Assembly: GCA_013821985.1 (NCBI GenBank) | Contig: PNJQ01000007.1 | Span: 1-64,000 of the forward strand | Length of the DNA stretch: 64,000 nucleotides | Source of the DNA: Opitutus sp. | Lineage (GTDB): Bacteria > Verrucomicrobiota > Verrucomicrobiia > Opitutales > Opitutaceae | Reading direction: 5' to 3' | Shown here: positions 1 to 64,000 of the stretch, piece after piece | How positions within the stretch are numbered: the first letter of the stretch is position 1 | Layout of the letters: each line of letters begins with the position of its first letter | Position numbers and translations under genes: made by a program | Notes under the pieces: model-generated | Databases searched by the model: none | Told to the model about the DNA's origin: nothing | Seen by the model: only the letters and a program-made list of their open reading frames with translations

Positions 1-726
1 ACTGATCGCGGTGCGGCTGACATAGCGGGCGAGGTAACGCACCACACGCTCCCCCGAGCCGGCCGGCTGGGAATGCACGACCCACCGGCGCCGCCACGTT
101 CCGGCCGGCACCGCCGCGTGCAGCGCGGGCGCAGCGGCGCGCAACGCTTCCTCCAGCCGCCCGCGAAACACCGCCGCCAACTTCGCCGCCGGCAACAGCC
201 AATCGCGTTGCCGCGCGCTCACCCATTTGGTGCCGTCGAGACTGAGTCCGCCACCGGGCACGATATAATGCACATGCGGATGGCGCTGGAGTTGGCGTCC
301 CCAAGTGTGCAACACGCCGACGAAACCGAGTTCGCCCCCAAGTAAGCGCTGCTCGGCGGCGACTTGTTGCAGCGTGGCGGCACTCTCGCGGAAGAGCCGT
401 TCGTGCATCGCGGCCGGTTGCTGCGCGAAAAGGGCGCGCAACTCCTCCGGCACGGTGAACGTCACCAGGAAATACGGCACCGGCAGCAGCCGCGCCTCCT
501 GCTGCGCGGTCCACGCCGCGGTGCGTGCCCCGCCGCAGCGCGGACACGCGCGGTGGTGACAACTGTGATACGCGAAGTCGCTCTGCGCGCAATCCGTGCA
601 GCGATACACGTGCCCGCCCGCAGCAGGCGTGCGACAGCGCGCGATCGCGGCCAGAGCGCGGCGCGCGGGCGGCGCGCAACGCTCCGGCGCGCGTTGGCGC
701 GCGAGCCAATCGGCGAAAACCGACAC
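1..726 (-). CDS. IS91-family (Zn-ribbon/Y1-Y2 type) transposase, truncated at window start
   Basis: Minus-strand translation from GTG at 726: VSVFADWLARQRAPERC...CRTPAAGGHVYRCTDCAQSDFAYHSCHHRACPRCGG...PVPYFLVTFTVPEELRALF...LGFVGVLHTWGRQLQRHPHVHYIVPGGGLS...; Zn-finger CxxC/HxxC and HPHVHYIVPGG motif typical of IS91 transposases. Absent from ORF track because it runs off the edge. Confidence 0.88.
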   Translation of the reverse strand, partial: MSVFADWLARQRAPERCAPPARRALAAIARCRTPAAGGHVYRCTDCAQSDFAYHSCHHRACPRCGGARTAAWTAQQEARLLPVPYFLVTFTVPEELRALFAQQPAAMHERLFRESAATLQQVAAEQRLLGGELGFVGVLHTWGRQLQRHPHVHYIVPGGGLSLDGTKWVSARQRDWLLPAAKLAAVFRGRLEEALRAAAPALHAAVPAGTWRRRWVVHSQPAGSGERVVRYLARYVSRTAIS

Positions 727-732
727 GCGAGG

Positions 733-1695
733 TCAGCCGGTCTCGATCAGTCGCGCCACGGCCGCGCGCGCGTGACTCTCGTTGACCGCCGTCAGGTGGG
801 TGTAGATCAGCGTCGTCTCGAGTGAGGCGTGGCCCAAATACGCCGAGATCAGCCGAATCGACACGCCCTCCTCGAGCAGATGCGTCGCGTAGGAATGCCG
901 CAGCGTGTGGACGACTGTGCCCGCGGGCAGACGTGCCGCCGCCCGCGCCAAGCGCAGGCAATGTTGCACCGAGCCGACACCCATCGGCTCGACCGCGGCA
1001 CCGAGCTGCGCGAGTTGCTCCGGCTGTTCCCGCCAGCCGCGACCCACGCCGGGGAACACCCAGCGTGGATGCCGATGCGTCCGCCAGAACGCGCGCAGTT
1101 CCGCGCGCATCGCCTCCGGCAGCGGCACGTAGCGCTCCTTGTTGCCCTTCGCTTCGCGGATATGCACGCGGCCCGCTTCGCGCAGATCGCGCACCTCGAG
1201 GTTGACCGCTTCGCCGATGCGCAATCCGCACGCGTAGATCAACCGGAACAGCGTGCGGAAACGCGGCACGCGCACCGTCGCGAACAACCGTGCCACCTCC
1301 TCGCGCGTCAGCACCGTCGGCAGCTTTTGCGCCGAAGGCGAGCGGACCAAGTCGAACAGCTTCCAGTCGCGCCCGAGATGCAGCCCGTAAAATGCGCGCA
1401 TCGCCGCCACCGCCGTGCGCATCGACGAGGGCGAGTAATGATGCGCGTCCTTGAGCCGCAGCAAGTGGGCGCGCACCGCCGCTTCGTCGAGCGCGGACGG
1501 ATCGCCGCCATGGCGCGCCGCCAGCTTGCGCACGAAACGCAGATACTCCTCGCGCGTGGCATCGGCCAGCGAACGCAGCCGCATCGTCTCTTGAAAGCGC
1601 ACCAGCGACTCGCCGTCGGGCACGTGACTCTTCCTCGTGCCACGCCGCGTGGAACCGTGCGTGGACTCTTTCCCTGTCGTTTTTGATATAGGCAT
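733..1695 (-). CDS. Tyrosine recombinase/site-specific integrase (XerD-like), IS91-associated
   Basis: 320 aa with [15 protein letters not shown]...[15 protein letters not shown]...[15 protein letters not shown]-HxxR-Y catalytic signature; lies just upstream of the IS91 transposase on the same strand. Confidence 0.9.
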
Positions 1696-1813
1696 AGGCC
1701 TGCAGCCTTGCCTGCAATCTCACTCCCGCCCATCGTTCCGCCCGTGCCGCAAACCTCCCTCACCAAGCCCGCACCCCTGCGCCGCACAGCGGCTTGGTTC
1801 AACCAACTGCCAG

Positions 1814-1844
1814 AGCCAACAGGTGCTAGCGCACCTGTGGCTCA
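1814..1844. repeat. Inverted repeat GAGCCAaCAGGTGC-TAGC-GCACCTGTGGCTC
   Basis: 13-bp arms with one bulged base, upstream of the integrase gene; candidate IS91-type end or cassette hairpin. Confidence 0.5.
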
Positions 1845-1867
1845 TCGATGACGATGGGCGAAGAAAG

Positions 1868-2422
1868 ATGAAGACGCCTTCCCGAAAGATGCCGCCCTTG
1901 CCGGCGACTAAGAAACCGACGGCTTTGTCGTGGATCGTCACGGCGGTTATCCTCGCACCCCTCGCATGGTTTGCTTTCGCGAATCCGCCCGTCCGATGGA
2001 CCTTACTCGGCTGCGGTGCGCTCCTCGCGGTCCTCTCATTGTTTCATAGGCGTTGGTTGAAGCGCCTCAGAAAAGAAAGAAAGGAAGAATCCATCTGCAC
2101 TTTCTCGCGCGCCTTGCCCGCGAAAGACCACGACACATGGGTTGTCCGCGCAGCATACGAAGAGATTTCACACCATGCGGGAGCGCCCATCCGTCCGTCT
2201 GATGACGTCGTGAAGTTCTGGGGCATCGATGGCGATGATTTGGACGACGCGATCCTGCGCATTGCTCGTCGAGCCAGACGTTCTATGTCTGATGTTCAGA
2301 AGAATCCGTTGTGCGGAAGAGTGGTCACCGTCGCGGACGTGATTGCCTTCGTCGAGCACCAGCCCCGAGAGCCCATCCAGGGCATCACAGACAACTCCGG
2401 GGCTGCGCCCCTCCGTGTCTGA
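1868..2422 (+). CDS. Hypothetical protein with N-terminal transmembrane segments
   Basis: ATG at 1868 (MKTPSRKMPPLPATKKPTALSWIVTAVILAPLAWFAFANPPVRWTLLGCGALLAVLSLF...); purine-rich stretch GAAGAAAG immediately upstream. Confidence 0.55.
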   Translation: MKTPSRKMPPLPATKKPTALSWIVTAVILAPLAWFAFANPPVRWTLLGCGALLAVLSLFHRRWLKRLRKERKEESICTFSRALPAKDHDTWVVRAAYEEISHHAGAPIRPSDDVVKFWGIDGDDLDDAILRIARRARRSMSDVQKNPLCGRVVTVADVIAFVEHQPREPIQGITDNSGAAPLRV

Positions 2423-2445
2423 CTGCCGACGATGGGCAAACAAAG

Positions 2446-3006
2446 ATGAGTCTTCCCCGGTTCACGCCGCACCATGTTTCCGAGCACGACGGAAAGATCG
2501 AAATCGTGGGCTCAGCGTCGGCTGACAATTATCGCGGCCGGGTCTGGCTCGGCGAGAAGTGGATCGGCTATGTCGGCCGAGTTGGCGAAGCACCAATCGA
2601 AGGGCGCTGGTTTTCAGCCGGCAGTCAGTGGAAATTCGTGAGCGAAGACCGGCAGGCGTTGACCATTAAGAAAGAAGAAGCGCTGTGCCTATATGACGGC
2701 TACTGGGGAGAGCGTGCCTACATGGTGCTGGCACCCCTCACATGGACGAAGGAGGAGTTTGTGCCGACCAAGCAGTGGGATCACGAGCACTGCGGGATTT
2801 GCTGGTTCGCCATTGCACCGACTAGTTCTCCCACATTTTTCAGGAGCAGCGCGCGCGGCATCGTCTGCCCGGATTGTTATCAGAAGTATGTCACCACTCG
2901 TTCACTGGCCTTCATCGAAGAAGAGCCCATCCAACACCTGAGGGCAACCGGACAAGAAAAAAGTGAGGTTTCAGGCGGCGGCGCGGAGGTGGGCGGCGAG
3001 CGGTGA
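2446..3006 (+). CDS. Hypothetical protein with CxxC pairs (HEHCGICWF...VCPDCYQKY); C-terminus probably altered by IS110 remnant
   Basis: ATG at 2446 (MSLPRFTPHHVSEHDGKIEIVGSAS...); last residues (SGGGAEVGGER) are read from antisense of a transposase fragment. Confidence 0.5.
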   Translation: MSLPRFTPHHVSEHDGKIEIVGSASADNYRGRVWLGEKWIGYVGRVGEAPIEGRWFSAGSQWKFVSEDRQALTIKKEEALCLYDGYWGERAYMVLAPLTWTKEEFVPTKQWDHEHCGICWFAIAPTSSPTFFRSSARGIVCPDCYQKYVTTRSLAFIEEEPIQHLRATGQEKSEVSGGGAEVGGER

Positions 3007-3135
3007 TTTTCGTTGGGACAGCGCGGCGAGGTAGCGCGTTTCATCGTAGGGCACGCGGTCGTGCCAGCAGCGCCAGAGGATCCGCAGCCACTTGAAGGCG
3101 CGTGCACGCAGAACGCGAAACTGCGTTGAATGCCG
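2971..3135 (-). pseudogene. C-terminal remnant of IS110/IS1111-family transposase
   Basis: Minus-strand frame ...FRVLRARAFKWLRILWRCWHDRVPYDETRYLAALSQRKSPLAAHLRAAA*; resembles IS110-family C-terminus; no N-terminal domain present. Confidence 0.5.
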
Positions 3136-3159
3136 CCCGCCCAGCATCACACTCGAGCG

Positions 3160-3675
3160 ATGCCTCACCTCGCCTTCCTCGTCTTCTGCGTCGCAGTTTG
3201 CGTGAGCCGCGCCCAACCGACGGGCTATCAGACCGGCATGCCGTTTGGCCCGGTGGGGCCGAAGGAAGTGGCGCAGTTGGAGACGTTCGCGAACGCGCAG
3301 GGCACGGACTTGATGGGTGACTTGAAACTCGCTTACGAAAAGGACGAGGCGGCGCTCGGCCGCGTCTTCGCATTCTCGCTTAAATTCACCAAGCTCGACC
3401 GCCGCGCCAAGACTTACGGACAATTGATCTACAGCAGCTTTCTCAACCTCGGTGAAAGGTTCGGTCTGGAACGTTACACGCAGATCGTCGCCGCGCAGCC
3501 GAAGGATGTCCGCCAGCGCATCCGCGACTTCATCTACTTCGACGCGACGCTCGCCCCGGCGAACGAACGCGCGACGGTCGAGGCGGCCGCGCGGGCGGGC
3601 GCACCGACTCTGTTTCCAAGTGACTACGTCTTTGGCGCAGACAATCCGCTGTTCCGGTCGGGGAAGCGGAATTGA
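3160..3675 (+). CDS. Secreted hypothetical protein
   Basis: MPHLAFLVFCVAVCVSRAQPTGYQTGMPFGP... signal-peptide-like N-terminus; ORF open to 3675. Confidence 0.5.
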   Translation: MPHLAFLVFCVAVCVSRAQPTGYQTGMPFGPVGPKEVAQLETFANAQGTDLMGDLKLAYEKDEAALGRVFAFSLKFTKLDRRAKTYGQLIYSSFLNLGERFGLERYTQIVAAQPKDVRQRIRDFIYFDATLAPANERATVEAAARAGAPTLFPSDYVFGADNPLFRSGKRN

Positions 3676-4056
3676 AGGGCGGAGGTCGCGAGAACGCGGA
3701 CGAGAGCTTGGCCCGACCCGCGCCCGGAGGTCGCGGGCTACCGGCGCCGGCAGAGCGTCGCCCACCAGGTGGCGTCCGAGTCTGGGGTGAACGTCGCCGA
3801 ACGATCGGATTGAAACGCGGAGGTTGCCGAGCGCCCAGAGCCGGCACGGATCTTCTCTCCGCGCGCTCTGCGGTCTCTGCGTTAAAATCAGGGTCTCGTC
3901 TGAGCCACAGCGCAGCAGGCGTGCGGCTGCTCGTCCCGGAGGGCTTAATCATTCGTGTGTTTCGTGGGCCTCTGCCAGTGCCCCGTGTGGCCCAGCGAAG
4001 TTGCGCGCGCGCAGTTTCAGATTTCCGGAGCGCGCGTTTTCGGTTTCAACTCCCGC

Positions 4057-5379
4057 ATGTCACTTCCGGTCCGGCTGCTGGTCGCGGGAATTCTCCTGCT
4101 CGTGTTGCCCTTGGCCCAAGCGGCCGACGCGCCGCGCTGGTGGAAGGGCAACCTCCACACGCATACGCTCTGGTCGGACGGCGACGACTATCCGGAAATG
4201 GTCGTCGAGTGGTATAAGTCCAGCGGCTACCACTTTCTCGCGTTGTCCGATCACAACGTTCTGCTCGAAGGAACGAAATGGGTCGAGCTGCTCGGGCCGA
4301 CGCGGCGGGGCCCGCGCGTCGATTATCGCGCCGGCGGGATGGTGTTCGAGCGCTACCTCGCTCGCTTCGGCCGGCCGTGGGTGGAGACACGCGAAGTAGA
4401 AGGTCAGCCCGAAGTGCGGTTGAAGGCGCTCCATGAATTCCGTTCGATCTTCGAAGAGGCGGACAAATTTCTCCTCCTCCCGGCAGAGGAAATCACGGGG
4501 CGGTGGACGGACGATTCGGTCGCAGGCCAGCCACCGTTGTCCGGCCCGGTGCATCTCGGCGCGATCAATGTGCGCGAACCCATCGAACCGCGCACGGGCC
4601 GCGACGCGCTCTCAATCATGCAGGACGCGGTCAACGCCGTGCTCGCGCAACGCGAGCGCACGGGTCAGCCGATGTTCCCGCACCTCAACCACCCGAACTA
4701 CCGCTGGGGCGTGACGCCCGAGGAGTTGATGCGCGTGCAGGGCGAAAAATTCTTCGAAATCTATAATGGCCACTCCGGCGTCCGCAACGCGGGCGACGCG
4801 ACACATCTCAGCACCGAGAAAATGTGGGACGTTGTCCTCGCGCACCGCCTGACGGAGCTGAAGCTGGAACCGATGTTCGGCATCGCGACGGACGACGCGC
4901 ATCATTACCACACGATCCAGCTCGGCCAGGAAAACGCCGGTCGCGGCTGGGTGGTCGTGCGCGCGGCGTCCCTCACGCCGGAGGCCCTGATCGCCGCGAT
5001 GGAGGCGGGGGATTTCTACGCGAGCACCGGAGTTACGCTCGCGCAGGTGAGCCGCGAAGGCGCGACGCTCACGGTCGAAGTCCGCGCCGAGGCGGGCGTG
5101 GATTACACCATCCAATTCGTCGGCACGCCGCGGGATTTCGACCGCCGGTCGGAACTTATGCCGGCCGTTCCGGGGACTCGGCCGCATCGGCGCTACAGCG
5201 ACGAGGTCGGGCGTGTGCTGGCGGAGGTCAAAGGCGCGTTGGCCAGCTACACCTTGCGCGCGGGGGACCTTTACGTGCGCGCGAAGATTGTTTCCACGAA
5301 GCCAAAGCCGAATGCGAGTTCGCCCGACGAGGTCGAATGCGCGTGGACCCAGCCGCTTGTCGCGAGCGGTGGACCGTAG
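4057..5379 (+). CDS. PHP-domain metal-dependent hydrolase, secreted
   Basis: Signal peptide MSLPVRLLVAGILLLVLPLAQAA then WWKGNLHTHTLWSDGDDYPEMVVEWYKSSGYHFLALSDHN (PHP HxHxxxSDG) and TDDAHHYH. Confidence 0.85.
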   Translation: MSLPVRLLVAGILLLVLPLAQAADAPRWWKGNLHTHTLWSDGDDYPEMVVEWYKSSGYHFLALSDHNVLLEGTKWVELLGPTRRGPRVDYRAGGMVFERYLARFGRPWVETREVEGQPEVRLKALHEFRSIFEEADKFLLLPAEEITGRWTDDSVAGQPPLSGPVHLGAINVREPIEPRTGRDALSIMQDAVNAVLAQRERTGQPMFPHLNHPNYRWGVTPEELMRVQGEKFFEIYNGHSGVRNAGDATHLSTEKMWDVVLAHRLTELKLEPMFGIATDDAHHYHTIQLGQENAGRGWVVVRAASLTPEALIAAMEAGDFYASTGVTLAQVSREGATLTVEVRAEAGVDYTIQFVGTPRDFDRRSELMPAVPGTRPHRRYSDEVGRVLAEVKGALASYTLRAGDLYVRAKIVSTKPKPNASSPDEVECAWTQPLVASGGP

Positions 5380-5419
5380 GCGGCCGAGCTCGCTCTTGGC
5401 CGTTCGCAAATTCCACACC

Positions 5420-5516
5420 GCTGGCCATGAAAAATACGCAAAGCACAAAAAGGGGCCAGGTCGGTGCTTCCGAGTCTGGCTGACCTTTTTGTGCTTCTCG
5501 TATTTCGGTGGCCAGC
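5420..5516. repeat. Long imperfect inverted repeat between convergent genes
   Basis: GCTGGCCATGAAAAATACGCAAAGCACAAAAAGG ... CCTTTTTGTGCTTCTCGTATTTCGGTGGCCAGC; about 33-bp arms. Confidence 0.8.
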
Positions 5517-5544
5517 GAGTGCGGCCGGGAATCCCAATCCTGAC

Positions 5545-5805
5545 TTAATGCATCCGGCGACGGCGGCCAAAGATCACGCGATAAAGGAGGAGCAGGATGA
5601 TGGCGCCGCCGACGGAGGCGAGAAAGCCGACGGGTTCGCCTTCGTTATACCAACCCATCGCACGACCGGCGTAGCCGGCGAGCCAGGCACCGGCGATGCC
5701 GAGAAGGATGGTGACAATCATGCCGCCGGGGTCGTCACCGGGCATGAGGAACTTGGCGATAATACCGACCACGAGGCCGATGAGGATCATTGCGAGGATA
5801 GACAT
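5545..5805 (-). CDS. GlsB/YeaQ/YmgE family membrane protein
   Basis: MSILAMILIGLVVGIIAKFLMPGDDPGGMIVTILLGIAGAWLAGYAG...; diagnostic GxxxxxLxPGxDPGG...TxxLGIxGA. Confidence 0.9.
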   Translation of the reverse strand: MSILAMILIGLVVGIIAKFLMPGDDPGGMIVTILLGIAGAWLAGYAGRAMGWYNEGEPVGFLASVGGAIILLLLYRVIFGRRRRMH

Positions 5806-6055
5806 GTGAGTTCTGGGTTGAAGTTAGCCGATTTCGACCCGGCGTCCCTCGCCCAGGTGCCGCCGTCCGACCGACTGAAACACCCGCGCTGGCGGGTCCG
5901 GTAACTCCCCAAGGACTCACTCCGTGCGCTGCGGGGAGTGGGGCCGCGCACGACGCATCACACGGCTGCCGGCGGGCCGAACCCGAGGAGATTTGGTCGT
6001 CCGCGACCCTCCGCATCTGCGGCAAAAGTGTCCGGCGTCCGACAGTGCTCGCGCG

Positions 6056-9000
6056 TCAACTCGCGACCGGCGGTTCGGGGTGGATCGCGCGGGCGATGGC
6101 GCGGGCGAGTTCCTCGTTGGTGAACGGCTTGGAGAGCAGCGCGACGTGGCCGATCTGCGCGAGTTTTTCCGGCGAGATGCGGGAAAAATAGCCGGACATG
6201 ATCACGACCGGCAGTTGGGGCGCGAAGGTGCGGACCTCGGCGGCGAGTTCGATGCCTTTCATCACCGGCATGGTCTGGTCGGTGAGGAGGAGACGATAGT
6301 CCGCGGCGTTGCGCCGGATGACTTCGAGGCACTGCGTCGGCGAATCGAATGACGCGACACGGTAGCCGCTTTTCTCGAGCGCCATCTGGGCGAAGCTGCG
6401 CACGATATCCTCGTCATCGACCACCGCGATGAGCTCGCCGTTGCCGCGCGGATAGGGATCGGAGTTGGTCGGCGTCTCGCTCATCGCGGCGGTCGCGATC
6501 GGCAAAAGCAGCGTAAAGGTCGCGCCGGAGCCCGGCGCGCTCTCGACGGCGATGGCGCCGCGATGCGCCTGCACAATGCCGTGCACGACGGAGAGGCCGA
6601 GGCCCGTGCCTTGACCGACTTCCTTCGTGGTGAAGAACGGATCGAAGATGCGTTTGCGCGTCTCCTCGTCCATGCCATGGCCGGTGTCGGAAAAATCGAG
6701 GCGCGCGTAGGGGCCGACCGTGACGTGGTTGAGCGCTGAGGCGGTTTCCTCGTCCACTTCGACTTGGCGGAGCGTGATGCGGATGGTGCCGCCCGTCGCG
6801 CGCATGGCGTGCGCGGCGTTCGAGCCGAGGTTGAGCAACACCTGGTGAATTTGCGTGGCGTCCGCCTGCACGCGCCCGCACTCGGCGGAGGTATCGACCT
6901 CGATGCGAATGGTGGCGGGCACGGTGGCGCGGAGAAAGCGACGGGCGTCGTCGATGACTTGCGCGAGGTTGACGGGGACTTTCTCGCTGTCGGCCTGACG
7001 GGAGAACGTGAGGATTTGATCGACGAGTTCGCGGGCGCGGAGCGAGGCCTCGCGCGCGGCGCCGAGGTAATTGCGCGCCGGGTCGGTTTCGACGATGGTG
7101 TCGAGCGCGAGGTCCTGATAGCCGAGGATGCCGGTGAGGAGATTGTTGAAGTCGTGCGCGATGCCGCCGGCGAGCGTGCCGAGCGTTTCCATTTTCTGCG
7201 CCTGAAAGAGCTGCCCTTCGAGGTGGCGGCGCATTTCCTCGGCGTCGCGGCGGCCGGTGATGTCCTGGAAGGCGCCGTAAACGCGCGAGGCACGGCCGTC
7301 CTTCAATTGCGCGCGGCCGAGCACGCGCACCCAGAGCGGATGGCCGCGGCCGGTGGTGAAGGGGAGCTCGAGATCGAAGCCGGTGCCGGAACGCACGGCA
7401 TGTTCCATCGCCTCGGTGAGCGTGCGGCGCGCCTCGGGCGGATAGAAATTGAGCGATTTCTCGAGCGTCGGCTCATAGCCGAGTTCGACTTCGTGGATGC
7501 GGAACATCTCGGGCGACCACGTGAGCCGCGCGGTGTTGAGGTCCCATTCCCACGCACCGATCTGGGCGAGGCGGCTGAGCTGCAGCGACATCTCCTCGCC
7601 GTGGCGCAGGCGTTCCTCGAGCTCCTTGCGCGGCGTGATGTCGGTTTGCGTGCCGACCATGCGGAGCGGACTGCCCGCGGCGTTGCGCGCGACGACCTTG
7701 CCGCGGCCGAGAATCCAGACCCAGCGTCCGTCCGCGTGGCGCAGGCGATACTCGCCCTGATAGACGGGCGTGCGGCCCGCGAGATGATCCTCGATGGCCT
7801 GCTCGACGGCGGGAATGTCGTCGGGGTGGCCGAGTTCGCGCCAGATTTGCTGCTCCGGCATTTCAGAGACGTCGCGCCCGATCATCTCGGCGTGGCGGTC
7901 GTCGCGATAGATTTTCCCGGTGACGAGGTCCCAGTCGAAGACGCCGGCGTGCGTGCCCGAAAGGGCGAGGCGCCAGCGTTCCTCGGTGATGCGAAGTTCT
8001 TCGCGCAGTTCGGTCGCCTCGGTAATATCGCGATCGAGGCCGACGATGCGGACCGGCGTGCCGTTGCGGTCGCGTTGGAGAATGCCGAGCGCCTCGAGGT
8101 GGCGGAGCGAGCCGTCGGGCCGGCGGATGCGGAACGTGCTTTGGTAGATCGCGGTTTTGCCGGCGACAGCGTCGTTGATGCGCTCGTCGTCGCGCGCCGC
8201 GTCCTCGGGGACGACGAGCGCGTGCCATTGCTCCGCTTCGCCGGTGAACTGGGCGCGCTCGATCCCGTAGAGCTCGAGCATCCGGTCGTCCCAGATCATC
8301 CGGCGCGAGGTCAGATCCATTTCCCAGATGCCGTAGCCGGTGGCCTTGATGGCAAGTTGGAGACGGTCGTTGAGCGAGGCGAGTTCGCGCGCGCGGGCGT
8401 GCGGCTCGGTGACGTCGCGATCGAGGCCGACGATGCGCACGACGCTGCCGCTGGCGTCGCGCCGCATGACGCCGTGACTGTGAATGTGGCGTTCGGTGCC
8501 GTCCGGCAGGACGATGCGGAACTGGTTTTCAAAATCCTCGGAGGAGGAAATCGCGTGCGCGATTTCCGCCTGCACCTGGTCGCGGTCGGCGGGGTGCAGG
8601 CGGCTGAGCCAGGTGCCGGTGTCGCCGTCGAATTCGTCGGGCGCGTAGCCGTAGAGCGAGCACTGGCGGCGGTCCCACAGCACGCGGTGGCCGGCGAGGT
8701 CCCAATCCCATACGCCGAACCCGCCGGCGCGCAGCGCGAGATCGAGTCGTTCCGTGGTCTTCTGCAGCTCGCGCGTGCGTTCGCTGATCAGCACTTCGAG
8801 GTTGGCGGCCTGTTGTTGCAGAGGCGCGAGCAGCAGGTCGCGCGAGCCTTCCGCATCGCGCCGCCGCTGGTCGAGATGATCGATGCGCCGCAGGGCAAAG
8901 GTGAGCAGCCCGAACACCGCGACGCTGTAGAGCATTGCCATGAGCACGCCGGTGTCGTGCAACGCCGGCGCCAGCGGCAAAAACCACCAGACTTCGAGCA

Positions 9001-9718
9001 GATAAAGGGCGAGCGGAACGAACAGCCCGATGCCCATCAGGCTCATCGCGAGATAGCCGAGCGGATGCCGGCGCGAAAATACCGCGATGAAATTCTGGTC
9101 GAGCCGCGCGCACACCAGCCCGCTGCCCAGCGCGAGGAACGCCGCCGTGCTCATCACCGCCATGCGGTTGACCTCCGGAGCGCGATACACGAGCCAGCCG
9201 AGCAACGTCAGCACGGCGAAGCTGAGGACGGACAAGCCGAGCCAATTCGACAACCCGAACCAATGCCGCCGTTCGTGTGCCAGCGACAACAGCGCCAGCG
9301 CGGTGAGGATGAAGGGCAGCACGGTGTTGACCGGCAGGCGGGCGTGGGCCTGCGCCGCGCCCCGCTGGAGCGGCCCGGCGATCCAACCCAAATCAATGTG
9401 AAAGCTCAGTTGCAGCCACGCCGCGACGGACGACACGAGCACCGCGCCCGCGAGCAGTTGCGCAATCCACCACGCCGCCGAGCGCCCGGGCCGCTGGAGC
9501 AGCAGGAGCGCCGTCGAGCAGAGAATGAAACCCGCCGCGGAATTCGGCGCCACGCGCCCCCACGAGGAATGCAGACTGCGCCACGAGTCGATCCCCAGCG
9601 CCCATCCGACCAGCGCCACGACCCCGAGAATCAGCGCGCTCCAGGCAGCGAGGCGGGCGAGGCGGCGAAGCGAAAGGTCGGTGAGCACGGAGAAAGAGCG
9701 TTCAAAATGCCGGGGCAC
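6056..9718 (-). CDS. Multi-PAS hybrid sensor histidine kinase with C-terminal receiver domain
   Basis: Multi-TM N-terminus, repeated PAS/PAC modules (FRIVLPDGTERHIHSHGV..., FRIRRPDGSLRHLEALG..., YRLRHADGRWVWILGRG...), HisKA GTLAGGIAHDFNNLLTGILGY, HATPase GTGLGLSVVHGI, REC VVDDEDIVR...LLTDQTMPVMKG. Start (GTG 9718) uncertain; track ORF reaches 10186 over tonB. Confidence 0.9.
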   Translation of the reverse strand: MPRHFERSFSVLTDLSLRRLARLAAWSALILGVVALVGWALGIDSWRSLHSSWGRVAPNSAAGFILCSTALLLLQRPGRSAAWWIAQLLAGAVLVSSVAAWLQLSFHIDLGWIAGPLQRGAAQAHARLPVNTVLPFILTALALLSLAHERRHWFGLSNWLGLSVLSFAVLTLLGWLVYRAPEVNRMAVMSTAAFLALGSGLVCARLDQNFIAVFSRRHPLGYLAMSLMGIGLFVPLALYLLEVWWFLPLAPALHDTGVLMAMLYSVAVFGLLTFALRRIDHLDQRRRDAEGSRDLLLAPLQQQAANLEVLISERTRELQKTTERLDLALRAGGFGVWDWDLAGHRVLWDRRQCSLYGYAPDEFDGDTGTWLSRLHPADRDQVQAEIAHAISSSEDFENQFRIVLPDGTERHIHSHGVMRRDASGSVVRIVGLDRDVTEPHARARELASLNDRLQLAIKATGYGIWEMDLTSRRMIWDDRMLELYGIERAQFTGEAEQWHALVVPEDAARDDERINDAVAGKTAIYQSTFRIRRPDGSLRHLEALGILQRDRNGTPVRIVGLDRDITEATELREELRITEERWRLALSGTHAGVFDWDLVTGKIYRDDRHAEMIGRDVSEMPEQQIWRELGHPDDIPAVEQAIEDHLAGRTPVYQGEYRLRHADGRWVWILGRGKVVARNAAGSPLRMVGTQTDITPRKELEERLRHGEEMSLQLSRLAQIGAWEWDLNTARLTWSPEMFRIHEVELGYEPTLEKSLNFYPPEARRTLTEAMEHAVRSGTGFDLELPFTTGRGHPLWVRVLGRAQLKDGRASRVYGAFQDITGRRDAEEMRRHLEGQLFQAQKMETLGTLAGGIAHDFNNLLTGILGYQDLALDTIVETDPARNYLGAAREASLRARELVDQILTFSRQADSEKVPVNLAQVIDDARRFLRATVPATIRIEVDTSAECGRVQADATQIHQVLLNLGSNAAHAMRATGGTIRITLRQVEVDEETASALNHVTVGPYARLDFSDTGHGMDEETRKRIFDPFFTTKEVGQGTGLGLSVVHGIVQAHRGAIAVESAPGSGATFTLLLPIATAAMSETPTNSDPYPRGNGELIAVVDDEDIVRSFAQMALEKSGYRVASFDSPTQCLEVIRRNAADYRLLLTDQTMPVMKGIELAAEVRTFAPQLPVVIMSGYFSRISPEKLAQIGHVALLSKPFTNEELARAIARAIHPEPPVAS

Positions 9719-9869
9719 CAGACCGCCGCAATACTTATGGCGCCGCGATGGTCCTAAAGCCGCGGCGAAGCCGGCCGATGGGAGGTGAACCGCGGTTTCT
9801 GTTTCCCCGCTGGCTTGGGAGCTTTCCGCTAAAGCTGCGGGCGCGCCCGCCGATTTAACCCCCGCAGTC

Positions 9870-10217
9870 ATGAATAAAAAATCCCTGATCGTGTTGTTGG
9901 CCGCCCTCGTGCTCGGTTCCCTGCCGGGGCGGGCGGATGATTCCATGGAAGCTCCCGTTCCCGTCCGCATGGTCCCGCCGAAGTATCCGCCGGAAATGCG
10001 CAGGGAAGGCACCGGGGGCGTCGTCACCATCACCTGCATCATCGACGAGAAGGGCAACGTCACCGAGCCCACGGTCGAAAAGGCCTCGAACGACGCGTTC
10101 AAGCAGCCGGCGCTCGATGCGCTGCGCAAATGGAAATTCAAGCCGGCCAAGAAGGGCGGCACGCCGATCGCGCTCAAGGTGAGCATCCCGATTCAGTTTA
10201 CCATGAACGATGACTGA
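9870..10217 (+). CDS. Stand-alone secreted TonB C-terminal-domain protein
   Basis: Signal peptide [22 protein letters not shown] then [42 protein letters not shown]...[13 protein letters not shown] (TonB_C). Confidence 0.85.
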
Positions 10218-12219
10218 TCCGGCGGCCGCGCCGCCCGCTCAATTTGCAACTCCCGTTTTTCCCATGACAAAAGGCACCCTCACAATCGGGCGCAGAATTG
10301 CGTTCGGCTTTACGCTGGTCTTCCTCCTGCTCGGCGCGGTTGCGGCGATCGCCTGGTTCGCGCTCGGCGCGTTGGGACGCAAACTCTCCGAATACGCCGG
10401 CAGCGCCCGCGAGACCAACACCGCCGCGGGGCTCACGACCGCGATGATCGAGGTCAAGTTGCAGGTGAACGAATACCTTGCCACCGGCACCGCCGAGCAC
10501 GCGCAGCAATACCGCGTCGCCCAGGAAAAGCTCACGCGCGAGATGACCACCGCAGCGCAGATCATCAAGGATCCTGCGCGCGCCGCCCAAGTGAAGGAAG
10601 CCGCCAGCCTCCTCACGCAATACGACGCAGCCTTCCAACAGATCATCGCCACCACCGCCAAGCTCGACGGCGTCGTGGCCGACCAACTCGCGCCGAAGGG
10701 CGAAGAGATCGCGAAGGGCATGCAGCAGGTCCTCACCGACGCCCGCGGCAACGGCGACATGAACGGCGCCTTCAAGGTTTCCACGGCGCTCAAGGCCTAC
10801 TTCGAGTGCAGCAGCTTGGTGAACTCCTTCCTGCTCACGTCGCGCCTCGATTTCGCCGACGGCGCCCGCAAGAGCATCAAGGCCGTAGCCGATGCCGTCG
10901 TGAAAATGCAGAAGGACCAGGAGGAACTCGTGAAGCTCGACGCCTCGCTGAAAGACGAATCGAAGGACGAACTTCTGAAGGCGCTCGCGCTCGCCACCGA
11001 CGGTTACTCGCAGGCGCTCGAGGAAATCATCGTCGCCAAGCAGGCGCGCAACGACCTCATCCAGGGCAAACTCAACAAGATCGCCCCCGAGTTCACGCAA
11101 GCCCTCGTGCGGGTGAAGGATTCCGTGCTCGAATTTCAAAGCTCGCTTGAGGAACGCATGCGCGCCGAACAGCGCAGCAGCGAACTGCAGGTGCTCCTTT
11201 GCACCGCGGGCGGCGGCCTGATCGGCATCCTCTCCGCCTGGTTCGTCATCCGCAGCATCACCCGACCGATCTCCGGCATCGCCGACCAGCTCGCCGCCGA
11301 GTCCGCCCAAACGCACGCCGCCGCCCTGAAGGTCGCCGAGGTCTCCACCGCGATGTCCGATGGCGCCAGCCGGCAGGCCGCTTCGCTGGAGGAGAGCTCC
11401 GCTTCGCTCCACGAGATGGCCAGCATGACCTCGCGTAACTCCGAGGGCGCGCAATCCGCGAAGACGCTCGCCGCCGAGGCCCGCTCCACCGCCGACGCCG
11501 GCGCTCGCGACATGGCTGCGATGCGCAGCGCGATGGCCGCGATCCAGTCGTCCAGCTCCGAAATTTCCAAAATCATCAAGACGATCGACGAGATCGCGTT
11601 CCAGACGAACATTCTCGCACTCAACGCCGCCGTCGAAGCCGCCCGTGCGGGCGAGGCCGGCGCCGGCTTCGCCGTCGTCGCCGAGGAGGTGCGCAGCCTC
11701 GCCCAGCGCTCCGCGCAAGCGGCCAAGGAAACCGCGGCGAAGATCGCCGACGCCTCCTCGAAGAGTGAACAAGGCGCGCAGATCAGCAGCCAGGTCGCGG
11801 GCAGTCTCGATTCGATCGTGCAGAAAATTCGTCAGCTCGACGAAATGGTCGGCTCGATCGCCCAGGCTTCGCACGAGCAGAGCGAAGGCATCGGCCAGCT
11901 CAATCAGGCCGTGGCCGGCATGGACCAAATCACGCAATCGAACGCCGCGCTCGCGCAGCAGTCGGCCACGTCCGCGGAGGAGCTGCAGGCCCAGTCCGCG
12001 CAAGTGCGCGCCGCCGTGTCGGAACTCATGCACATGGTGCACGGCGAGGCGCAGCGCATCGATCGCGCCGCCGCGACCCCGGCCAAACACCCGGTCCGCG
12101 CTTCCGGGGCGACCGCGAGGGTCGTCACGCCGCGCCTGGCGCGCGCCGCCGCCCCGAAAGCGGAACCTGCGCCCGCCAAGGATGCGCCCGTGGACGCCGC
12201 GCATTTCATCGACGGCTAG
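10210..12219 (+). CDS. Methyl-accepting chemotaxis protein
   Basis: Two TMs and HAMP-like region; signature [54 protein letters not shown]. Alternative start ATG 10264. Confidence 0.95.
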
Positions 12220-12255
12220 TCGCTCGGCCGGCAATTCGGCCGAACCGTGAAGTGC

Positions 12256-12285
12256 AGCGGAAGCCCGAAGGCTTCCGCTTTTTTG
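12256..12285 (+). terminator. Rho-independent terminator after MCP
   Basis: GCGGAAGCC CGAA GGCTTCCGC followed by TTTTTTG. Confidence 0.85.
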
Positions 12286-12343
12286 TTTTCGGCGCGAACT
12301 GCAATTGCCGCGTGCCGGTGCTCCGGCGCTTGATGCAGCCCGC

Positions 12344-12369
12344 AAAAAAGCCAGCGCACGGCGCTGGCT
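12344..12369 (-). terminator. Rho-independent terminator for a minus-strand transcript
   Basis: AAAAAAGCCAGCGC-acg-GCGCTGGCT on + strand; the T-run follows the hairpin on the minus strand. Confidence 0.75.
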
Positions 12370-12394
12370 GCGAGGGAGGGAGTTCCGCCCAGGC

Positions 12395-12595
12395 TCAGCC
12401 TGGCCGGCGGCGATTCCGAGTGAGGGTGGGCGCCGGCGGTTGATCGCGAAACGGCTGCGGATCGAAGATGGCGCGCGGGTTCGCCAGCTCCGGCGGGGCG
12501 AACAGAAAGCGCCCCCATTGGTCGCGCCGCGCGCTGACGACCCCCAACGCACCGGCGCAGTGTGCGTGACGGAGATTGGAATACGGCGAGGCCAT
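12395..12595 (-). CDS. Small orphan protein (66 aa)
   Basis: MASPYSNLRHAHCAGALGVVSARRDQWGRFLFAPPELANPRAIFDPQPFRDQPPAPTLTRNRRRPG*; followed within about 30 nt by a same-strand terminator. Confidence 0.45.
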   Translation of the reverse strand: MASPYSNLRHAHCAGALGVVSARRDQWGRFLFAPPELANPRAIFDPQPFRDQPPAPTLTRNRRRPG

Positions 12596-12738
12596 GCTCT
12601 CGTATCGGCACGAACGCGACCGCACTTTAGCGCGTCGCCGCGTGCCCCGGGGTCCCTGTCGCCGGCCCCGACTGCAGCCGAACGAGTCTGATAACAATCA
12701 CGAAACGCCCGCAGGGAAAAAGCTTGCCAGGAGACGAG

Positions 12739-12754
12739 GCTAATAAGTATTAGC
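12739..12754. promoter_or_regulatory. Perfect palindrome GCTAATA-AG-TATTAGC, candidate LacI-family operator
   Basis: Lies 29-44 bp upstream of the TonB-dependent receptor ATG; same core as 21723 and 34641. Confidence 0.65.
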
Positions 12755-12782
12755 TTATCGTCCTCCCCCAAGTTTAACCCCC

Positions 12783-15356
12783 ATGATTATGAACCGTTGC
12801 TCCCCCCCGGTGGCATTGCCGATCAGCGCCTTGCTGGGCCTGACGCTCGCCAGCCTCGTCACTCCGTCGGCGTTCGCGCAGTCCGCGCCGGCTTCGAATC
12901 CCGCCAACGAGGAGACTTACACGCTCTCGACCTTCCAAGTCACGACCACGGCCGACAAGGGCTATCGCGCGGGCAATTCCGTCTCCGCCACGCGCATCGA
13001 CACGCCGATCAAGGACCTGCCGTTCTCGATCAGCGCCTTCACCGAGCAGTTCATCGAGGACATCGGTGCGCTCGAGTTGCTCGACGTGGTCAACTTCGCA
13101 CCGGGCGTCACGAGCGGGGCCAAGGAATTCACCCAGGGTAACAACCGCTACTCGATCCGCGGTTTCGACGGCGACGTCACCCCGCAGCGCAATGGCTTTG
13201 TCGGCAACCGCTATGTCGATAGCGGCAACGTCCAGCGCGTCGAAGTCGTCAAGGGCCCGGCGTCACTCCTCTACGGCCAGATCACGCCGGGCGGCACGGT
13301 GAACTACATCACGAAGCGCCCGACGAACAAGGATTTCGTCCGCATCAAGACGCAGGTCGGCACCGATGAGTTTTTCCGCACCGACCTCGACATCAACCGC
13401 ACGTTTGCCGACGGCCGCGCCAATGTCCGCCTGGTCGGCGCCTGGGAAAATCTTCTGTCGTGGGCCGACCCCAGCGGCGGTGACGCGTGGCTCGCGGCCG
13501 GTGCGCTCGATGTGAAGCTCACGCCCAACGTATCGCTCATCGTCGATTTCGAATCCTATTCGCGCAATCAGACCCCGCTCATCGGCATGAAGCCGAACAT
13601 GCAGGTCGCCGGGTTCAACTCCGCCTCGGCCGCGAACTACCCGAACCTCGTCGATCGCGCTCGCGCCCAGGCCTACGTCGATGTCGGCAATCTCAACCTC
13701 GGGTTTCTCAACTACGCGCCGCTCCCGCACGACTTCAATTACGTCGGCAAAAACGACTATCGCATCTCGTGGTTCGATTCCGCCAGCGCGGAACTCAATG
13801 CGAAGCTCGGTCAGAACTGGCGCGCCCGCGCGAACATCGGCTGGAGCGAATTTCACATCAGCAACAAGCTGACCGGCCTCGCGGAGTTCACCATCACGCC
13901 GGCCGCCGCCTACCTCGCCACCGCGGGCCGCAATCGTTTCACCTTCCGCGACGAACTCGCGGCGAATCCCGCGGCGGTCCTCGCCGATCCGACGCGGACG
14001 GCGTCGGCCTTGCTCACCCGCCGCAAGCGCCTCGAGCAATCCGGCGGCGACAATGTCAATTATCAGGCCGAAATCACCGGCACGATGGAGTTTGGTGGCA
14101 TTAAGCTTCGTCCGCTGTTCGGCGCCTACCTGAGCAAGGTCGGCACCAACAGTTTCCGGCGCGAGAGCTCCGGTTCCCAGCCGCCGGCGGGCTTGCCGAA
14201 TTCCCAGACCGCCCCGGGCCAGCACTTCCAGCCTTGGAATTACAACGATCCCACCACGTGGGACCGCGACTCCGATTACGACGTCAACACCATCCCCGGC
14301 ATCAATTCCTACAACGACGCCGAGGGCGAAGAGAGCGCCTACTACGGCCTGCTCAATGTTTCGCTGCTCGACGACCGCCTCATCCTCATCGGCGGCGCGC
14401 GCTACAACAAGACCTGGACGATCAACACGAATTTTCTCCCCACCGTCGTCGCGCCCATCGGGCCCGCGGTGGTCGGCGACAAGTTCGAGGCGACCAAGAC
14501 CACGCCGCAGTTCGGCGCGGGCTTCAAGGTCCGTCGCGACCTGCTGCTCTTCGCGAGTTACTCCGAGTCATTCTTCATCGAGGACCGCTCGATCACGTCG
14601 TTCAACCCGGCCTACAATCCCGCGTTGCCCACCAGCAGCACGAACCGCGTGACGATCAGCGAGCCCGCCCTGCCGACCACCGGCTCCGGCTATGAATTCG
14701 GCCTGAAAACCGATTTCCTCGACGGTCGCGTCTCCTCCACCGTGTCATGGTTCCACCTCGAGCGCGAAAACCGCGTGCTGCGTTTCCGCGAGACGGCGCC
14801 GGACGGCTCGTTCCCGACGATCACCCGTCAAGGCACGGTCGATCAGAGTGAAGGCTTCGAATTCGAGGTCACGTGGTCGCCGACGGAAAACTGGCAGGTC
14901 TTCGCCACGTTCACCCAGATGGACGTGAAGACGACCAAGGGCACATTCCCCTCGATCATCACCTATTCGACGGATCCGGCGGTGCAGGCCTCCTATGTCG
15001 CCGCCTACAATGAGGCGCGCGATCTGATCCTCAACGCGGTGCCGGAAGGCTCGGCCGAGACACTCGCGACACTTTGGTCGCGCTACAACTTCACCACCGG
15101 AGCGCTGAAGGGCTTCTGGGTCGCAGGTGGATTCGTTCACACCGGCGACAAGGCGCAGCGCACGGCCAATCCCACGCTGTTCCTCGAAGCCGACACGATC
15201 TACGACGCCACGATCGGCTACGACTGGAAGACGGAGAAGGCCAACTGGGGCGCCACGCTCGCGTGGAAGAACATCGCTGACACCGAATACTTCAACGCGA
15301 ACCAATCGCGCGCCGCACCCGGCCGTGTGATCTTCAGCGTCAGCACGAAGTTCTGA
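12783..15356 (+). CDS. TonB-dependent outer-membrane receptor
   Basis: Signal peptide, plug domain (DLPFSISAFTEQFIEDIGALELLDVVNFAPGVTSG...YSIRGFDGD...VEVVKGPASLLYGQITPGGTVNYITKRP), C-terminal ...APGRVIFSVSTKF. Confidence 0.95.
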   Translation: MIMNRCSPPVALPISALLGLTLASLVTPSAFAQSAPASNPANEETYTLSTFQVTTTADKGYRAGNSVSATRIDTPIKDLPFSISAFTEQFIEDIGALELLDVVNFAPGVTSGAKEFTQGNNRYSIRGFDGDVTPQRNGFVGNRYVDSGNVQRVEVVKGPASLLYGQITPGGTVNYITKRPTNKDFVRIKTQVGTDEFFRTDLDINRTFADGRANVRLVGAWENLLSWADPSGGDAWLAAGALDVKLTPNVSLIVDFESYSRNQTPLIGMKPNMQVAGFNSASAANYPNLVDRARAQAYVDVGNLNLGFLNYAPLPHDFNYVGKNDYRISWFDSASAELNAKLGQNWRARANIGWSEFHISNKLTGLAEFTITPAAAYLATAGRNRFTFRDELAANPAAVLADPTRTASALLTRRKRLEQSGGDNVNYQAEITGTMEFGGIKLRPLFGAYLSKVGTNSFRRESSGSQPPAGLPNSQTAPGQHFQPWNYNDPTTWDRDSDYDVNTIPGINSYNDAEGEESAYYGLLNVSLLDDRLILIGGARYNKTWTINTNFLPTVVAPIGPAVVGDKFEATKTTPQFGAGFKVRRDLLLFASYSESFFIEDRSITSFNPAYNPALPTSSTNRVTISEPALPTTGSGYEFGLKTDFLDGRVSSTVSWFHLERENRVLRFRETAPDGSFPTITRQGTVDQSEGFEFEVTWSPTENWQVFATFTQMDVKTTKGTFPSIITYSTDPAVQASYVAAYNEARDLILNAVPEGSAETLATLWSRYNFTTGALKGFWVAGGFVHTGDKAQRTANPTLFLEADTIYDATIGYDWKTEKANWGATLAWKNIADTEYFNANQSRAAPGRVIFSVSTKF

Positions 15357-15377
15357 GCCGCCTTTCAAGACAATCTC

Positions 15378-15405
15378 AAGCCGCCCTTTGCCGGGCGGCT
15401 TTTTT
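15378..15405 (+). terminator. Rho-independent terminator after TonB-dependent receptor
   Basis: AAGCCGCCC tttgcc GGGCGGCTT TTTTG. Confidence 0.85.
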
Positions 15406-15591
15406 GTTCGCGGATTTAATCCCAACTGCCGATCGGAACGAGGTTGGAGGGGCAGACCTTGTGTCCGCCCGGGGCGTGGAGAAGCCGCGCCCCTACGAAA
15501 GCCCGAAAGCGCATCGTAGATGGTATGGTGCGCCCTCGCACCATTCCCTCCGCCGTCGCGGCGAGCGCTTCGTCGCGGCGAGCGCGGAGCG

Positions 15592-15649
15592 AGCCGTGGC
15601 GTGCCGGTCCGAGAACCGGGTCGCGGGTGCTCCCCGCGACCACGGCTCC
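15592..15649. repeat. Nested inverted repeats able to form a three-way junction
   Basis: Outer GAGCCGTGG/CCACGGCTC; inner CCGGT/ACCGG and TCGCGGG/CCCGCGA. Confidence 0.6.
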
Positions 15650-15741
15650 GTCGTTGGCTCCGCTCCGGCCGGCGATTCTTTGCGAGAATACCCGCCGGCT
15701 ACTTGCACGCGCGGTTCTTGGGCTGCACACTGCATTCTCAA

Positions 15742-16536
15742 ATGACGACTTACTCGCGCGCGTTTTCGACGCTGGGTTGCCCGGAGCTTTCGCTCGACGA
15801 CGCGCTCGCGCTCGCCCAAAGCCACGGTCTCGCCGCGATCGAACTGCGAACGCTCTCCGGCACGATCGATTTGCCCGCACTATTCGCGCGCGAGTTCGTG
15901 ACGCCGGCGGCGCTCGCGGTCCACGTTGCGCGGCAGTCGGTGCAGATCGTGTCGCTCGACACGTCGTTCAAGCTCGCCGAGCCGAGCGAAGCGGAGTGGG
16001 AGGCGTTCCTTGCGTTCGTTCCGTGGGCCGAGGCACGCGGGGTGAAATGGCTGCGGGTGTTCGACGGCGGCGCGCCGGGCCGGCCGCTCGAGCCGCTGCT
16101 CGCCACGCTCGCGCGCTGGCGCGCGCACCGCGCCTCGAACGGAATCGGGGCCGACATGATGATCGAGACGCACGATTCGCTTTTCACGGCAGCAGCCATC
16201 AACGCGTTCGCGCAGGCGGCATCCGGCGCCGCGATTCTCTGGGACACGCACCACACGTGGAAAAAGGGCGGCGAGGACCCCGTCGCGACTTGGAATGCGA
16301 TCAAGCCGCACGTCGTGCACGTCCACGTGAAGGACAGCATCAGCCGCCCGAGCGCGCGGCATCCGTTCACCTACGTGCTGCCGGGCGCCGGTGAATTCCC
16401 GATGGCACCGTTGCGCGCGGCGCTGGCAGGCGAGTTCCGCGGCACCGTGAGTCTCGAGTGGGAACGGCAATGGCACCCGTATCTGCCGCCGCTGGAAGAT
16501 GCCCTGCGCGCCGGGGCGGAGAGGAAGTGGTGGTAG
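15742..16536 (+). CDS. Sugar phosphate isomerase/epimerase-like TIM barrel (xylose-isomerase-like)
   Basis: MTTYSRAFSTLGCPELSLDDALALAQSHGLAAIELRTLSG...MIETHDSLFTA...WDTHHTWKKGGEDP...HVHVKDS. Confidence 0.8.
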   Translation: MTTYSRAFSTLGCPELSLDDALALAQSHGLAAIELRTLSGTIDLPALFAREFVTPAALAVHVARQSVQIVSLDTSFKLAEPSEAEWEAFLAFVPWAEARGVKWLRVFDGGAPGRPLEPLLATLARWRAHRASNGIGADMMIETHDSLFTAAAINAFAQAASGAAILWDTHHTWKKGGEDPVATWNAIKPHVVHVHVKDSISRPSARHPFTYVLPGAGEFPMAPLRAALAGEFRGTVSLEWERQWHPYLPPLEDALRAGAERKWW

Positions 16537-16739
16537 CCAAACGGCACCACATTGCGGGCGAGACGCGGACCAGATCCGCGCCGCATCCGTGGGCGACTCG
16601 CCAGCACGCTTGGTAGGCGCCGTTGCCTTCAACGGCCCTCTGCTCCGAGTCGCGATTGAAGGGCGGTTAGGGACAACCGACCCGACCGCGCGTTGGTGGA
16701 AAAATCCGCGCGCCGTGGAGCGGCACGCGGCTTTGCGGT

Positions 16740-18347
16740 TCACCAGGTCATCTCGACGAAGCTGGCCGGATTGCCCGAGGTGTAGGTGCCGCTGCCGATC
16801 TTGAAGTTGGCGACGTTGGTGGCGGTGTAGTCGGTGTAGATCACCACGCCGGTGCTGCGTGTGCTTTGGATTTCGAACATCGCGCCGCCGTTCGTGATGT
16901 TCTGTGCGGTGGCGGCTTTGAACTCGATGGCGTTGCCGTAATCAGTGCCGTTGGCGGCGAGGTTGGCGATATTGTAGGCGGAGCTGCCGTTGCCGAGGTC
17001 GTTCACGAGGCAGCCGATGAGCTGGAGATTATCGCCGCGCAGGTAGAAGCCGGAATCGCCGCGGGCGTGGCCGCCGACCGGCTCGATGCCGGAAAAGTCC
17101 GCGATGCAATTGATGAACTTCACGTGGTGCGCGCCTTCTTTCAGGTCGTAGCCATCGTTGGTCGTGTTGACCGTGTAGCAGTCGCGGAAGGTGATGTTGC
17201 CGGACGTGTCGGGGGTCGTGCTGCTTTCCCAATTCGACTGCGCGTCGCCGACGTAGAAGCCCTCGCCGTAGTCGGCGGCGGTCTGGCCGGTGCCGTCAAC
17301 GCTGCATTGCACGACGTCCCAGAAATTCGAGTAGCGCCGGAACTTGAACGCTTCCTGGCCGATGTTCGTGATATCGATGCGCGTCGCGACGCCGTAGTCG
17401 GCGTTGAGGCAATAGAAGCCTTTCTTCGCGTAGTTGATCGTGAAGTCGTCGAAGCGCCAGTAATTGTGCAACACCTCGACGCCGTAGCCGGTGGACTGCG
17501 ATGTCGTCTGCACCGTGCCGTTGATCCCGCGGACGATAATGGGGGCGTTCGCGGTGCCATGCGCGTAGGTCTTCGTGTTGCCGGTGTGCGTGCCGGTGAA
17601 GTAGAGGATGTCGCCCGCGACCGCGTTCTGCATCGCGGTCTTGAGGCTCGCGACGTAGGCGACGTTGTGGATCTGGAAATCGTCGGCGTAATACGACGTG
17701 TTCAGCGGGGCGAAGCTGCTGTGGCCACCCGCGCGGATGCCGGCGCCGCCCGTCGTCTGGAGGTTGGCGGTCGAGTCGGTCAGCTCCACTTGCCAAAGCG
17801 CCGGCTCGGGATCGGCCTCCTTCCAGGCCTTGGCCCGCAGGTGCGTCGGGTTGGTGCCGGCGACGGAGAACCGGACGCGGTAATAGGCACCGGCCGTGTA
17901 GCCGCTTCCCACCGTGACCTCGGAGCTGAGATTGGTCTGACTGCCGGCGATGATTTTCTGCAGCGTGAGCGTGACGGTGCCGTCCGAGTTGTGGCGCAGC
18001 CGCGCGTGATAGTAGTCGCTGCCGCTCGACTGAATGCGGAAGGCGGGGCCCGCATAGGCATAGTTGGCGGTGGGCACGGTGCTGACGGCGAGACGGACGG
18101 TGCCTTCGTAGTTGGTGATGCTGAGCGGCAGCCGCGCGAGGCGGTTGTTGTAGGTGCTGAGCTTGATCTGGCCGCGGCTGCCGTTGGTGGAGAAGTCGGA
18201 CGTGGTGCCGCCGGAGACCGTGTAAGCCTGACCTTGCGGCGTGGAACCCCAGCCGTTCGAAGTGGTGCGGCTGAAGAGGTCGTTGGTGGTCGGCGCGGCG
18301 CTGAGTGACGCGGCCGTGAGAGCGAGGAGGAACGTGAACGTTTTCAT
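16740..18347 (-). CDS. Secreted right-handed beta-helix protein, putative polysaccharide lyase
   Basis: Signal peptide MKTFTFLLALTAASLSAA; jelly-roll-like N-terminal region; parallel beta-helix (HNYWRFDDFTINYAKKGFYCLNADYGVATRIDITNIGQEAFKFRRYSNFWDVVQCSV...). Start moved to ATG 18347. Confidence 0.7.
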   Translation of the reverse strand: MKTFTFLLALTAASLSAAPTTNDLFSRTTSNGWGSTPQGQAYTVSGGTTSDFSTNGSRGQIKLSTYNNRLARLPLSITNYEGTVRLAVSTVPTANYAYAGPAFRIQSSGSDYYHARLRHNSDGTVTLTLQKIIAGSQTNLSSEVTVGSGYTAGAYYRVRFSVAGTNPTHLRAKAWKEADPEPALWQVELTDSTANLQTTGGAGIRAGGHSSFAPLNTSYYADDFQIHNVAYVASLKTAMQNAVAGDILYFTGTHTGNTKTYAHGTANAPIIVRGINGTVQTTSQSTGYGVEVLHNYWRFDDFTINYAKKGFYCLNADYGVATRIDITNIGQEAFKFRRYSNFWDVVQCSVDGTGQTAADYGEGFYVGDAQSNWESSTTPDTSGNITFRDCYTVNTTNDGYDLKEGAHHVKFINCIADFSGIEPVGGHARGDSGFYLRGDNLQLIGCLVNDLGNGSSAYNIANLAANGTDYGNAIEFKAATAQNITNGGAMFEIQSTRSTGVVIYTDYTATNVANFKIGSGTYTSGNPASFVEMTW

Positions 18348-18477
18348 GGAGAAAAGGGGCTGGCGAATTGAAGTTGCCGGGCGGGGTTCAGAGACTTCGC
18401 GTGACAACAAGGAGTCGGGTGGAACGGAACGTGACGCGCGCAGCGGGTCGGACGCCGCGCGCGTCGGTGACGTGAGG

Positions 18478-21400
18478 TTACTGCCGTGCGCTTTCGGCCG
18501 GGCCCGTGCCGCTCGGCAAGGTGGAACTCGAACTGACGACAATCTTGTCGAGCCGCGTTCCGTCTTCGCGCATCCAGATGGTCAGCGATTGCGTGCCGGC
18601 CGGAAGCGAGATCGTGGAACTGGCGGTTTTCCAACCGAGCGCCGACGTCGTGTTGAACTGCTGGTAGGTTGACGTGCTGCCGTTGACCGAGATGAACACC
18701 GAGTCATCGGAACCGCTCGGGCCATTGGCGCGAATGTGCACGTAGAACGTGCTCGCGGCGCCGGACGGCACGACGATCTGGTAATCGGCCCGGCAGGTCG
18801 AGGTGCCGGGCGCGCTCGCGGTCGCGCCGGAGTTGGGCGTCGATTCGATCACGTTATTCGAGGCGGCTCCGCTCGCGCCGGAGAGGGTGAGATTCGTCCA
18901 GCTCTTGCCCCCGCCGCTGGTGCGCGAGTTGGCGTTCTCTGCCTCCATCGAAACCTGGTTGGATGCCATGAGGAACGCGCCGGTGCCACCGGAGGAATTC
19001 ACGGTCAGTGTGAAGGTGTCGGTGCCGGTGAGAGAGCCGTCGTTCGCCGTGACGGTGATCGTGGCCGTGCCGGTCTGGCCGGCGGCGGGCGTGACGGTGA
19101 CGGTGCGGTTGGCGCCGGAGCCGCCGAAGGTGATGTTGGCATTCGGCACGAGCGTGGTGTTGCTCGAGCTGCCGCTCACGGTCACACTGGAGGGGTTCTC
19201 GTCGGTGATCGTGAAGTTGAGCGGACCGACCGCGACGCCGGTGGTGGTGGTTTGATTGGCGATGTCGCTCACACTCGGCGCGGTGTTGCCGCCGGACGTG
19301 CCGAAGAGGTCGAGTTCGTTGATGCTCGCCCAAGTGGTCGAGGTGCCGCTGATGCCATCGACGACAAGTTTCACGTAGCGGCCCGTGGCGGAGACGTTGT
19401 GGGTGTAGCTGGATGCCCCGGTGGCGGGTTGGACGTTCGCGACGGGCGTGCCCCAGTTTGTGGCGCTGCTCGAGACGTAGATCTCGTGGTGGTAGGCGCG
19501 GCTCTGGTAAGGATAGACGACGAACTTCGAGAGGTTGTAGGAGGCGCCGAGGTCGAGAACGACGTAGCGCGGGGACGTGCTCAGCGTGCTCGGGCTGGCG
19601 TTGCTCGCCCAGCGCGAGTCGTTGCCGCCATCAATGGTGTCGCCGTCCCACAGGTTGGCGGGGCCGTTGCTCCCGGCGGTGTCCCACGGCGTGCTGTCGG
19701 GCGAACTGACCGGCACGATTTCTGGATCGCTGCCACCACCGCTCGGATTGACGACGATCGACAGCGCCTGCGTGTCGAAATCGCCGTCCGCATCCTGCAC
19801 GCGTGCGGTGAAGTTGGCCGTGCCAACAGTGGTCGGCGTGCCGCTGATTGTGCCGCCGGAGCCGAGGCTGAGGCCCGCGGGCAACGCGCCGGCCGAGACG
19901 CTCCACGCCAGCGGCAGCTCGCCGCCAGCGGCGTTGAGCGTTTGGCTATAAGGGGTGCCGACCGTGCCGGCGGGCAGGGTGGTGGTCGTGATGGTGGGCT
20001 GGGTATCAATCGTGCCCGGATCGGGGTAGGTGCCACCTGGGCCGCCGGAGAATTCCGGGCCGACCTCGGCGCGCAGCAGCGGACGCGCGCCGCTGCCGGC
20101 GACTTCGCGCTCAAACGAGCCAATGTCCTTGCCGGTCGAGGGGCGCGTCAGGTTGCGGATATCGTTGCTCGCGACGAGTGTGGCGTTGGCGAGATTGAGC
20201 AGCGGGCTGCTCGCGGTCGGGATCTTGTAGTGGTCAAAACTGTCGGTGATCGCGGGCGAAACCGTCGAACTGTAAGTGCCGCCGAGGCCGGTCCAGCCAT
20301 AGCTCGCGCTGGGGTGATAGATATAATTTCCGCCGGAACTCGCGGGCGAGAAGCTGGCGTTGCGGACGATGCCGTTGCTCGTGCCCGAGCCCTGCCAGGC
20401 GTTGTTGAAGATCCGCACGCCCGTCGGCTGGAGCGAACCGGTATCGACATAGCCGAGGTTCATTTCGCGGCAGTCGATGAAGGTGTTGTTGTAGATCGAG
20501 GCGTTGGCGGCGGACTCGTAGCCGTTGTTGCCGCCGGAGCCGTTGCCATCGGTCCAACTGGTGGCGCCGGCCATGAGGCAGAGCGCGGCGCGGAGGTTCG
20601 TGCCGATGAGGTTCACAAAGTAGTTGTTCCGCACGATGTGGTCTTGGCCGATGATGCGGACGCCGCCTTGGTTGGAATTTGCGGTGCCGAGGACAATGGA
20701 GGAGCCCGAGTAGCTGCCGGCGCCGAAGACGAAGTTGCCGTCCACGACGCACGCGTCGCCGTGGCGCAGGGTGATCTGGCCGTAGCTCTCGAGGAAGGTG
20801 TTGTTGAGGATTTTGTTTCCCTTCGATTTGTTGGAGATGATCTCCATGTCGTTGGGCTTCTGCCCATCGTTGCGCCAGATGGCGTGGAAGAACACGTTGC
20901 GCTCGATCGTGACGTTCATGTCGTGCGCTTGGGAAGAGCTGTCGCCGATGCGGATGGTTTCGAAGCCGTTTTCCGTCGTGGAGCACTCGCGCGGGCCGAA
21001 ATAGCAGAAGCGCAGGCGGTGGTTGCGCGTGGTCGTGATCCCCGCCTCGGCGGTGTTGCGTTTGAAGGCCACGGTGGCGTTGCGCGTGCTCTTGCCCTCG
21101 AAGTGGCAATATTCGAACAGGTGATTGAAGCCTTCGGCGTAGATCCAGTGGCCGTAGTCGTCGCCCGAGACGCAATCGAGGAAACGGACGTTGCTCACCG
21201 TCATGAAGCGCGAGTCGCTTGCGGTGCGGATGATCCAGGCCGGCTCGGTGCCGCCGTTGTCGAGCATGCCGCTGCCACTGATGAAATCGAGGCCCGCGAG
21301 CACGATGCCGCGGCCTTGGAGCGTGATCTGCGAAGGGGCGGTGACATCCACGCCACCATTGACCGCGGCATAGACGAAGATCGGGTCGCTTTGCGCCGTT

Positions 21401-21597
21401 GCGTCGTCGGCGATCGAGCTGACCAGCGTTTTGTTCAGCGCGCCGTAGGTGCCGCTGTTGAGCACGACGACGTCGCCGGAATTGAGCGTCGGGAGATTGT
21501 TGAAGTCGGTGGCGTTATTGACCGTATAGGTGACCGCGCGGGACAGCGGCGCGCAGAGCGCCGCGAGGGCAACCAACAGGAGGCATCGGGTTTTCAT
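18478..21597 (-). CDS. Multidomain PL6-type (alginate lyase/chondroitinase B family) secreted lyase
   Basis: Signal peptide; PL6-like beta-helix with HLFEYCHFEGKST...NHRLRFCYFGPRECSTTENGFETIRIGDSSSQAHDMNVTIERNVFFHAIWRNDGQKPNDMEIISNKSKGNKILNNTFLES; then putative-Ig, discoidin-like, cadherin-like and CBM6-like modules. Confidence 0.85.
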   Translation of the reverse strand: MKTRCLLLVALAALCAPLSRAVTYTVNNATDFNNLPTLNSGDVVVLNSGTYGALNKTLVSSIADDATAQSDPIFVYAAVNGGVDVTAPSQITLQGRGIVLAGLDFISGSGMLDNGGTEPAWIIRTASDSRFMTVSNVRFLDCVSGDDYGHWIYAEGFNHLFEYCHFEGKSTRNATVAFKRNTAEAGITTTRNHRLRFCYFGPRECSTTENGFETIRIGDSSSQAHDMNVTIERNVFFHAIWRNDGQKPNDMEIISNKSKGNKILNNTFLESYGQITLRHGDACVVDGNFVFGAGSYSGSSIVLGTANSNQGGVRIIGQDHIVRNNYFVNLIGTNLRAALCLMAGATSWTDGNGSGGNNGYESAANASIYNNTFIDCREMNLGYVDTGSLQPTGVRIFNNAWQGSGTSNGIVRNASFSPASSGGNYIYHPSASYGWTGLGGTYSSTVSPAITDSFDHYKIPTASSPLLNLANATLVASNDIRNLTRPSTGKDIGSFEREVAGSGARPLLRAEVGPEFSGGPGGTYPDPGTIDTQPTITTTTLPAGTVGTPYSQTLNAAGGELPLAWSVSAGALPAGLSLGSGGTISGTPTTVGTANFTARVQDADGDFDTQALSIVVNPSGGGSDPEIVPVSSPDSTPWDTAGSNGPANLWDGDTIDGGNDSRWASNASPSTLSTSPRYVVLDLGASYNLSKFVVYPYQSRAYHHEIYVSSSATNWGTPVANVQPATGASSYTHNVSATGRYVKLVVDGISGTSTTWASINELDLFGTSGGNTAPSVSDIANQTTTTGVAVGPLNFTITDENPSSVTVSGSSSNTTLVPNANITFGGSGANRTVTVTPAAGQTGTATITVTANDGSLTGTDTFTLTVNSSGGTGAFLMASNQVSMEAENANSRTSGGGKSWTNLTLSGASGAASNNVIESTPNSGATASAPGTSTCRADYQIVVPSGAASTFYVHIRANGPSGSDDSVFISVNGSTSTYQQFNTTSALGWKTASSTISLPAGTQSLTIWMREDGTRLDKIVVSSSSTLPSGTGPAESARQ

Positions 21598-21722
21598 GGA
21601 GGACGCGGCGCGGTTCGCCCAAGCGGGGAGGCGTCGCAGTTGCGGGGGTAGGGTAGTGGCACCGGGTAGCGGTCCCGGCGGGGATGGGCGCCACCGAAGT
21701 TCGGCGCGGTGGGCCTCGCAAT

Positions 21723-21736
21723 CTAATAACTATTAA
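21723..21736. promoter_or_regulatory. CTAATA-AC-TATTAA, near-palindromic candidate operator
   Basis: 13/14 match to the palindrome at 12739; about 126 bp upstream of the PL6 gene start. Confidence 0.55.
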
Positions 21737-21820
21737 TAAAAGCGTTTTCGGGAAAAAAAGGCGGCGTGGCTAGGGGAATTCCCCGCGAATCGCGGCCGGC
21801 GCGGCCCGCGCGGTGAAGGG

Positions 21821-22582
21821 TTGCCGGACGGACCGGTGTTATGCGCAGCGAAACCCAATCGCCCATTGAAAACGACGCTCCCTGTCTGCTTGCTGTTCGC
21901 CGCCCTCGCGTGGGGCGGAGCCGTCACCGCGACCGCGGCGACGATCCAACATCTCAAGTTGGTCGAGCGCATCGACCCGCAATTTCCTCCCGGGCTCGAG
22001 ATTTTCGGCATCACCAAAGGCGGGGTGCGCTGTGTAATCGACGTCGATGCCGGCGGCAGGGTCGAGGACGTGTTGATCCTGGCTTACACGCACGAACGTT
22101 TTGCCCGCGCCGTGCGCGAGGTGATGCCGCTCTGGCGTTTTGAGCCGGCGCGGGTGGACGGACGCCCGGTCTCGGCGCAGACGACGATCGAATTCACCAT
22201 CGAGGCGGTCGGCGTCGTAACGACGCTCGATCTCACCACCTATGTTTCGCAGCGCTTCGAGACGATGTGGGGCGCCACCTTTGTCTATCACGAGTGGAAG
22301 CTCAGTGATCTCGACGCGATTCCGGTGCCGGTCACCACCGTGGCGCCAATCTACCCGGTCGAGCTCGCCGAGCGGAACGTTCGCGGCAAGGTGAAGGTGG
22401 ATTTCTATATCGACGAGGAAGGGCGCGTCCGGCTGCCGATTGTTTCCGCGAGCGAATATCCGGAGCTCGCGAGTGCCGCGATCTTCGCGGTGCGTCAGTG
22501 GAAATTCGCACCGCCGCTGCGGCAGGGCCGCCCGGTGCTGGCTTTCGCGAGCCAGGAATTCGATTTCAACGCGAAGCCCTGA
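21821..22582 (+). CDS. Secreted protein with two tandem TonB C-terminal-like domains
   Basis: Two repeats: VERIDPQFPPGLEIFGITKGGVRCVIDVDAGGRVEDVLIL...LWRFEPARVDGRP and VAPIYPVELAERNVRGKVKVDFYIDEEGRVRLPIVSAS...VRQWKFAPPLRQGRP. TTG start; alternative TTG at 21866 precedes the signal peptide. Confidence 0.75.
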   Translation: MPDGPVLCAAKPNRPLKTTLPVCLLFAALAWGGAVTATAATIQHLKLVERIDPQFPPGLEIFGITKGGVRCVIDVDAGGRVEDVLILAYTHERFARAVREVMPLWRFEPARVDGRPVSAQTTIEFTIEAVGVVTTLDLTTYVSQRFETMWGATFVYHEWKLSDLDAIPVPVTTVAPIYPVELAERNVRGKVKVDFYIDEEGRVRLPIVSASEYPELASAAIFAVRQWKFAPPLRQGRPVLAFASQEFDFNAKP

Positions 22583-22609
22583 GCGCGTCGCCCACTCCCG
22601 TCCGCCGCG

Positions 22610-22637
22610 CGCCCGCTTCGGCGGGCGTTTATTTTTT
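22610..22637 (+). terminator. Terminator between convergent genes
   Basis: GCCCGC TTCG GCGGGC then GTTTATTTTTT. Confidence 0.75.
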
Positions 22638-23210
22638 GGCCGGGGCGAGTTCCGCCAGCGCTGCGCGCAGCGCCTGCCGGGCGCGGTAGAGTCGCGTTTC
22701 AACGCCGCGCGGCGAGCAACCGGTGATCGTCGCGATTTCCCCGTAGGAGAGCCGCTCGAAATGATGCAACAGCAGCGTCACGCGCCAGTCGTGCGGCAGA
22801 CGCGCTATCGCGTCATCGACGGCGGCGAGAGTCTCGCGGTCCACGAGCGCGGTGTCCGGTGTCACCGCGCCAGACGGTGGATCGTAGGGTGTCGCCGCGT
22901 CGTCCCCGGGCGCATCGAGGCTGACGGTGGGATGCCGCCGCCACCAGCGATGGCGGTTGTGGCAGAGATTGGTCACGGTCGTGAACAGCCACGCGGAAAG
23001 ATTCGTGTCGGCGCGGAGGCGCGCGCGTTGCTGATGGAGGCGGACGAACGCATCGAGCGCGACTTCGCGCGCGTCGGCCGCGTTGCGGAGGTAGCGCCAG
23101 GCAAAGGCGAAGAGCGGCTGCTCCCAGCGAGCCACAATCCGTTCCAAAGCACTCGCGTGGCCGGCCTGCAGGGCGGCGAAATCCGCACGATCGGAAAGGG
23201 CGTCGGGCAC
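22629..23210 (-). CDS. ECF-type RNA polymerase sigma factor
   Basis: Region 2 WRYLRNAADAREVALDAFVRLHQQ...LSAWLFTTVTNLCHNRHRWWRR; region 4 LPHDWRVTLLLHHFERLSYGEIATITGCSPRGVETRLYRARQALR. Confidence 0.92.
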   Translation of the reverse strand: MPDALSDRADFAALQAGHASALERIVARWEQPLFAFAWRYLRNAADAREVALDAFVRLHQQRARLRADTNLSAWLFTTVTNLCHNRHRWWRRHPTVSLDAPGDDAATPYDPPSGAVTPDTALVDRETLAAVDDAIARLPHDWRVTLLLHHFERLSYGEIATITGCSPRGVETRLYRARQALRAALAELAPAKK

Positions 23211-23221
23211 GCGATTGCGCG

Positions 23222-23659
23222 CTAGTTCACGGAGCGCGCCGGACCAGGGTTGAGGCGTGCGAGGTAGCGCGCGCGTTGCTCGGCATCCAGTTCACCCGCC
23301 GTGGCGGCGATCAGCTCGCGGGTCGTGGCCGCGTGCAGACGGTCGATGCGTCGCCAGTCATCGACGAAGCGGGCGAAGGCGAGAAAATCGACCCGTCCTT
23401 CGTGCCGGCGGGTGGCTTCGAACGTCTCGAGTTCGCGGCGCAACGCCGTCGCCTGTCCGGCAAGGGCGCGCAGTTGGGGTCCGGAGGCGTCGTGCAACGC
23501 GCGGATGCGCGCGGTCTGTTCCGGCGAGAGATTTAAGTCCCCTTGCATCCACGCGACGATGTCCGCGCCGGGATCGACGGGGCGCCGCCACGCATACCAC
23601 CCAAGGTGCGCTGCGGCTCCCAGAAACAGACCCAGCACGATGACGCGCAGCGCTTTCAT
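23222..23659 (-). CDS. Periplasmic Spy/CpxP-like (heavy-metal resistance type) protein
   Basis: N-terminal TM anchor, helical LNLSPEQTARIRALHDASGPQLRALAGQATALRRELETFEA.... Confidence 0.7.
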   Translation of the reverse strand: MKALRVIVLGLFLGAAAHLGWYAWRRPVDPGADIVAWMQGDLNLSPEQTARIRALHDASGPQLRALAGQATALRRELETFEATRRHEGRVDFLAFARFVDDWRRIDRLHAATTRELIAATAGELDAEQRARYLARLNPGPARSVN

Positions 23660-23985
23660 GTGCGTCCGAGGCCGGAGGTTTCGGGCGGGAAGGGCGAGGC
23701 GGTCAGCAGCGGATCGATCAACCGGCGATAGCTCTCGAGTAATCGGGCGTCACGCTGCCGGTGTTGCTCGGTCACGCGCAATTCGGCGAGAAACAGGCCA
23801 AGCAGAATGCACGCGGCGAGAAAGACGGCGGCAAAGGCCGGCGGAAAAAATGGACTGGGCGGCACGCGCTCGCGGCCGGGGCCCGCGAGCCGCAACCGGA
23901 CGTCCCGCGCGAGCGGTGGAACGGCGGGCGGCGCTCCCCAGCGGTCGAGCACGGAAGCGAGCGGATCGGGCGAAGAATTTTGCAT
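23656..23985 (-). CDS. Small single-TM protein, possible anti-sigma-like
   Basis: MQNSSPDPLASVLDRWGAPPAVPPLARDVRLRLAG...FFPPAFAAVFLAACILLGLFLAEL...; ATGA overlap with downstream Spy-like gene. Confidence 0.55.
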   Translation of the reverse strand: MQNSSPDPLASVLDRWGAPPAVPPLARDVRLRLAGPGRERVPPSPFFPPAFAAVFLAACILLGLFLAELRVTEQHRQRDARLLESYRRLIDPLLTASPFPPETSGLGRT

Positions 23986-24078
23986 GGCCGGGAAAAACGG
24001 GTCGGCGCTTGCCCTGCATAACACCTCGGTGCGGCAAAGTCCTTCAAATATTCCGCTGCGCTGACATTGGACTGCGAC

Positions 24079-24924
24079 TCACGACGGCGGCAGCAGCGCT
24101 TGGGCGCGGAGAAATTCCTGCACTTTCACGCGGACCTTGTCCTTCCACTCCGGCAAGTCGGTGCTGAATCCGTGGCTGCCGCCCGGCACGGTGACGAGTT
24201 CGCCTGAGTTGCCGCTGGCCACGAGCTTGTCCTGCAGCGCCACCGCCTGCGAGTAGGGCACGGTCGGATCGGCGTCGCCGTGAAACGCGAGCGTCGGCGG
24301 CATTCTCCTCGGAAGTTGGTGCAGCGGCGAAAGAGCGGCTGCGTGATCGCCGAAGCGAATCCGACCGTAACCGGCGAGCGAGGACGTGTCGGACACGGCG
24401 CTCAGCAGAACGAGCGCTGCGGGCGGGTGCGTCGCGGTGTGCTGCGGATCGGAGCCCGGCGGCGTGGCGGGGATCGCCGTCCACAACGCCAGATGTCCGC
24501 CCGCAGACGAGCCGCCGACCACGATGCGAGCGGGATCGAGGCCGAGTTCGACCGCATGCGCTTGAATCCAATGGAATGCGGCGCGTGCATCAGCGACGGC
24601 GTCGAGCGGTGTCGTGTCGAACCGGTCGCGGGTGCGGTAGTCCGGTGCGATGCCGACAAGGCCCCACTGCGCGGCCATCCGCGCCCAGCCGGCGGAACGC
24701 TCAGGTGTGCCGCGATTCCAACCGCCGCCGAAGAAGAAAACGAACGCGGCGCGGCGTTCGCCCGGTTGCATGCCCTCGGGCTTGAAGACGTGCAGGCGCA
24801 GCGCGGCATCCTTTACCTGCCGGAATTCGAACGTCTCGGCTCCCGGAAAGGAGTCGGGCGTGGACTCAGCAGCGTGGGTCGCGGCAATCGCCAGCGACAT
24901 CAGGGCAACGGCGAAACATTTCAT
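24079..24924 (-). CDS. Secreted alpha/beta hydrolase (acetylesterase-like)
   Basis: Signal peptide; FFFGGGWNRGTP oxyanion region, VVGGSSAGGHLALW nucleophile elbow, FHGDADPTVPY, GGSHGF. Confidence 0.88.
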   Translation of the reverse strand: MKCFAVALMSLAIAATHAAESTPDSFPGAETFEFRQVKDAALRLHVFKPEGMQPGERRAAFVFFFGGGWNRGTPERSAGWARMAAQWGLVGIAPDYRTRDRFDTTPLDAVADARAAFHWIQAHAVELGLDPARIVVGGSSAGGHLALWTAIPATPPGSDPQHTATHPPAALVLLSAVSDTSSLAGYGRIRFGDHAAALSPLHQLPRRMPPTLAFHGDADPTVPYSQAVALQDKLVASGNSGELVTVPGGSHGFSTDLPEWKDKVRVKVQEFLRAQALLPPS

Positions 24925-25994
24925 GAGCGGGACGGTTCGAGGAGGCCGGCCTCACGCAACAGCGCATCGAGGAACCCGGCGGGGAGTTTTTCGCGTTGTG
25001 AGTGGGGCCACTTTTCCGGCGCGGCGTTGTAGGGGCGCAGAAATTCGAGTGCGACGCGCAGGCTGGCGCCGTTTGGCGCAACGTAGTTCCAGAGATCGAT
25101 GCCGTAGGCCGCGGCATGGCGCGCGATGACGGCGTGCGCCTCAAGGTTGAAGCGGCTGTAGCCCAGACCGTCCACGCGACGAATTTCGTCGGGCTGCGCA
25201 CCGTCGGGCCGGATCTGGTGGGCGATCAAAATCTTCGCTTCCTCGCAAAGTTGCCGCGCGAGGTCGTCACGCCCCGCGAAGCGCGCGATCGGAATCGCCT
25301 GCGCGAAGAACCACGAGCCGTGGTTGTTCTTCGCGGCTCGCTCGGCGCGCGCGGTGGGCGCCGTTTCGAGCCAGTTCAGAAATTCGCCGAACCACGTGCG
25401 CACCGCTTCGCGTTCGGGCGTGGTGAGCGCGGGCGCATCGTCCAGCAAGCGCAATGCATCGACCACGAGCGCGAGGTCGCGCGAATCGAGCACACCGGAG
25501 GCGTTGCCGCGGTTGCCGTGGTGGCCGAGTCGCACCTGGGCGTAGTCGAGATGCGGATTCATGCGCGTCGCGGGCGTGACGAACCACGCGCGCAACCACT
25601 CGCCGGCTCGGCGCGCCGCGGCTTCGTCGCGGCGCAGATGCCAGGCGGCGGCGAGTCGCGCGACATTCTCGCAGAAGCGCCCGATCCGGTGACGGTCACC
25701 GCGGGCGACTTGCTCGTGATTGTGTTGGCCGTCGCGACTGACGAACGGCAGGCCGTCGGGCTGGTCCGGATTCGGCCAATAATAACGCGCGTAGCTGACA
25801 TAGTTGCGCGGATCGCCGCCGGGCGAGGGCAGCGGCTTGTCGGCGACGGTCTCGATTTTCGCGCGCAGCGCCGATGGCGCTTCGGCGGCGAGTCGCGCGA
25901 GGTCGGCCTCGTTGAGTTGGAAGGGGGGAAGCGCGAAAGCGGCAGTCGTCAACGAAAGCGTCGCCGCGATGTTAGCGAAGATCGAACGTGTCAT
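24921..25994 (-). CDS. Alginate-lyase-domain (PF05426-like) polysaccharide lyase
   Basis: MTRSIFANIAATLSLTTAAFA signal; NYVSYARYYWPNPDQPDGLPFVSRDGQHNHEQ; KNNHGSWFFAQAI; GYSRFNLEAH. Start ATG 25994 inside the larger track ORF. Confidence 0.82.
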   Translation of the reverse strand: MTRSIFANIAATLSLTTAAFALPPFQLNEADLARLAAEAPSALRAKIETVADKPLPSPGGDPRNYVSYARYYWPNPDQPDGLPFVSRDGQHNHEQVARGDRHRIGRFCENVARLAAAWHLRRDEAAARRAGEWLRAWFVTPATRMNPHLDYAQVRLGHHGNRGNASGVLDSRDLALVVDALRLLDDAPALTTPEREAVRTWFGEFLNWLETAPTARAERAAKNNHGSWFFAQAIPIARFAGRDDLARQLCEEAKILIAHQIRPDGAQPDEIRRVDGLGYSRFNLEAHAVIARHAAAYGIDLWNYVAPNGASLRVALEFLRPYNAAPEKWPHSQREKLPAGFLDALLREAGLLEPSRS

Positions 25995-28104
25995 CAGTGA
26001 GCAAAAAAGTGTCCGTGCGTCCGTCGGGGCGCGTGACGATGAACGCGTCGCCAGTGGAAGCGATCTGGAGCTCCACCGGCGCGGTGCCGTTGCGCTCGGG
26101 CCAAAGCACGCTCCACACGGTGAAGGACGTGGCGGCATCCTGGCTCTCGAGCGTCAGGTGCTGCTGATCGTGCCATTTACCGGTCAGGTAGGAGCCGGTG
26201 ATTTCACCGCGCGCGTATTTCGGGTCCACCGGCACCGGGAAGTGATCGGTCACACGGCCCGTCCAGTCGGCGCCGGGCAACGCGAGACGCGTGGTGAGCG
26301 TGGCGGATTCACCGCGAATGAAGGCCGTGTTCGTCGCGCCGTCCCACGCCAGCGCGCGCTCGGCATGAAGCAGCCACGAAAGCTTGGCCGAGGTCGTGAG
26401 CTCCACGCGGTCGCGCAACACGACGTAGCGCTTGTCCACGAAGACCAAGTCGCGGGTCACGCGTTTGACACGTCCCTTTGGCTGCGTGGTTGCGTAGGCT
26501 TTCGTCGCGTCGCCGGTGGTGAGGACGTAGCGCTCGCCGGTTTGGTAGCGCGTGATCCTGCCCGTCGCGGCTTTGCTCTGCGCCTTTTGACCGAGACCGT
26601 CGATGAGCAGCGCGTTCTTCGAAATCGTCTGCCGCGTCCACTGGGCGTGATGGGGCGAGTTGTGGAATTCGCGGTAGGCGGAGTTGATCGCGAGGCCTTC
26701 GCCGTAGGCGTTCAGGATAAAACTATTTTGGTCGGCGTGGCTGTGGCTGAACGAGCCGTAAGGCGACGATTTGAAGGTGACGTGGATGTCGTCGGCCGGA
26801 CGGCCCAGCGCGCTGTGCAGCGACACCCAGCCGACATCGGCGAAGTGGCGGTGGGGCGGTAATTCGTTCAGGAGGCGCGTCGGCGGGAGCGGAAACGCGG
26901 AGGCGATGAAGTTGCGCACGAGAAACTCGGCGGCGGTCGGATAGGTGCGGCTGAGGTCCTCGAGGCCCTTGTCGATCGGGCGCGTGCGCTGGTCGGTGCA
27001 AAGTTCGGCGTAGGCGCGGAAGAAACCGTTTTGCTGCACGCGCGCGACGTGTTCCATGTAGTCGGCGACCGCGGGCTCGAGGTTGAAGCGACCGGCATTG
27101 GAGGTGTCGCCGAAGGTCGTGTGCAGATACGGCTGGACGTTGTAGAGCGCGAAGAGCGGCGAGTTTTTCCAGAACGACGAGGCGTAGGCGAGCGGGTCGT
27201 CGAGGGCGAGCAGCGCATCCTGGAATGCCGCGTGTTCGAACGTGCCGCGCCAATACGCGCTGCCTTCGGCCCAGCCGCCGTCGTCGCCGCCCCACGGGCT
27301 GAACTGGTCGCGATAGAACTTGTAGGCGAAGGCCCACCACTCGCGCGCCTCGGGCAGATCGTCCCACAGCGCGAGCGCGGTCAGCCCGGTCATCGGCATG
27401 AAGCGGACCGGATGCGACGACAGATCGGCGACGATCGAGTTGCGCGTGATTTTGGAAATGTTGCCCTCGCGCTCGATCCATTCGGCGGAGCGACGGCCGC
27501 GCTCGCGGAAGTGGTCGAGGACAATTTTCTTTTCGTCCGGCGTGAGGTGCGCGCGGACTTGATCGTAAACGAGCGGAAGCTTCCGCCAGAGCCGGAAGTG
27601 CGCTTCGTCGTTGTAATAAATGTCGGTCGCGCCGACGACCGGGCCGGATTGCCAGTCGGGCGCGAAATGCCAGCGCGAGACGCCGAGAAGAATTTCCTTC
27701 GCCTTCGCGAGATACTTTTCCTCACCCGTGACGATCCAGCAAAGCGTCGCAGCCTCGGCGACACCGGTGATGCGGCCGCACGTGTCCTGCACGGCGCGCC
27801 ACCGGTCGGCTTTGGCGGAGTCACGTTTCGACGGCGTCGGATCGCCGTAGGTGACGGGCTCGGCGGGGAACGGCATCGCGAGCCAGTCGCGGTCGAGGTC
27901 GGCTTTGAGCTTCGCGAACGCCGCCGCGCCTTCGCCGGTCGTGCCGTAGGCGCGGAAGGCGTCGTGGCGGCCGGCGAGAATGTTGGTGCGCGGCGCGACT
28001 GCCGGAACAACCAGCGCAGCGTCCTTCGCGGACCAAGCGGTCACCGCGCCCGCCAGAATAACGACGGCGGAACAAAGCTGGAGGGCAAGTCGGCTGAGGC
28101 GCAT
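25972..28104 (-). CDS. Heparinase II/III-superfamily (DUF4962-like) polysaccharide lyase
   Basis: Signal peptide MRLSRLALQLCSAVVILAGAVTAWS; alpha/alpha barrel; SHSHADQNSFILNAYGEGLAINSAYREFHNSPHHAQWTRQTISKNALLIDG; catalytic-type NSI region RNSIVADLSSHPVRF. Confidence 0.85.
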   Translation of the reverse strand: MRLSRLALQLCSAVVILAGAVTAWSAKDAALVVPAVAPRTNILAGRHDAFRAYGTTGEGAAAFAKLKADLDRDWLAMPFPAEPVTYGDPTPSKRDSAKADRWRAVQDTCGRITGVAEAATLCWIVTGEEKYLAKAKEILLGVSRWHFAPDWQSGPVVGATDIYYNDEAHFRLWRKLPLVYDQVRAHLTPDEKKIVLDHFRERGRRSAEWIEREGNISKITRNSIVADLSSHPVRFMPMTGLTALALWDDLPEAREWWAFAYKFYRDQFSPWGGDDGGWAEGSAYWRGTFEHAAFQDALLALDDPLAYASSFWKNSPLFALYNVQPYLHTTFGDTSNAGRFNLEPAVADYMEHVARVQQNGFFRAYAELCTDQRTRPIDKGLEDLSRTYPTAAEFLVRNFIASAFPLPPTRLLNELPPHRHFADVGWVSLHSALGRPADDIHVTFKSSPYGSFSHSHADQNSFILNAYGEGLAINSAYREFHNSPHHAQWTRQTISKNALLIDGLGQKAQSKAATGRITRYQTGERYVLTTGDATKAYATTQPKGRVKRVTRDLVFVDKRYVVLRDRVELTTSAKLSWLLHAERALAWDGATNTAFIRGESATLTTRLALPGADWTGRVTDHFPVPVDPKYARGEITGSYLTGKWHDQQHLTLESQDAATSFTVWSVLWPERNGTAPVELQIASTGDAFIVTRPDGRTDTFLLTDDTFDLR

Positions 28105-28125
28105 TGTAATATAATACGTTACAAG
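28105..28125. promoter_or_regulatory. Inverted repeat TTGTAA-N9-TTACAA at heparinase start
   Basis: On minus strand TTGTAACGTATTATATTACAA immediately 5' of the ATG. Confidence 0.35.
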
Positions 28126-30026
28126 TTCGGTGAGAGCGCCGGCAGCGACCAATGGGAAATTTTCCAATCGCCGAGCATCGGATGATTGAGGTGCCAGCGG
28201 CCGGCGGTGCCCGAGACGATGCGCCACGGCGCCGCCGCGGCGCGATCAGCGCCGGCCCAAGAGAGGGCAGCGAGCGCGAGCGGTTCGTTCGTGGCAAGGC
28301 GCGGGGTTTTCAGGAGCGGTGTGACGTGATACGGCGCGGCGACGTGGCGGCGCTCGGTGGTGTCGTCGAGGCGCGTTTCCCAGTCGGCGGTGAGCGGACC
28401 GAGGAGAGCTTGGAGCGTGGTGCCGCGGCCGTCGGCGGCGAATGCATCGAAGTCAGCGCGTTCCAACTGCGGCGTGCGCAACGGCAGCGCGAAACCGCCG
28501 AGGCGCAGCACGACGGGTTGGCGCGGTTCGACATGATGAACATGCAGGAGCCAGCCGGCGCGCCAGAAAACGAACGTCTCGACAGACGTGTTCACCTGGC
28601 CGGTCTTAAAACCGAGATTGTAGCTGTAGCCGAGGTGGTCGTCGGCGAGTTCGACGGCGACCGTCGAATGGCGGCCGAAAATGCGGCCATCGTCGAGTTG
28701 TTGCGTGAGCGCACTGTCGAAGGAGACGTTCGAGATTTCCGGAAACGCGTAGGTGAAATGCGTGCCGGTGCGGTAGCTGAGCTTGGACCATTTCCACGCG
28801 CCGTAGCGGAGCTGCGTGTTGCCGACCATCGAGCCGGCGTTGAGGATCTCGATTTCTCCGTCGCCGGTACTGCGCGTGACCAGGCCGGGCGCGGGCATGA
28901 CGCGCACGAATCCGGCGTCGCGCTCGGCCGGGAGCGGTTGCTCGGCGTCGGTCCAAAATGGATGCGTCGGAGGAAGAAGGAGCGGCGTGAATCCCTTCGC
29001 GGCCCAATACGGGGAGGCGGGTGCGGAGTAGGGCTCGATGATTTTTGGAAAGACGTCGGTGAAGCCCGGGGCGAGTGCACCTTGGTCGTTGTAGATCGGG
29101 CGGGAGAGGAAGAAGTCGAGGTTGCGCGTGCAAAGTCGGCGCAGCAGGCCGGGCGCGACGTCGGTGCAATTTTCCGCGAGGGCGAGGCCGAAGACGTTGA
29201 GGCAGTTGAAGCGATAGGTGATCGAGCGGCCGAAGGCCGGATGTTCGCCGCTCGCCGCGAAGAAGTGCTGGTAATCGGCGACGAAGAGCCGCGCCCAGTC
29301 GCGCCAGCGTTGCGCCCGGTTCGTGTCGCGCGCGCCGCCTGCGGTGAGCGAAGTCGAACTGTGGAGGTGCGCCCACATCAGGCCGTAGAAGTGGAACGCG
29401 TAGGCGTTGTAGTGATCGTAGGCCTGGTTGATGCCGTCCTCGAACCAACCGCCGCCGCGGTGCATCGTCTCGAGTTGATTAAGGTGCGCGGCGATGACGG
29501 CGCGATCGGTGCGGTGCGCGGCGCCTTGTTGCCCGAGGAATTCGAGGATGTGCACCGACATGAACAGGTGGTTGTTGTTCACGATGCCGCCGCCGCGACA
29601 CGTCGCGAACCAGCGGAGCACCTGCGCGCGCTCGTCGGGCGAGAGTGGTTCCCACAGTTCGCGGGGTGCGAGCTGCAGCGCGATCGCGGCGAGCCCCATC
29701 TCAACATGGTGCTGATGGTAGCTCGCATCCGGTCCCCAGTAATGCGGTGACGAAGGGTCGGTGCCGAGCACGAGCGCACGGCGAAACCAGCCGGCGAGAC
29801 GCGTGCGCAGCGCGATGTCCTCGGGGCGTGGGACCGACTGCAGCCAGAACGCCGCCAGCGTCAGCGGACGCGCGAAAGATTCGAGCCGGTCCGCCTGCCT
29901 ATCGTGGTCCGACGGCGCGCCGTGGATGTCGAGGTCGGCCCGGTCCGGATGCATCAATGCGGCGAGCGGCTCGAGCAGGCCGCGGGCGGCGTTTTGCCAG
30001 TGGAGGTAGCTAGCGGGCGATGTCAC
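28119..30026 (-). CDS. DUF2264 domain-containing protein
   Basis: LTLAAFWLQSVP...YWGPDASYHQHHVEMGLAAIALQLAPRELWEPLSPDERAQVLRWFATCRGGGIVNNNHLFMSVHILEFLG...GGGWFEDGINQAYDHYNAYAFHFYGL. Confidence 0.85.
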   Translation of the reverse strand: MTSPASYLHWQNAARGLLEPLAALMHPDRADLDIHGAPSDHDRQADRLESFARPLTLAAFWLQSVPRPEDIALRTRLAGWFRRALVLGTDPSSPHYWGPDASYHQHHVEMGLAAIALQLAPRELWEPLSPDERAQVLRWFATCRGGGIVNNNHLFMSVHILEFLGQQGAAHRTDRAVIAAHLNQLETMHRGGGWFEDGINQAYDHYNAYAFHFYGLMWAHLHSSTSLTAGGARDTNRAQRWRDWARLFVADYQHFFAASGEHPAFGRSITYRFNCLNVFGLALAENCTDVAPGLLRRLCTRNLDFFLSRPIYNDQGALAPGFTDVFPKIIEPYSAPASPYWAAKGFTPLLLPPTHPFWTDAEQPLPAERDAGFVRVMPAPGLVTRSTGDGEIEILNAGSMVGNTQLRYGAWKWSKLSYRTGTHFTYAFPEISNVSFDSALTQQLDDGRIFGRHSTVAVELADDHLGYSYNLGFKTGQVNTSVETFVFWRAGWLLHVHHVEPRQPVVLRLGGFALPLRTPQLERADFDAFAADGRGTTLQALLGPLTADWETRLDDTTERRHVAAPYHVTPLLKTPRLATNEPLALAALSWAGADRAAAAPWRIVSGTAGRWHLNHPMLGDWKISHWSLPALSPNL

Positions 30027-30035
30027 AAAATCCGA

Positions 30036-31037
30036 TCAGGTGCTGGTGTCGAATGTGCGCAGGTCGATCAGCGCTTGCAGGGGCTGGCTGGCAACATAGG
30101 CGCGCAAGTTCGCGAGCGCAAAATCTCCCGCGTCGCGGCGGCGGTCGGTCGTCGGACCGGCCAGGTGCGGCGTGAGCGTGACATTCGGCAGACCGCGGAA
30201 GCCGGAGTCGGCCGGCAGCGGCTCCACGGTAAAGACGTCGAGGCCGACCATGATTTTGCCTTCCTGGGCGACGCGGAGCAGCGCGGCCTCATCAACCACC
30301 GCACCGCGACCGACGTTGACGAAGACACCGCCGGGACGGATGAGGCGCAGGTGCTTTTCCGTGACGCAGCCGGTGGTTTCGGGAATGAGCGGCGCGAGTT
30401 CGACGACGATATCGTTGTCGGCGAACAGCGCCTCGAGTGACGGCGAAGGTTTCACGCCGAACTCACGCTCGGCGGCGGCATCGACGTCCGGCGCGAACGC
30501 GGTGATCTGACAGCCGAATGGTTGCAGCAGGCGGACCAATTCGCGCGCCACCTGACCGAAACCGTGCAAGCCCACGGTGCGGCCAAAAAGCGAGGCGGTT
30601 TCCGTGCCGTTGTCTTTCCACGCGCTTTCGCGGTGCATCGCGAGTGTCCAGTAAGTCGCGCGGCGCAGGCACGAGAAGATGTGGAACAGCGCCCACTCGG
30701 CGACGATGCGGCTGATGGAGCCGCCCCAGTTCGTCACGATGAGTCCGCGCGCAATGTGGTCGCGCGTCACGAGGCGCTTCACCGAGCCCGCGAGGTAGCA
30801 GACGTAGCGCAGGTTCGGCGGGAGCACATCCGGCAGCGGCGGCGTCTTCCAGCACGCGAGCAGGATCTCGGAATTCGCCGCGGCGAGCGCACGATGGAAC
30901 GCGGCGGCGTCGCCTGCGGTGGGGTCCTGATGCTCGAAGCGGGCGGCGAGCGTGCGGACCTCGATGAGGCGTGCGGCGGGGAGGAATTCGCGCAGTTCCT
31001 GCGCGGTAAGGGCGGCAAAAATGGTCGGACGTTTCAT
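30036..31037 (-). CDS. D-isomer-specific 2-hydroxyacid dehydrogenase
   Basis: GRTVGLHGFGQVARELVRLLQPFG NAD-binding; PLIPETTGCVTEKHLRLIRPGGVFVNVGRGAVVDE. Confidence 0.9.
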   Translation of the reverse strand: MKRPTIFAALTAQELREFLPAARLIEVRTLAARFEHQDPTAGDAAAFHRALAAANSEILLACWKTPPLPDVLPPNLRYVCYLAGSVKRLVTRDHIARGLIVTNWGGSISRIVAEWALFHIFSCLRRATYWTLAMHRESAWKDNGTETASLFGRTVGLHGFGQVARELVRLLQPFGCQITAFAPDVDAAAEREFGVKPSPSLEALFADNDIVVELAPLIPETTGCVTEKHLRLIRPGGVFVNVGRGAVVDEAALLRVAQEGKIMVGLDVFTVEPLPADSGFRGLPNVTLTPHLAGPTTDRRRDAGDFALANLRAYVASQPLQALIDLRTFDTST

Positions 31038-31038
31038 C

Positions 31039-32118
31039 TCAATTGGGCGGATAGCACTCGAGGATGGCGGCGTGAGGTTCGGGCTCGAAGAGCACCGGGC
31101 CGAGGCCGGCGGGACAGAAAAATTTGTCGTAGCGCTTCAGGTGGTGCAGGCGACCGTTCACGTCGAGGGTGCACGCGCCGTCGGTGACGATGCCGAGGTA
31201 GAACGAGTCCTCGGTTTTCGTGACCGTGTCGCGCAGCTGGGTCTTGCAGACGCGGAAGCACGGCGTCTGGGCGGGGCCAATGAGCGTTTCCTGCCACGAG
31301 AGTTCGCTCAGGGCGCGGCGCGCCTGCGGCCGGCAGCGGTAGTCGCGCTCGATCACCTCGCGTGGGTAGCGGTTGAAGTTGATCAGCGAGAGCGCGAAAT
31401 CCAGGCCGCGATTCATGAAGCGCGCCGCCTCCGGCAGCACGTAACCGCCGCGGTCGAACTCGTAGCGCACCGCGAAATCCGTCGGCTCCTGGATTTCGAT
31501 CATGAACACGCCTTCGCCCAGCGCGTGCGGAAAGCCGCCGGGGATCAGGAACGTGTCTCCCGGCTGCACGATGATTTTTTCAAAGCAACGCTCCATCGCC
31601 GCGACGTCCTGCGTCTCGATCATGTGCTTCAACTCGGCGGGCGAGGGCGGGTTTTGGAAACCCATGTAGAAATAGGGTTCGGTGATTCCGTCGCGCACGC
31701 CGAGAATGTGGTAGGCTTCGGTCTTGCCGCTGGGGGAATTGAGGAACTGCTGCGCGAATTCCCGCGACGGATGACACTGGAAATGCAGCCGGATCGCGGA
31801 ATCGAGGAACTTCACCAGCAGCATCGGCGACCGGCCGTGCTTCGCGAGGTGGGCGGCGCCGAGGAAATACTCCGGGTCGGAATCGATCAGCGCGCGAAAG
31901 TCGTGCGTTTCGCCGCCCACGACGACGGGCGACACGCCTTCGTTGATGTGTTCGCGACCCGGGATGACCGAGCGCGTCACCGAACCGATCCAATCCTCCG
32001 CGTAATGCGTATCTTCCGGCTGCGCTTTGCCGGCGATGCGGTCGAGCGTCGCGCCGCCAGTGTAGGTGCGCCAGATGCGATTTTGCGGAAGCAGGATGAG
32101 TTGGCCGCGGTGGGTCAT
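31039..32118 (-). CDS. Class I mannose-6-phosphate isomerase-like protein
   Basis: ILLPQNRIWRTYTGGATLDR; PMLLVKFLDSAIRLHFQCHPSREFA; FLIPGGFPHALGEGVFMIEIQEPTDFAVRYE. Confidence 0.85.
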   Translation of the reverse strand: MTHRGQLILLPQNRIWRTYTGGATLDRIAGKAQPEDTHYAEDWIGSVTRSVIPGREHINEGVSPVVVGGETHDFRALIDSDPEYFLGAAHLAKHGRSPMLLVKFLDSAIRLHFQCHPSREFAQQFLNSPSGKTEAYHILGVRDGITEPYFYMGFQNPPSPAELKHMIETQDVAAMERCFEKIIVQPGDTFLIPGGFPHALGEGVFMIEIQEPTDFAVRYEFDRGGYVLPEAARFMNRGLDFALSLINFNRYPREVIERDYRCRPQARRALSELSWQETLIGPAQTPCFRVCKTQLRDTVTKTEDSFYLGIVTDGACTLDVNGRLHHLKRYDKFFCPAGLGPVLFEPEPHAAILECYPPN

Positions 32119-32119
32119 T

Positions 32120-32875
32120 TCAAATGACGGCGCTGAGGCCGCCGTCCACGGTGAGGATTTGTCCGTTCACGAAATCGGCGGCGGGCGACGCCAGGAACAC
32201 GCACGCGCCGGTGAGATCGTCCGCGGAGCCCCAGCGACCGGCCGGCGTGCGACTCTTGATCCAGCCGTCGAATTTCGGATCGGCGGCCAGCGGCTGGGTC
32301 ATTTCGGTGAGAATGTAGCCCGGCGCGAGGCCGTTGACCTGCACGTTGTGCTTGGCCCATTCGGCGCACATCGCGCGCGTGAGCATCTTGAGGCCACCCT
32401 TCGCGGCGGCGTAATTGCCGGTGGTCGGCCGCGCGAGATCGCTCATCAGCGAGCAGACGTTGATGATCTTGCCCGCGCCGCGCTCGATCATGCCGGGCGC
32501 GACGGCCCGCGACACGAGGAAGGCGCTGGTGAGATTCGTCTTCAGCACCGCGTCCCAATCCGCCAGCGACATGGTCGCGAGCGGGCCGCGGCGGTGAATG
32601 CCGGTGTTGTTGACGAGGACGTCGACGACGCCCAGTTGCGGAGTGGCGGCAAGGACGGCGGATTCGTCGGTCACGTCGAAGCAGCGCGCTTCGGCGGAGA
32701 ATCCGTCCGCGCGCAGCGCCGCGACGGCGCGGTCGAGTTTCGCGGCATCGCGGCCATTGAGCAGCACGTGGGCGCCGGCGGCCGCGAGGGCGCGGGCGAG
32801 GGCGAAGCCGATGCCTTGCGAAGAACCGGTGACGAGGGCGCGGCGGCCGGAGAGGTGGAACGAAGGAGCGCTCAT
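32120..32875 (-). CDS. SDR-family oxidoreductase (gluconate-5-dehydrogenase/uronate-reductase-like)
   Basis: ALVTGSSQGIGFALARALAAAGAHVLLNGR; NNTGIHRRGP; YAAAKGGLKMLTRAMCAEWA. Start ATG 32875 overlaps the upstream stop (ATGA). Confidence 0.92.
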   Translation of the reverse strand: MSAPSFHLSGRRALVTGSSQGIGFALARALAAAGAHVLLNGRDAAKLDRAVAALRADGFSAEARCFDVTDESAVLAATPQLGVVDVLVNNTGIHRRGPLATMSLADWDAVLKTNLTSAFLVSRAVAPGMIERGAGKIINVCSLMSDLARPTTGNYAAAKGGLKMLTRAMCAEWAKHNVQVNGLAPGYILTEMTQPLAADPKFDGWIKSRTPAGRWGSADDLTGACVFLASPAADFVNGQILTVDGGLSAVI

Positions 32876-34614
32876 GTTTTCGCCCGCGCCTGCCGGACCA
32901 GCAAACCGCCAATGAGCATCACGCATCCGCCGCAAAAGACGAAGGCGAGGCGGCCGAGCGGCGCGTTGGGGATGAGCGCCATGAGCACGACGACGGCACC
33001 GTAGGGCAGACACAGCCAGCCGATGAGCCAGGATTGCTTGTCGTCGGTGGCGACGGCGGTTTCCTCCTTCGCGTAATCGACGGGCGTGGCGAGATTGGTG
33101 CAGTAGAGTTCGATCGCGGCTTTGTTGGCCGGAGTTTCGTAGCGGTAGAAAAGCTTGGTGAAGAGGAACCAGACGATGCCCGCCCCGAGGATCGTGAAGA
33201 CGCCGATGCCTTGCTCCCAATTCTGGCGTTCCCAATGGGTCACGTCATCGATCATGCCGAATTTCTGCGCGGCCCACGCGATGTTCAGGTAGCGATCGGT
33301 CAGGAAGCTGACGACAAAGCACACGATGACCGTGGACCAGCCGGACCAGGCCGGCGTGCGCTTGATGATCAGGCCCAGCACGAGCGGCACGATGTAGGGC
33401 ATCGAGACGAGGATCTGGAATTTCACCATCAGCTCGAACAGCGTGAGGTTCTTGATGCTGCTGTAGAACAGCGCGACGGAGACCACGACGAGGCCCAGCA
33501 CGACGGTGGTGACCTTGCCGGCCTTCAGGAGTTCACGGTCCGGGGCGCCAGGACGAAGAATCGGTTGGTAGAAATTCTTGATGAAGACGCCCGCGTTCTT
33601 GTTCAGTCCCGCATCCATCGACGACATGGTGGCCGCAAAGATGCCGCTCACGAGCAGGCCGACCATGCCGACCGGGAAGGTGGCCTGTGCGATAGCGAAG
33701 AACGATCCCTCCGCCGGCTCCTTGAGTTTCGGAAAAGTCGCTGCGAGATCCGGATGCGAGATGGTCGCCGCCATCGGCGGAAGAAACCAGATCACGATGC
33801 CGAAGAGAAAGAGCGTGCCGGCCAGCAAGGCCGCCTTGCGCGCGTGTTTGCTGTCTTTGACGCACAAGTAGCGCGACGCGTCGGCGATGTTGTTCGTCGA
33901 GAGAAATTGTTTCAGCAGGATCGCGACGCACCAGAAGAGGAGGAAATCATCGGTCGCGAGCTTCTGCAGGTTCAGGGACGTCGTGGAAAGTTTCTCGACC
34001 ATCGGTGTCCAGCCGCCGACGTGCGCCACCGCCAGAAAGGTCGCGACTACGGTGACCGGCATCAAGATGAGGACTTGGATGAAGTCGCTCGCGATCACGG
34101 CCCAGCTCCCGCCGACCAATGAGATGAAGAGCACGCAGATGCCGGTGACGATGATGGTGAGTTCGACGTCGATGTTGAACGCCGCGGAGAAAAAGACGCC
34201 GAGGCCATAGAGCCAGATGCCCGCCGTCAGCATCTGCAGGGGCAGGGTGACCCACGTGAACGTCTGCTCGCTCACGCGGCCGAAGCGCTGGCGCACGGCC
34301 TCCATCGAGGTGATGACGCGAAGCTGGCGCAGCTTCGGTCCGAAGTAGGCGGCGTTCGCGAAGAAGCCGATCGCGTTGGCGAGATAGATGACCATGATCG
34401 GCCAGCCGTCTGAATAAGCGCGGCTCGCGGCCCCGGTGAACGTCCAGGCGCTGAACGAGACCATGAACGCCGACCCACCGGCCATCCACCACAGCACCTG
34501 CCCGCCGCTCCGGAAGTAGTCGCTGACGTTGGTGATGAACTTCCGAAACACCCAGCTGATGACCAGCATGAAGGCGAAGTAGAATCCAAGGACGGCGTAG
34601 TCGTAAACAGTCAT
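32872..34614 (-). CDS. Sodium:solute symporter family transporter
   Basis: MTVYDYAVLGFYFAFMLVISWVFRKFITNVSDYFRSGGQVLWWMAGGSAFMVSFSAWTFTGAASRAYSDG..., multi-TM, AATMSSMDAGLN. Confidence 0.92.
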   Translation of the reverse strand: MTVYDYAVLGFYFAFMLVISWVFRKFITNVSDYFRSGGQVLWWMAGGSAFMVSFSAWTFTGAASRAYSDGWPIMVIYLANAIGFFANAAYFGPKLRQLRVITSMEAVRQRFGRVSEQTFTWVTLPLQMLTAGIWLYGLGVFFSAAFNIDVELTIIVTGICVLFISLVGGSWAVIASDFIQVLILMPVTVVATFLAVAHVGGWTPMVEKLSTTSLNLQKLATDDFLLFWCVAILLKQFLSTNNIADASRYLCVKDSKHARKAALLAGTLFLFGIVIWFLPPMAATISHPDLAATFPKLKEPAEGSFFAIAQATFPVGMVGLLVSGIFAATMSSMDAGLNKNAGVFIKNFYQPILRPGAPDRELLKAGKVTTVVLGLVVVSVALFYSSIKNLTLFELMVKFQILVSMPYIVPLVLGLIIKRTPAWSGWSTVIVCFVVSFLTDRYLNIAWAAQKFGMIDDVTHWERQNWEQGIGVFTILGAGIVWFLFTKLFYRYETPANKAAIELYCTNLATPVDYAKEETAVATDDKQSWLIGWLCLPYGAVVVLMALIPNAPLGRLAFVFCGGCVMLIGGLLVRQARAKT

Positions 34615-34640
34615 GGGGTGAGGCGGGGCCGTCAGTTATT

Positions 34641-34658
34641 GGCTAATAATTATAAGCC
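34641..34658. promoter_or_regulatory. GGCTAATA-AT-TATAAGCC, near-palindromic candidate operator
   Basis: Paired arms differ by a single position; 27-44 bp upstream of the symporter start; shares the CTAATA core. Confidence 0.6.
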
Positions 34659-34691
34659 GCCAAGCAAAAAGGACCGGGGAAGCGGAAAACT

Positions 34692-35753
34692 TCAGCGGCC
34701 CGCGCCGGCCGGAGCGGGTCCGGTGGACTCGCCGACGAACAGCTGCGACGGGAGGATCAGGTCGTGGAAGCTCTCGTCGTCGCTGCCGGTCGAATCGATG
34801 ACGAGCTTCGCGGCGGCGCGGCCGAGCTTTTCGGCTTCGCTGCCGGCGGCCGTGATTTTGGGCGACTCCTGCAGGGCGAGAGGGGAGAAATCCGCCGCTG
34901 CGATGCTGAGGTCGGCCGGCACTTTCCAGCCCGCGCGCAACAGCGCCTGGACGGCGCCGGCTGCCATGTGAATGTTGTAAGTCAGGAAGGCCGTCGGAAA
35001 ATCCTTCCGCCGCGCGAGCGGCAGGAGTTGCAGGATCGCCTCGGCGCCCTCGGCGCGATCGCCCTGTTTGAGAAAGGCGGCATAACGTGGGTCGGGTTCC
35101 AGGCCCGCCAGCTTGAGCCCGGCGCGATAAGCCTGATGCCGCGCCTCGTGCCGTCCGAGCCCCACGTTGCCGCCGAGCCAGCCGATACGGGTGTGACCGA
35201 GCGATTTGAGGTGGGCGACGACCGCTTCAAGGGCCTGCGGCTCGTTGCCGACGACGGAGTGGCACAGGCCGGTGTGGCGCGCCGAAACGGCCACGATGCG
35301 CTTTTCGAGCTGCCGGAGTTGATTAAGAAATCCGGCGCCGACCTCGCCGAAGAGCACGATGCCCTGCAGCGCGTGACCGGTGTGAAAAAACTGCCGCAAC
35401 CGTTCCTTGTTGAGTGAGTCCTCTGCGCCGAGAAACACCGCCGCAAAGCCGCGCTCCGCGAGCGCCGAATGCATGCCGTGCAGCACGTGGCTGAAGTAAC
35501 TGCCTTGCGTGTGAATGTTCAGCCCGGATCGCAGGATAAAGCCGACCTGTCGCTGGCGCGCCTCGCGCGGCGACTGTTCGAATTTCATGCCCTTCGGCTG
35601 GTAGCCGAGACCGATCGCGTGTTCCCAGATCTTCTTGTAGGTGTCGGGTCCGATGCCGTCCTTCCGTCCGTTCAAGGCGAGCGAAACCAGCGCCTGCGAG
35701 ACGCCGAGATCCTTCGCGATCTTCTGTTGCGAGACCTTTTTGCGGGGAGCCAC
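34692..35753 (-). CDS. LacI-family transcriptional regulator
   Basis: N-terminal HTH KVSQQKIAKDLGVSQALVSLALNGRKDGIGPDTYKKI, periplasmic-binding-like C-terminal domain. Confidence 0.93.
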   Translation of the reverse strand: MAPRKKVSQQKIAKDLGVSQALVSLALNGRKDGIGPDTYKKIWEHAIGLGYQPKGMKFEQSPREARQRQVGFILRSGLNIHTQGSYFSHVLHGMHSALAERGFAAVFLGAEDSLNKERLRQFFHTGHALQGIVLFGEVGAGFLNQLRQLEKRIVAVSARHTGLCHSVVGNEPQALEAVVAHLKSLGHTRIGWLGGNVGLGRHEARHQAYRAGLKLAGLEPDPRYAAFLKQGDRAEGAEAILQLLPLARRKDFPTAFLTYNIHMAAGAVQALLRAGWKVPADLSIAAADFSPLALQESPKITAAGSEAEKLGRAAAKLVIDSTGSDDESFHDLILPSQLFVGESTGPAPAGAGR

Positions 35754-35786
35754 GCCCCGATCTTCTGATATTTATAGGGAGACTCA

Positions 35787-35800
35787 ACCAATTATTAGTC
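35787..35800. promoter_or_regulatory. CTAATA half-site (minus strand ACTAATAATTGG) upstream of LacI gene
   Basis: One perfect half of the palindrome, 34-47 bp upstream of the lacI-like ATG; second half poorly conserved. Confidence 0.35.
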
Positions 35801-35812
35801 GGAGGGGCGCCG

Positions 35813-36976
35813 TCAGGCGGCGGGATCGAGCACCACTTTGATGAACCCGTCCTCCTTGTTGCAGAACTTGTCGTAGGCCAGGGGCGCCTGCGAGAGCGGG
35901 AGGCGGTGCGTAACGACGAACGACGGGTCGATCTTGCCCTCGACCACCAGCTGCAGCAGGGGCGCCATGTAGCGTTGCACGTGGGTTTGGCCCATTTTCA
36001 GCGTGACGCCTTTGCCGAAGACCGCGCCGAACGGGACCTTGTCAATGAAGCCCGAATAGACCCCGGGAATGGAAAGCGTGCCCCCCTTGCGAACGGTGCG
36101 CATCGCCTGGCGCAGCACGAACGGACGATCGTTCTCGAGTTTCGCGGTTTGCTTCACCTTGTCGTAGGCCGAGCCGTGCGCCTCCATGCCGACCGCGTCG
36201 ATGCAGGCATCCGGACCGCGGCCGCCGGTCATCGCGATCAGCCGCTCGTGAATGTCCTCGTCGGCGTCGTCGAGCGTAATGGCACCAGCGGCTTCCGCCA
36301 TGCGCAGCCGCTCGGGCACGGAGTCGATTGCATAAACTTTCGCGGCGCCGAGCAGGAACGCGCTGCGGATCGCGAACTGACCGACCGGACCGCAGCCCCA
36401 GACGGCGACGGTGGATTCGCCGGGACGGATGTTGCAATTCTCCGCGGCCATGTAGCCGGTGGGGAAAATATCGGAGAGAAACAGCACCTTCTCGTCCGGC
36501 AGGTCGTGTTCGATCCTGATCGAGTTCACGTCCGCCAGTGGCACGCGCGCGAATTGCGCCTGCCCGCCCGCGTAGCCGCCCATCAGGTGGGAATAGCCGA
36601 ACATGCCCGCGCCGGACGCGCCATAGAGCACCTCCTGCATGCCCGCATTCGGGTTGGTGTTGTCGCACGCCGACCATTGCTGGCGCCGGCAGTGCGCGCA
36701 CCCGCCGCAGCCGATGGCGAATGGCACCACGACGCGATCGCCGACGCGACGTTCCTTCACCGCCGGCCCCACTTCGACGATCTCGCCCATGAACTCGTGG
36801 CCCATGATGTCGCCCTTTTCCAGCGACGGCACATAACCGTTGTAGAGATGAAGGTCGGAGCCGCAGATTGCGGTTGAGGTGATCCGCACGATGGCATCGC
36901 GCGGGTTGAGGAGGCGCGGATCCGGGACTTCCTGCACTTCCATTTGTTTCTTCCCCATCCAGCAGACGGCTTTCAT
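35813..36976 (-). CDS. Zinc-dependent alcohol dehydrogenase (glutathione-independent formaldehyde-dehydrogenase-like)
   Basis: [56 protein letters not shown] structural-zinc cysteines. Confidence 0.93.
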
Positions 36977-37557
36977 GAATTGATTTTCTCCTTTGATTTT
37001 TTCCGGCGCTGCGGCCGACCGGTGGATTGTCCGTCGGTGGTGGGAAACTCGCCGACCTCCATCAGCGCCTTGAAGCGCCGCAGGGTGTCGGCGACCTGCT
37101 GCGCGGGTTCCTTGCCCGTGAGTTTGGCGAGGAAATCGCCCACACGTCCGCCCGGCGCATCGTATTCGAGGGCGATCGTGACCTCCGTGCCTTCATCGCC
37201 CGGGGCGGGTTCGAAGCGCACGGAGCCGGCGTTCGGAATTTCCGCGCCCTCGCGCGATCGCCACGCGATGAGCCGGTCGCGCTCGTCGTTGATGATGAGC
37301 GAATCCCATTCGACCCGCGCGTCGCCGGGGGCGGTGACCGACCAGTGCGACTCGTTTTCATTGCGGGCGACGATCGTGACGGGGTGCCGGATGATGCGCG
37401 GCAGATTTTCCACGTTGCGCCAAAACGCGTAGAGTTCGGACGCCGGCTTGAGAATGGTGACGGCGCGGACGACCTTCGTGCCTTGATTGCCGGGCACGAT
37501 GATGCGCGAGAGCACCGCGGGCGAACCCGCTTCGCGAGCGCAGGAGCGTTGAGCCAT
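36973..37557 (-). CDS. SRPBCC (polyketide cyclase/START-like) protein
   Basis: [73 protein letters not shown] overlap with the ADH gene. Confidence 0.85.
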
Positions 37558-37576
37558 GAGGGCAGTGGGTTATCGG

Positions 37577-37927
37577 TTAACGTGACGATTCAAGGTGCGC
37601 CATTTCGCGGCACGAATCGGCGCACGCGCGGCAGGCCTCGATGCACTCGGTCATGTCGCCGATGCGCTCGCAGTCCTCGGCGCAGGCTTCGCAGATTTGG
37701 GCGCACGTCTCGCAGAGCAGCGTGTGGCGCGGCGAGCCCCGGAGCATGAAATCGGCCGCCGTCTGGCAAATCTGTGCGCAGTCCAACATGAGTTTGATGT
37801 GCTCGGGCCGGGCGTGCTCTCCGCCCATTTCGAGGCAGTGCGTGGTGGCGTCGCGCAGGCAGACATCGTGACAGTTCGAGCACTGGTCGATGCACATTTG
37901 AAGTTCGGGTGTGGGTTCGTGATGCAT
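37577..37927 (-). CDS. Four-helix-bundle copper-binding (DUF326-like) Cys-rich protein
   Basis: MHHEPTPELQMCIDQCSNCHDVCLRDATTHCLEMGGEHARPEHIKLMLDCAQICQTAADFMLRGSPRHTLLCETCAQICEACAEDCERIGDMTECIEACRACADSCREM. Confidence 0.9.
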   Translation of the reverse strand: MHHEPTPELQMCIDQCSNCHDVCLRDATTHCLEMGGEHARPEHIKLMLDCAQICQTAADFMLRGSPRHTLLCETCAQICEACAEDCERIGDMTECIEACRACADSCREMAHLESSR

Positions 37928-38289
37928 GTTCGGGCGGGTTGAGTTGAAGGGTTTGATGGCGCGAACATAACCAGCGGCATCGTCGCGCGAAATCGGGCGT
38001 GCTGGGTGAAGCCGCATCGGAAGGTCTCCGCGCCGAGGGTGGCGGACGCCGGCAGGAGCCGATTCGCGGCCGGCGGGGCGGTGTCGGTGGCGGGGCGGCG
38101 CGGCCGGTTGCGCCGCGTATCCGCCGCCGGGAGTGCCTGCGCTTCACGCTCGCGCGCAGCGTCGGCTGCGCCCGAATGCGTCGCTCGTGGCGACCGAATT
38201 TTCCGGGCCGGATATTTTCGGCACCGGCCCGGCGCTTCCGGAAATTCGGGTCGGACTGCGCCCCATGCCATTCCCCCGGCCGCACCCCA

Positions 38290-38324
38290 TTGGCGGGTGA
38301 ATCTTCCCGCGTTATAGTCGCGGG
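38290..38324 (+). promoter_or_regulatory. Putative sigma70-like promoter with overlapping palindrome
   Basis: TTGGCG-N16-TTATAG with CCCGCG-TTATAGT-CGCGGG perfect inverted repeat around the -10. Confidence 0.35.
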
Positions 38325-38432
38325 CTGCTCGGCGCCGCCGTTCGGGCAGGTCGTTGTGTTTGATTTTTTTCCGCGATGTCTCCCACCCATTTCCAACTTC
38401 CCGATCCCGACCCGTAGCATCGCCCCGTGCGA

Positions 38433-38463
38433 AGCGCTCCGTTCCACGCGGAGCGTTTTTTTC
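38433..38463 (+). terminator. Rho-independent-type terminator upstream of glycosyltransferase gene
   Basis: CGCTCCG ttccacg CGGAGCG TTTTTTT, about 60 bp before the 38523 ATG. Confidence 0.6.
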
Positions 38464-38522
38464 GGCGCGCGCCTGCCCGCGGCGCGCCGGCCCGACTTCG
38501 CCCGGCCGCGTCCCACCCACGA

Positions 38523-39839
38523 ATGAACCCACCTCCCATGTCTGTCCCACCATCGAATCTGATCTCCACCGCCCGTCACCCCACTTACCCCACCTCCCTC
38601 CCGTCCTTCCGCGCCGCGCCCGCGCCGCGTTCACCCGGCTCCGCTCCGGTGCCGGCGGAAAATGCTCCGCTCATCGCCTTCTGCCACCTCGGCTGGGACG
38701 GTGTGTGGCAGCGTCCGCAACAATTTCTCTCCCGGCTCGCCGCGACGCACCCGGTGCTGTTTGTCGAGTGCCACTGCAGTCCCGTCGCGCACAGCACGCT
38801 GCGCGGTTACACGCCGGCGGGTCATCCGAATGTCACCGTCCTGCAGATGCTTTTGCCTGCGGCGCGGTGGAGCGATGGAGCGTTCATCGATGCGGAGCGC
38901 CGGCGCCTGTTGGAAACCTTTCGCCGCGGCGACCTCGGGCGCTTCGATCACCCGATCCTGTGGTTCAACGACCCGATGGCCGTAACCGCCTTCGCCGGCC
39001 ACTGCGGCGAGCGCGCCATCGTTTACGATTGCATGGATGAGCTGGCGCAGTTTCGCGGTGCGCCGCCGCAACTCGCGGTGCGCGAACTCGAGCTGATCCG
39101 CCGCGCCGACGTCGTGTTTTGCGGGGGCCGCCGCATGCGCGAAAAACGACTGCCGCATAATCGCAACACGCACTTCTACGGCACCGGCGTCGATCTTGCG
39201 CATTTTGGGACGGCCCGCTCCTCGGAACTTCCCGTCGATCCACAAATCGCCGCGTTGCCCGGCAAAGTGCTCGGCTACTTCGGCGTGATCGATGAGCGGA
39301 TCGATTACCTTCTGCTCGCGCAGCTCGCCGCCGCGCTGCCGGAGTGCTCGATCGCAATGGTGGGTCCGCACGCGAAGGTCGATCCGGCGGATTTCCCGCG
39401 CGCGAAAAACCTGCACTGGATCGGCCGGCGTGATTACGCGGACCTGCCGGCCATCACGAAAGGCTGGGCCGTGTGCCTGATGCCCTTCGCGCTGAACGAA
39501 GCGACCGAATACATCAATCCGACCAAGGCGCTCGAATACATGGCGACGGGCCGCCCCGTCGTCTCCACCGCAATCAACGAGGTGAAGTCGAACTTCGCCG
39601 GCGTGTCGCGCGTCGCGTCGTCTCATGCGGAATTCATCCGGCAATGCCGCGAGGAGTGTCGCCGGCCGAGCCGCCTGCGCATCCGCCGCGGGCTGGCGCT
39701 GTGCGCGCAAAACACCTGGGACGCGATCGCCGCTCGCATGGACGAGCACCTCATCGCGGCGGTCCACGCGCGCGAGCAGAACGTGGAAACCGTCGTCGCA
39801 CAGGCCTCCGCCGTGGGGGAAAGGCGCCACCATGTTTGA
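38523..39839 (+). CDS. Glycosyltransferase, GT-B fold
   Basis: IAFCHLGWDGVWQRPQQFLSRLAATHPVLFVE...IVYDCMDELAQF...ADVVFCGGRRM...ALEYMATGRPVVSTAINEV. Confidence 0.85.
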   Translation: MNPPPMSVPPSNLISTARHPTYPTSLPSFRAAPAPRSPGSAPVPAENAPLIAFCHLGWDGVWQRPQQFLSRLAATHPVLFVECHCSPVAHSTLRGYTPAGHPNVTVLQMLLPAARWSDGAFIDAERRRLLETFRRGDLGRFDHPILWFNDPMAVTAFAGHCGERAIVYDCMDELAQFRGAPPQLAVRELELIRRADVVFCGGRRMREKRLPHNRNTHFYGTGVDLAHFGTARSSELPVDPQIAALPGKVLGYFGVIDERIDYLLLAQLAAALPECSIAMVGPHAKVDPADFPRAKNLHWIGRRDYADLPAITKGWAVCLMPFALNEATEYINPTKALEYMATGRPVVSTAINEVKSNFAGVSRVASSHAEFIRQCREECRRPSRLRIRRGLALCAQNTWDAIAARMDEHLIAAVHAREQNVETVVAQASAVGERRHHV

Positions 39840-40956
39840 TTACCTTATCGTCGGCGCGGGCTTCGCGGGCAGCGTGCTCGCGGAGCGCCTCGCGCGCGGC
39901 CTCAACAAAAAAGTCCTGATCTGCGACCGGCGAAATCACATCGGAGGCAACGCCTACGACTGTCACGACGCCGCGGGGATTCTCATTCACCGCTACGGTC
40001 CGCACATTTTCCACACGAATTCCTGGGACATCTTCAGCTACCTGAGTCGGTTCACCGAATGGCGCCAATACCAGCATCGCGTCCGCGCGTGCGTGGATGG
40101 CCGGCTCCTGCCGATCCCGATCAATCTCGATACGGTCAACGAGCTCTACGGCCTTCAGCTCGATCCGCAGGGGATGAAGGAATACCTCGCGTCCGTCGCG
40201 GAAAAGAAATCCGAGATCCTCACTTCCGAGGATGTCGTCATCTCGACGGTCGGCCGCGACCTCTATGAGAAATTCTTCCGCCACTACACGCGCAAGCAGT
40301 GGGCGCTCGATCCTTCCGAACTCGACGCGCAGGTCACCGCGCGCGTGCCAGTGCGGTTCAACCGCGACGACCGCTACTTCACGGACAAATACCAGGCGAT
40401 GCCCGCGCGCGGGTTCACGCATATGTTCGGCAACATGCTCGACCACCCGAACATCAAGGTCCTGCTGAACTGCGATTATCGCGAGATCGCCGATGACGTT
40501 GCTTACGGCTCGTTAATTTTTACCGGCCCCGTCGATCAATACTTCGACTATTGCTACGGCGAACTCCCGTATCGCTGCCTCGAGTTCAAACACGAGACGC
40601 ATCACAAGCCGGTTTTTCAATCCGCGCCGGTCGTCAATTACCCGAACGAATACGCCTACACGCGCTGCACGGAGTTCAAGTATCTCACGGGGCAGGAACA
40701 CGCGGCGACGAGCATCGTTTACGAATTCCCCTGCGCGGAGGGCGATCCGTATTACCCGATCCCGCGGCCCGACAACGCCGCCCTCAACAAGAAATATCAG
40801 GCGCTCGCCGAGGACACGCCAAACGTCCACTTCGTCGGCCGGCTCGCGACGTATCGCTACTACAACATGGACCAAGTCGTCGGCCAGGCGCTCACGCTGT
40901 TCTCGAAGATCAGCGGCGCGACCCGCACGCAAGCGACCGAGGCAGCGCTGGCATGA
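39832..40956 (+). CDS. glf: UDP-galactopyranose mutase
   Basis: MFDYLIVGAGFAGSVLAERLARGLNKKVLICDRRNHIGGNAYD...GPHIFHTNSWDIFSYLSRFTEW...FTGPVDQYFDYCYGELPYRCLEF...GRLATYRYYNMDQVV. Confidence 0.97.
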   Translation: MFDYLIVGAGFAGSVLAERLARGLNKKVLICDRRNHIGGNAYDCHDAAGILIHRYGPHIFHTNSWDIFSYLSRFTEWRQYQHRVRACVDGRLLPIPINLDTVNELYGLQLDPQGMKEYLASVAEKKSEILTSEDVVISTVGRDLYEKFFRHYTRKQWALDPSELDAQVTARVPVRFNRDDRYFTDKYQAMPARGFTHMFGNMLDHPNIKVLLNCDYREIADDVAYGSLIFTGPVDQYFDYCYGELPYRCLEFKHETHHKPVFQSAPVVNYPNEYAYTRCTEFKYLTGQEHAATSIVYEFPCAEGDPYYPIPRPDNAALNKKYQALAEDTPNVHFVGRLATYRYYNMDQVVGQALTLFSKISGATRTQATEAALA

Positions 40957-41113
40957 GCGGAATTCCTCTAGTCGGTTCCAAGGTGGTCGCCGCTGTCCAC
41001 AGGGGCGACGCGTGCGCCGCGTTCATGGCGCCGCTGGGGACAGCGACGCCCACCTGCGCCGCCGTGCGCAATGCCCGCGCCCGGCTTCCGTCTTCCGTCC
41101 CCCGTCCTCGGTA

Positions 41114-43954
41114 ATGGACCTCCGCTCACCCATTCCGCGTCCCGAATACCCGCGCCCTGACCGCCAGCGCGGGCTGGTCGAGGGCATTGACTGGTTGAAT
41201 CTCAACGGGCCGTGGCAATTTCGCTTCGATGCCCAGCGCGCGGGCGTGGACGAGGAATGGTTCGCCGTGGACGGACCGGACTGGCGCGACCAGATCATCG
41301 TGCCGTTTTGCTGGGAATCGCTCGCGGCGTGGGGCGAGGGCGACGCGGCGGGCAATGACAACTACTACGCCACGCGCGTGTTCCTCGATCCCGTCGCGGT
41401 GACGCGGGAGAACTATCGCGCGGCGCCGCGCTATGAGGTCGGCTGGTATCGGCGGAGCTTCGTCATTCCGACCACGCCCGTCTGGCAAAACCGCCGTCTG
41501 ATTCTCACAATCGGCGCCGCCGATTTTTTCACGACGCTGTGGTGCAACGGCGTGCTCGTCGGCGAACGCGAGGGCGGCTACGTGCCGCTCGAGTTCGATC
41601 TCACCGACGCGCTCGCGCAAACCGATCCGGCGCGCGCGCTCATCGTTATCCGCGTGGAGGATCCGATGGACAACTCGGAGCAGCCCGTCGGCAAGCAATG
41701 GGGCTGGTATATGCCGACGAGCGGAATCTGGCAGACGGTCTTCGTCGAACCTCGGCCGGCAGTGACGATCGATCATTTTCGCGCCGTGCCGAACATCGAC
41801 ACCGCGAGCGTCCAGTTCGAGGTGCATTGCTGCAACACCGGCGCGAGCACAACGCTTACCGCGGAAATCATTCCGCCCGACGCGCCACGCTTCAAGATCA
41901 CGCTTCCGATCGCAGACGGCGTGGGGCAGGGGGCGGCGGAGCTCGCGCCGCTCACCCTCTGGGACCCGGCTGCGCCCAAACTCTACCGGGTCATTTTTCG
42001 CCTCAAGCACGGCGGCCTCGAAGACGTGGTGCGCGGCTACTTCGGCATGCGCAAGATTCACAGCGCGCCCGTGCCGGGCGGGGATGACAAGTCGCCCGCG
42101 ATCCTGCATCTCAACAATCAGCCGATCTACCTGCGCGGCGCGCTTTATCAGTCGTATTTTCCCGACGGCATCTACACCCCCCGCGATGCGCAGACGTATC
42201 GCGACGACGTGGCGTTCGCGCGCGAGAGCGGCTTCGATTTTCTGCGTGTCCACATCAAGCTCGACGACCCGCTCCTGCTCTATCACGCCGACACCGTCGG
42301 CATGCTGCTGATGCAGGACATCCCGAATTTCGGCGAAGGCGGCGACACGCCGACTGGCCGCCGTCGCTTCGAGGAGATGCTGATCGAGGGCATGCAGCGC
42401 GACTTTAACCACCCATCGATCATCGCGTGGTGCATTTTCAACGAGACGTGGGGCTTTGGCGGCCAGAATGAGTTGATGAAATTCATCGCGCCTGCGCTCA
42501 GCCAGAAACTCACGCGCGCGGAGATGCAGGAGAAGATTGCGAACTCCGAGTCATTCCAATGGGTCCACAAAGTCTGGCAACTCGCCAAGGCCCTCGATCC
42601 CACGCGGCTGATCGAGGACATGAGCGTCGTGGCCTGGGAGCACCTCGCGGCCTACGGACACGTCGATACCGACATCAATTCCTGGCACTTCTACATCGAC
42701 AACTACGAGAAGGCGAAGGCGCACATCGAAAACGTCGTGGCGCAAAGCTACCGCGGCTCCGCGTTCAACTATGTCGAGGGTTACCAGCAGAAGAACGCGC
42801 CGCTGATCAATTCCGAGTATGGCGGCTCGGGCGCACTCGATGGCGATCGCGACATTTCGTGGACGTTCAAGTTTCTCACCAACGAACTCCGCCGCCACGG
42901 CGCACTCTCGGCCTACATCTTCACCCAGCTCACGGACGTCGAATGGGAATACAACGGCCTGCTCAACTACGACCGCACGCGGAAGCAGCTCGGCTATCCC
43001 GCGACGTTCATCAACCAGGGCGACGTGCTCCCGATCAATGCGCCGCCGATGGCCGAAGTCAGCCCGGGCGCGGAGATTCGCATCGACGTGTCCTCGTCCC
43101 ACTTCTCGCGTCGTCCGCGCGAAGGCGTGACGTTGCACTGGCAATACGGCGGTTTTGACACGCTCGGCACGGCGCACGGTGAACTCGCGCGCGGCTGGGC
43201 GCCGATTCCCTTCCCGCAGTATCGCGTCGAGCCGGCGCAGTCGATTCGGCTCATCGCACCCGACCAGCCGATGCTCTGCACGCTCTGGGTGGCGGCGATC
43301 ACGCGCGAAGGCGAGACGGTCGCGACGAACTTCGTGCAGCATTTTGTTACGACCGGACCGTTGCCCGAGCGCGAGGAGCGGGGCCGCACGCTCGTGCTGC
43401 GGCGCCATGCCGACCGGTGGGACGCGGCCGAATGGTCGCAGGCGCTCTCCACCCGCGAGCAGGCGGCAAAAACCTGTCGCGTCGGCGGACGCGGACACGG
43501 CTTTTTCGAATGGAATTTCGACGACCGCGAACTGCAGCGACTCGCGTCCGCACGACGCCTGCGCGTGCTCTGCGAGGCCTCGGCGTGTCGCGAAGATTTC
43601 CCGCAGACCGACAGCCACGTTTATTCGACGAGCTTCGAGTTGAGCCTCAACGGACTGCCGTTGCACCGCGCGCTCTTGCCGAATCACCCGCACGACGCGC
43701 GCGGCGGCCTGAGTTTTCTCAACGACGTGCAGGGCGCCTATGGTTACCTCGTCAATGTCGCGCTCGAGGATGAATCGCTGCGGCGCGTGGCGGAGCTGGC
43801 CAAGACCGAGGGCCGCCTGCGCTTTCGCTGCGCGGTGCCGGAAGCGGCGGCCGCGCGGGGCGGGCTCACGATCTACGGCTACAATTCCGGACGCTACCCG
43901 CTGTGTCCGACATTGATCGTCGAATGGGAACAGGACGAACGGCGCCGTGCATGA
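41114..43954 (+). CDS. Glycoside hydrolase family 2 (beta-galactosidase-like)
   Basis: LNGPWQFRFD; SGIWQTVFVEP; IIAWCIFNETWGFGG acid/base; LINSEYGGSG nucleophile region. Confidence 0.92.
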   Translation: MDLRSPIPRPEYPRPDRQRGLVEGIDWLNLNGPWQFRFDAQRAGVDEEWFAVDGPDWRDQIIVPFCWESLAAWGEGDAAGNDNYYATRVFLDPVAVTRENYRAAPRYEVGWYRRSFVIPTTPVWQNRRLILTIGAADFFTTLWCNGVLVGEREGGYVPLEFDLTDALAQTDPARALIVIRVEDPMDNSEQPVGKQWGWYMPTSGIWQTVFVEPRPAVTIDHFRAVPNIDTASVQFEVHCCNTGASTTLTAEIIPPDAPRFKITLPIADGVGQGAAELAPLTLWDPAAPKLYRVIFRLKHGGLEDVVRGYFGMRKIHSAPVPGGDDKSPAILHLNNQPIYLRGALYQSYFPDGIYTPRDAQTYRDDVAFARESGFDFLRVHIKLDDPLLLYHADTVGMLLMQDIPNFGEGGDTPTGRRRFEEMLIEGMQRDFNHPSIIAWCIFNETWGFGGQNELMKFIAPALSQKLTRAEMQEKIANSESFQWVHKVWQLAKALDPTRLIEDMSVVAWEHLAAYGHVDTDINSWHFYIDNYEKAKAHIENVVAQSYRGSAFNYVEGYQQKNAPLINSEYGGSGALDGDRDISWTFKFLTNELRRHGALSAYIFTQLTDVEWEYNGLLNYDRTRKQLGYPATFINQGDVLPINAPPMAEVSPGAEIRIDVSSSHFSRRPREGVTLHWQYGGFDTLGTAHGELARGWAPIPFPQYRVEPAQSIRLIAPDQPMLCTLWVAAITREGETVATNFVQHFVTTGPLPEREERGRTLVLRRHADRWDAAEWSQALSTREQAAKTCRVGGRGHGFFEWNFDDRELQRLASARRLRVLCEASACREDFPQTDSHVYSTSFELSLNGLPLHRALLPNHPHDARGGLSFLNDVQGAYGYLVNVALEDESLRRVAELAKTEGRLRFRCAVPEAAAARGGLTIYGYNSGRYPLCPTLIVEWEQDERRRA

Positions 43955-44864
43955 GGTGATCATCATCGGAGCCGGACCCGCGGGGTTGAACGCCGCGCTG
44001 ATCCTCGGCCGCTGCCAGCGCGATGTGCTCGTGCTCGACTCCGGCAAGCCTCGTAACGCCGCCTCGCGCGCGCTGCACGGCTTCCTCACGCGCGACGGCG
44101 CGCCGCCGATGGACCTGCGGAAGTGGGGCCGCGATGAGATCGCGCGTTACCCGAGCGTGAAATTTCGCGACCTGCCTGTCACGGGCGTCGAGCGGAGCGA
44201 CGGCGGCTTCGAATTGAAGCTGTCCGACAACTCCACTGAACGCGCGCGGCTGCTGCTGCTCGCCACCGGCCGGGTGGATGTCGTGCCGGAAGTCGCGGGC
44301 TTTACGGAATTCTACGGACGCGGCGTGTATCATTGTCCGTATTGCGACGGGTGGGAGCATCGCGACCAGCCGCTGGTGGTTTACGGCCGGAACGATTCTG
44401 CGGCGTCGCTCGCGCTCGGGCTGCTGACGTGGAGCCGGGACGTGACCGTTTGTGCCGATAGTCGGCCGGACTGGAACGCAGAGCGGCAAGTCGAACTCGA
44501 GCGCAACGGCATTGCGGTGGTCGAGAACCAGGTGCGTGCCGCCGAAGGGCACGAACGACTCCAGCGGTTGACTTTCGCGGACCGCGACGCGCTCGCGTGC
44601 TCGGCCGTATTTTTTTGTTCAGATTGCCTGCAACGCTCGACTTTGCCCGAGCGGCTCGGCTGCGAATTCGATGACGACGGCAACGTCCGCTGCCAGCAGA
44701 TGGCGGCGACGAACGTTCCTGGCCTTTTCGTCGCCGGCAATGTGCGCGGCGGCATCCACCTCGCGATCATGGCTGCGGCGGAAGGCGCCGAGGCGGGCAT
44801 CGCAATGAACGAAGCGCTCCTCGACGCCGAACTCGCCGCGGCGAACTCGCCCGCCGCGACCTGA
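43947..44864 (+). CDS. FAD-dependent thioredoxin-reductase-like oxidoreductase
   Basis: EVIIIGAGPAGLNAALILGRCQRDVLVLDSG; YHCPYCDGWEHRDQPLVVYG; GLFVAGNVRGG. Confidence 0.9.
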   Translation: MHEVIIIGAGPAGLNAALILGRCQRDVLVLDSGKPRNAASRALHGFLTRDGAPPMDLRKWGRDEIARYPSVKFRDLPVTGVERSDGGFELKLSDNSTERARLLLLATGRVDVVPEVAGFTEFYGRGVYHCPYCDGWEHRDQPLVVYGRNDSAASLALGLLTWSRDVTVCADSRPDWNAERQVELERNGIAVVENQVRAAEGHERLQRLTFADRDALACSAVFFCSDCLQRSTLPERLGCEFDDDGNVRCQQMAATNVPGLFVAGNVRGGIHLAIMAAAEGAEAGIAMNEALLDAELAAANSPAAT

Positions 44865-44886
44865 CCGGAAGCGCTATCGCGAGTTT

Positions 44887-44938
44887 TAGGAGCCCGCTTG
44901 CAGGCGATTGTGCGCGGTCGCCTGCGAGCAGGCTCCTA
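44887..44938. repeat. REP-like imperfect inverted repeat
   Basis: TAGGAGCCCGCTTGCAGGCGA ... TCGCCTGCGAGCAGGCTCCTA, 21-bp arms with two mismatches. Confidence 0.8.
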
Positions 44939-44986
44939 CAGGAATTCACTGCAACGCGCGCGAAGCGATGGCTGCGGCGATACGCT

Positions 44987-45577
44987 TCACGCCGCCGTGA
45001 CATTGATGCGGGTCAAACGCGCGGAATCGCGGGACAGTTCGAGCGTGCTGACGGAGGCAAGCGACACCTCGAAACGCTGCCAGTCATCGAGCGGCGCGCC
45101 GCTGAAATAAAGCAGCGCCGCACGGATCGGTTCCGCGTGCGACACGACGATGACCGATTGGTTGGGCAACTCGTCCCGCCAATCGAGCAGCGCGCCGACG
45201 AAGCGCGCCTGCACGGCGAGCATCGTCTCGCCGTTCGGCGCGCGCGTGCCGCTGCGGAAACGGTTAAAGCGTGCGAAGCACTCGTCCGCTGCCAGTTCCG
45301 CCGGCGTGCGGCCCGTCCAATCGCCAAGTTCCATTTCCGTGAACCCGTCCACGACGTCGATCCCGAGTCCTTTGTCGCGCGCCAGCGGCGCCGCGGTTTC
45401 CCGCGCGCGCTCGAGTGGACTGCTGAAAATGCGCGAAATCGCTGCCCGTTCGAACAAGGCCACGAGTCGTTCCGCCTGCGCGCGCCCGCGGTCGCTGAGG
45501 TGAACGCCGGGCGTTCGGCCGGCGAGCACATCGGTGCCGATCTTCTCGGCGTGACGCACGAGGTGAAAAGTCGTCAT
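44987..45577 (-). CDS. Histidine phosphatase (phosphoglycerate-mutase-like)
   Basis: TTFHLVRHAEK; SSPLERARETAAPLA; VIVVSHAEPIRAAL. Confidence 0.9.
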   Translation of the reverse strand: MTTFHLVRHAEKIGTDVLAGRTPGVHLSDRGRAQAERLVALFERAAISRIFSSPLERARETAAPLARDKGLGIDVVDGFTEMELGDWTGRTPAELAADECFARFNRFRSGTRAPNGETMLAVQARFVGALLDWRDELPNQSVIVVSHAEPIRAALLYFSGAPLDDWQRFEVSLASVSTLELSRDSARLTRINVTAA

Positions 45578-45595
45578 GGCCCGTTGCCGTGGGGT

Positions 45596-45620
45596 GGGCG
45601 GGCAGGTCCCTCGGCCCGCC
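45596..45620. repeat. Dispersed hairpin repeat copy 1
   Basis: GGTGGGCGGGCAGGTCCCTCGGCCCGCC; near-identical to 55864-55890. Confidence 0.7.
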
Positions 45621-45704
45621 GGGGCTGCCGCCGCGGATCAGACGCGCAGCGGGACCAACCTTCGCCGAGGCTTCGGCTGGCAGGCCAGCGCGTCCACCTG
45701 GGTT

Positions 45705-46913
45705 TCACGGGTGAATGGAGAGCGAAGGAGCGACGGCGCCGTCGGTCTCGACCGTGGTTTCCCCCGCGGGCGCGGGAGGAGTTGCGGCGCTCGCCGGCTC
45801 CTCGCCGCGGATGAACGCGGCGGTGCGCTCGCGCGCGTCGTGGTCGGTGAACTGTTCCGGCGGCGACTTCATGAAGTAGCTCGACGGCCCGGTCAGTGGG
45901 CCGGCGATGCCGCGGTCGAGGGCGAGCTTGATGCAGCGCACGGCGTCGATCACGACGCCCGCGGAGTTGGGCGAGTCCCACACTTCCAGCTTCACCTCGC
46001 ACTTCAGTGGCACGTTGCCGAACGTCGTTCCGTTCATGTGGATGTAGCACCACTTTTGGTCGGCGAGCCACGGCACGAAATCGCTCGGGCCGACGTGCAC
46101 GTCGTCGGCTTTCATCGGCGTGCCGAGCTGGCTGGTGACGGCGTTGGTCTTGGAAATCTTTTTCGAGTCGAGCCGCTCGCGTTCGAGCATGTTCAGAAAA
46201 TCCGTGTTGCCGCCGAAGTTGAGCTGGTAGGTGCGGTCGAGCCGCACGCCGCGTTCGCGGAAAAGATTCACAAGTGCGCGATGCGTGATCGTCGCGCCGA
46301 CCTGCGATTTGATGTCGTCGCCGATGATCGGCAGGCCGCGGTCGCGGAAGCGCTGCTGCCAATACGGCTGCGAGGCGATGAACACCGGGATGCAATTCAC
46401 GAAGCCGCAACCGGCTTCGAGTGCCTGCTCGACATACCACTTCGTCGCCATCTCGGAGCCGACGGGCAGGTAGGAAACGACGACGTCAGTTTCGGTGCGG
46501 CGGAGGATGTTGATGATGTCGTCGGTCGGGCCGGGTGCCTTGTCGATTTTCAGGCTGAGGTATTTGCCGAGGCCGTCGTGCGTCATGCCGCGATGCACCG
46601 GGACGCCGAGGCGCGGGACGTCGGCGAAGCGATAGGTGTTGTTCGGCGCGGCGTAGATCGCCTCACCGAGATCGAGGCCGACTTTGTGGCGGTCGATGTC
46701 GAAGGCCGCGGTGAACTCGATGTCGCGCACGTGATAGCCGCCGAGCGACACGTTCATGAGTCCCGGCACGGTGTCGGTGTCGCGCGCGTCACGGTAGAAG
46801 TGAACGCCTTGGACAAGCGAGGAGGCGCAGTTGCCCACGCCGATGAGCGCGACGCGGACTTTGCGGGTGGAGCGGCGGTGATCGTGACGCGGAGGAGCGG
46901 GTGGACGGGACAT
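45705..46913 (-). CDS. Inositol-3-phosphate synthase (myo-inositol-1-phosphate synthase family)
   Basis: [78 protein letters not shown]. Confidence 0.93.
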
Positions 46914-46933
46914 GGCTTTCGTGGGTTGAGTTT

Positions 46934-47875
46934 TCAGTCAGTGAACACGAGCGGGGCGTCGCGCTCGCTGGCGACGGAGGCTCTGGCCGGCGCGTAACGG
47001 CGCACCATGCGCGCGCAGAACTCCGCGTATTCCTCGAGGAATTGCGGCGGACTCGTGTGATGCGGTTCGATTCCGCGGTGCTCGGGCGTGAAACAAAACG
47101 TCACGGTCACATCGAACTCGGCGAGCGCTTCCATTTGCCGGTCGAACCAGGCGTCGGCGTTCGGTCGGAAGCTGTCCGCCCAACTCAGGCCGGTGCGGAG
47201 ATGGCGCACGCCGAGCTCGCGCAAGCGGCGCACGCCTTCATCGAGGCGCGGGTCCTCGAAATGAAACCACTGACAGATGCCCAGCTCGGGCGTGAAGCGG
47301 TGAAATTGTCCGTAAGCGGGCTTCTCGGTGCCGTCCTCGCGCACGAGCCCCATGTAGAAATGGCGGTAGTAGGACGAGCCTTCCGCTTCCTTGTGGCGGG
47401 TGGTTGCCGGCCACGCCTTCGGCAAATCGAACAGGCTATACCAATGCACGCGCGGCACGCGGCCGCCGAGCAACTCGGCCGTGCGCTCGAGGCCGAACAC
47501 CTGCACTTCCTCGGCACCGAATGTTGAGATGCCGACCTCGGAAACCCACACCGGGAGATCCGTCACCGCTTCGATCTCGGCGATCTTGGCGGGCCACTCG
47601 TTGAGCTGCCAGTGGTTCCAATCGAGGGGGAATCCGTGCACGGCGACGACGTTCAGGCGCTCCAGGACACCGAAGCGTTGCATGCGCTGGATAAACAGTG
47701 GGTCGATCGGCGAGATGCCGCCGAGCACGCGCATCAGCGCGGGGTTTTCCGCGGCGACGGCCTCGGCGGCGAGATTCACCATCGCGGCGAATTGACGCCA
47801 TTCCGGGTCGTGCTCGGCGAACGCCCAGTGCGACTTGTTGTTCGGTTCGTTCCAAAACATCACGGCTTCGATCAT
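46934..47875 (-). CDS. Glycosidase-like TIM barrel (clan GH-A motifs) in circularly permuted order
   Basis: N-terminus [17 protein letters not shown] (acid/base strand beta4), [12 protein letters not shown] (nucleophile strand beta7), C-terminal half [23 protein letters not shown]...[16 protein letters not shown]...[18 protein letters not shown] (beta1-beta3). Confidence 0.8.
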
Positions 47876-47919
47876 AGCATGGAGGGAAGTTGCGCCGGTC
47901 TCCGTCCGGCAGGTTTGGC

Positions 47920-48762
47920 TCAAGGAGCGGATGCAACGGTGCGCTCGGAAGACGTGGTTGGCAGCCGGGCTTCCCGGCGGTGGAAAACGGGCGCTGCGGC
48001 CCGCGTTCCGCCGACCTCGAAGACAGGCGGGGCAGGACTTTCCTGCTGGGCGAGCAACTGCAGCGCCGCCCGATAACCGTGCAGCGTGCCGACATCGACG
48101 TAGGCTTCGCCGGCGCGAACGCCGACCGCCTCGCCGCCGCGCGCCAGCCACGCATTCACAAGCGTGCCGAAATATTCGTCGCCTCGCCCCGGCTCGCACC
48201 ACAGCGCGTGCAGTTCACGCAGCACGCTGCCGGGCATCTTGAAGCCGCCCCAGACCCACGACGAACGCGGCGCGGGCTGCTTCACTTGGATTTCCTCCAC
48301 GAAGCCTGTGTCGTCCGTCACGACCGCGTCGAAAAACTGCGGCTGCTCCACGGGAAAGAGAAGAAACGACAGCACGTCGTCCGGCAGTTCGTTAAAGCCG
48401 TGCGCGGGGAACCAAATCGTATCGGGCAGGCCGACGAGCACGGTCTCGTCCCGGGCAATAAGCGGCAGTGCGCGGAAGATCGCGTCGCACAATCCGGCCG
48501 GCTCGGGTTGCACGGCGTAGGCGATCTCGGCCGCGCCGATGCGACCGCCGTAATAGGAAAGGATGTCGGACTTCTCGCGTGAGATGACGAAGCAGAGTTT
48601 GTTCGCGCCGGCGAGGAGCATGCGCTCCACCAGGTGTTCACTCACGGCGCGGGGTCGTTCGACGCCGTCCTGGAAACGGCTGCCGACCGGCAGCAGTTCC
48701 TTGGAGAACGCGAGCGGTTGGATGCGGCTGCCGGCGCCGGCGGCGGGAATGATGCCCCACAT
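47920..48762 (-). CDS. Sugar-phosphate nucleotidyltransferase
   Basis: MWGIIPAAGAGSRIQPLAFSKELLPVGSR...DETVLVGLPDTIWFP...AYVDVGTLHGYRAA. Confidence 0.92.
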   Translation of the reverse strand: MWGIIPAAGAGSRIQPLAFSKELLPVGSRFQDGVERPRAVSEHLVERMLLAGANKLCFVISREKSDILSYYGGRIGAAEIAYAVQPEPAGLCDAIFRALPLIARDETVLVGLPDTIWFPAHGFNELPDDVLSFLLFPVEQPQFFDAVVTDDTGFVEEIQVKQPAPRSSWVWGGFKMPGSVLRELHALWCEPGRGDEYFGTLVNAWLARGGEAVGVRAGEAYVDVGTLHGYRAALQLLAQQESPAPPVFEVGGTRAAAPVFHRREARLPTTSSERTVASAP

Positions 48763-48765
48763 GGT

Positions 48766-49854
48766 TCAGCGCTCCGTGCCCGCGAACTGCGGCGCGTGCC
48801 GCGCTTCGTCGAGCAGTTGTTCCAGTTCCGCGGCGCGATGCGTGGCGGTGTGTTCGGCGAGGACGCGTGCGCGCGCGCTCCGGCCCGCAAACGTGAGTTC
48901 CGCATCGCTCAGATCGAGCAGGCGCAAAACGTCCTCGGGGCCGCGGGCCACGAAGATTTCCTTTTCCGGATGAAAAAATTGGTCGAGGCCTTCCCACCAA
49001 TCGCTCACCACGGGCGCGCCGCAGGCCGCCGCTTCAAACAGCCGGCCGCTCGGACAGTAGCCCATCGCCTTCATGGCGCGGCGCGTGACGTTGAGCGTGA
49101 GCCGCGATGACGAGAAGAACGCAGGGTGTTGGGCCGGTTCGAGGTGTTGCACGAAGAAGATGTTCGGCTGCCACGGAAAGTCCGTCGGGTATTGCGCGCC
49201 GCCGATGAGGAAGCGGCGATGGCGAGCACAGCGCGCCGGCTCGATGAAGAGCGCCTCGAGCGTCCCCTGTCGGTCGGCGGCGTAGGTGCCGAGGTAGGAA
49301 AGATCCGCGAAGAAGCGCGCGTGCGGCGTGGCCGGGCGGTGCACGTCGGGATCGACGCTGCCGTAAAGCGGTGCGACGTGCCGCGCGCCCAGGCGCGTGT
49401 GGAGTTCATCCAGCGCGCTGCCTCCCGTGTAACTGAGCACGAGGTCGTAGCCGGCGAGTCCGTTCGGGCCGAGGTAATCGACGCGCCCGGTCTGCAACGC
49501 GTCGAGCGTCACCGGCGTGTCGAGATCGTAGAAGACGCGCAGCGCGTTCGCTTCGCCCAGCAACTCCGCCGCGGCGAGCGCGTCGGCGCAGTAGGAAGTG
49601 ACAATCGCGGCGTCGGCGTCGGCGAGTTCACGCGCCGCGATTGGGCGCACTTGTTCCCAAGCGGCATAGAAGACAAGGCGGCCGCCGGGCATCTCGTGGA
49701 GATCGCGGTGGGCGGCGTAGTAGGGGCGATCCTGCTCGAAAAACGTCACGTCATGTCCGCGAGCGGCGAGCGCCCGGCAGAGCGCGCGCCACAGCGTGGC
49801 GTGGCCATTGCCCCAGGAGGAGCTGATGGTGAGTCCAAAGATGACGAGCTTCAT
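48766..49854 (-). CDS. CgeB-like glycosyltransferase (copy 1)
   Basis: MKLVIFGLTISSSWGNGHATLWRALCRALAARGHDVTFFEQD...FYDLDTPVTLDAL...RLTLNVTRRAMKAMGYCPSGRLFEAAACGAPVVSDWWEGLDQFF. Confidence 0.87.
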   Translation of the reverse strand: MKLVIFGLTISSSWGNGHATLWRALCRALAARGHDVTFFEQDRPYYAAHRDLHEMPGGRLVFYAAWEQVRPIAARELADADAAIVTSYCADALAAAELLGEANALRVFYDLDTPVTLDALQTGRVDYLGPNGLAGYDLVLSYTGGSALDELHTRLGARHVAPLYGSVDPDVHRPATPHARFFADLSYLGTYAADRQGTLEALFIEPARCARHRRFLIGGAQYPTDFPWQPNIFFVQHLEPAQHPAFFSSSRLTLNVTRRAMKAMGYCPSGRLFEAAACGAPVVSDWWEGLDQFFHPEKEIFVARGPEDVLRLLDLSDAELTFAGRSARARVLAEHTATHRAAELEQLLDEARHAPQFAGTER

Positions 49855-50325
49855 CGAGTGTTTCCTCCGCTGGCGGGAGCGGCGCCGCGCAGGCGCGTGA
49901 GGGCTTTCAACTGGATCCGCGGCATGTGAGTTGTTGAGTCCGGCGCGCGCCCGCCGGGTTCGCGCGAATCGCGCCGGAAATTGCGGGTCGATTTCTGGGG
50001 CGGTTGCCGGAACCGCGCGCGGGAGGAAAATTTGGGCGCGCGCGAGTTTCGCTCTGCGTGCCGGGGAGCACCGGAAGAGAATCGCCGGACACGGGACGAC
50101 AGAGCTCCCACCAATTTTCACTCTGCGCACGCCGGCCCACGCCTCACCGCCCGCATGAGGTTCGACGTGGGATGCGCGCAAAAAATTCCACGTCGCGCCC
50201 GCCGATCGCAATTCGACCGCGCGGAACCTTTGTAGCTGCCGCGCGACTAGGCCGAAAGTTCTGCGGTCGTCCCGGTGTCGAAGTTACCTCGGCCGGTTCG
50301 CCGCACGCATTCCCTTTATGGCTTT

Positions 50326-51447
50326 ATGGCAAAACGCATCTTAATCACCGGCGGAGCCGGATTCATCGGTTCCCATTTGGCGGACAATCTTCTGCAACAC
50401 GGCTACGAGGTGCGCGCGCTCGATTGCCTGTCCTCGCAGGTCCACGGCGAGCACGCGCGCCGGCCCGACTACCTCGATCCCGACGTCGAGCTGCAGGTCG
50501 GCGATGTGCGCGATCCGGTCGCGGTGCGACGGGCGCTCGAAGGCGTGGACGCGGTCTATCATTTTGCCGCGAAGGTTGGCGTCGGTCAGAGCATGTATCA
50601 GGTCGCGGACTACACCGCCGTGAACAACGAGGGCACCGCCGTTTTGCTCGAGGCGCTGATCGAGCGTCCGGTCGAGCGGCTGATCGTCGCCTCCAGCATG
50701 AGCATTTACGGCGAGGGACTTTATCGCACGCCCGCCGGCGAACTCATCTCCGGCGCCGAGCGCGGGCTCGCGCAACTGCAGATGCACGACTGGGAATTGC
50801 GCACGTCGCGCGGCGACACGCTGACGCCGGTCCCCACGCCCGAAACGAAATCGCCTGCGCTCGCCTCGGTTTACGCGCTGGGCAAATACGACCAGGAACG
50901 CATGTGCCTGCTCGTCGGACGCGCCTACAAGATTCCCACCGTCGCGCTGCGCTTCTTCAATGTCTATGGGCCGCGTCAGGCGCTTTCGAATCCCTACACG
51001 GGCGTGCTGGCAATCTTCGCCGCGCGCTATCTCGCGGACCAGCCCCCGGTGATTTTCGAGGACGGGTTGCAGCAGCGGGATTTCGTCAACGTGCGCGACA
51101 TCGCAGAAGGCTGCCGGCTCGCGCTCGAAGTCACGCGGGCCGCCGACAAGGTCTTCAATCTCGGCAGCGGCGAACACTTCACGGTGCGCGCCGTGGCCGA
51201 GCGTATCTCCGCCGCGCTGGGGAAGGAGCACATCGAGCCGCGCATTGCGCAACAGTATCGCGTCGGCGACATCCGGCATTGTTTCGCCGACATTACACTC
51301 GCGCGGCGCGTGCTCGGCTACTCGCCGCAGGTCGCGTTCGACGAGGGCCTCGGCGAGCTCGCCGAGTGGCTGCAGGGTCGCACGGAGAGCGCGCAGCCGG
51401 CCGCCGATGCCGGCACGGAACTCGCCGCGCGGGGGCTGACCGTATGA
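50326..51447 (+). CDS. NAD-dependent epimerase/dehydratase (extended SDR)
   Basis: MAKRILITGGAGFIGSHLADNLLQHGYEVRALDCLS; SVYALGKYDQERM (YxxxK); FFNVYGPRQALSNPYTGVL. Confidence 0.93.
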   Translation: MAKRILITGGAGFIGSHLADNLLQHGYEVRALDCLSSQVHGEHARRPDYLDPDVELQVGDVRDPVAVRRALEGVDAVYHFAAKVGVGQSMYQVADYTAVNNEGTAVLLEALIERPVERLIVASSMSIYGEGLYRTPAGELISGAERGLAQLQMHDWELRTSRGDTLTPVPTPETKSPALASVYALGKYDQERMCLLVGRAYKIPTVALRFFNVYGPRQALSNPYTGVLAIFAARYLADQPPVIFEDGLQQRDFVNVRDIAEGCRLALEVTRAADKVFNLGSGEHFTVRAVAERISAALGKEHIEPRIAQQYRVGDIRHCFADITLARRVLGYSPQVAFDEGLGELAEWLQGRTESAQPAADAGTELAARGLTV

Positions 51448-52415
51448 CCGGAGGCACCGCTCGCGCCGCCGTCTTGCAGGGCCCGCGCGCCGCCGCGGTC
51501 GAGCGAGCGCCATTGCCGCCGCTCGGCCCGCGCGAGGTGCGCGTGCGCCTCGAAGGTTGCGGCGTGTGCGGCTCAAATCTCCCGGTCTGGGAGGGGCGTC
51601 CGTGGTTCAAATATCCGCTCGCCGCCGGGGCGCCCGGTCACGAAGGGTGGGGGCGCGTTGCTGAAATCGGAGCCGAGGTGGAAAGGATCGCGGTCGGCCA
51701 GCGCGTCGCGGCGCTCTCGTATCAGGCTTTCGCGGAGTTCGATGTCGCCGAGGCATCGAACGTCGTGGTCCTTCCACCGGAGTTGGACGGACAACCATTC
51801 CCCGGCGAGGCGCTGGGGTGCGCAATGAATGTATTCCAACGCAGCGACATTCGCGCGTGGCACACGGTGGCGGTCGTCGGCGTCGGTTTCATGGGTGCCG
51901 TGCTCGTGGCGCTCGCGGCAAAAGCCGGTGCGCGCGTCATTGCGATTTCGCGCCGGCCGTTCGCACTCGAAATCGCGCGGCGCATGGGCGCGACGGAAAC
52001 GATCGCGCTCGGCGAGCGCGCCGCGGTCGTCGGCGCCGTGCGCGAATTGACCGGCGGCGGCGGTTGCGAGCGCGTGATCGAAGCGACGGGCCTGCAGGAG
52101 CCGTTGCACCTGGCCGGAGAACTCACGGCGGAGCGCGGCCGGTTGATTATCGCGGGATTTCATCAGGACGGCCTGCGCGAGGTGAATCTCCAGCTGTGGA
52201 ACTGGCGTGGGCTCGACGTCGTGAACGCGCACGAGCGCGATCCGCGCGCCTATGTCGCCGGCATGCGCGCTGCGGCCGACGCCGTCGCGCGCGGCCGGCT
52301 CGATCCGCGGCCGCTCTACACGGACCAATTCCGTCTCGACGAAATTGCCCACGCGCTCGACGCGATGCGCGATCGCGACGGCGCCTTTCTTAAAGCGTTG
52401 CTCACGTATGATTGA
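51444..52415 (+). CDS. Medium-chain (zinc-binding) dehydrogenase
   Basis: RLEGCGVCGSNLPVWEGRPWFKYPLAAGAPGHEGWGRVAEIG; VAVVGVGFMGAVLVALAAKAGARVIAIS; lacks the structural-zinc Cys cluster. Confidence 0.88.
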   Translation: MTGGTARAAVLQGPRAAAVERAPLPPLGPREVRVRLEGCGVCGSNLPVWEGRPWFKYPLAAGAPGHEGWGRVAEIGAEVERIAVGQRVAALSYQAFAEFDVAEASNVVVLPPELDGQPFPGEALGCAMNVFQRSDIRAWHTVAVVGVGFMGAVLVALAAKAGARVIAISRRPFALEIARRMGATETIALGERAAVVGAVRELTGGGGCERVIEATGLQEPLHLAGELTAERGRLIIAGFHQDGLREVNLQLWNWRGLDVVNAHERDPRAYVAGMRAAADAVARGRLDPRPLYTDQFRLDEIAHALDAMRDRDGAFLKALLTYD

Positions 52416-53463
52416 AACTTCGTCCACTTCCTCCGGCGCGACGCTCACCGCGGCCCGCCCCGTCTCCCCTGTTCCGCCGCGCCTCGGTTTTGCCGGGGTT
52501 GGCTGGATTGGCCGCAATCGCCTCGAAGCCATTGCGCACGCGCAGGCCGGCGAAGTCGCCGCGGTGTTCGATCCGGTCGTCGAAGCCGCGGCCGGCATCC
52601 AGCGCACGTGGCCTGACGTGCAGTGCGTCGGCAACTTCGACGAGTTGCTCGCGCTGCCGCTCGATGGCATTGTGATTGCCACGCCGAACATGTTGCACGC
52701 GGAGCAGACGATCGCGGCGTTGCGCAGCGGCAAGGCGGTGTTTTGCCAGAAGCCGCTCGCGCGCACCGGACGCGAGACGCGCGATGTGGTCGCCGCGGCG
52801 CGGGCGGCCGATCGGCTGCTGCACGTCGATCTCTCGTATCGTTTCCACACCGGCATGCAGCGCATTCGCGACCTCGTGGCGTCCGGCCGACTCGGCCGCA
52901 TTTACGCGGTCGAAGCGTGTTTTCACAATGCCTACGGGCCGGACAAGCCGTGGTTCTACGACTCGCGGCTCTCGGGCGGCGGCTGTCTGCTCGATCTCGG
53001 CATTCACCTGATCGACCTCGCGCTGTGGTGCCTCGATTTTCCCTCGGTGAAAAGCGCGTGCGGTCACCTGAATTGCCGCGGCGCGCTGGTGCGGCGGGAC
53101 TCGGGCGCGGTCGAGGATTACGCGGCCGCGCAACTTTCGCTGGCGAACGGCGCAAGCGTGCAACTCGCGTGTTCGTGGCGCGCGCCGGCAGGCTGCGACG
53201 CGCAGATCGGCGTGACGTTTTTCGGCACGGAGGGCGGCGCGTCGTTTCAGAATGTCGGCGGTTCGTTCTACGATTTTCGCGCGGAGCATTTCCTGCCCGA
53301 TCGCTCGCGCCGCTTGCTCTCCGAGCCACCGGATGCCTGGGGTGGCCGCGCCGCCGTCGCGTGGGCGCGGCAACTCGCGGACGACGCGGGCTTCGATCCG
53401 CAAATCGCGCAGCTCAGCGCCGTGGCAGAAACGATCGATCGCATTTACGGACGCAGCGCATGA
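52408..53463 (+). CDS. Gfo/Idh/MocA family oxidoreductase
   Basis: RLGFAGVGWIGRNRLEAIAHAQAGEVAAVFDP; AVFCQKPLARTGRETRDVVAAARAADRLLHVDLSYRFH; GGGCLLDLGIHLIDLALW. Confidence 0.93.
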   Translation: MIETSSTSSGATLTAARPVSPVPPRLGFAGVGWIGRNRLEAIAHAQAGEVAAVFDPVVEAAAGIQRTWPDVQCVGNFDELLALPLDGIVIATPNMLHAEQTIAALRSGKAVFCQKPLARTGRETRDVVAAARAADRLLHVDLSYRFHTGMQRIRDLVASGRLGRIYAVEACFHNAYGPDKPWFYDSRLSGGGCLLDLGIHLIDLALWCLDFPSVKSACGHLNCRGALVRRDSGAVEDYAAAQLSLANGASVQLACSWRAPAGCDAQIGVTFFGTEGGASFQNVGGSFYDFRAEHFLPDRSRRLLSEPPDAWGGRAAVAWARQLADDAGFDPQIAQLSAVAETIDRIYGRSA

Positions 53464-54584
53464 CTCCACCCGCACCTCAGCGCATCCTGATGACCACCGA
53501 CGCGGTCGGCGGCGTGTGGCATTATACGCTGGAGCTGTGCGCAGGACTCGGCGCGCACGGTGTCGAGGTGGTGCTCGCGTCGATGGGACCGCGGCCGTCG
53601 GAGGCGCAACGCGCCGCCGCGCGCGCGCTCGGCAACGTCACACTCGTGGAAAGCGATTTTCGCCTCGAGTGGATGCCGGCGCCGTGGGACGACGTGCAGC
53701 GCGCCGGCGAGTGGCTGCTGCAACTCGAGTCGGACTACGCGCCCGATCTCGTGCACCTCAACGGCTACGTTCACGCCGCGTTGCCGTGGCGCGTGCCGGT
53801 GCTCGTCGTCGGGCACTCGTGTGTGTTCTCATGGTGGGAAGCGACGCACGGGACTGCGCCGCCGACCGAGTGGAGCGAGTATCGCGCGCGGGTGCAGGCG
53901 GGCTTGCAGGCGGCGGATCGCGTCGTTGCCCCAAGCCACGCGATGCTTGCGGCACTCGAGCGGCATTACGGCGCGTTGCGCCGGGCGGAAGTGATCGCGA
54001 ACGGGCGCAATCCCGCACAATTCAGTCGCGGCCTGAAGAAGCCGTCGGTTCTCTGCGTGGGCCGGTTGTGGGATGAAGCGAAAAACGCGCGGGTGCTCGC
54101 GGAGATCGCACCGCGTCTGCACTGGCCGGTGGAACTCGCCGGCGACACGACGGCACCGCACGGCATCACGGACAGGCCCGACTTTCCGAATGTCGCCTTG
54201 CTCGGCCCGTGTTCGCCGGCACGCGTGCGGGCGTTGCTCGCGCAGGCCTCGATCTACGCGCTCCCGGCGCGTTACGAGCCGTTCGGGCTGTCGGTCCTCG
54301 AGGCGGCGCTTTCCGGCTGCGCTCTCGTGCTGGGCGATCTCCCAAGCCTGCGCGAGAATTGGGACGGCGCGGCGGTATTTGTCGCCCCCGACGATGCCGA
54401 CGGACTCGTCCGCGAACTCGCCTGGCTGATTGGTCGGCCGGAGGCGGCGAATCTTTGGGCGCAGCGCGCGCGTGAACGGGCGGCCGAGTTTTCCGCCGTG
54501 CGCATGGTCACAAATTATCTTGCGGCTTACGCCGACTGTCTCACGCCGCGCGCCGCGGCCCAGGTCGAAAGCATTCCGGCATGA
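53460..54584 (+). CDS. Glycosyltransferase family 4
   Basis: ILMTTDAVGGVWHYTLELCAGLGAHGVEVVLASMG; PSVLCVGRLWDEAKNARVL; RYEPFGLSVLEAALSGCALVLGDLPSLRENWDGAAVFV. Confidence 0.93.
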   Translation: MTPPAPQRILMTTDAVGGVWHYTLELCAGLGAHGVEVVLASMGPRPSEAQRAAARALGNVTLVESDFRLEWMPAPWDDVQRAGEWLLQLESDYAPDLVHLNGYVHAALPWRVPVLVVGHSCVFSWWEATHGTAPPTEWSEYRARVQAGLQAADRVVAPSHAMLAALERHYGALRRAEVIANGRNPAQFSRGLKKPSVLCVGRLWDEAKNARVLAEIAPRLHWPVELAGDTTAPHGITDRPDFPNVALLGPCSPARVRALLAQASIYALPARYEPFGLSVLEAALSGCALVLGDLPSLRENWDGAAVFVAPDDADGLVRELAWLIGRPEAANLWAQRARERAAEFSAVRMVTNYLAAYADCLTPRAAAQVESIPA

Positions 54585-55747
54585 AGATCCGACTTTTTTA
54601 TCACTCGCTTGTCTCCGACTGGAATCACGGCAACGCGCACTTCCTGCGCGGCGTCGCGAGCGAATTGGTCGCGCGCCGTCACGATGTCGTGACTTACGAG
54701 CCGCGCGACAGTTGGAGTGCAACGAACCTGGTGGCGGAGCACGGCCGCGCACCCTTGCGGAAGTGGCGCGAGGTTTATCCGCGGCTGAAGTCCGTGCGCT
54801 ATGATGCGTCGAAAGTGAACTATGAGCGGCTGGTGCGCGGCACCGACCTCGTGATCGTCCACGAGTGGAATCCCCCCGAGTTGGTCGGTGCGCTTGGGGC
54901 TTTGCGGCGCAAGCACGGCTTTGTGCTGCTCTATCACGACACGCATCACCGCCTGATCACGGAAACGTCCGCGATGCACGCCTGCGACCTCAGCGCTTAC
55001 GACGGCGTGCTCGCTTACGGCGAAGTGTTGCGCCGCATCTACGTGACGGAGCGCGGTGTCCGACGGGCGTGGACCTGGCATGAGGCGGCGGACACGCGGG
55101 TGTTCAAGCCGCTCGCCGGCGTCGAGCCAGGTGGCGACCTGGTTTGGATCGGCAACTGGGGTGACGACGAGCGCTCCGAGGAATTGCGCGAGTTCCTGAT
55201 CGAGCCGGTGAAAAAACTCGGCCTGAAGGCGCGGGTTTATGGCGTGCGCTATCCGGAACATGCGCGCGCGCAACTCGCCGAAGCCGGCATCGAGTATGCG
55301 GGCTGGTTGCCGAATTTCGAAGTGCCGCAGGTCTTCGCGCAGTTCAAAGTCACGGTCCACGTGCCGCGCCGGCCCTATGTGAGGGCCTTGCCCGGCATCC
55401 CGACGATCCGTCCGTTCGAGGCTCTGGCGTGCGGCATTCCGCTCGTGTGTTCGCCCTGGCGCGACACCGAGCACCTGTTCACGCCCGGCAAGGATTTCCG
55501 CATCGCTCGCGACGGCGCGCAAATGGTGCGGCAACTGCAGGCGCTGCTCGGCGATGAGCGCAAGCGGCGCGCGCAGGTGAGGCACGGATTGAAAACGGTC
55601 CGCGCGCGGCACACCTGCGCGCGTCGCGTCGAGGAACTGCTCGCGATCCACCGGCAGGTGCTCGCCGAGCGGAAGGCGGTCGTCGTGCCGGCCGCACGCC
55701 TGTTCCGCCGCAAGCCCGCCGCCGCGCACGAAGCCACGGCGGGTTAA
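54581..55747 (+). CDS. CgeB-like glycosyltransferase (copy 2)
   Basis: MKIRLFYHSLVSDWNHGNAHFLRGVASELVARRHDVVTYEPRDSW; IPTIRPFEALACGIPLVCSPWRDTEHLFTPGKDF. Confidence 0.85.
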   Translation: MKIRLFYHSLVSDWNHGNAHFLRGVASELVARRHDVVTYEPRDSWSATNLVAEHGRAPLRKWREVYPRLKSVRYDASKVNYERLVRGTDLVIVHEWNPPELVGALGALRRKHGFVLLYHDTHHRLITETSAMHACDLSAYDGVLAYGEVLRRIYVTERGVRRAWTWHEAADTRVFKPLAGVEPGGDLVWIGNWGDDERSEELREFLIEPVKKLGLKARVYGVRYPEHARAQLAEAGIEYAGWLPNFEVPQVFAQFKVTVHVPRRPYVRALPGIPTIRPFEALACGIPLVCSPWRDTEHLFTPGKDFRIARDGAQMVRQLQALLGDERKRRAQVRHGLKTVRARHTCARRVEELLAIHRQVLAERKAVVVPAARLFRRKPAAAHEATAG

Positions 55748-55863
55748 CGCGCCGAAATTTGCCATGACTGTTGAAATTAGAACCAGGGATATCGCCCGCG
55801 CCGGAGCTCTTGACGCGCAGAGGGACCTGCGCGTCCACCTTTTGCGCGTGGAAAGCTGGCAGG

Positions 55864-55890
55864 GTGGGCGGGCAGGTCCCTCTGCCCGCC
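55864..55890. repeat. Dispersed hairpin repeat copy 2
   Basis: GGCGGGCAG GTCCCT CTGCCCGCC; perfect 9-bp inverted repeat. Confidence 0.75.
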
Positions 55891-55939
55891 AGGCGGCGTG
55901 CGTCAGCGAACATAAGTGGTCCCCCATCTTCTCGCTCCC

Positions 55940-57067
55940 ATGAACATCGCCTTTTTCGGTTCGAGCCTGGTGTCCGCCTACTGGAATGGTGCGGCGACCT
56001 ACTATCGCGGCATCATCCGGGCACTCGCGGAGCGCGGCCACCGCGTGACGTTCTTCGAGCCCGACGCCTATGAACGGCAACAGCACCGCGATATCGCCGA
56101 TCCGTCGTGGGCGACCGACGTCGTTTTCCCGGCGACGGAGGAAGCGGCGCGTCGCGCCGTGGAAAGCGCGCGCGGTGCCGACTTCGTGATCAAGTGCAGC
56201 GGCGTCGGCGTGTTCGACGAGTTGCTCGAGGAAGCGGTGCTGCAATTGCAAAGCACGCGCACGCTCGTCGCGTTTTGGGACGTCGATGCGCCGGCGACGC
56301 TCGAGCGCGTGCAGAATAATCCGCTCGATCCGTTCCTGGCGTTGATCCCGCGCTACGACCTTGTCCTCACCTATGGTGGCGGCCAGCCGGTGATCGATGC
56401 TTACGAGGCGCTGGGCGCGCTCGAGTGCGTGCCGATCTATAACGCGCTGGACCCGGTGACACATCATCCGGTGCGGCCGGACGCGCGGTTCGCGTGCGAT
56501 CTGGCCTTCCTCGGCAACCGTCTGCCGGACCGCGAGCAGCGCGTGGAGGAATTTTTTCTCGCGGCGGCGCAGGCGCGGCCGGAGCGGCGGTTTCTGCTCG
56601 GCGGAAGCGGGTGGGGCGACAAGGCGCTGCCGCCGAACGTGCGCTATGCGGGGCATGTTTTCACCGCCGACCACAACGCCTTCAATTGCACGCCGCGCGC
56701 GGTGCTCAACATCAACCGCCAATCGATGGCGCGCTACGGCTTTTCGCCTCCCACGCGCGTGTTCGAGGTCGCCGGAGCCGGAGCGTGCCTCATCACCGAC
56801 GCGTGGGAAGGCGTGGAGCTGTTCCTCGAGCCGGGCGCGGAAGTGCTCGTCGCGCACGATGCCGCTGAAGTCGCCGCGCACCTTGACGGCCTCACGCGAG
56901 AGCGCGCCGTGGCGATCGGCCGCGCGGCGTTGCGACGGGTGTTGAGCAAGCACACCTACGCGCATCGGGCTGCGCAGTTCGACGAGTTGCTCGGGCGGAG
57001 GATGCAACCGCGGACGGCGACGCCAGCGACGGCGGCAGGCAACACGAGCGAAAAACCCTGGTTATGA
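55940..57067 (+). CDS. CgeB-like glycosyltransferase (copy 3)
   Basis: MNIAFFGSSLVSAYWNGAATYYRGIIRALAERGHRVTFFEPDAYERQQHRD; FWDVDAPATLERV; TRVFEVAGAGACLITDAWEGVELFLEPGAEVLVA. Confidence 0.87.
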   Translation: MNIAFFGSSLVSAYWNGAATYYRGIIRALAERGHRVTFFEPDAYERQQHRDIADPSWATDVVFPATEEAARRAVESARGADFVIKCSGVGVFDELLEEAVLQLQSTRTLVAFWDVDAPATLERVQNNPLDPFLALIPRYDLVLTYGGGQPVIDAYEALGALECVPIYNALDPVTHHPVRPDARFACDLAFLGNRLPDREQRVEEFFLAAAQARPERRFLLGGSGWGDKALPPNVRYAGHVFTADHNAFNCTPRAVLNINRQSMARYGFSPPTRVFEVAGAGACLITDAWEGVELFLEPGAEVLVAHDAAEVAAHLDGLTRERAVAIGRAALRRVLSKHTYAHRAAQFDELLGRRMQPRTATPATAAGNTSEKPWL

Positions 57068-58185
57068 AAATCGTCATTCTCGGACTTTCGATCACGTCGT
57101 CGTGGGGAAACGGCCACGCGACCACCTATCGCGGTCTCGTGCGCGAACTGGCGGCCCGCGGACACGACGTGCTGTTCCTTGAGCGGGACGTGCCGTGGTA
57201 TGCGGACAACCGCGATGCACCGCGCCTCGCGGCGGGCGCGGTGGCGCTTTACCGTTCGTTCGCCGAGTTGAAGCGCCGCCATGGGCGCGACGTGCGGGAG
57301 GCCGACGCGGTGATCGTCGGTTCATTCGTGCCCGAAGGCATTGCGGTCGGTGAATGGGTGCTGGGCGCGGCGCGGGGCGTGACGGCGTTCTACGACATCG
57401 ACACGCCCGTGACGCTCGCGGCATTGGAGGGCGGGCGCTGCGAGTATCTCTCGCGCGAACTGGTGCGCCGCTACGACGTGTATCTCTCGTTCACGGGCGG
57501 TCCGACGCTGCGGCGGATCGAGCGCGAGTTCGGATCGCCGTGCGCGCGGGCGCTGTATTGCTCGGTCGATCTCGCGCACTATTTCCCTGAACGGCGCGAG
57601 CCGCGCTGGGATCTCGGTTATCTCGGGACGTTCAGTGAGGATCGTCAGCCGACGCTGGAGCGCCTGCTCGTCTCGCCCGCGCAACGCTGGCCGGAGGGAC
57701 GGTTCATCATCGCGGGTCCGCAGTATCCGCGCGGCATCGCGTGGCCGCGCAATGTGCGCCGCGTGCAACACCTCGCGCCGGACCGGCACCGTCGATTCTA
57801 CAACGAGCAGCGCTTCACGCTCAACGTGACGCGCGCGAACATGATCGCCGCCGGCTATTCTCCGAGCGTGCGCTTGTTCGAGGCGGCGGCGTGCGGCACG
57901 CCGATCATCAGCGATTACTGGCCGGGGCTGGAGGAGCTGTTTCTGCCCGGACGCGAGGTGTTGCTCGGGCGGACTTCGGGCGAGGTGCTGTCGTATCTGC
58001 GCGAGCTCTCGGCGGAGGACGCACGCGCAATCGGTGAGGCGGCGCGCGAGAAAGTCATGACGGCGCACACCGCGGCACACCGCGCGGCGGAGTTGGAAAA
58101 ACATCTCGACGCCGTCGCGAACCATTCGCATCCCGAGGAAAACGGGGAGAACGCGACGGAGTATGCGGGGAGGGCCACCGGATGA
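57064..58185 (+). CDS. CgeB-like glycosyltransferase (copy 4)
   Basis: MKIVILGLSITSSWGNGHATTYRGLVRELAARGHDVLFLERDVPWYADNRD; FYDIDTPVTLAAL; RLFEAAACGTPIISDYWPGLEELFLPGREVL; close paralogue of 48766-49854. Confidence 0.87.
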   Translation: MKIVILGLSITSSWGNGHATTYRGLVRELAARGHDVLFLERDVPWYADNRDAPRLAAGAVALYRSFAELKRRHGRDVREADAVIVGSFVPEGIAVGEWVLGAARGVTAFYDIDTPVTLAALEGGRCEYLSRELVRRYDVYLSFTGGPTLRRIEREFGSPCARALYCSVDLAHYFPERREPRWDLGYLGTFSEDRQPTLERLLVSPAQRWPEGRFIIAGPQYPRGIAWPRNVRRVQHLAPDRHRRFYNEQRFTLNVTRANMIAAGYSPSVRLFEAAACGTPIISDYWPGLEELFLPGREVLLGRTSGEVLSYLRELSAEDARAIGEAAREKVMTAHTAAHRAAELEKHLDAVANHSHPEENGENATEYAGRATG

Positions 58186-59003
58186 GCGCGGCGCCGCTCA
58201 TGGATTTTTCGCGCACGCGCGCCGGCGGGCTGGCGGCCGAGGGTGCGGCGCTCGGGCCGTGGTTTCACAACCTGCACCTGCCGGATGGTTCGCAGACGGC
58301 GCCGGATCATCCGCTGGGCGATTTTCCGGCTTTCAAGTGGCGGGAGCTCGCGCCGCATTTGCCGGAAGATCTGACTGGATGGCGCGCGTTGGATATCGGG
58401 TGCAACGCGGGATTTTACTCGTTCGAACTGGCGCGGCGAGGCGCGCACGTGGTGGCGATGGATCGCGAGGACTTGTTTCTCGCGCAGGCGAGATGGGCAA
58501 AGCGGCACTTCGCGTTCGGTGAGCGCATCGAGTTGCGCCGCGGGCAGGTTTACGACGTGGCGCATTGGGGCGAAACCTTCGACGTCGTGCTGTTTCTCGG
58601 CGTGTTCTACCATCTGCGTTATCCGCTGCTCGCGCTGGATATACTCGCGGGGTGCGTGAGGCGGAAGCTGGTTTTCCAAACGCTGACCATGCCCGGAATG
58701 GAAGTCGTCGAGCCGCCGGACGATGCGGATTTCAACGATCGCGCACGACTGCTCGAGCCCGGCTGGCCAAAAATGGCGTTCATCGAGAAGAAGCTCGCGG
58801 GCGACGCGACGAATTGGTGGGCGGCGAACCACGCGGGCGTCGAGGCGATGCTGCGATCGACCGGCTTGCGGGTCGCGGCGCGGCCGGGACACGAAATGTA
58901 TGTGTGCGAACCCGCGGACGCGGCCGGCGTGGGCGCCGCGCGGACGTGGGACGACGACGAGTTGCGGGCTGCCACGGGCAGGCGAATGCAGGGAGGTGCG
59001 TGA
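58182..59003 (+). CDS. SAM-dependent methyltransferase (resembles Rta_06860-type family)
   Basis: GPWFHNLHLPDGSQTAPDHPLGDFPAFKWRELAPHLPEDLTGWRALDIGCNAGFYSFELARRGAHVVAMDR...FDVVLFLGVFYHLRYPLLALD. Confidence 0.88.
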   Translation: MSAAPLMDFSRTRAGGLAAEGAALGPWFHNLHLPDGSQTAPDHPLGDFPAFKWRELAPHLPEDLTGWRALDIGCNAGFYSFELARRGAHVVAMDREDLFLAQARWAKRHFAFGERIELRRGQVYDVAHWGETFDVVLFLGVFYHLRYPLLALDILAGCVRRKLVFQTLTMPGMEVVEPPDDADFNDRARLLEPGWPKMAFIEKKLAGDATNWWAANHAGVEAMLRSTGLRVAARPGHEMYVCEPADAAGVGAARTWDDDELRAATGRRMQGGA

Positions 59004-60784
59004 TGAGCTCAGCGGCCGCAAGCTCGCGGGGGCGCCTGCGCCGGGCGCTCGCGTTCGCCCGGCCGTTTCGCGGCGCGATCGTCGTCATCAGTGTGCTGAC
59101 CGTCATCGTCGCGGCGATGAACGCGGCGGAGCCGCTCGTGATGAAGGAAATCTTTGACGAGTTCGGGAGCAGCCGGCGCGCGCCCGCGTTGATGAAAATG
59201 GTGGCAGTGCTCGCCACCCTCGCGCTGTTGCGCGAAGTCGGGGGAAGCATTTCGACGTGGCTGACCTGGCGCGTGCGGCTCGGCATTCACTTCATTTTGC
59301 TCGAGAGCACGGTGGGCAAATTGCACCGCATGCCGTTGCGCATCCAGCGGAGCGAGGGCGTGGGTGCAATCATGACGAAGCTCGATCGCAGCATCCAAAG
59401 CCTGATCGGCACGCTGACGCAGTTGATCTTCGGCACCTTTCCCGCGCTGATCTATCTCATGATGGCGATCTTCGTGGTCGTGCGGATGGATTGGCGGCTG
59501 GCGGTGATCGTGCTGCTGTTCACGCCCCTGCCGGCGATCGCGGCGGCGATCGCGTCGCCCGAGCAGATGCGGCGCGAGGCGACGTTGCTCGACCGGTGGT
59601 CGAAGATCTACTCGCGGTTCAACGAGGTGTTGTCGGGCATCGTGACGGTGCGGAGCTTTGCGATGGAGGACGTGGAGCAAAAGCGGTTCTTGAAGGATGT
59701 ATCGGCCGCGAACGACGTCGTGGTGCGCGGCGTGCGGCTCGACAGCGGTTTTTCGGCGGCGAGCAATCTCGTCATCGCCGCCGCGCGCATCGCGGCGGTG
59801 TATGCCGGCGGCATGTTTATCGTGCGCGGCGAAATCACCGTCGGCACGCTCGTGGCGTTGCTCGGTTACATCGGCGGATTGTTCGGGCCGGTGCAGAGTC
59901 TCACGGGCATTTATCAAACCGTGCAGCGGGCGAACGCGGCGTTGAAGGAAGTATTCACGATTCTCGACGAGCCCGAGCACCTCGCCGACGATCCCGGCGC
60001 GGTTGAATTGCACGAGACGCGCGGCGAGGTGGAATTCGAGCGCGTGAGCTTTCACTATGAAGGCGCGACGCGGCCGTTGATCACGGAGCTGTCGCTCAAG
60101 GTCGAACCGGGCGAGACGGTGGCGGTGGTCGGGCCGAGCGGCTCGGGCAAGACGACGCTGATGGCGCTGTTGATGCGGTTCTACGATCCGGTGAGCGGCG
60201 CGGTGAAGATCGACGGGCAGAATCTGCGGCGCTTCAAGCAGAGCTCGGTGCGGCGGCACATCGGCGTCGTGCTGCAGGACCCGCTGCTCTTCAACGACAC
60301 GATCCGCAACAACATCGTTTACGGCAAACCCGGCGCGTCGATGGAGGAAGTGGAGGCGGCCGCGCGCGCGGCGCACGCGCACGAGTTCATCCGGCGGTTG
60401 CCGCAGGGTTACGAGACGCCGGTGGGCGAACGCGGCACGTTGCTCTCCGTCGGCGAGCGCCAGCGCGTGACGATCGCGCGCGCACTGATCAAGGACCCGC
60501 GCATCGTGGTGCTCGACGAGGCGACGTCCTCGCTCGACGCAGAATCCGAGGCGCTCGTGCAGGAGGCGCTCGACCGGTTGCTGGAAGGGCGGACGACGTT
60601 CGTCATCGCGCACCGGCTGGCGACCGTGGTGAACGCGGACCGCATCATCGTGTTGAAAGACGGGCGGATCGCGGAGGCGGGCCCGCATCGGGAGCTGTTG
60701 CGGCAAGGCGGCTACTACGCGGAACTGGTGCGGCGACAGACCGCCGGGCTGATCGAAAACGAAGGCGAGCCGCTGGCGGCGTGA
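59003..60784 (+). CDS. ABC exporter, fused permease and ATPase (MsbA-like)
   Basis: Six-TM N-terminal region; Walker A GPSGSGKTT; LLSVGERQRVTIARALIKDPRIVVLDEATSSLD. Confidence 0.95.
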   Translation: MSSAAASSRGRLRRALAFARPFRGAIVVISVLTVIVAAMNAAEPLVMKEIFDEFGSSRRAPALMKMVAVLATLALLREVGGSISTWLTWRVRLGIHFILLESTVGKLHRMPLRIQRSEGVGAIMTKLDRSIQSLIGTLTQLIFGTFPALIYLMMAIFVVVRMDWRLAVIVLLFTPLPAIAAAIASPEQMRREATLLDRWSKIYSRFNEVLSGIVTVRSFAMEDVEQKRFLKDVSAANDVVVRGVRLDSGFSAASNLVIAAARIAAVYAGGMFIVRGEITVGTLVALLGYIGGLFGPVQSLTGIYQTVQRANAALKEVFTILDEPEHLADDPGAVELHETRGEVEFERVSFHYEGATRPLITELSLKVEPGETVAVVGPSGSGKTTLMALLMRFYDPVSGAVKIDGQNLRRFKQSSVRRHIGVVLQDPLLFNDTIRNNIVYGKPGASMEEVEAAARAAHAHEFIRRLPQGYETPVGERGTLLSVGERQRVTIARALIKDPRIVVLDEATSSLDAESEALVQEALDRLLEGRTTFVIAHRLATVVNADRIIVLKDGRIAEAGPHRELLRQGGYYAELVRRQTAGLIENEGEPLAA

Positions 60785-60962
60785 GGGGGGCGCGGAGGCG
60801 GTAGGCAGGTCACCACGAAAGACACGGAATACATGAAGTTCGGGCGGAGCTTTCGGGGGAGGGAAGGCAGAGCCGGTTGCCCGCGAATGACGCGAATGTC
60901 CGCGGATGGGAAGGAGTGCAGGGAGCACACGAAAGAAGGGAGATGGGAAGAACCCGGAGGTG

Positions 60963-60986
60963 GTCGGGCCGGTCCCGCTGCCCGAC
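60963..60986. repeat. Divergent copy of the dispersed hairpin
   Basis: GTCGGGC cggtcccgct GCCCGAC, 7-bp arms; preceded by GGTG as in the other copies. Confidence 0.5.
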
Positions 60987-61092
60987 TCGGCGGCCGCGTG
61001 CCATCGCGATGAGCGGGCGGACGTCGTTCTGCCGGCCGGTGCTCTGCGCTGGACGCCGCGGGGAAGTCGGGTATCCGTGTCCGCTCTCCATT

Positions 61093-61971
61093 ATGCGTAA
61101 CGCTCTCCGTTCGTTTCTCACCCTCACTTCGGTCGCCACGGCGTTCGCCGCGATTACCGCCTCGGCGCAGACGCCGGCTCCCGCGGCGGCCGACCCGGTC
61201 ATCATCTCTGGTCCCGGCGTGACGATTCTCCGCTCGGAATTCGAAGGCGCGATGAAGTCGCTGCCGCCGCAATACGTCGAATACGCGATGGGGCCGGGCA
61301 AGAAGCAGTTCGCCGAGGATTTTTTGCGGATGAAGCTCCTCGCGGCCGCGGGCGCGAAAGCCGGGCTCGAGAACGATCCGGAAGTTGTCTCTCAGTTGAA
61401 GATCATGCGCGAGAACCTCATCGCTTCGGCGCAGCTGAAGAAAATTGAGGAGAGCGTTACGGTGTCCGACGACGATCTGCGCCAGGCTTACGAGGCGAAG
61501 AAAAACGAGTTCGAGAAAGTGAGCGCGCGCCACATCCTGATCGCGTTCAAGGGCAGCCCGGCGGCGCAGCCGGGCAAGCCGGAGCTGACGGAAGAGCAGG
61601 CGAAGGCGAAGGCCGACGAACTGCACGCGAAGATTGCGCAGGGCGCGTCGTTCGAGGAGCTGGCGAAGACCGAGTCCGACGACACGGGTTCCGGCGCGAC
61701 CGGCGGCAGCCTCGGCGAATTTGGCCGCGGCCAGATGGTGCCCGAGTTCGAGCAGGCGGCGTTCACGACGGAAGCCGGCAAAGTTAGTGCGGTCTTCCGC
61801 ACGCAATTCGGCTACCATCTCGTGAAGGTTGATTCGCGCGGCACGACATCGTTCGAAGAAGCGAAAGCCGGCCTCGAGAAAACGGAGCGCCAGGCGAAGT
61901 TGCAGGCGGCGACCGCGAAACTAATCGAAGACGCGCAGGTGAAGTTCGACGAGGTGTATTTCGGGAAGTAA
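61093..61971 (+). CDS. Parvulin-type peptidyl-prolyl cis-trans isomerase, secreted
   Basis: Signal peptide MRNALRSFLTLTSVATAFAAITASA; EKVSARHILIAFKG...TGGSLGEFGRGQMVPEFEQAAFTTEAGKVSAVFRTQFGYHLVKV. Confidence 0.93.
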   Translation: MRNALRSFLTLTSVATAFAAITASAQTPAPAAADPVIISGPGVTILRSEFEGAMKSLPPQYVEYAMGPGKKQFAEDFLRMKLLAAAGAKAGLENDPEVVSQLKIMRENLIASAQLKKIEESVTVSDDDLRQAYEAKKNEFEKVSARHILIAFKGSPAAQPGKPELTEEQAKAKADELHAKIAQGASFEELAKTESDDTGSGATGGSLGEFGRGQMVPEFEQAAFTTEAGKVSAVFRTQFGYHLVKVDSRGTTSFEEAKAGLEKTERQAKLQAATAKLIEDAQVKFDEVYFGK

Positions 61972-62006
61972 CGCACTGACGGGCACAGCGTAGCTTCCAA
62001 TGCACG

Positions 62007-62032
62007 AGGCCGGCATCGCGCCGGCCTTTTTT
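62007..62032 (+). terminator. Terminator after PPIase
   Basis: AGGCCGGC atcgc GCCGGCCT TTTTT. Confidence 0.85.
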
Positions 62033-62089
62033 CGTAACCGCTGCGACTGCACCTAGCGCGAACTGAACGCCTGGCTTCAGGCCGAGGGC

Positions 62090-63018
62090 GTGCGCCAGCA
62101 AAAGGCGATTCACTCGCTGCGAAAGGAAAGCGGTTCGCTCATAAGCGCCAGCTGGTCGGCTGGATGGTGTCGGCGTTTGCAGTCAGTGCGGTCCGAGCGT
62201 GTGAAGTCGTGCAGTTGCAGACCTCGATCTACTACTACAAGGCGATCCCGGACCCCGAGGAGCTAGCGTTGCGGCATCGTCTGCGCGAGTTGGCTGGCGT
62301 GCGCGTTCGCTTCGGCTATCGCCGGCTGGCAATCATGCTGCGTCGTGAGGGTTGGCTAGTGAACGCCAAGCGCGTATTCCGGCTCTACCGTGAGGAAGGG
62401 CTAGGACTGAGACGGAAGTTTGCGAAAAAGCGGGTTGCCGTCGTGCGTGGGCCTTACGTGAAGCCGGAGCGCATGAATCAGCTATGGGCAATGGACTTCA
62501 TGGCCGACCGGCTCGAGGATGGCCGTCCCTTCCGGATCCTGACGTTAATCGATACCTTCACGCGTGAGGCGCTCTGCGTCTGGCCAGATCACGGCATGAG
62601 TGGGGCGAAGGTCGTCGGCCGACTCGAAGCGATTGCGCGCAGTCGCTCGTTACCGGAATCCATCCGCGTCGACAACGGGTCCGAGTTCTACAGTCGGGAG
62701 ATGGACGCATGGGCGTATCGCCGCAACGTGCGCCTCGACTTCATCCGCCCGGGAAAACCCACCGAGAACGGCCACATCGAAAGCTTCAATGGTCGCGTGC
62801 GTGACGAGTGCCTGAACGTCCACCTGTTCTTCACGATTGCTGACGCGCAGCAAAAGCTTGAAGCGTGGCGCACGGATTATAACCATCTCCGTCCGCACAG
62901 TGCTCTGGCTTCGCTGCCTCCGGCAGACTTCGCCAGAGCACTGTGCGAATCACCAAAAACCGACCACACCAGCCGAGGAAATTAGAGCCTCAGCTGTCCA
63001 GTCGACGGGGGCAGGTCA
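62090..63018 (+). mobile_element. 5'-truncated IS3-family insertion sequence
   Basis: OrfB-like transposase with a right end ...GACGGGGGCAGGTCA; no OrfA and no matching TGACCTGCCCC left end found upstream. Confidence 0.65.
62164..62985 (+). CDS. IS3-family transposase OrfB (DDE integrase core), probably N-terminally incomplete
   Basis: RFGYRRLAIMLRREGWLVNAKRVFRLYREEGL; NQLWAMDFMADRLEDGRPFRILTLIDTFTREAL; RVDNGSEFYS; FIRPGKPTENGHIESFNGRVRDECLN. Confidence 0.93.
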   Translation: MVSAFAVSAVRACEVVQLQTSIYYYKAIPDPEELALRHRLRELAGVRVRFGYRRLAIMLRREGWLVNAKRVFRLYREEGLGLRRKFAKKRVAVVRGPYVKPERMNQLWAMDFMADRLEDGRPFRILTLIDTFTREALCVWPDHGMSGAKVVGRLEAIARSRSLPESIRVDNGSEFYSREMDAWAYRRNVRLDFIRPGKPTENGHIESFNGRVRDECLNVHLFFTIADAQQKLEAWRTDYNHLRPHSALASLPPADFARALCESPKTDHTSRGN

Positions 63019-63140
63019 GACTAGCTAACACCTAAATCGGCCGCGGGCACCCAAGCATCCCAGAAAACCCAAAATGGCCAAGAAGTGGCCAAGCGCGAAA
63101 ACCGAAAATCCCGTCGATCAGCGTAAGTAATTTGGAGAGA

Positions 63141-63215
<75 letters not shown>

Positions 63216-63496
63216 ACGTGGCTCTCTCTTGCGAGAGAACGGCCAAGAAGTAATTCGGACCGGGCGATGTCAACCCCTGACTTAATTGCGTTCTGTCATT
63301 CTCAGCAGGGTGGTTGGTGAATTCGAGGTTCGCGGCGTTGCGGAGTTGGGGGCTGCACTAGGTTCGGGAAGTTGGAGTGTGGGTAAACATGAGCACTGGA
63401 TGCTTTTCCGCTGGCGCGGGATGGGCGATGAGGTTTGCTCGCGGTTTGTTGAGGGAAGACCGCGGTTTTGCGGCCATTTCGAAACTTCGATCGAGC

Positions 63497-64000
63497 ATGT
63501 TTCATTTTTGCACCACTCTTGAATCGAGCGGTATTGCTACCGGTGCTGCGTTGTTGAAATCGCTACGCCAGCATACCGGCAGCGGATTTCGCGTCGCAGT
63601 GCTCTGTTATGATATTGCGGCGGAAGACGCCGCCAGGAGATGGGGTGCTGACGTGGTGCGACCGGAAGAACTGAGGAAGAAATACGGACCGCTTGCGCCG
63701 ACAGAATCCGATCGCACGGTGGAGGAGTTTCGCCAGACCTGTCGCTCCTGGCTGCTTTTCGATCAGCTGCACCAAGTGCCCTCATCCACCTGGCTGGTAT
63801 TGTCAGCGCCGACGATGGCGTTCTTCGGACCGGTGGCGTCGCTGCTGGAGGAGTTGGGCGAGGCATCAGCCGGACTGTCATCGCGGAACTACGCGGGGGA
63901 ATGGCGCGCTCTCGAGCGTGCTGGGAGATTTGATCCCGCGCTGGTCGCAGTGCGGAACGATCCTCTCGGAAGAGCCTGTGCCGCTGATTGGGCGGAGCGT
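63497..64000 (+). CDS. Hypothetical protein, possible GT-A-type glycosyltransferase, truncated at window end
   Basis: Open frame to end: MFHFCTTLESSGIATGAALLKSLRQHTGSGFRVAVLCYDIAAEDAARRWGADVVRPEELRKKYGPL...; N-terminal pattern resembles nucleotide-diphosphosugar transferases. Confidence 0.5.
   Translation, partial: MFHFCTTLESSGIATGAALLKSLRQHTGSGFRVAVLCYDIAAEDAARRWGADVVRPEELRKKYGPLAPTESDRTVEEFRQTCRSWLLFDQLHQVPSSTWLVLSAPTMAFFGPVASLLEELGEASAGLSSRNYAGEWRALERAGRFDPALVAVRNDPLGRACAADWAER

Follow-up and report, generated by a model that had tools for sequence, protein, structure and literature searches.

A predicted circularly permuted GH-A glycosidase of the PslG type in a TIGR04290 methyltransferase cluster of Opitutus sp.

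In glycosidases of clan GH-A, the NEP acid/base lies on strand beta4 and the nucleophile Glu on beta7, after an N-terminal beta1-beta3 segment. The gene cpGH of Opitutus sp., located in a stretch of 64,000 nucleotides (hereafter the window; contig PNJQ01000007.1 of assembly GCA_013821985.1), appears to encode these elements in the order beta4-8 then beta1-3, which raises the question of whether this order is genuine and what such a protein would do. A first-pass annotation had proposed the permutation from a series of motifs, all of which are present in this reading frame in the order quoted. In public records, the protein appears as 'beta-xylosidase' or as hypothetical, and Pfam returned only a sub-threshold match to Glyco_hydro_cc. 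The gene and its parts are the following.

46934 to 47875, minus strand: cpGH, predicted circularly permuted PslG/GH39-like glycosidase gene, 313 aa
47294 to 47875, minus strand: beta4-beta8 half (residues 1-194, AlphaFold strands), mapping to PslG 131-300; N-terminal here, C-terminal in canonical relatives
46994 to 47284, minus strand: beta1-beta3 third (residues 198-294, AlphaFold strands), mapping to PslG 25-129; C-terminal here, N-terminal in canonical relatives
47846 to 47848, minus strand: E10 of WNEP, predicted general acid/base; NEP in 128/128 permuted sequences, aligned with WNEPN of PslG
47537 to 47539, minus strand: E113 of WVSEVG, predicted nucleophile; Glu in 128/128 permuted sequences, aligned with STEWG of PslG

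The open frame does run upstream of the cpGH start, as it might if a frameshift, an assembly error or a truncated annotation concealed a normal N-terminal half. However, this extension overlaps the nucleotidyltransferase gene (47920-48762, minus strand) in a different frame, so the N-terminal half cannot come from there, as the first-pass annotation had already argued. A genome scan yielded 451 relatives, of which 80 were kept as the orthologue set, from at least seven phyla (Verrucomicrobiota, Pseudomonadota, Acidobacteriota, Gemmatimonadota, Myxococcota, Nitrospirota and Bacteroidota). All 80, complete genomes among them, kept the permuted order with clean starts and ends, beginning with M/V-[IV]-[ED]-[AS] just ahead of WNEPNN and ending soon past RY; in cpGH, a variable tail follows the conserved end. 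In seven of them (L005, L022, L034, L041, L050, L057 and L067), an in-frame stop was located 0-2 codons 5' of the conserved start, which leaves no room for a preceding N-terminal half. In a 26-sequence alignment, the orthologues were 69-81% identical to the window protein, and no relative was detected in the viral contigs searched. As the orthologues share the order and the clean starts, and no normal N-terminal half was found upstream, a frameshift or assembly error was rejected, and the probability of any such artefact is considered negligible.

Comparison with unpermuted relatives was based first on L091, a 717-aa frame from a search of the window's own phylum. Positions 191-296 of the cpGH family profile matched this frame at residues 43-150 and positions 3-191 at 152-336; therefore, L091 carries the canonical order. 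In Smith-Waterman alignments with L091, the cpGH protein scored 287 in its native order and 474 after rotation at residue 195, against a maximum of 67 in 200 shuffles. A custom canonical-family HMM, built from L091 and further canonical relatives, gave two out-of-order matches with the native protein (104.0 and 55.1 bits) and a single colinear match of 172.6 bits (profile 15-299) with the rotated one, the optimum rotations (186-195) falling at the old termini. The same pattern was found with PslG, on which the native-order cpGH profile aligned in two swapped stretches (200-294 on PslG 25-129 and 2-163 on 131-300) and the rotated profile in one (8-263 on 25-297, E=4.8e-10); when the canonical rows were added to the rotated profile, the crystal sequence of PslG was matched at E=1.4e-12. 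Among the GH-A models run across the rotated junction, as had been suggested in the first-pass annotation, Glyco_hydro_cc of Pfam responded weakly (moving from 15.9 to 18.8 bits without reaching its cut-off of 21), and a phmmer search of the PDB with the single rotated sequence gave nothing significant, profiles being needed. The segments are thus colinear with those of canonical relatives in swapped order, they merge into one match on rotation, the order is conserved in orthologues and there is no separate upstream copy of the missing part. By sequence comparison, the cpGH product thus has the strand order of a naturally circularly permuted clan GH-A barrel, with PslG the closest among solved structures.

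An AlphaFold model obtained with 26 sequences (pLDDT 82.5, pTM 0.84) placed strands at residues 2-7, 48-51, 76-80, 109-114, 143-146, 198-201, 225-231 and 255-261, alternating with helices in eight beta/alpha units that follow the order beta4-8 then beta1-3. The predicted strand order agrees with the swapped-order matches and with that anticipated in the first-pass annotation, whose catalytic pair of NEP and SEVG it also places as expected; closure of the barrel would take place between residues 255-261 (beta3) and 2-7 (beta4). In the model, E10 lies in the loop after strand 2-7 and E113 at the end of strand 109-114, so that the NEP Glu ends beta4 and the second Glu ends beta7, as in clan GH-A. 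A sequential Foldseek search of the PDB gave a GH5 cellulase as the best match, with a TM of 0.38, a value that sequential alignment of a permuted chain is expected to give and that an imperfect model could give as well. As a control, the canonical domain of L010 was modelled; it reached a pTM of 0.51, a low confidence, and was left out of the fold search. This poor result is probably due to an alignment spanning beta4-8 only, MAFFT having failed to place the swapped fragments.

Both catalytic Glu were invariant in all 128 permuted sequences (by pattern match, plus five sequences missed by the pattern and read by eye), and the motifs WNEPNN, HGFP and WYSL were invariant throughout the permuted clade. 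Such an invariance of both Glu in the alignments favours an active enzyme.

PslG of Pseudomonas aeruginosa, a product of the Psl biosynthesis cluster, is a retaining endo-beta-glucosidase of family GH39 (PMC11912335, PMC9075953). Its acid/base is Glu165 and its nucleophile Glu276 (PMC11912335), and the protein is reported to reside chiefly at the inner membrane, a part of it being periplasmic (PMC9075953). It is the best solved-structure relative of the cpGH protein, with the same catalytic pair and a gene also placed within a polysaccharide assembly cluster, whereas it differs in having the canonical order; the cpGH protein is permuted, shorter, without leader and encoded beside inositol and methylation genes. 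Homology to this GH39 member (E=4.8e-10 after rotation) connects the cpGH protein to GH39; the Pfam model of that family, PF01229, did not match it in native or rotated form, and gave E=0.46 with its canonical sister L091. An ordinary GH39 beta-xylosidase degrading plant xylan, as the public label would have it, is nonetheless very improbable. The canonical sister clade is weakly similar by profile to GH39 xylosidases, and those of known structure (1w91/2bs9, 1px8) share with the cpGH protein the clan GH-A and a weak profile similarity around the NEP motif, but they are larger, canonical in order and provided with accessory domains. PslG is also a far better match than the best GH39 xylosidase (E=0.039), the cluster is biosynthetic, without genes for uptake or xylose catabolism, and no leader is present.

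The genes that surround cpGH in the window are listed below.

44987 to 45577, minus strand: histidine phosphatase family protein (PF00300); homologue near cpGH in 54/80 loci
45705 to 46913, minus strand: inositol-3-phosphate synthase homologue, INO1 (PF01658 7e-36; TIGR03450 524 bits, below cut-off 638)
47920 to 48762, minus strand: sugar nucleotidyltransferase (PF00483); near cpGH in 46/80 loci
48766 to 49860, minus strand: CgeB-like glycosyltransferase (PF13524); near cpGH in 46/80 loci
50275 to 51447, plus strand: NAD-dependent sugar epimerase/dehydratase, SDR1 (PF01370)
51381 to 52415, plus strand: zinc-type dehydrogenase (open frame; true start probably after 51447)
52252 to 53463, plus strand: Gfo/Idh/MocA oxidoreductase, inositol 2-dehydrogenase-like (TIGR04380 4e-31, below cut-off; open frame, true start further in)
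53502 to 54584, plus strand: GT4-type glycosyltransferase
54581 to 58185, plus strand: three CgeB-like glycosyltransferase genes (54581-55747, 55946-57067, 57064-58185)
58182 to 59003, plus strand: TIGR04290 family methyltransferase (329.8 bits, cut-off 300)
59000 to 60784, plus strand: MsbA-type ABC exporter (TIGR02203 447 bits, below cut-off 602)

With its methyltransferase scoring 329.8 bits against a cut-off of 300, the window contains a TIGR04290 cluster. In 47 of the 80 loci, this methyltransferase was the first recognised gene upstream of the permuted one, whose commonest neighbours otherwise were INO1, the phosphatase, the CgeB-like glycosyltransferase and the nucleotidyltransferase. 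A literature search on TIGR04290 and its cluster returned nothing relevant. Directly beside the cluster, the region 38427-44864 encodes a UDP-galactopyranose mutase, a GH2 beta-galactosidase-like protein without evident leader and a thioredoxin-reductase-like protein, the last being the sole query of this region matched among the 80 related loci (in one locus, L030). An integrase-core transposase frame (62164-62985; PF00665, PF13683) is located just past the exporter, and the permuted gene was detected in one other genome of the window's family (G189) within a 289-genome sample of the phylum. This sparse occurrence fits a horizontal acquisition of the permuted gene.

In the canonical relatives (L091, L120-L124), the GH domain stands at the N-terminus of a fusion protein and is followed, as the C-terminal half, by an NAD-dependent, CDP-tyvelose-2-epimerase-like epimerase. 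In permuted-type clusters, the epimerase is encoded by a separate gene (13466-14524 in L125, for example), and this stand-alone counterpart matched CDP-tyvelose 2-epimerase 1orr at 4e-82. The fusion was found in Rhizobium, Xanthomonas, Tistrella, Paracoccus, Geminicoccaceae and others. All its clusters share the same glycosyltransferases as the permuted type, and the TIGR04290 methyltransferase was present wherever the fetched stretch reaches that far (not in L121); some clusters add a TIGR04295 radical SAM protein, a UDP-glucuronate decarboxylase and Gfo/Idh with zinc-type dehydrogenases. The TIGR04295 protein, of the B12-binding radical SAM type, was also observed in permuted-type clusters (L125 14521-15807 and others) and was not found in the window. 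After rotation, the window protein is about 30-39% identical to the canonical GH domain, with which it shares the cluster type and the catalytic motifs; the fusion differs in being unpermuted and joined to the epimerase, and no INO1 was found in the canonical-only genomes of either family searched.

A maximum-likelihood tree was built from the canonical sequences, the outgroups and the permuted sequences after rotation; in it, the permuted rows formed one clade (99/95) and the canonical fused rows its sister (100/99). As the outgroups, PslG and GH39 have the canonical order, the permuted order is the derived one. The GH part of the fusion may have been duplicated, its outer pieces then lost and the epimerase separated, a route offered as a guess; the frames collected (128 permuted, 30 canonical) contained no tandem-duplicated GH intermediate. 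In L092 (genome G209), a decayed fragment of the canonical GH domain was observed, as a 193-aa minus-strand frame with beta1 and about beta6-8, without NEP, adjoining Gfo/Idh and epimerase genes of the same cluster kind.

Best-hit labels had led to the expectation that both forms would co-occur, which was rejected since these labels mostly corresponded to stand-alone epimerases without GH domain. An HMM check of the loci first fetched left only L010 with both forms, and whole-genome searches later added others. In L010, from a Myxococcota MAG, the canonical fusion (2695-4920) and the permuted gene (8001-8897) lie within one cluster.

The distribution of both forms was followed in two alphaproteobacterial families. 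In that of the Mesorhizobium locus, TIGR04290 was present in 21/151 genomes, nine with the permuted form only and 12 with the canonical form only; in that of the Skermanella locus, which includes Azospirillum, it was present in 38/82 genomes, 37 of them permuted and one (G409) canonical. Over both families, one and only one form is intact in each of the 59 TIGR04290 genomes (the permuted form in 46, the canonical form in 13), although these genomes share ancestry and the counts are not independent. A canonical form without TIGR04290 was observed in four genomes of the Mesorhizobium family and in one (G440) of the Skermanella family. The homologue of the window INO1 accompanied the permuted form in 9/9 and 37/37 genomes, respectively, against 0/16 canonical and 0/2 canonical-only genomes, which amounts to 46/46 versus 0/18.

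Five of the 37 permuted genomes of the Skermanella family also keep a canonical fusion (L159, L164-L167; genomes G348, G442-G445). Its domain has lost WNEP in all five and also the nucleophile Glu in four, damage that may represent one event. In other genomes with both forms, the canonical nucleophile Glu is replaced by Ala (G337, L010/L129) or NEP by TEP (G336, L131), whereas both forms appear intact in a Pontibacter genome (G346, L130). Thus, the canonical domain was damaged in seven of the eight inspected genomes that also carry the permuted gene. The persistence of damaged epimerase-fused domains in the same system (L164-L167, L159) means that a non-catalytic fold is tolerated there, and the permuted barrel could likewise be a scaffold or a sugar-binding partner of glycosyltransferases. 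This seems unlikely, as both Glu and the WNEPNN, HGFP and WYSL motifs are invariant in the permuted clade, and it was exactly such residues that the decayed domains lost. A single permutation of the GH-A barrel, spread over at least seven phyla with the INO1 module, may have replaced the epimerase-fused unpermuted sister, whose catalytic site then decayed; this history is put forward tentatively, its chances being slightly below even.

The favoured interpretation of cpGH, to which a probability of roughly 0.6 is given, is that of an active, retaining, PslG-like cytosolic glycosidase with a permuted GH-A barrel, serving an inositol-linked branch of oligosaccharide assembly. The old termini would be joined through a short loop after alpha8 and the new ones would lie between alpha3 and beta4, on the barrel face away from the active site; with the cut on that face, the site would be rebuilt unchanged as that of a retaining beta-glycosidase, with chemistry presumably as in PslG. 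As no leader precedes beta4, the protein is probably cytosolic. It would stand in for the canonical GH domain fused elsewhere to the epimerase, and would trim, release or transglycosylate an intermediate of the methylated oligosaccharide that the neighbouring glycosyltransferases, epimerases and TIGR04290 methyltransferase would produce. This branch would also need inositol phosphate, through INO1 and the phosphatase, and its inositol-linked product would be exported by the MsbA-type transporter.

Retaining enzymes can transglycosylate, and the tight link of the permuted form to INO1 and the phosphatase, both at the genome level (46/46 versus 0/18) and in the neighbourhood, would suit an active enzyme acting mainly as a transglycosidase that builds glycosyl-inositol. 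This is rather unlikely, as at least five glycosyltransferases and a nucleotidyltransferase are already encoded in the cluster; the reaction modes themselves cannot be separated from sequence. For the favoured glycosidase, polymer release through hydrolysis would be the most economical guess by analogy with PslG, whose hydrolysis during biosynthesis has been proposed to help polymer release (PMC9075953).

Natural permutation is already known in barrels of GH70 and in the domain order of GH3, and cpGH represents a variant that forms a pair with an unpermuted sister. GH70 glucansucrases belong to clan GH-H. They are circularly permuted GH13 barrels (PMC8398850), thus also glycoside hydrolase (beta/alpha)8 barrels with a natural permutation, and differ from cpGH in clan, cut point and catalytic residues. 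GlyA1, as cited in PMC6887791, is a GH3 beta-glycosidase with permuted domain order; there, according to that citation, whole domains are reordered, whereas in cpGH the cut lies inside the barrel. For clan GH-A, which ranks among the largest clans of enzymes, the literature searched, incomplete in coverage, gave no natural permutant of the barrel.

The permutation explains the faint detection of the cpGH family by profile libraries and its 'beta-xylosidase' labels. With an unpermuted sister in homologous clusters, the cause, cost and functional equivalence of a barrel permutation become directly testable, and cpGH adds a case to the open question, raised for PslG, of why polysaccharide assembly clusters keep a glycosidase (PMC9075953). 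If the tentative history of replacement given above is true, a single pathway step would be performed by a permuted enzyme in some bacteria and by an unpermuted one in others. The cluster also points to a glycan pathway, inositol-linked and so far uncharacterised, that soil and rhizosphere bacteria would have in common.
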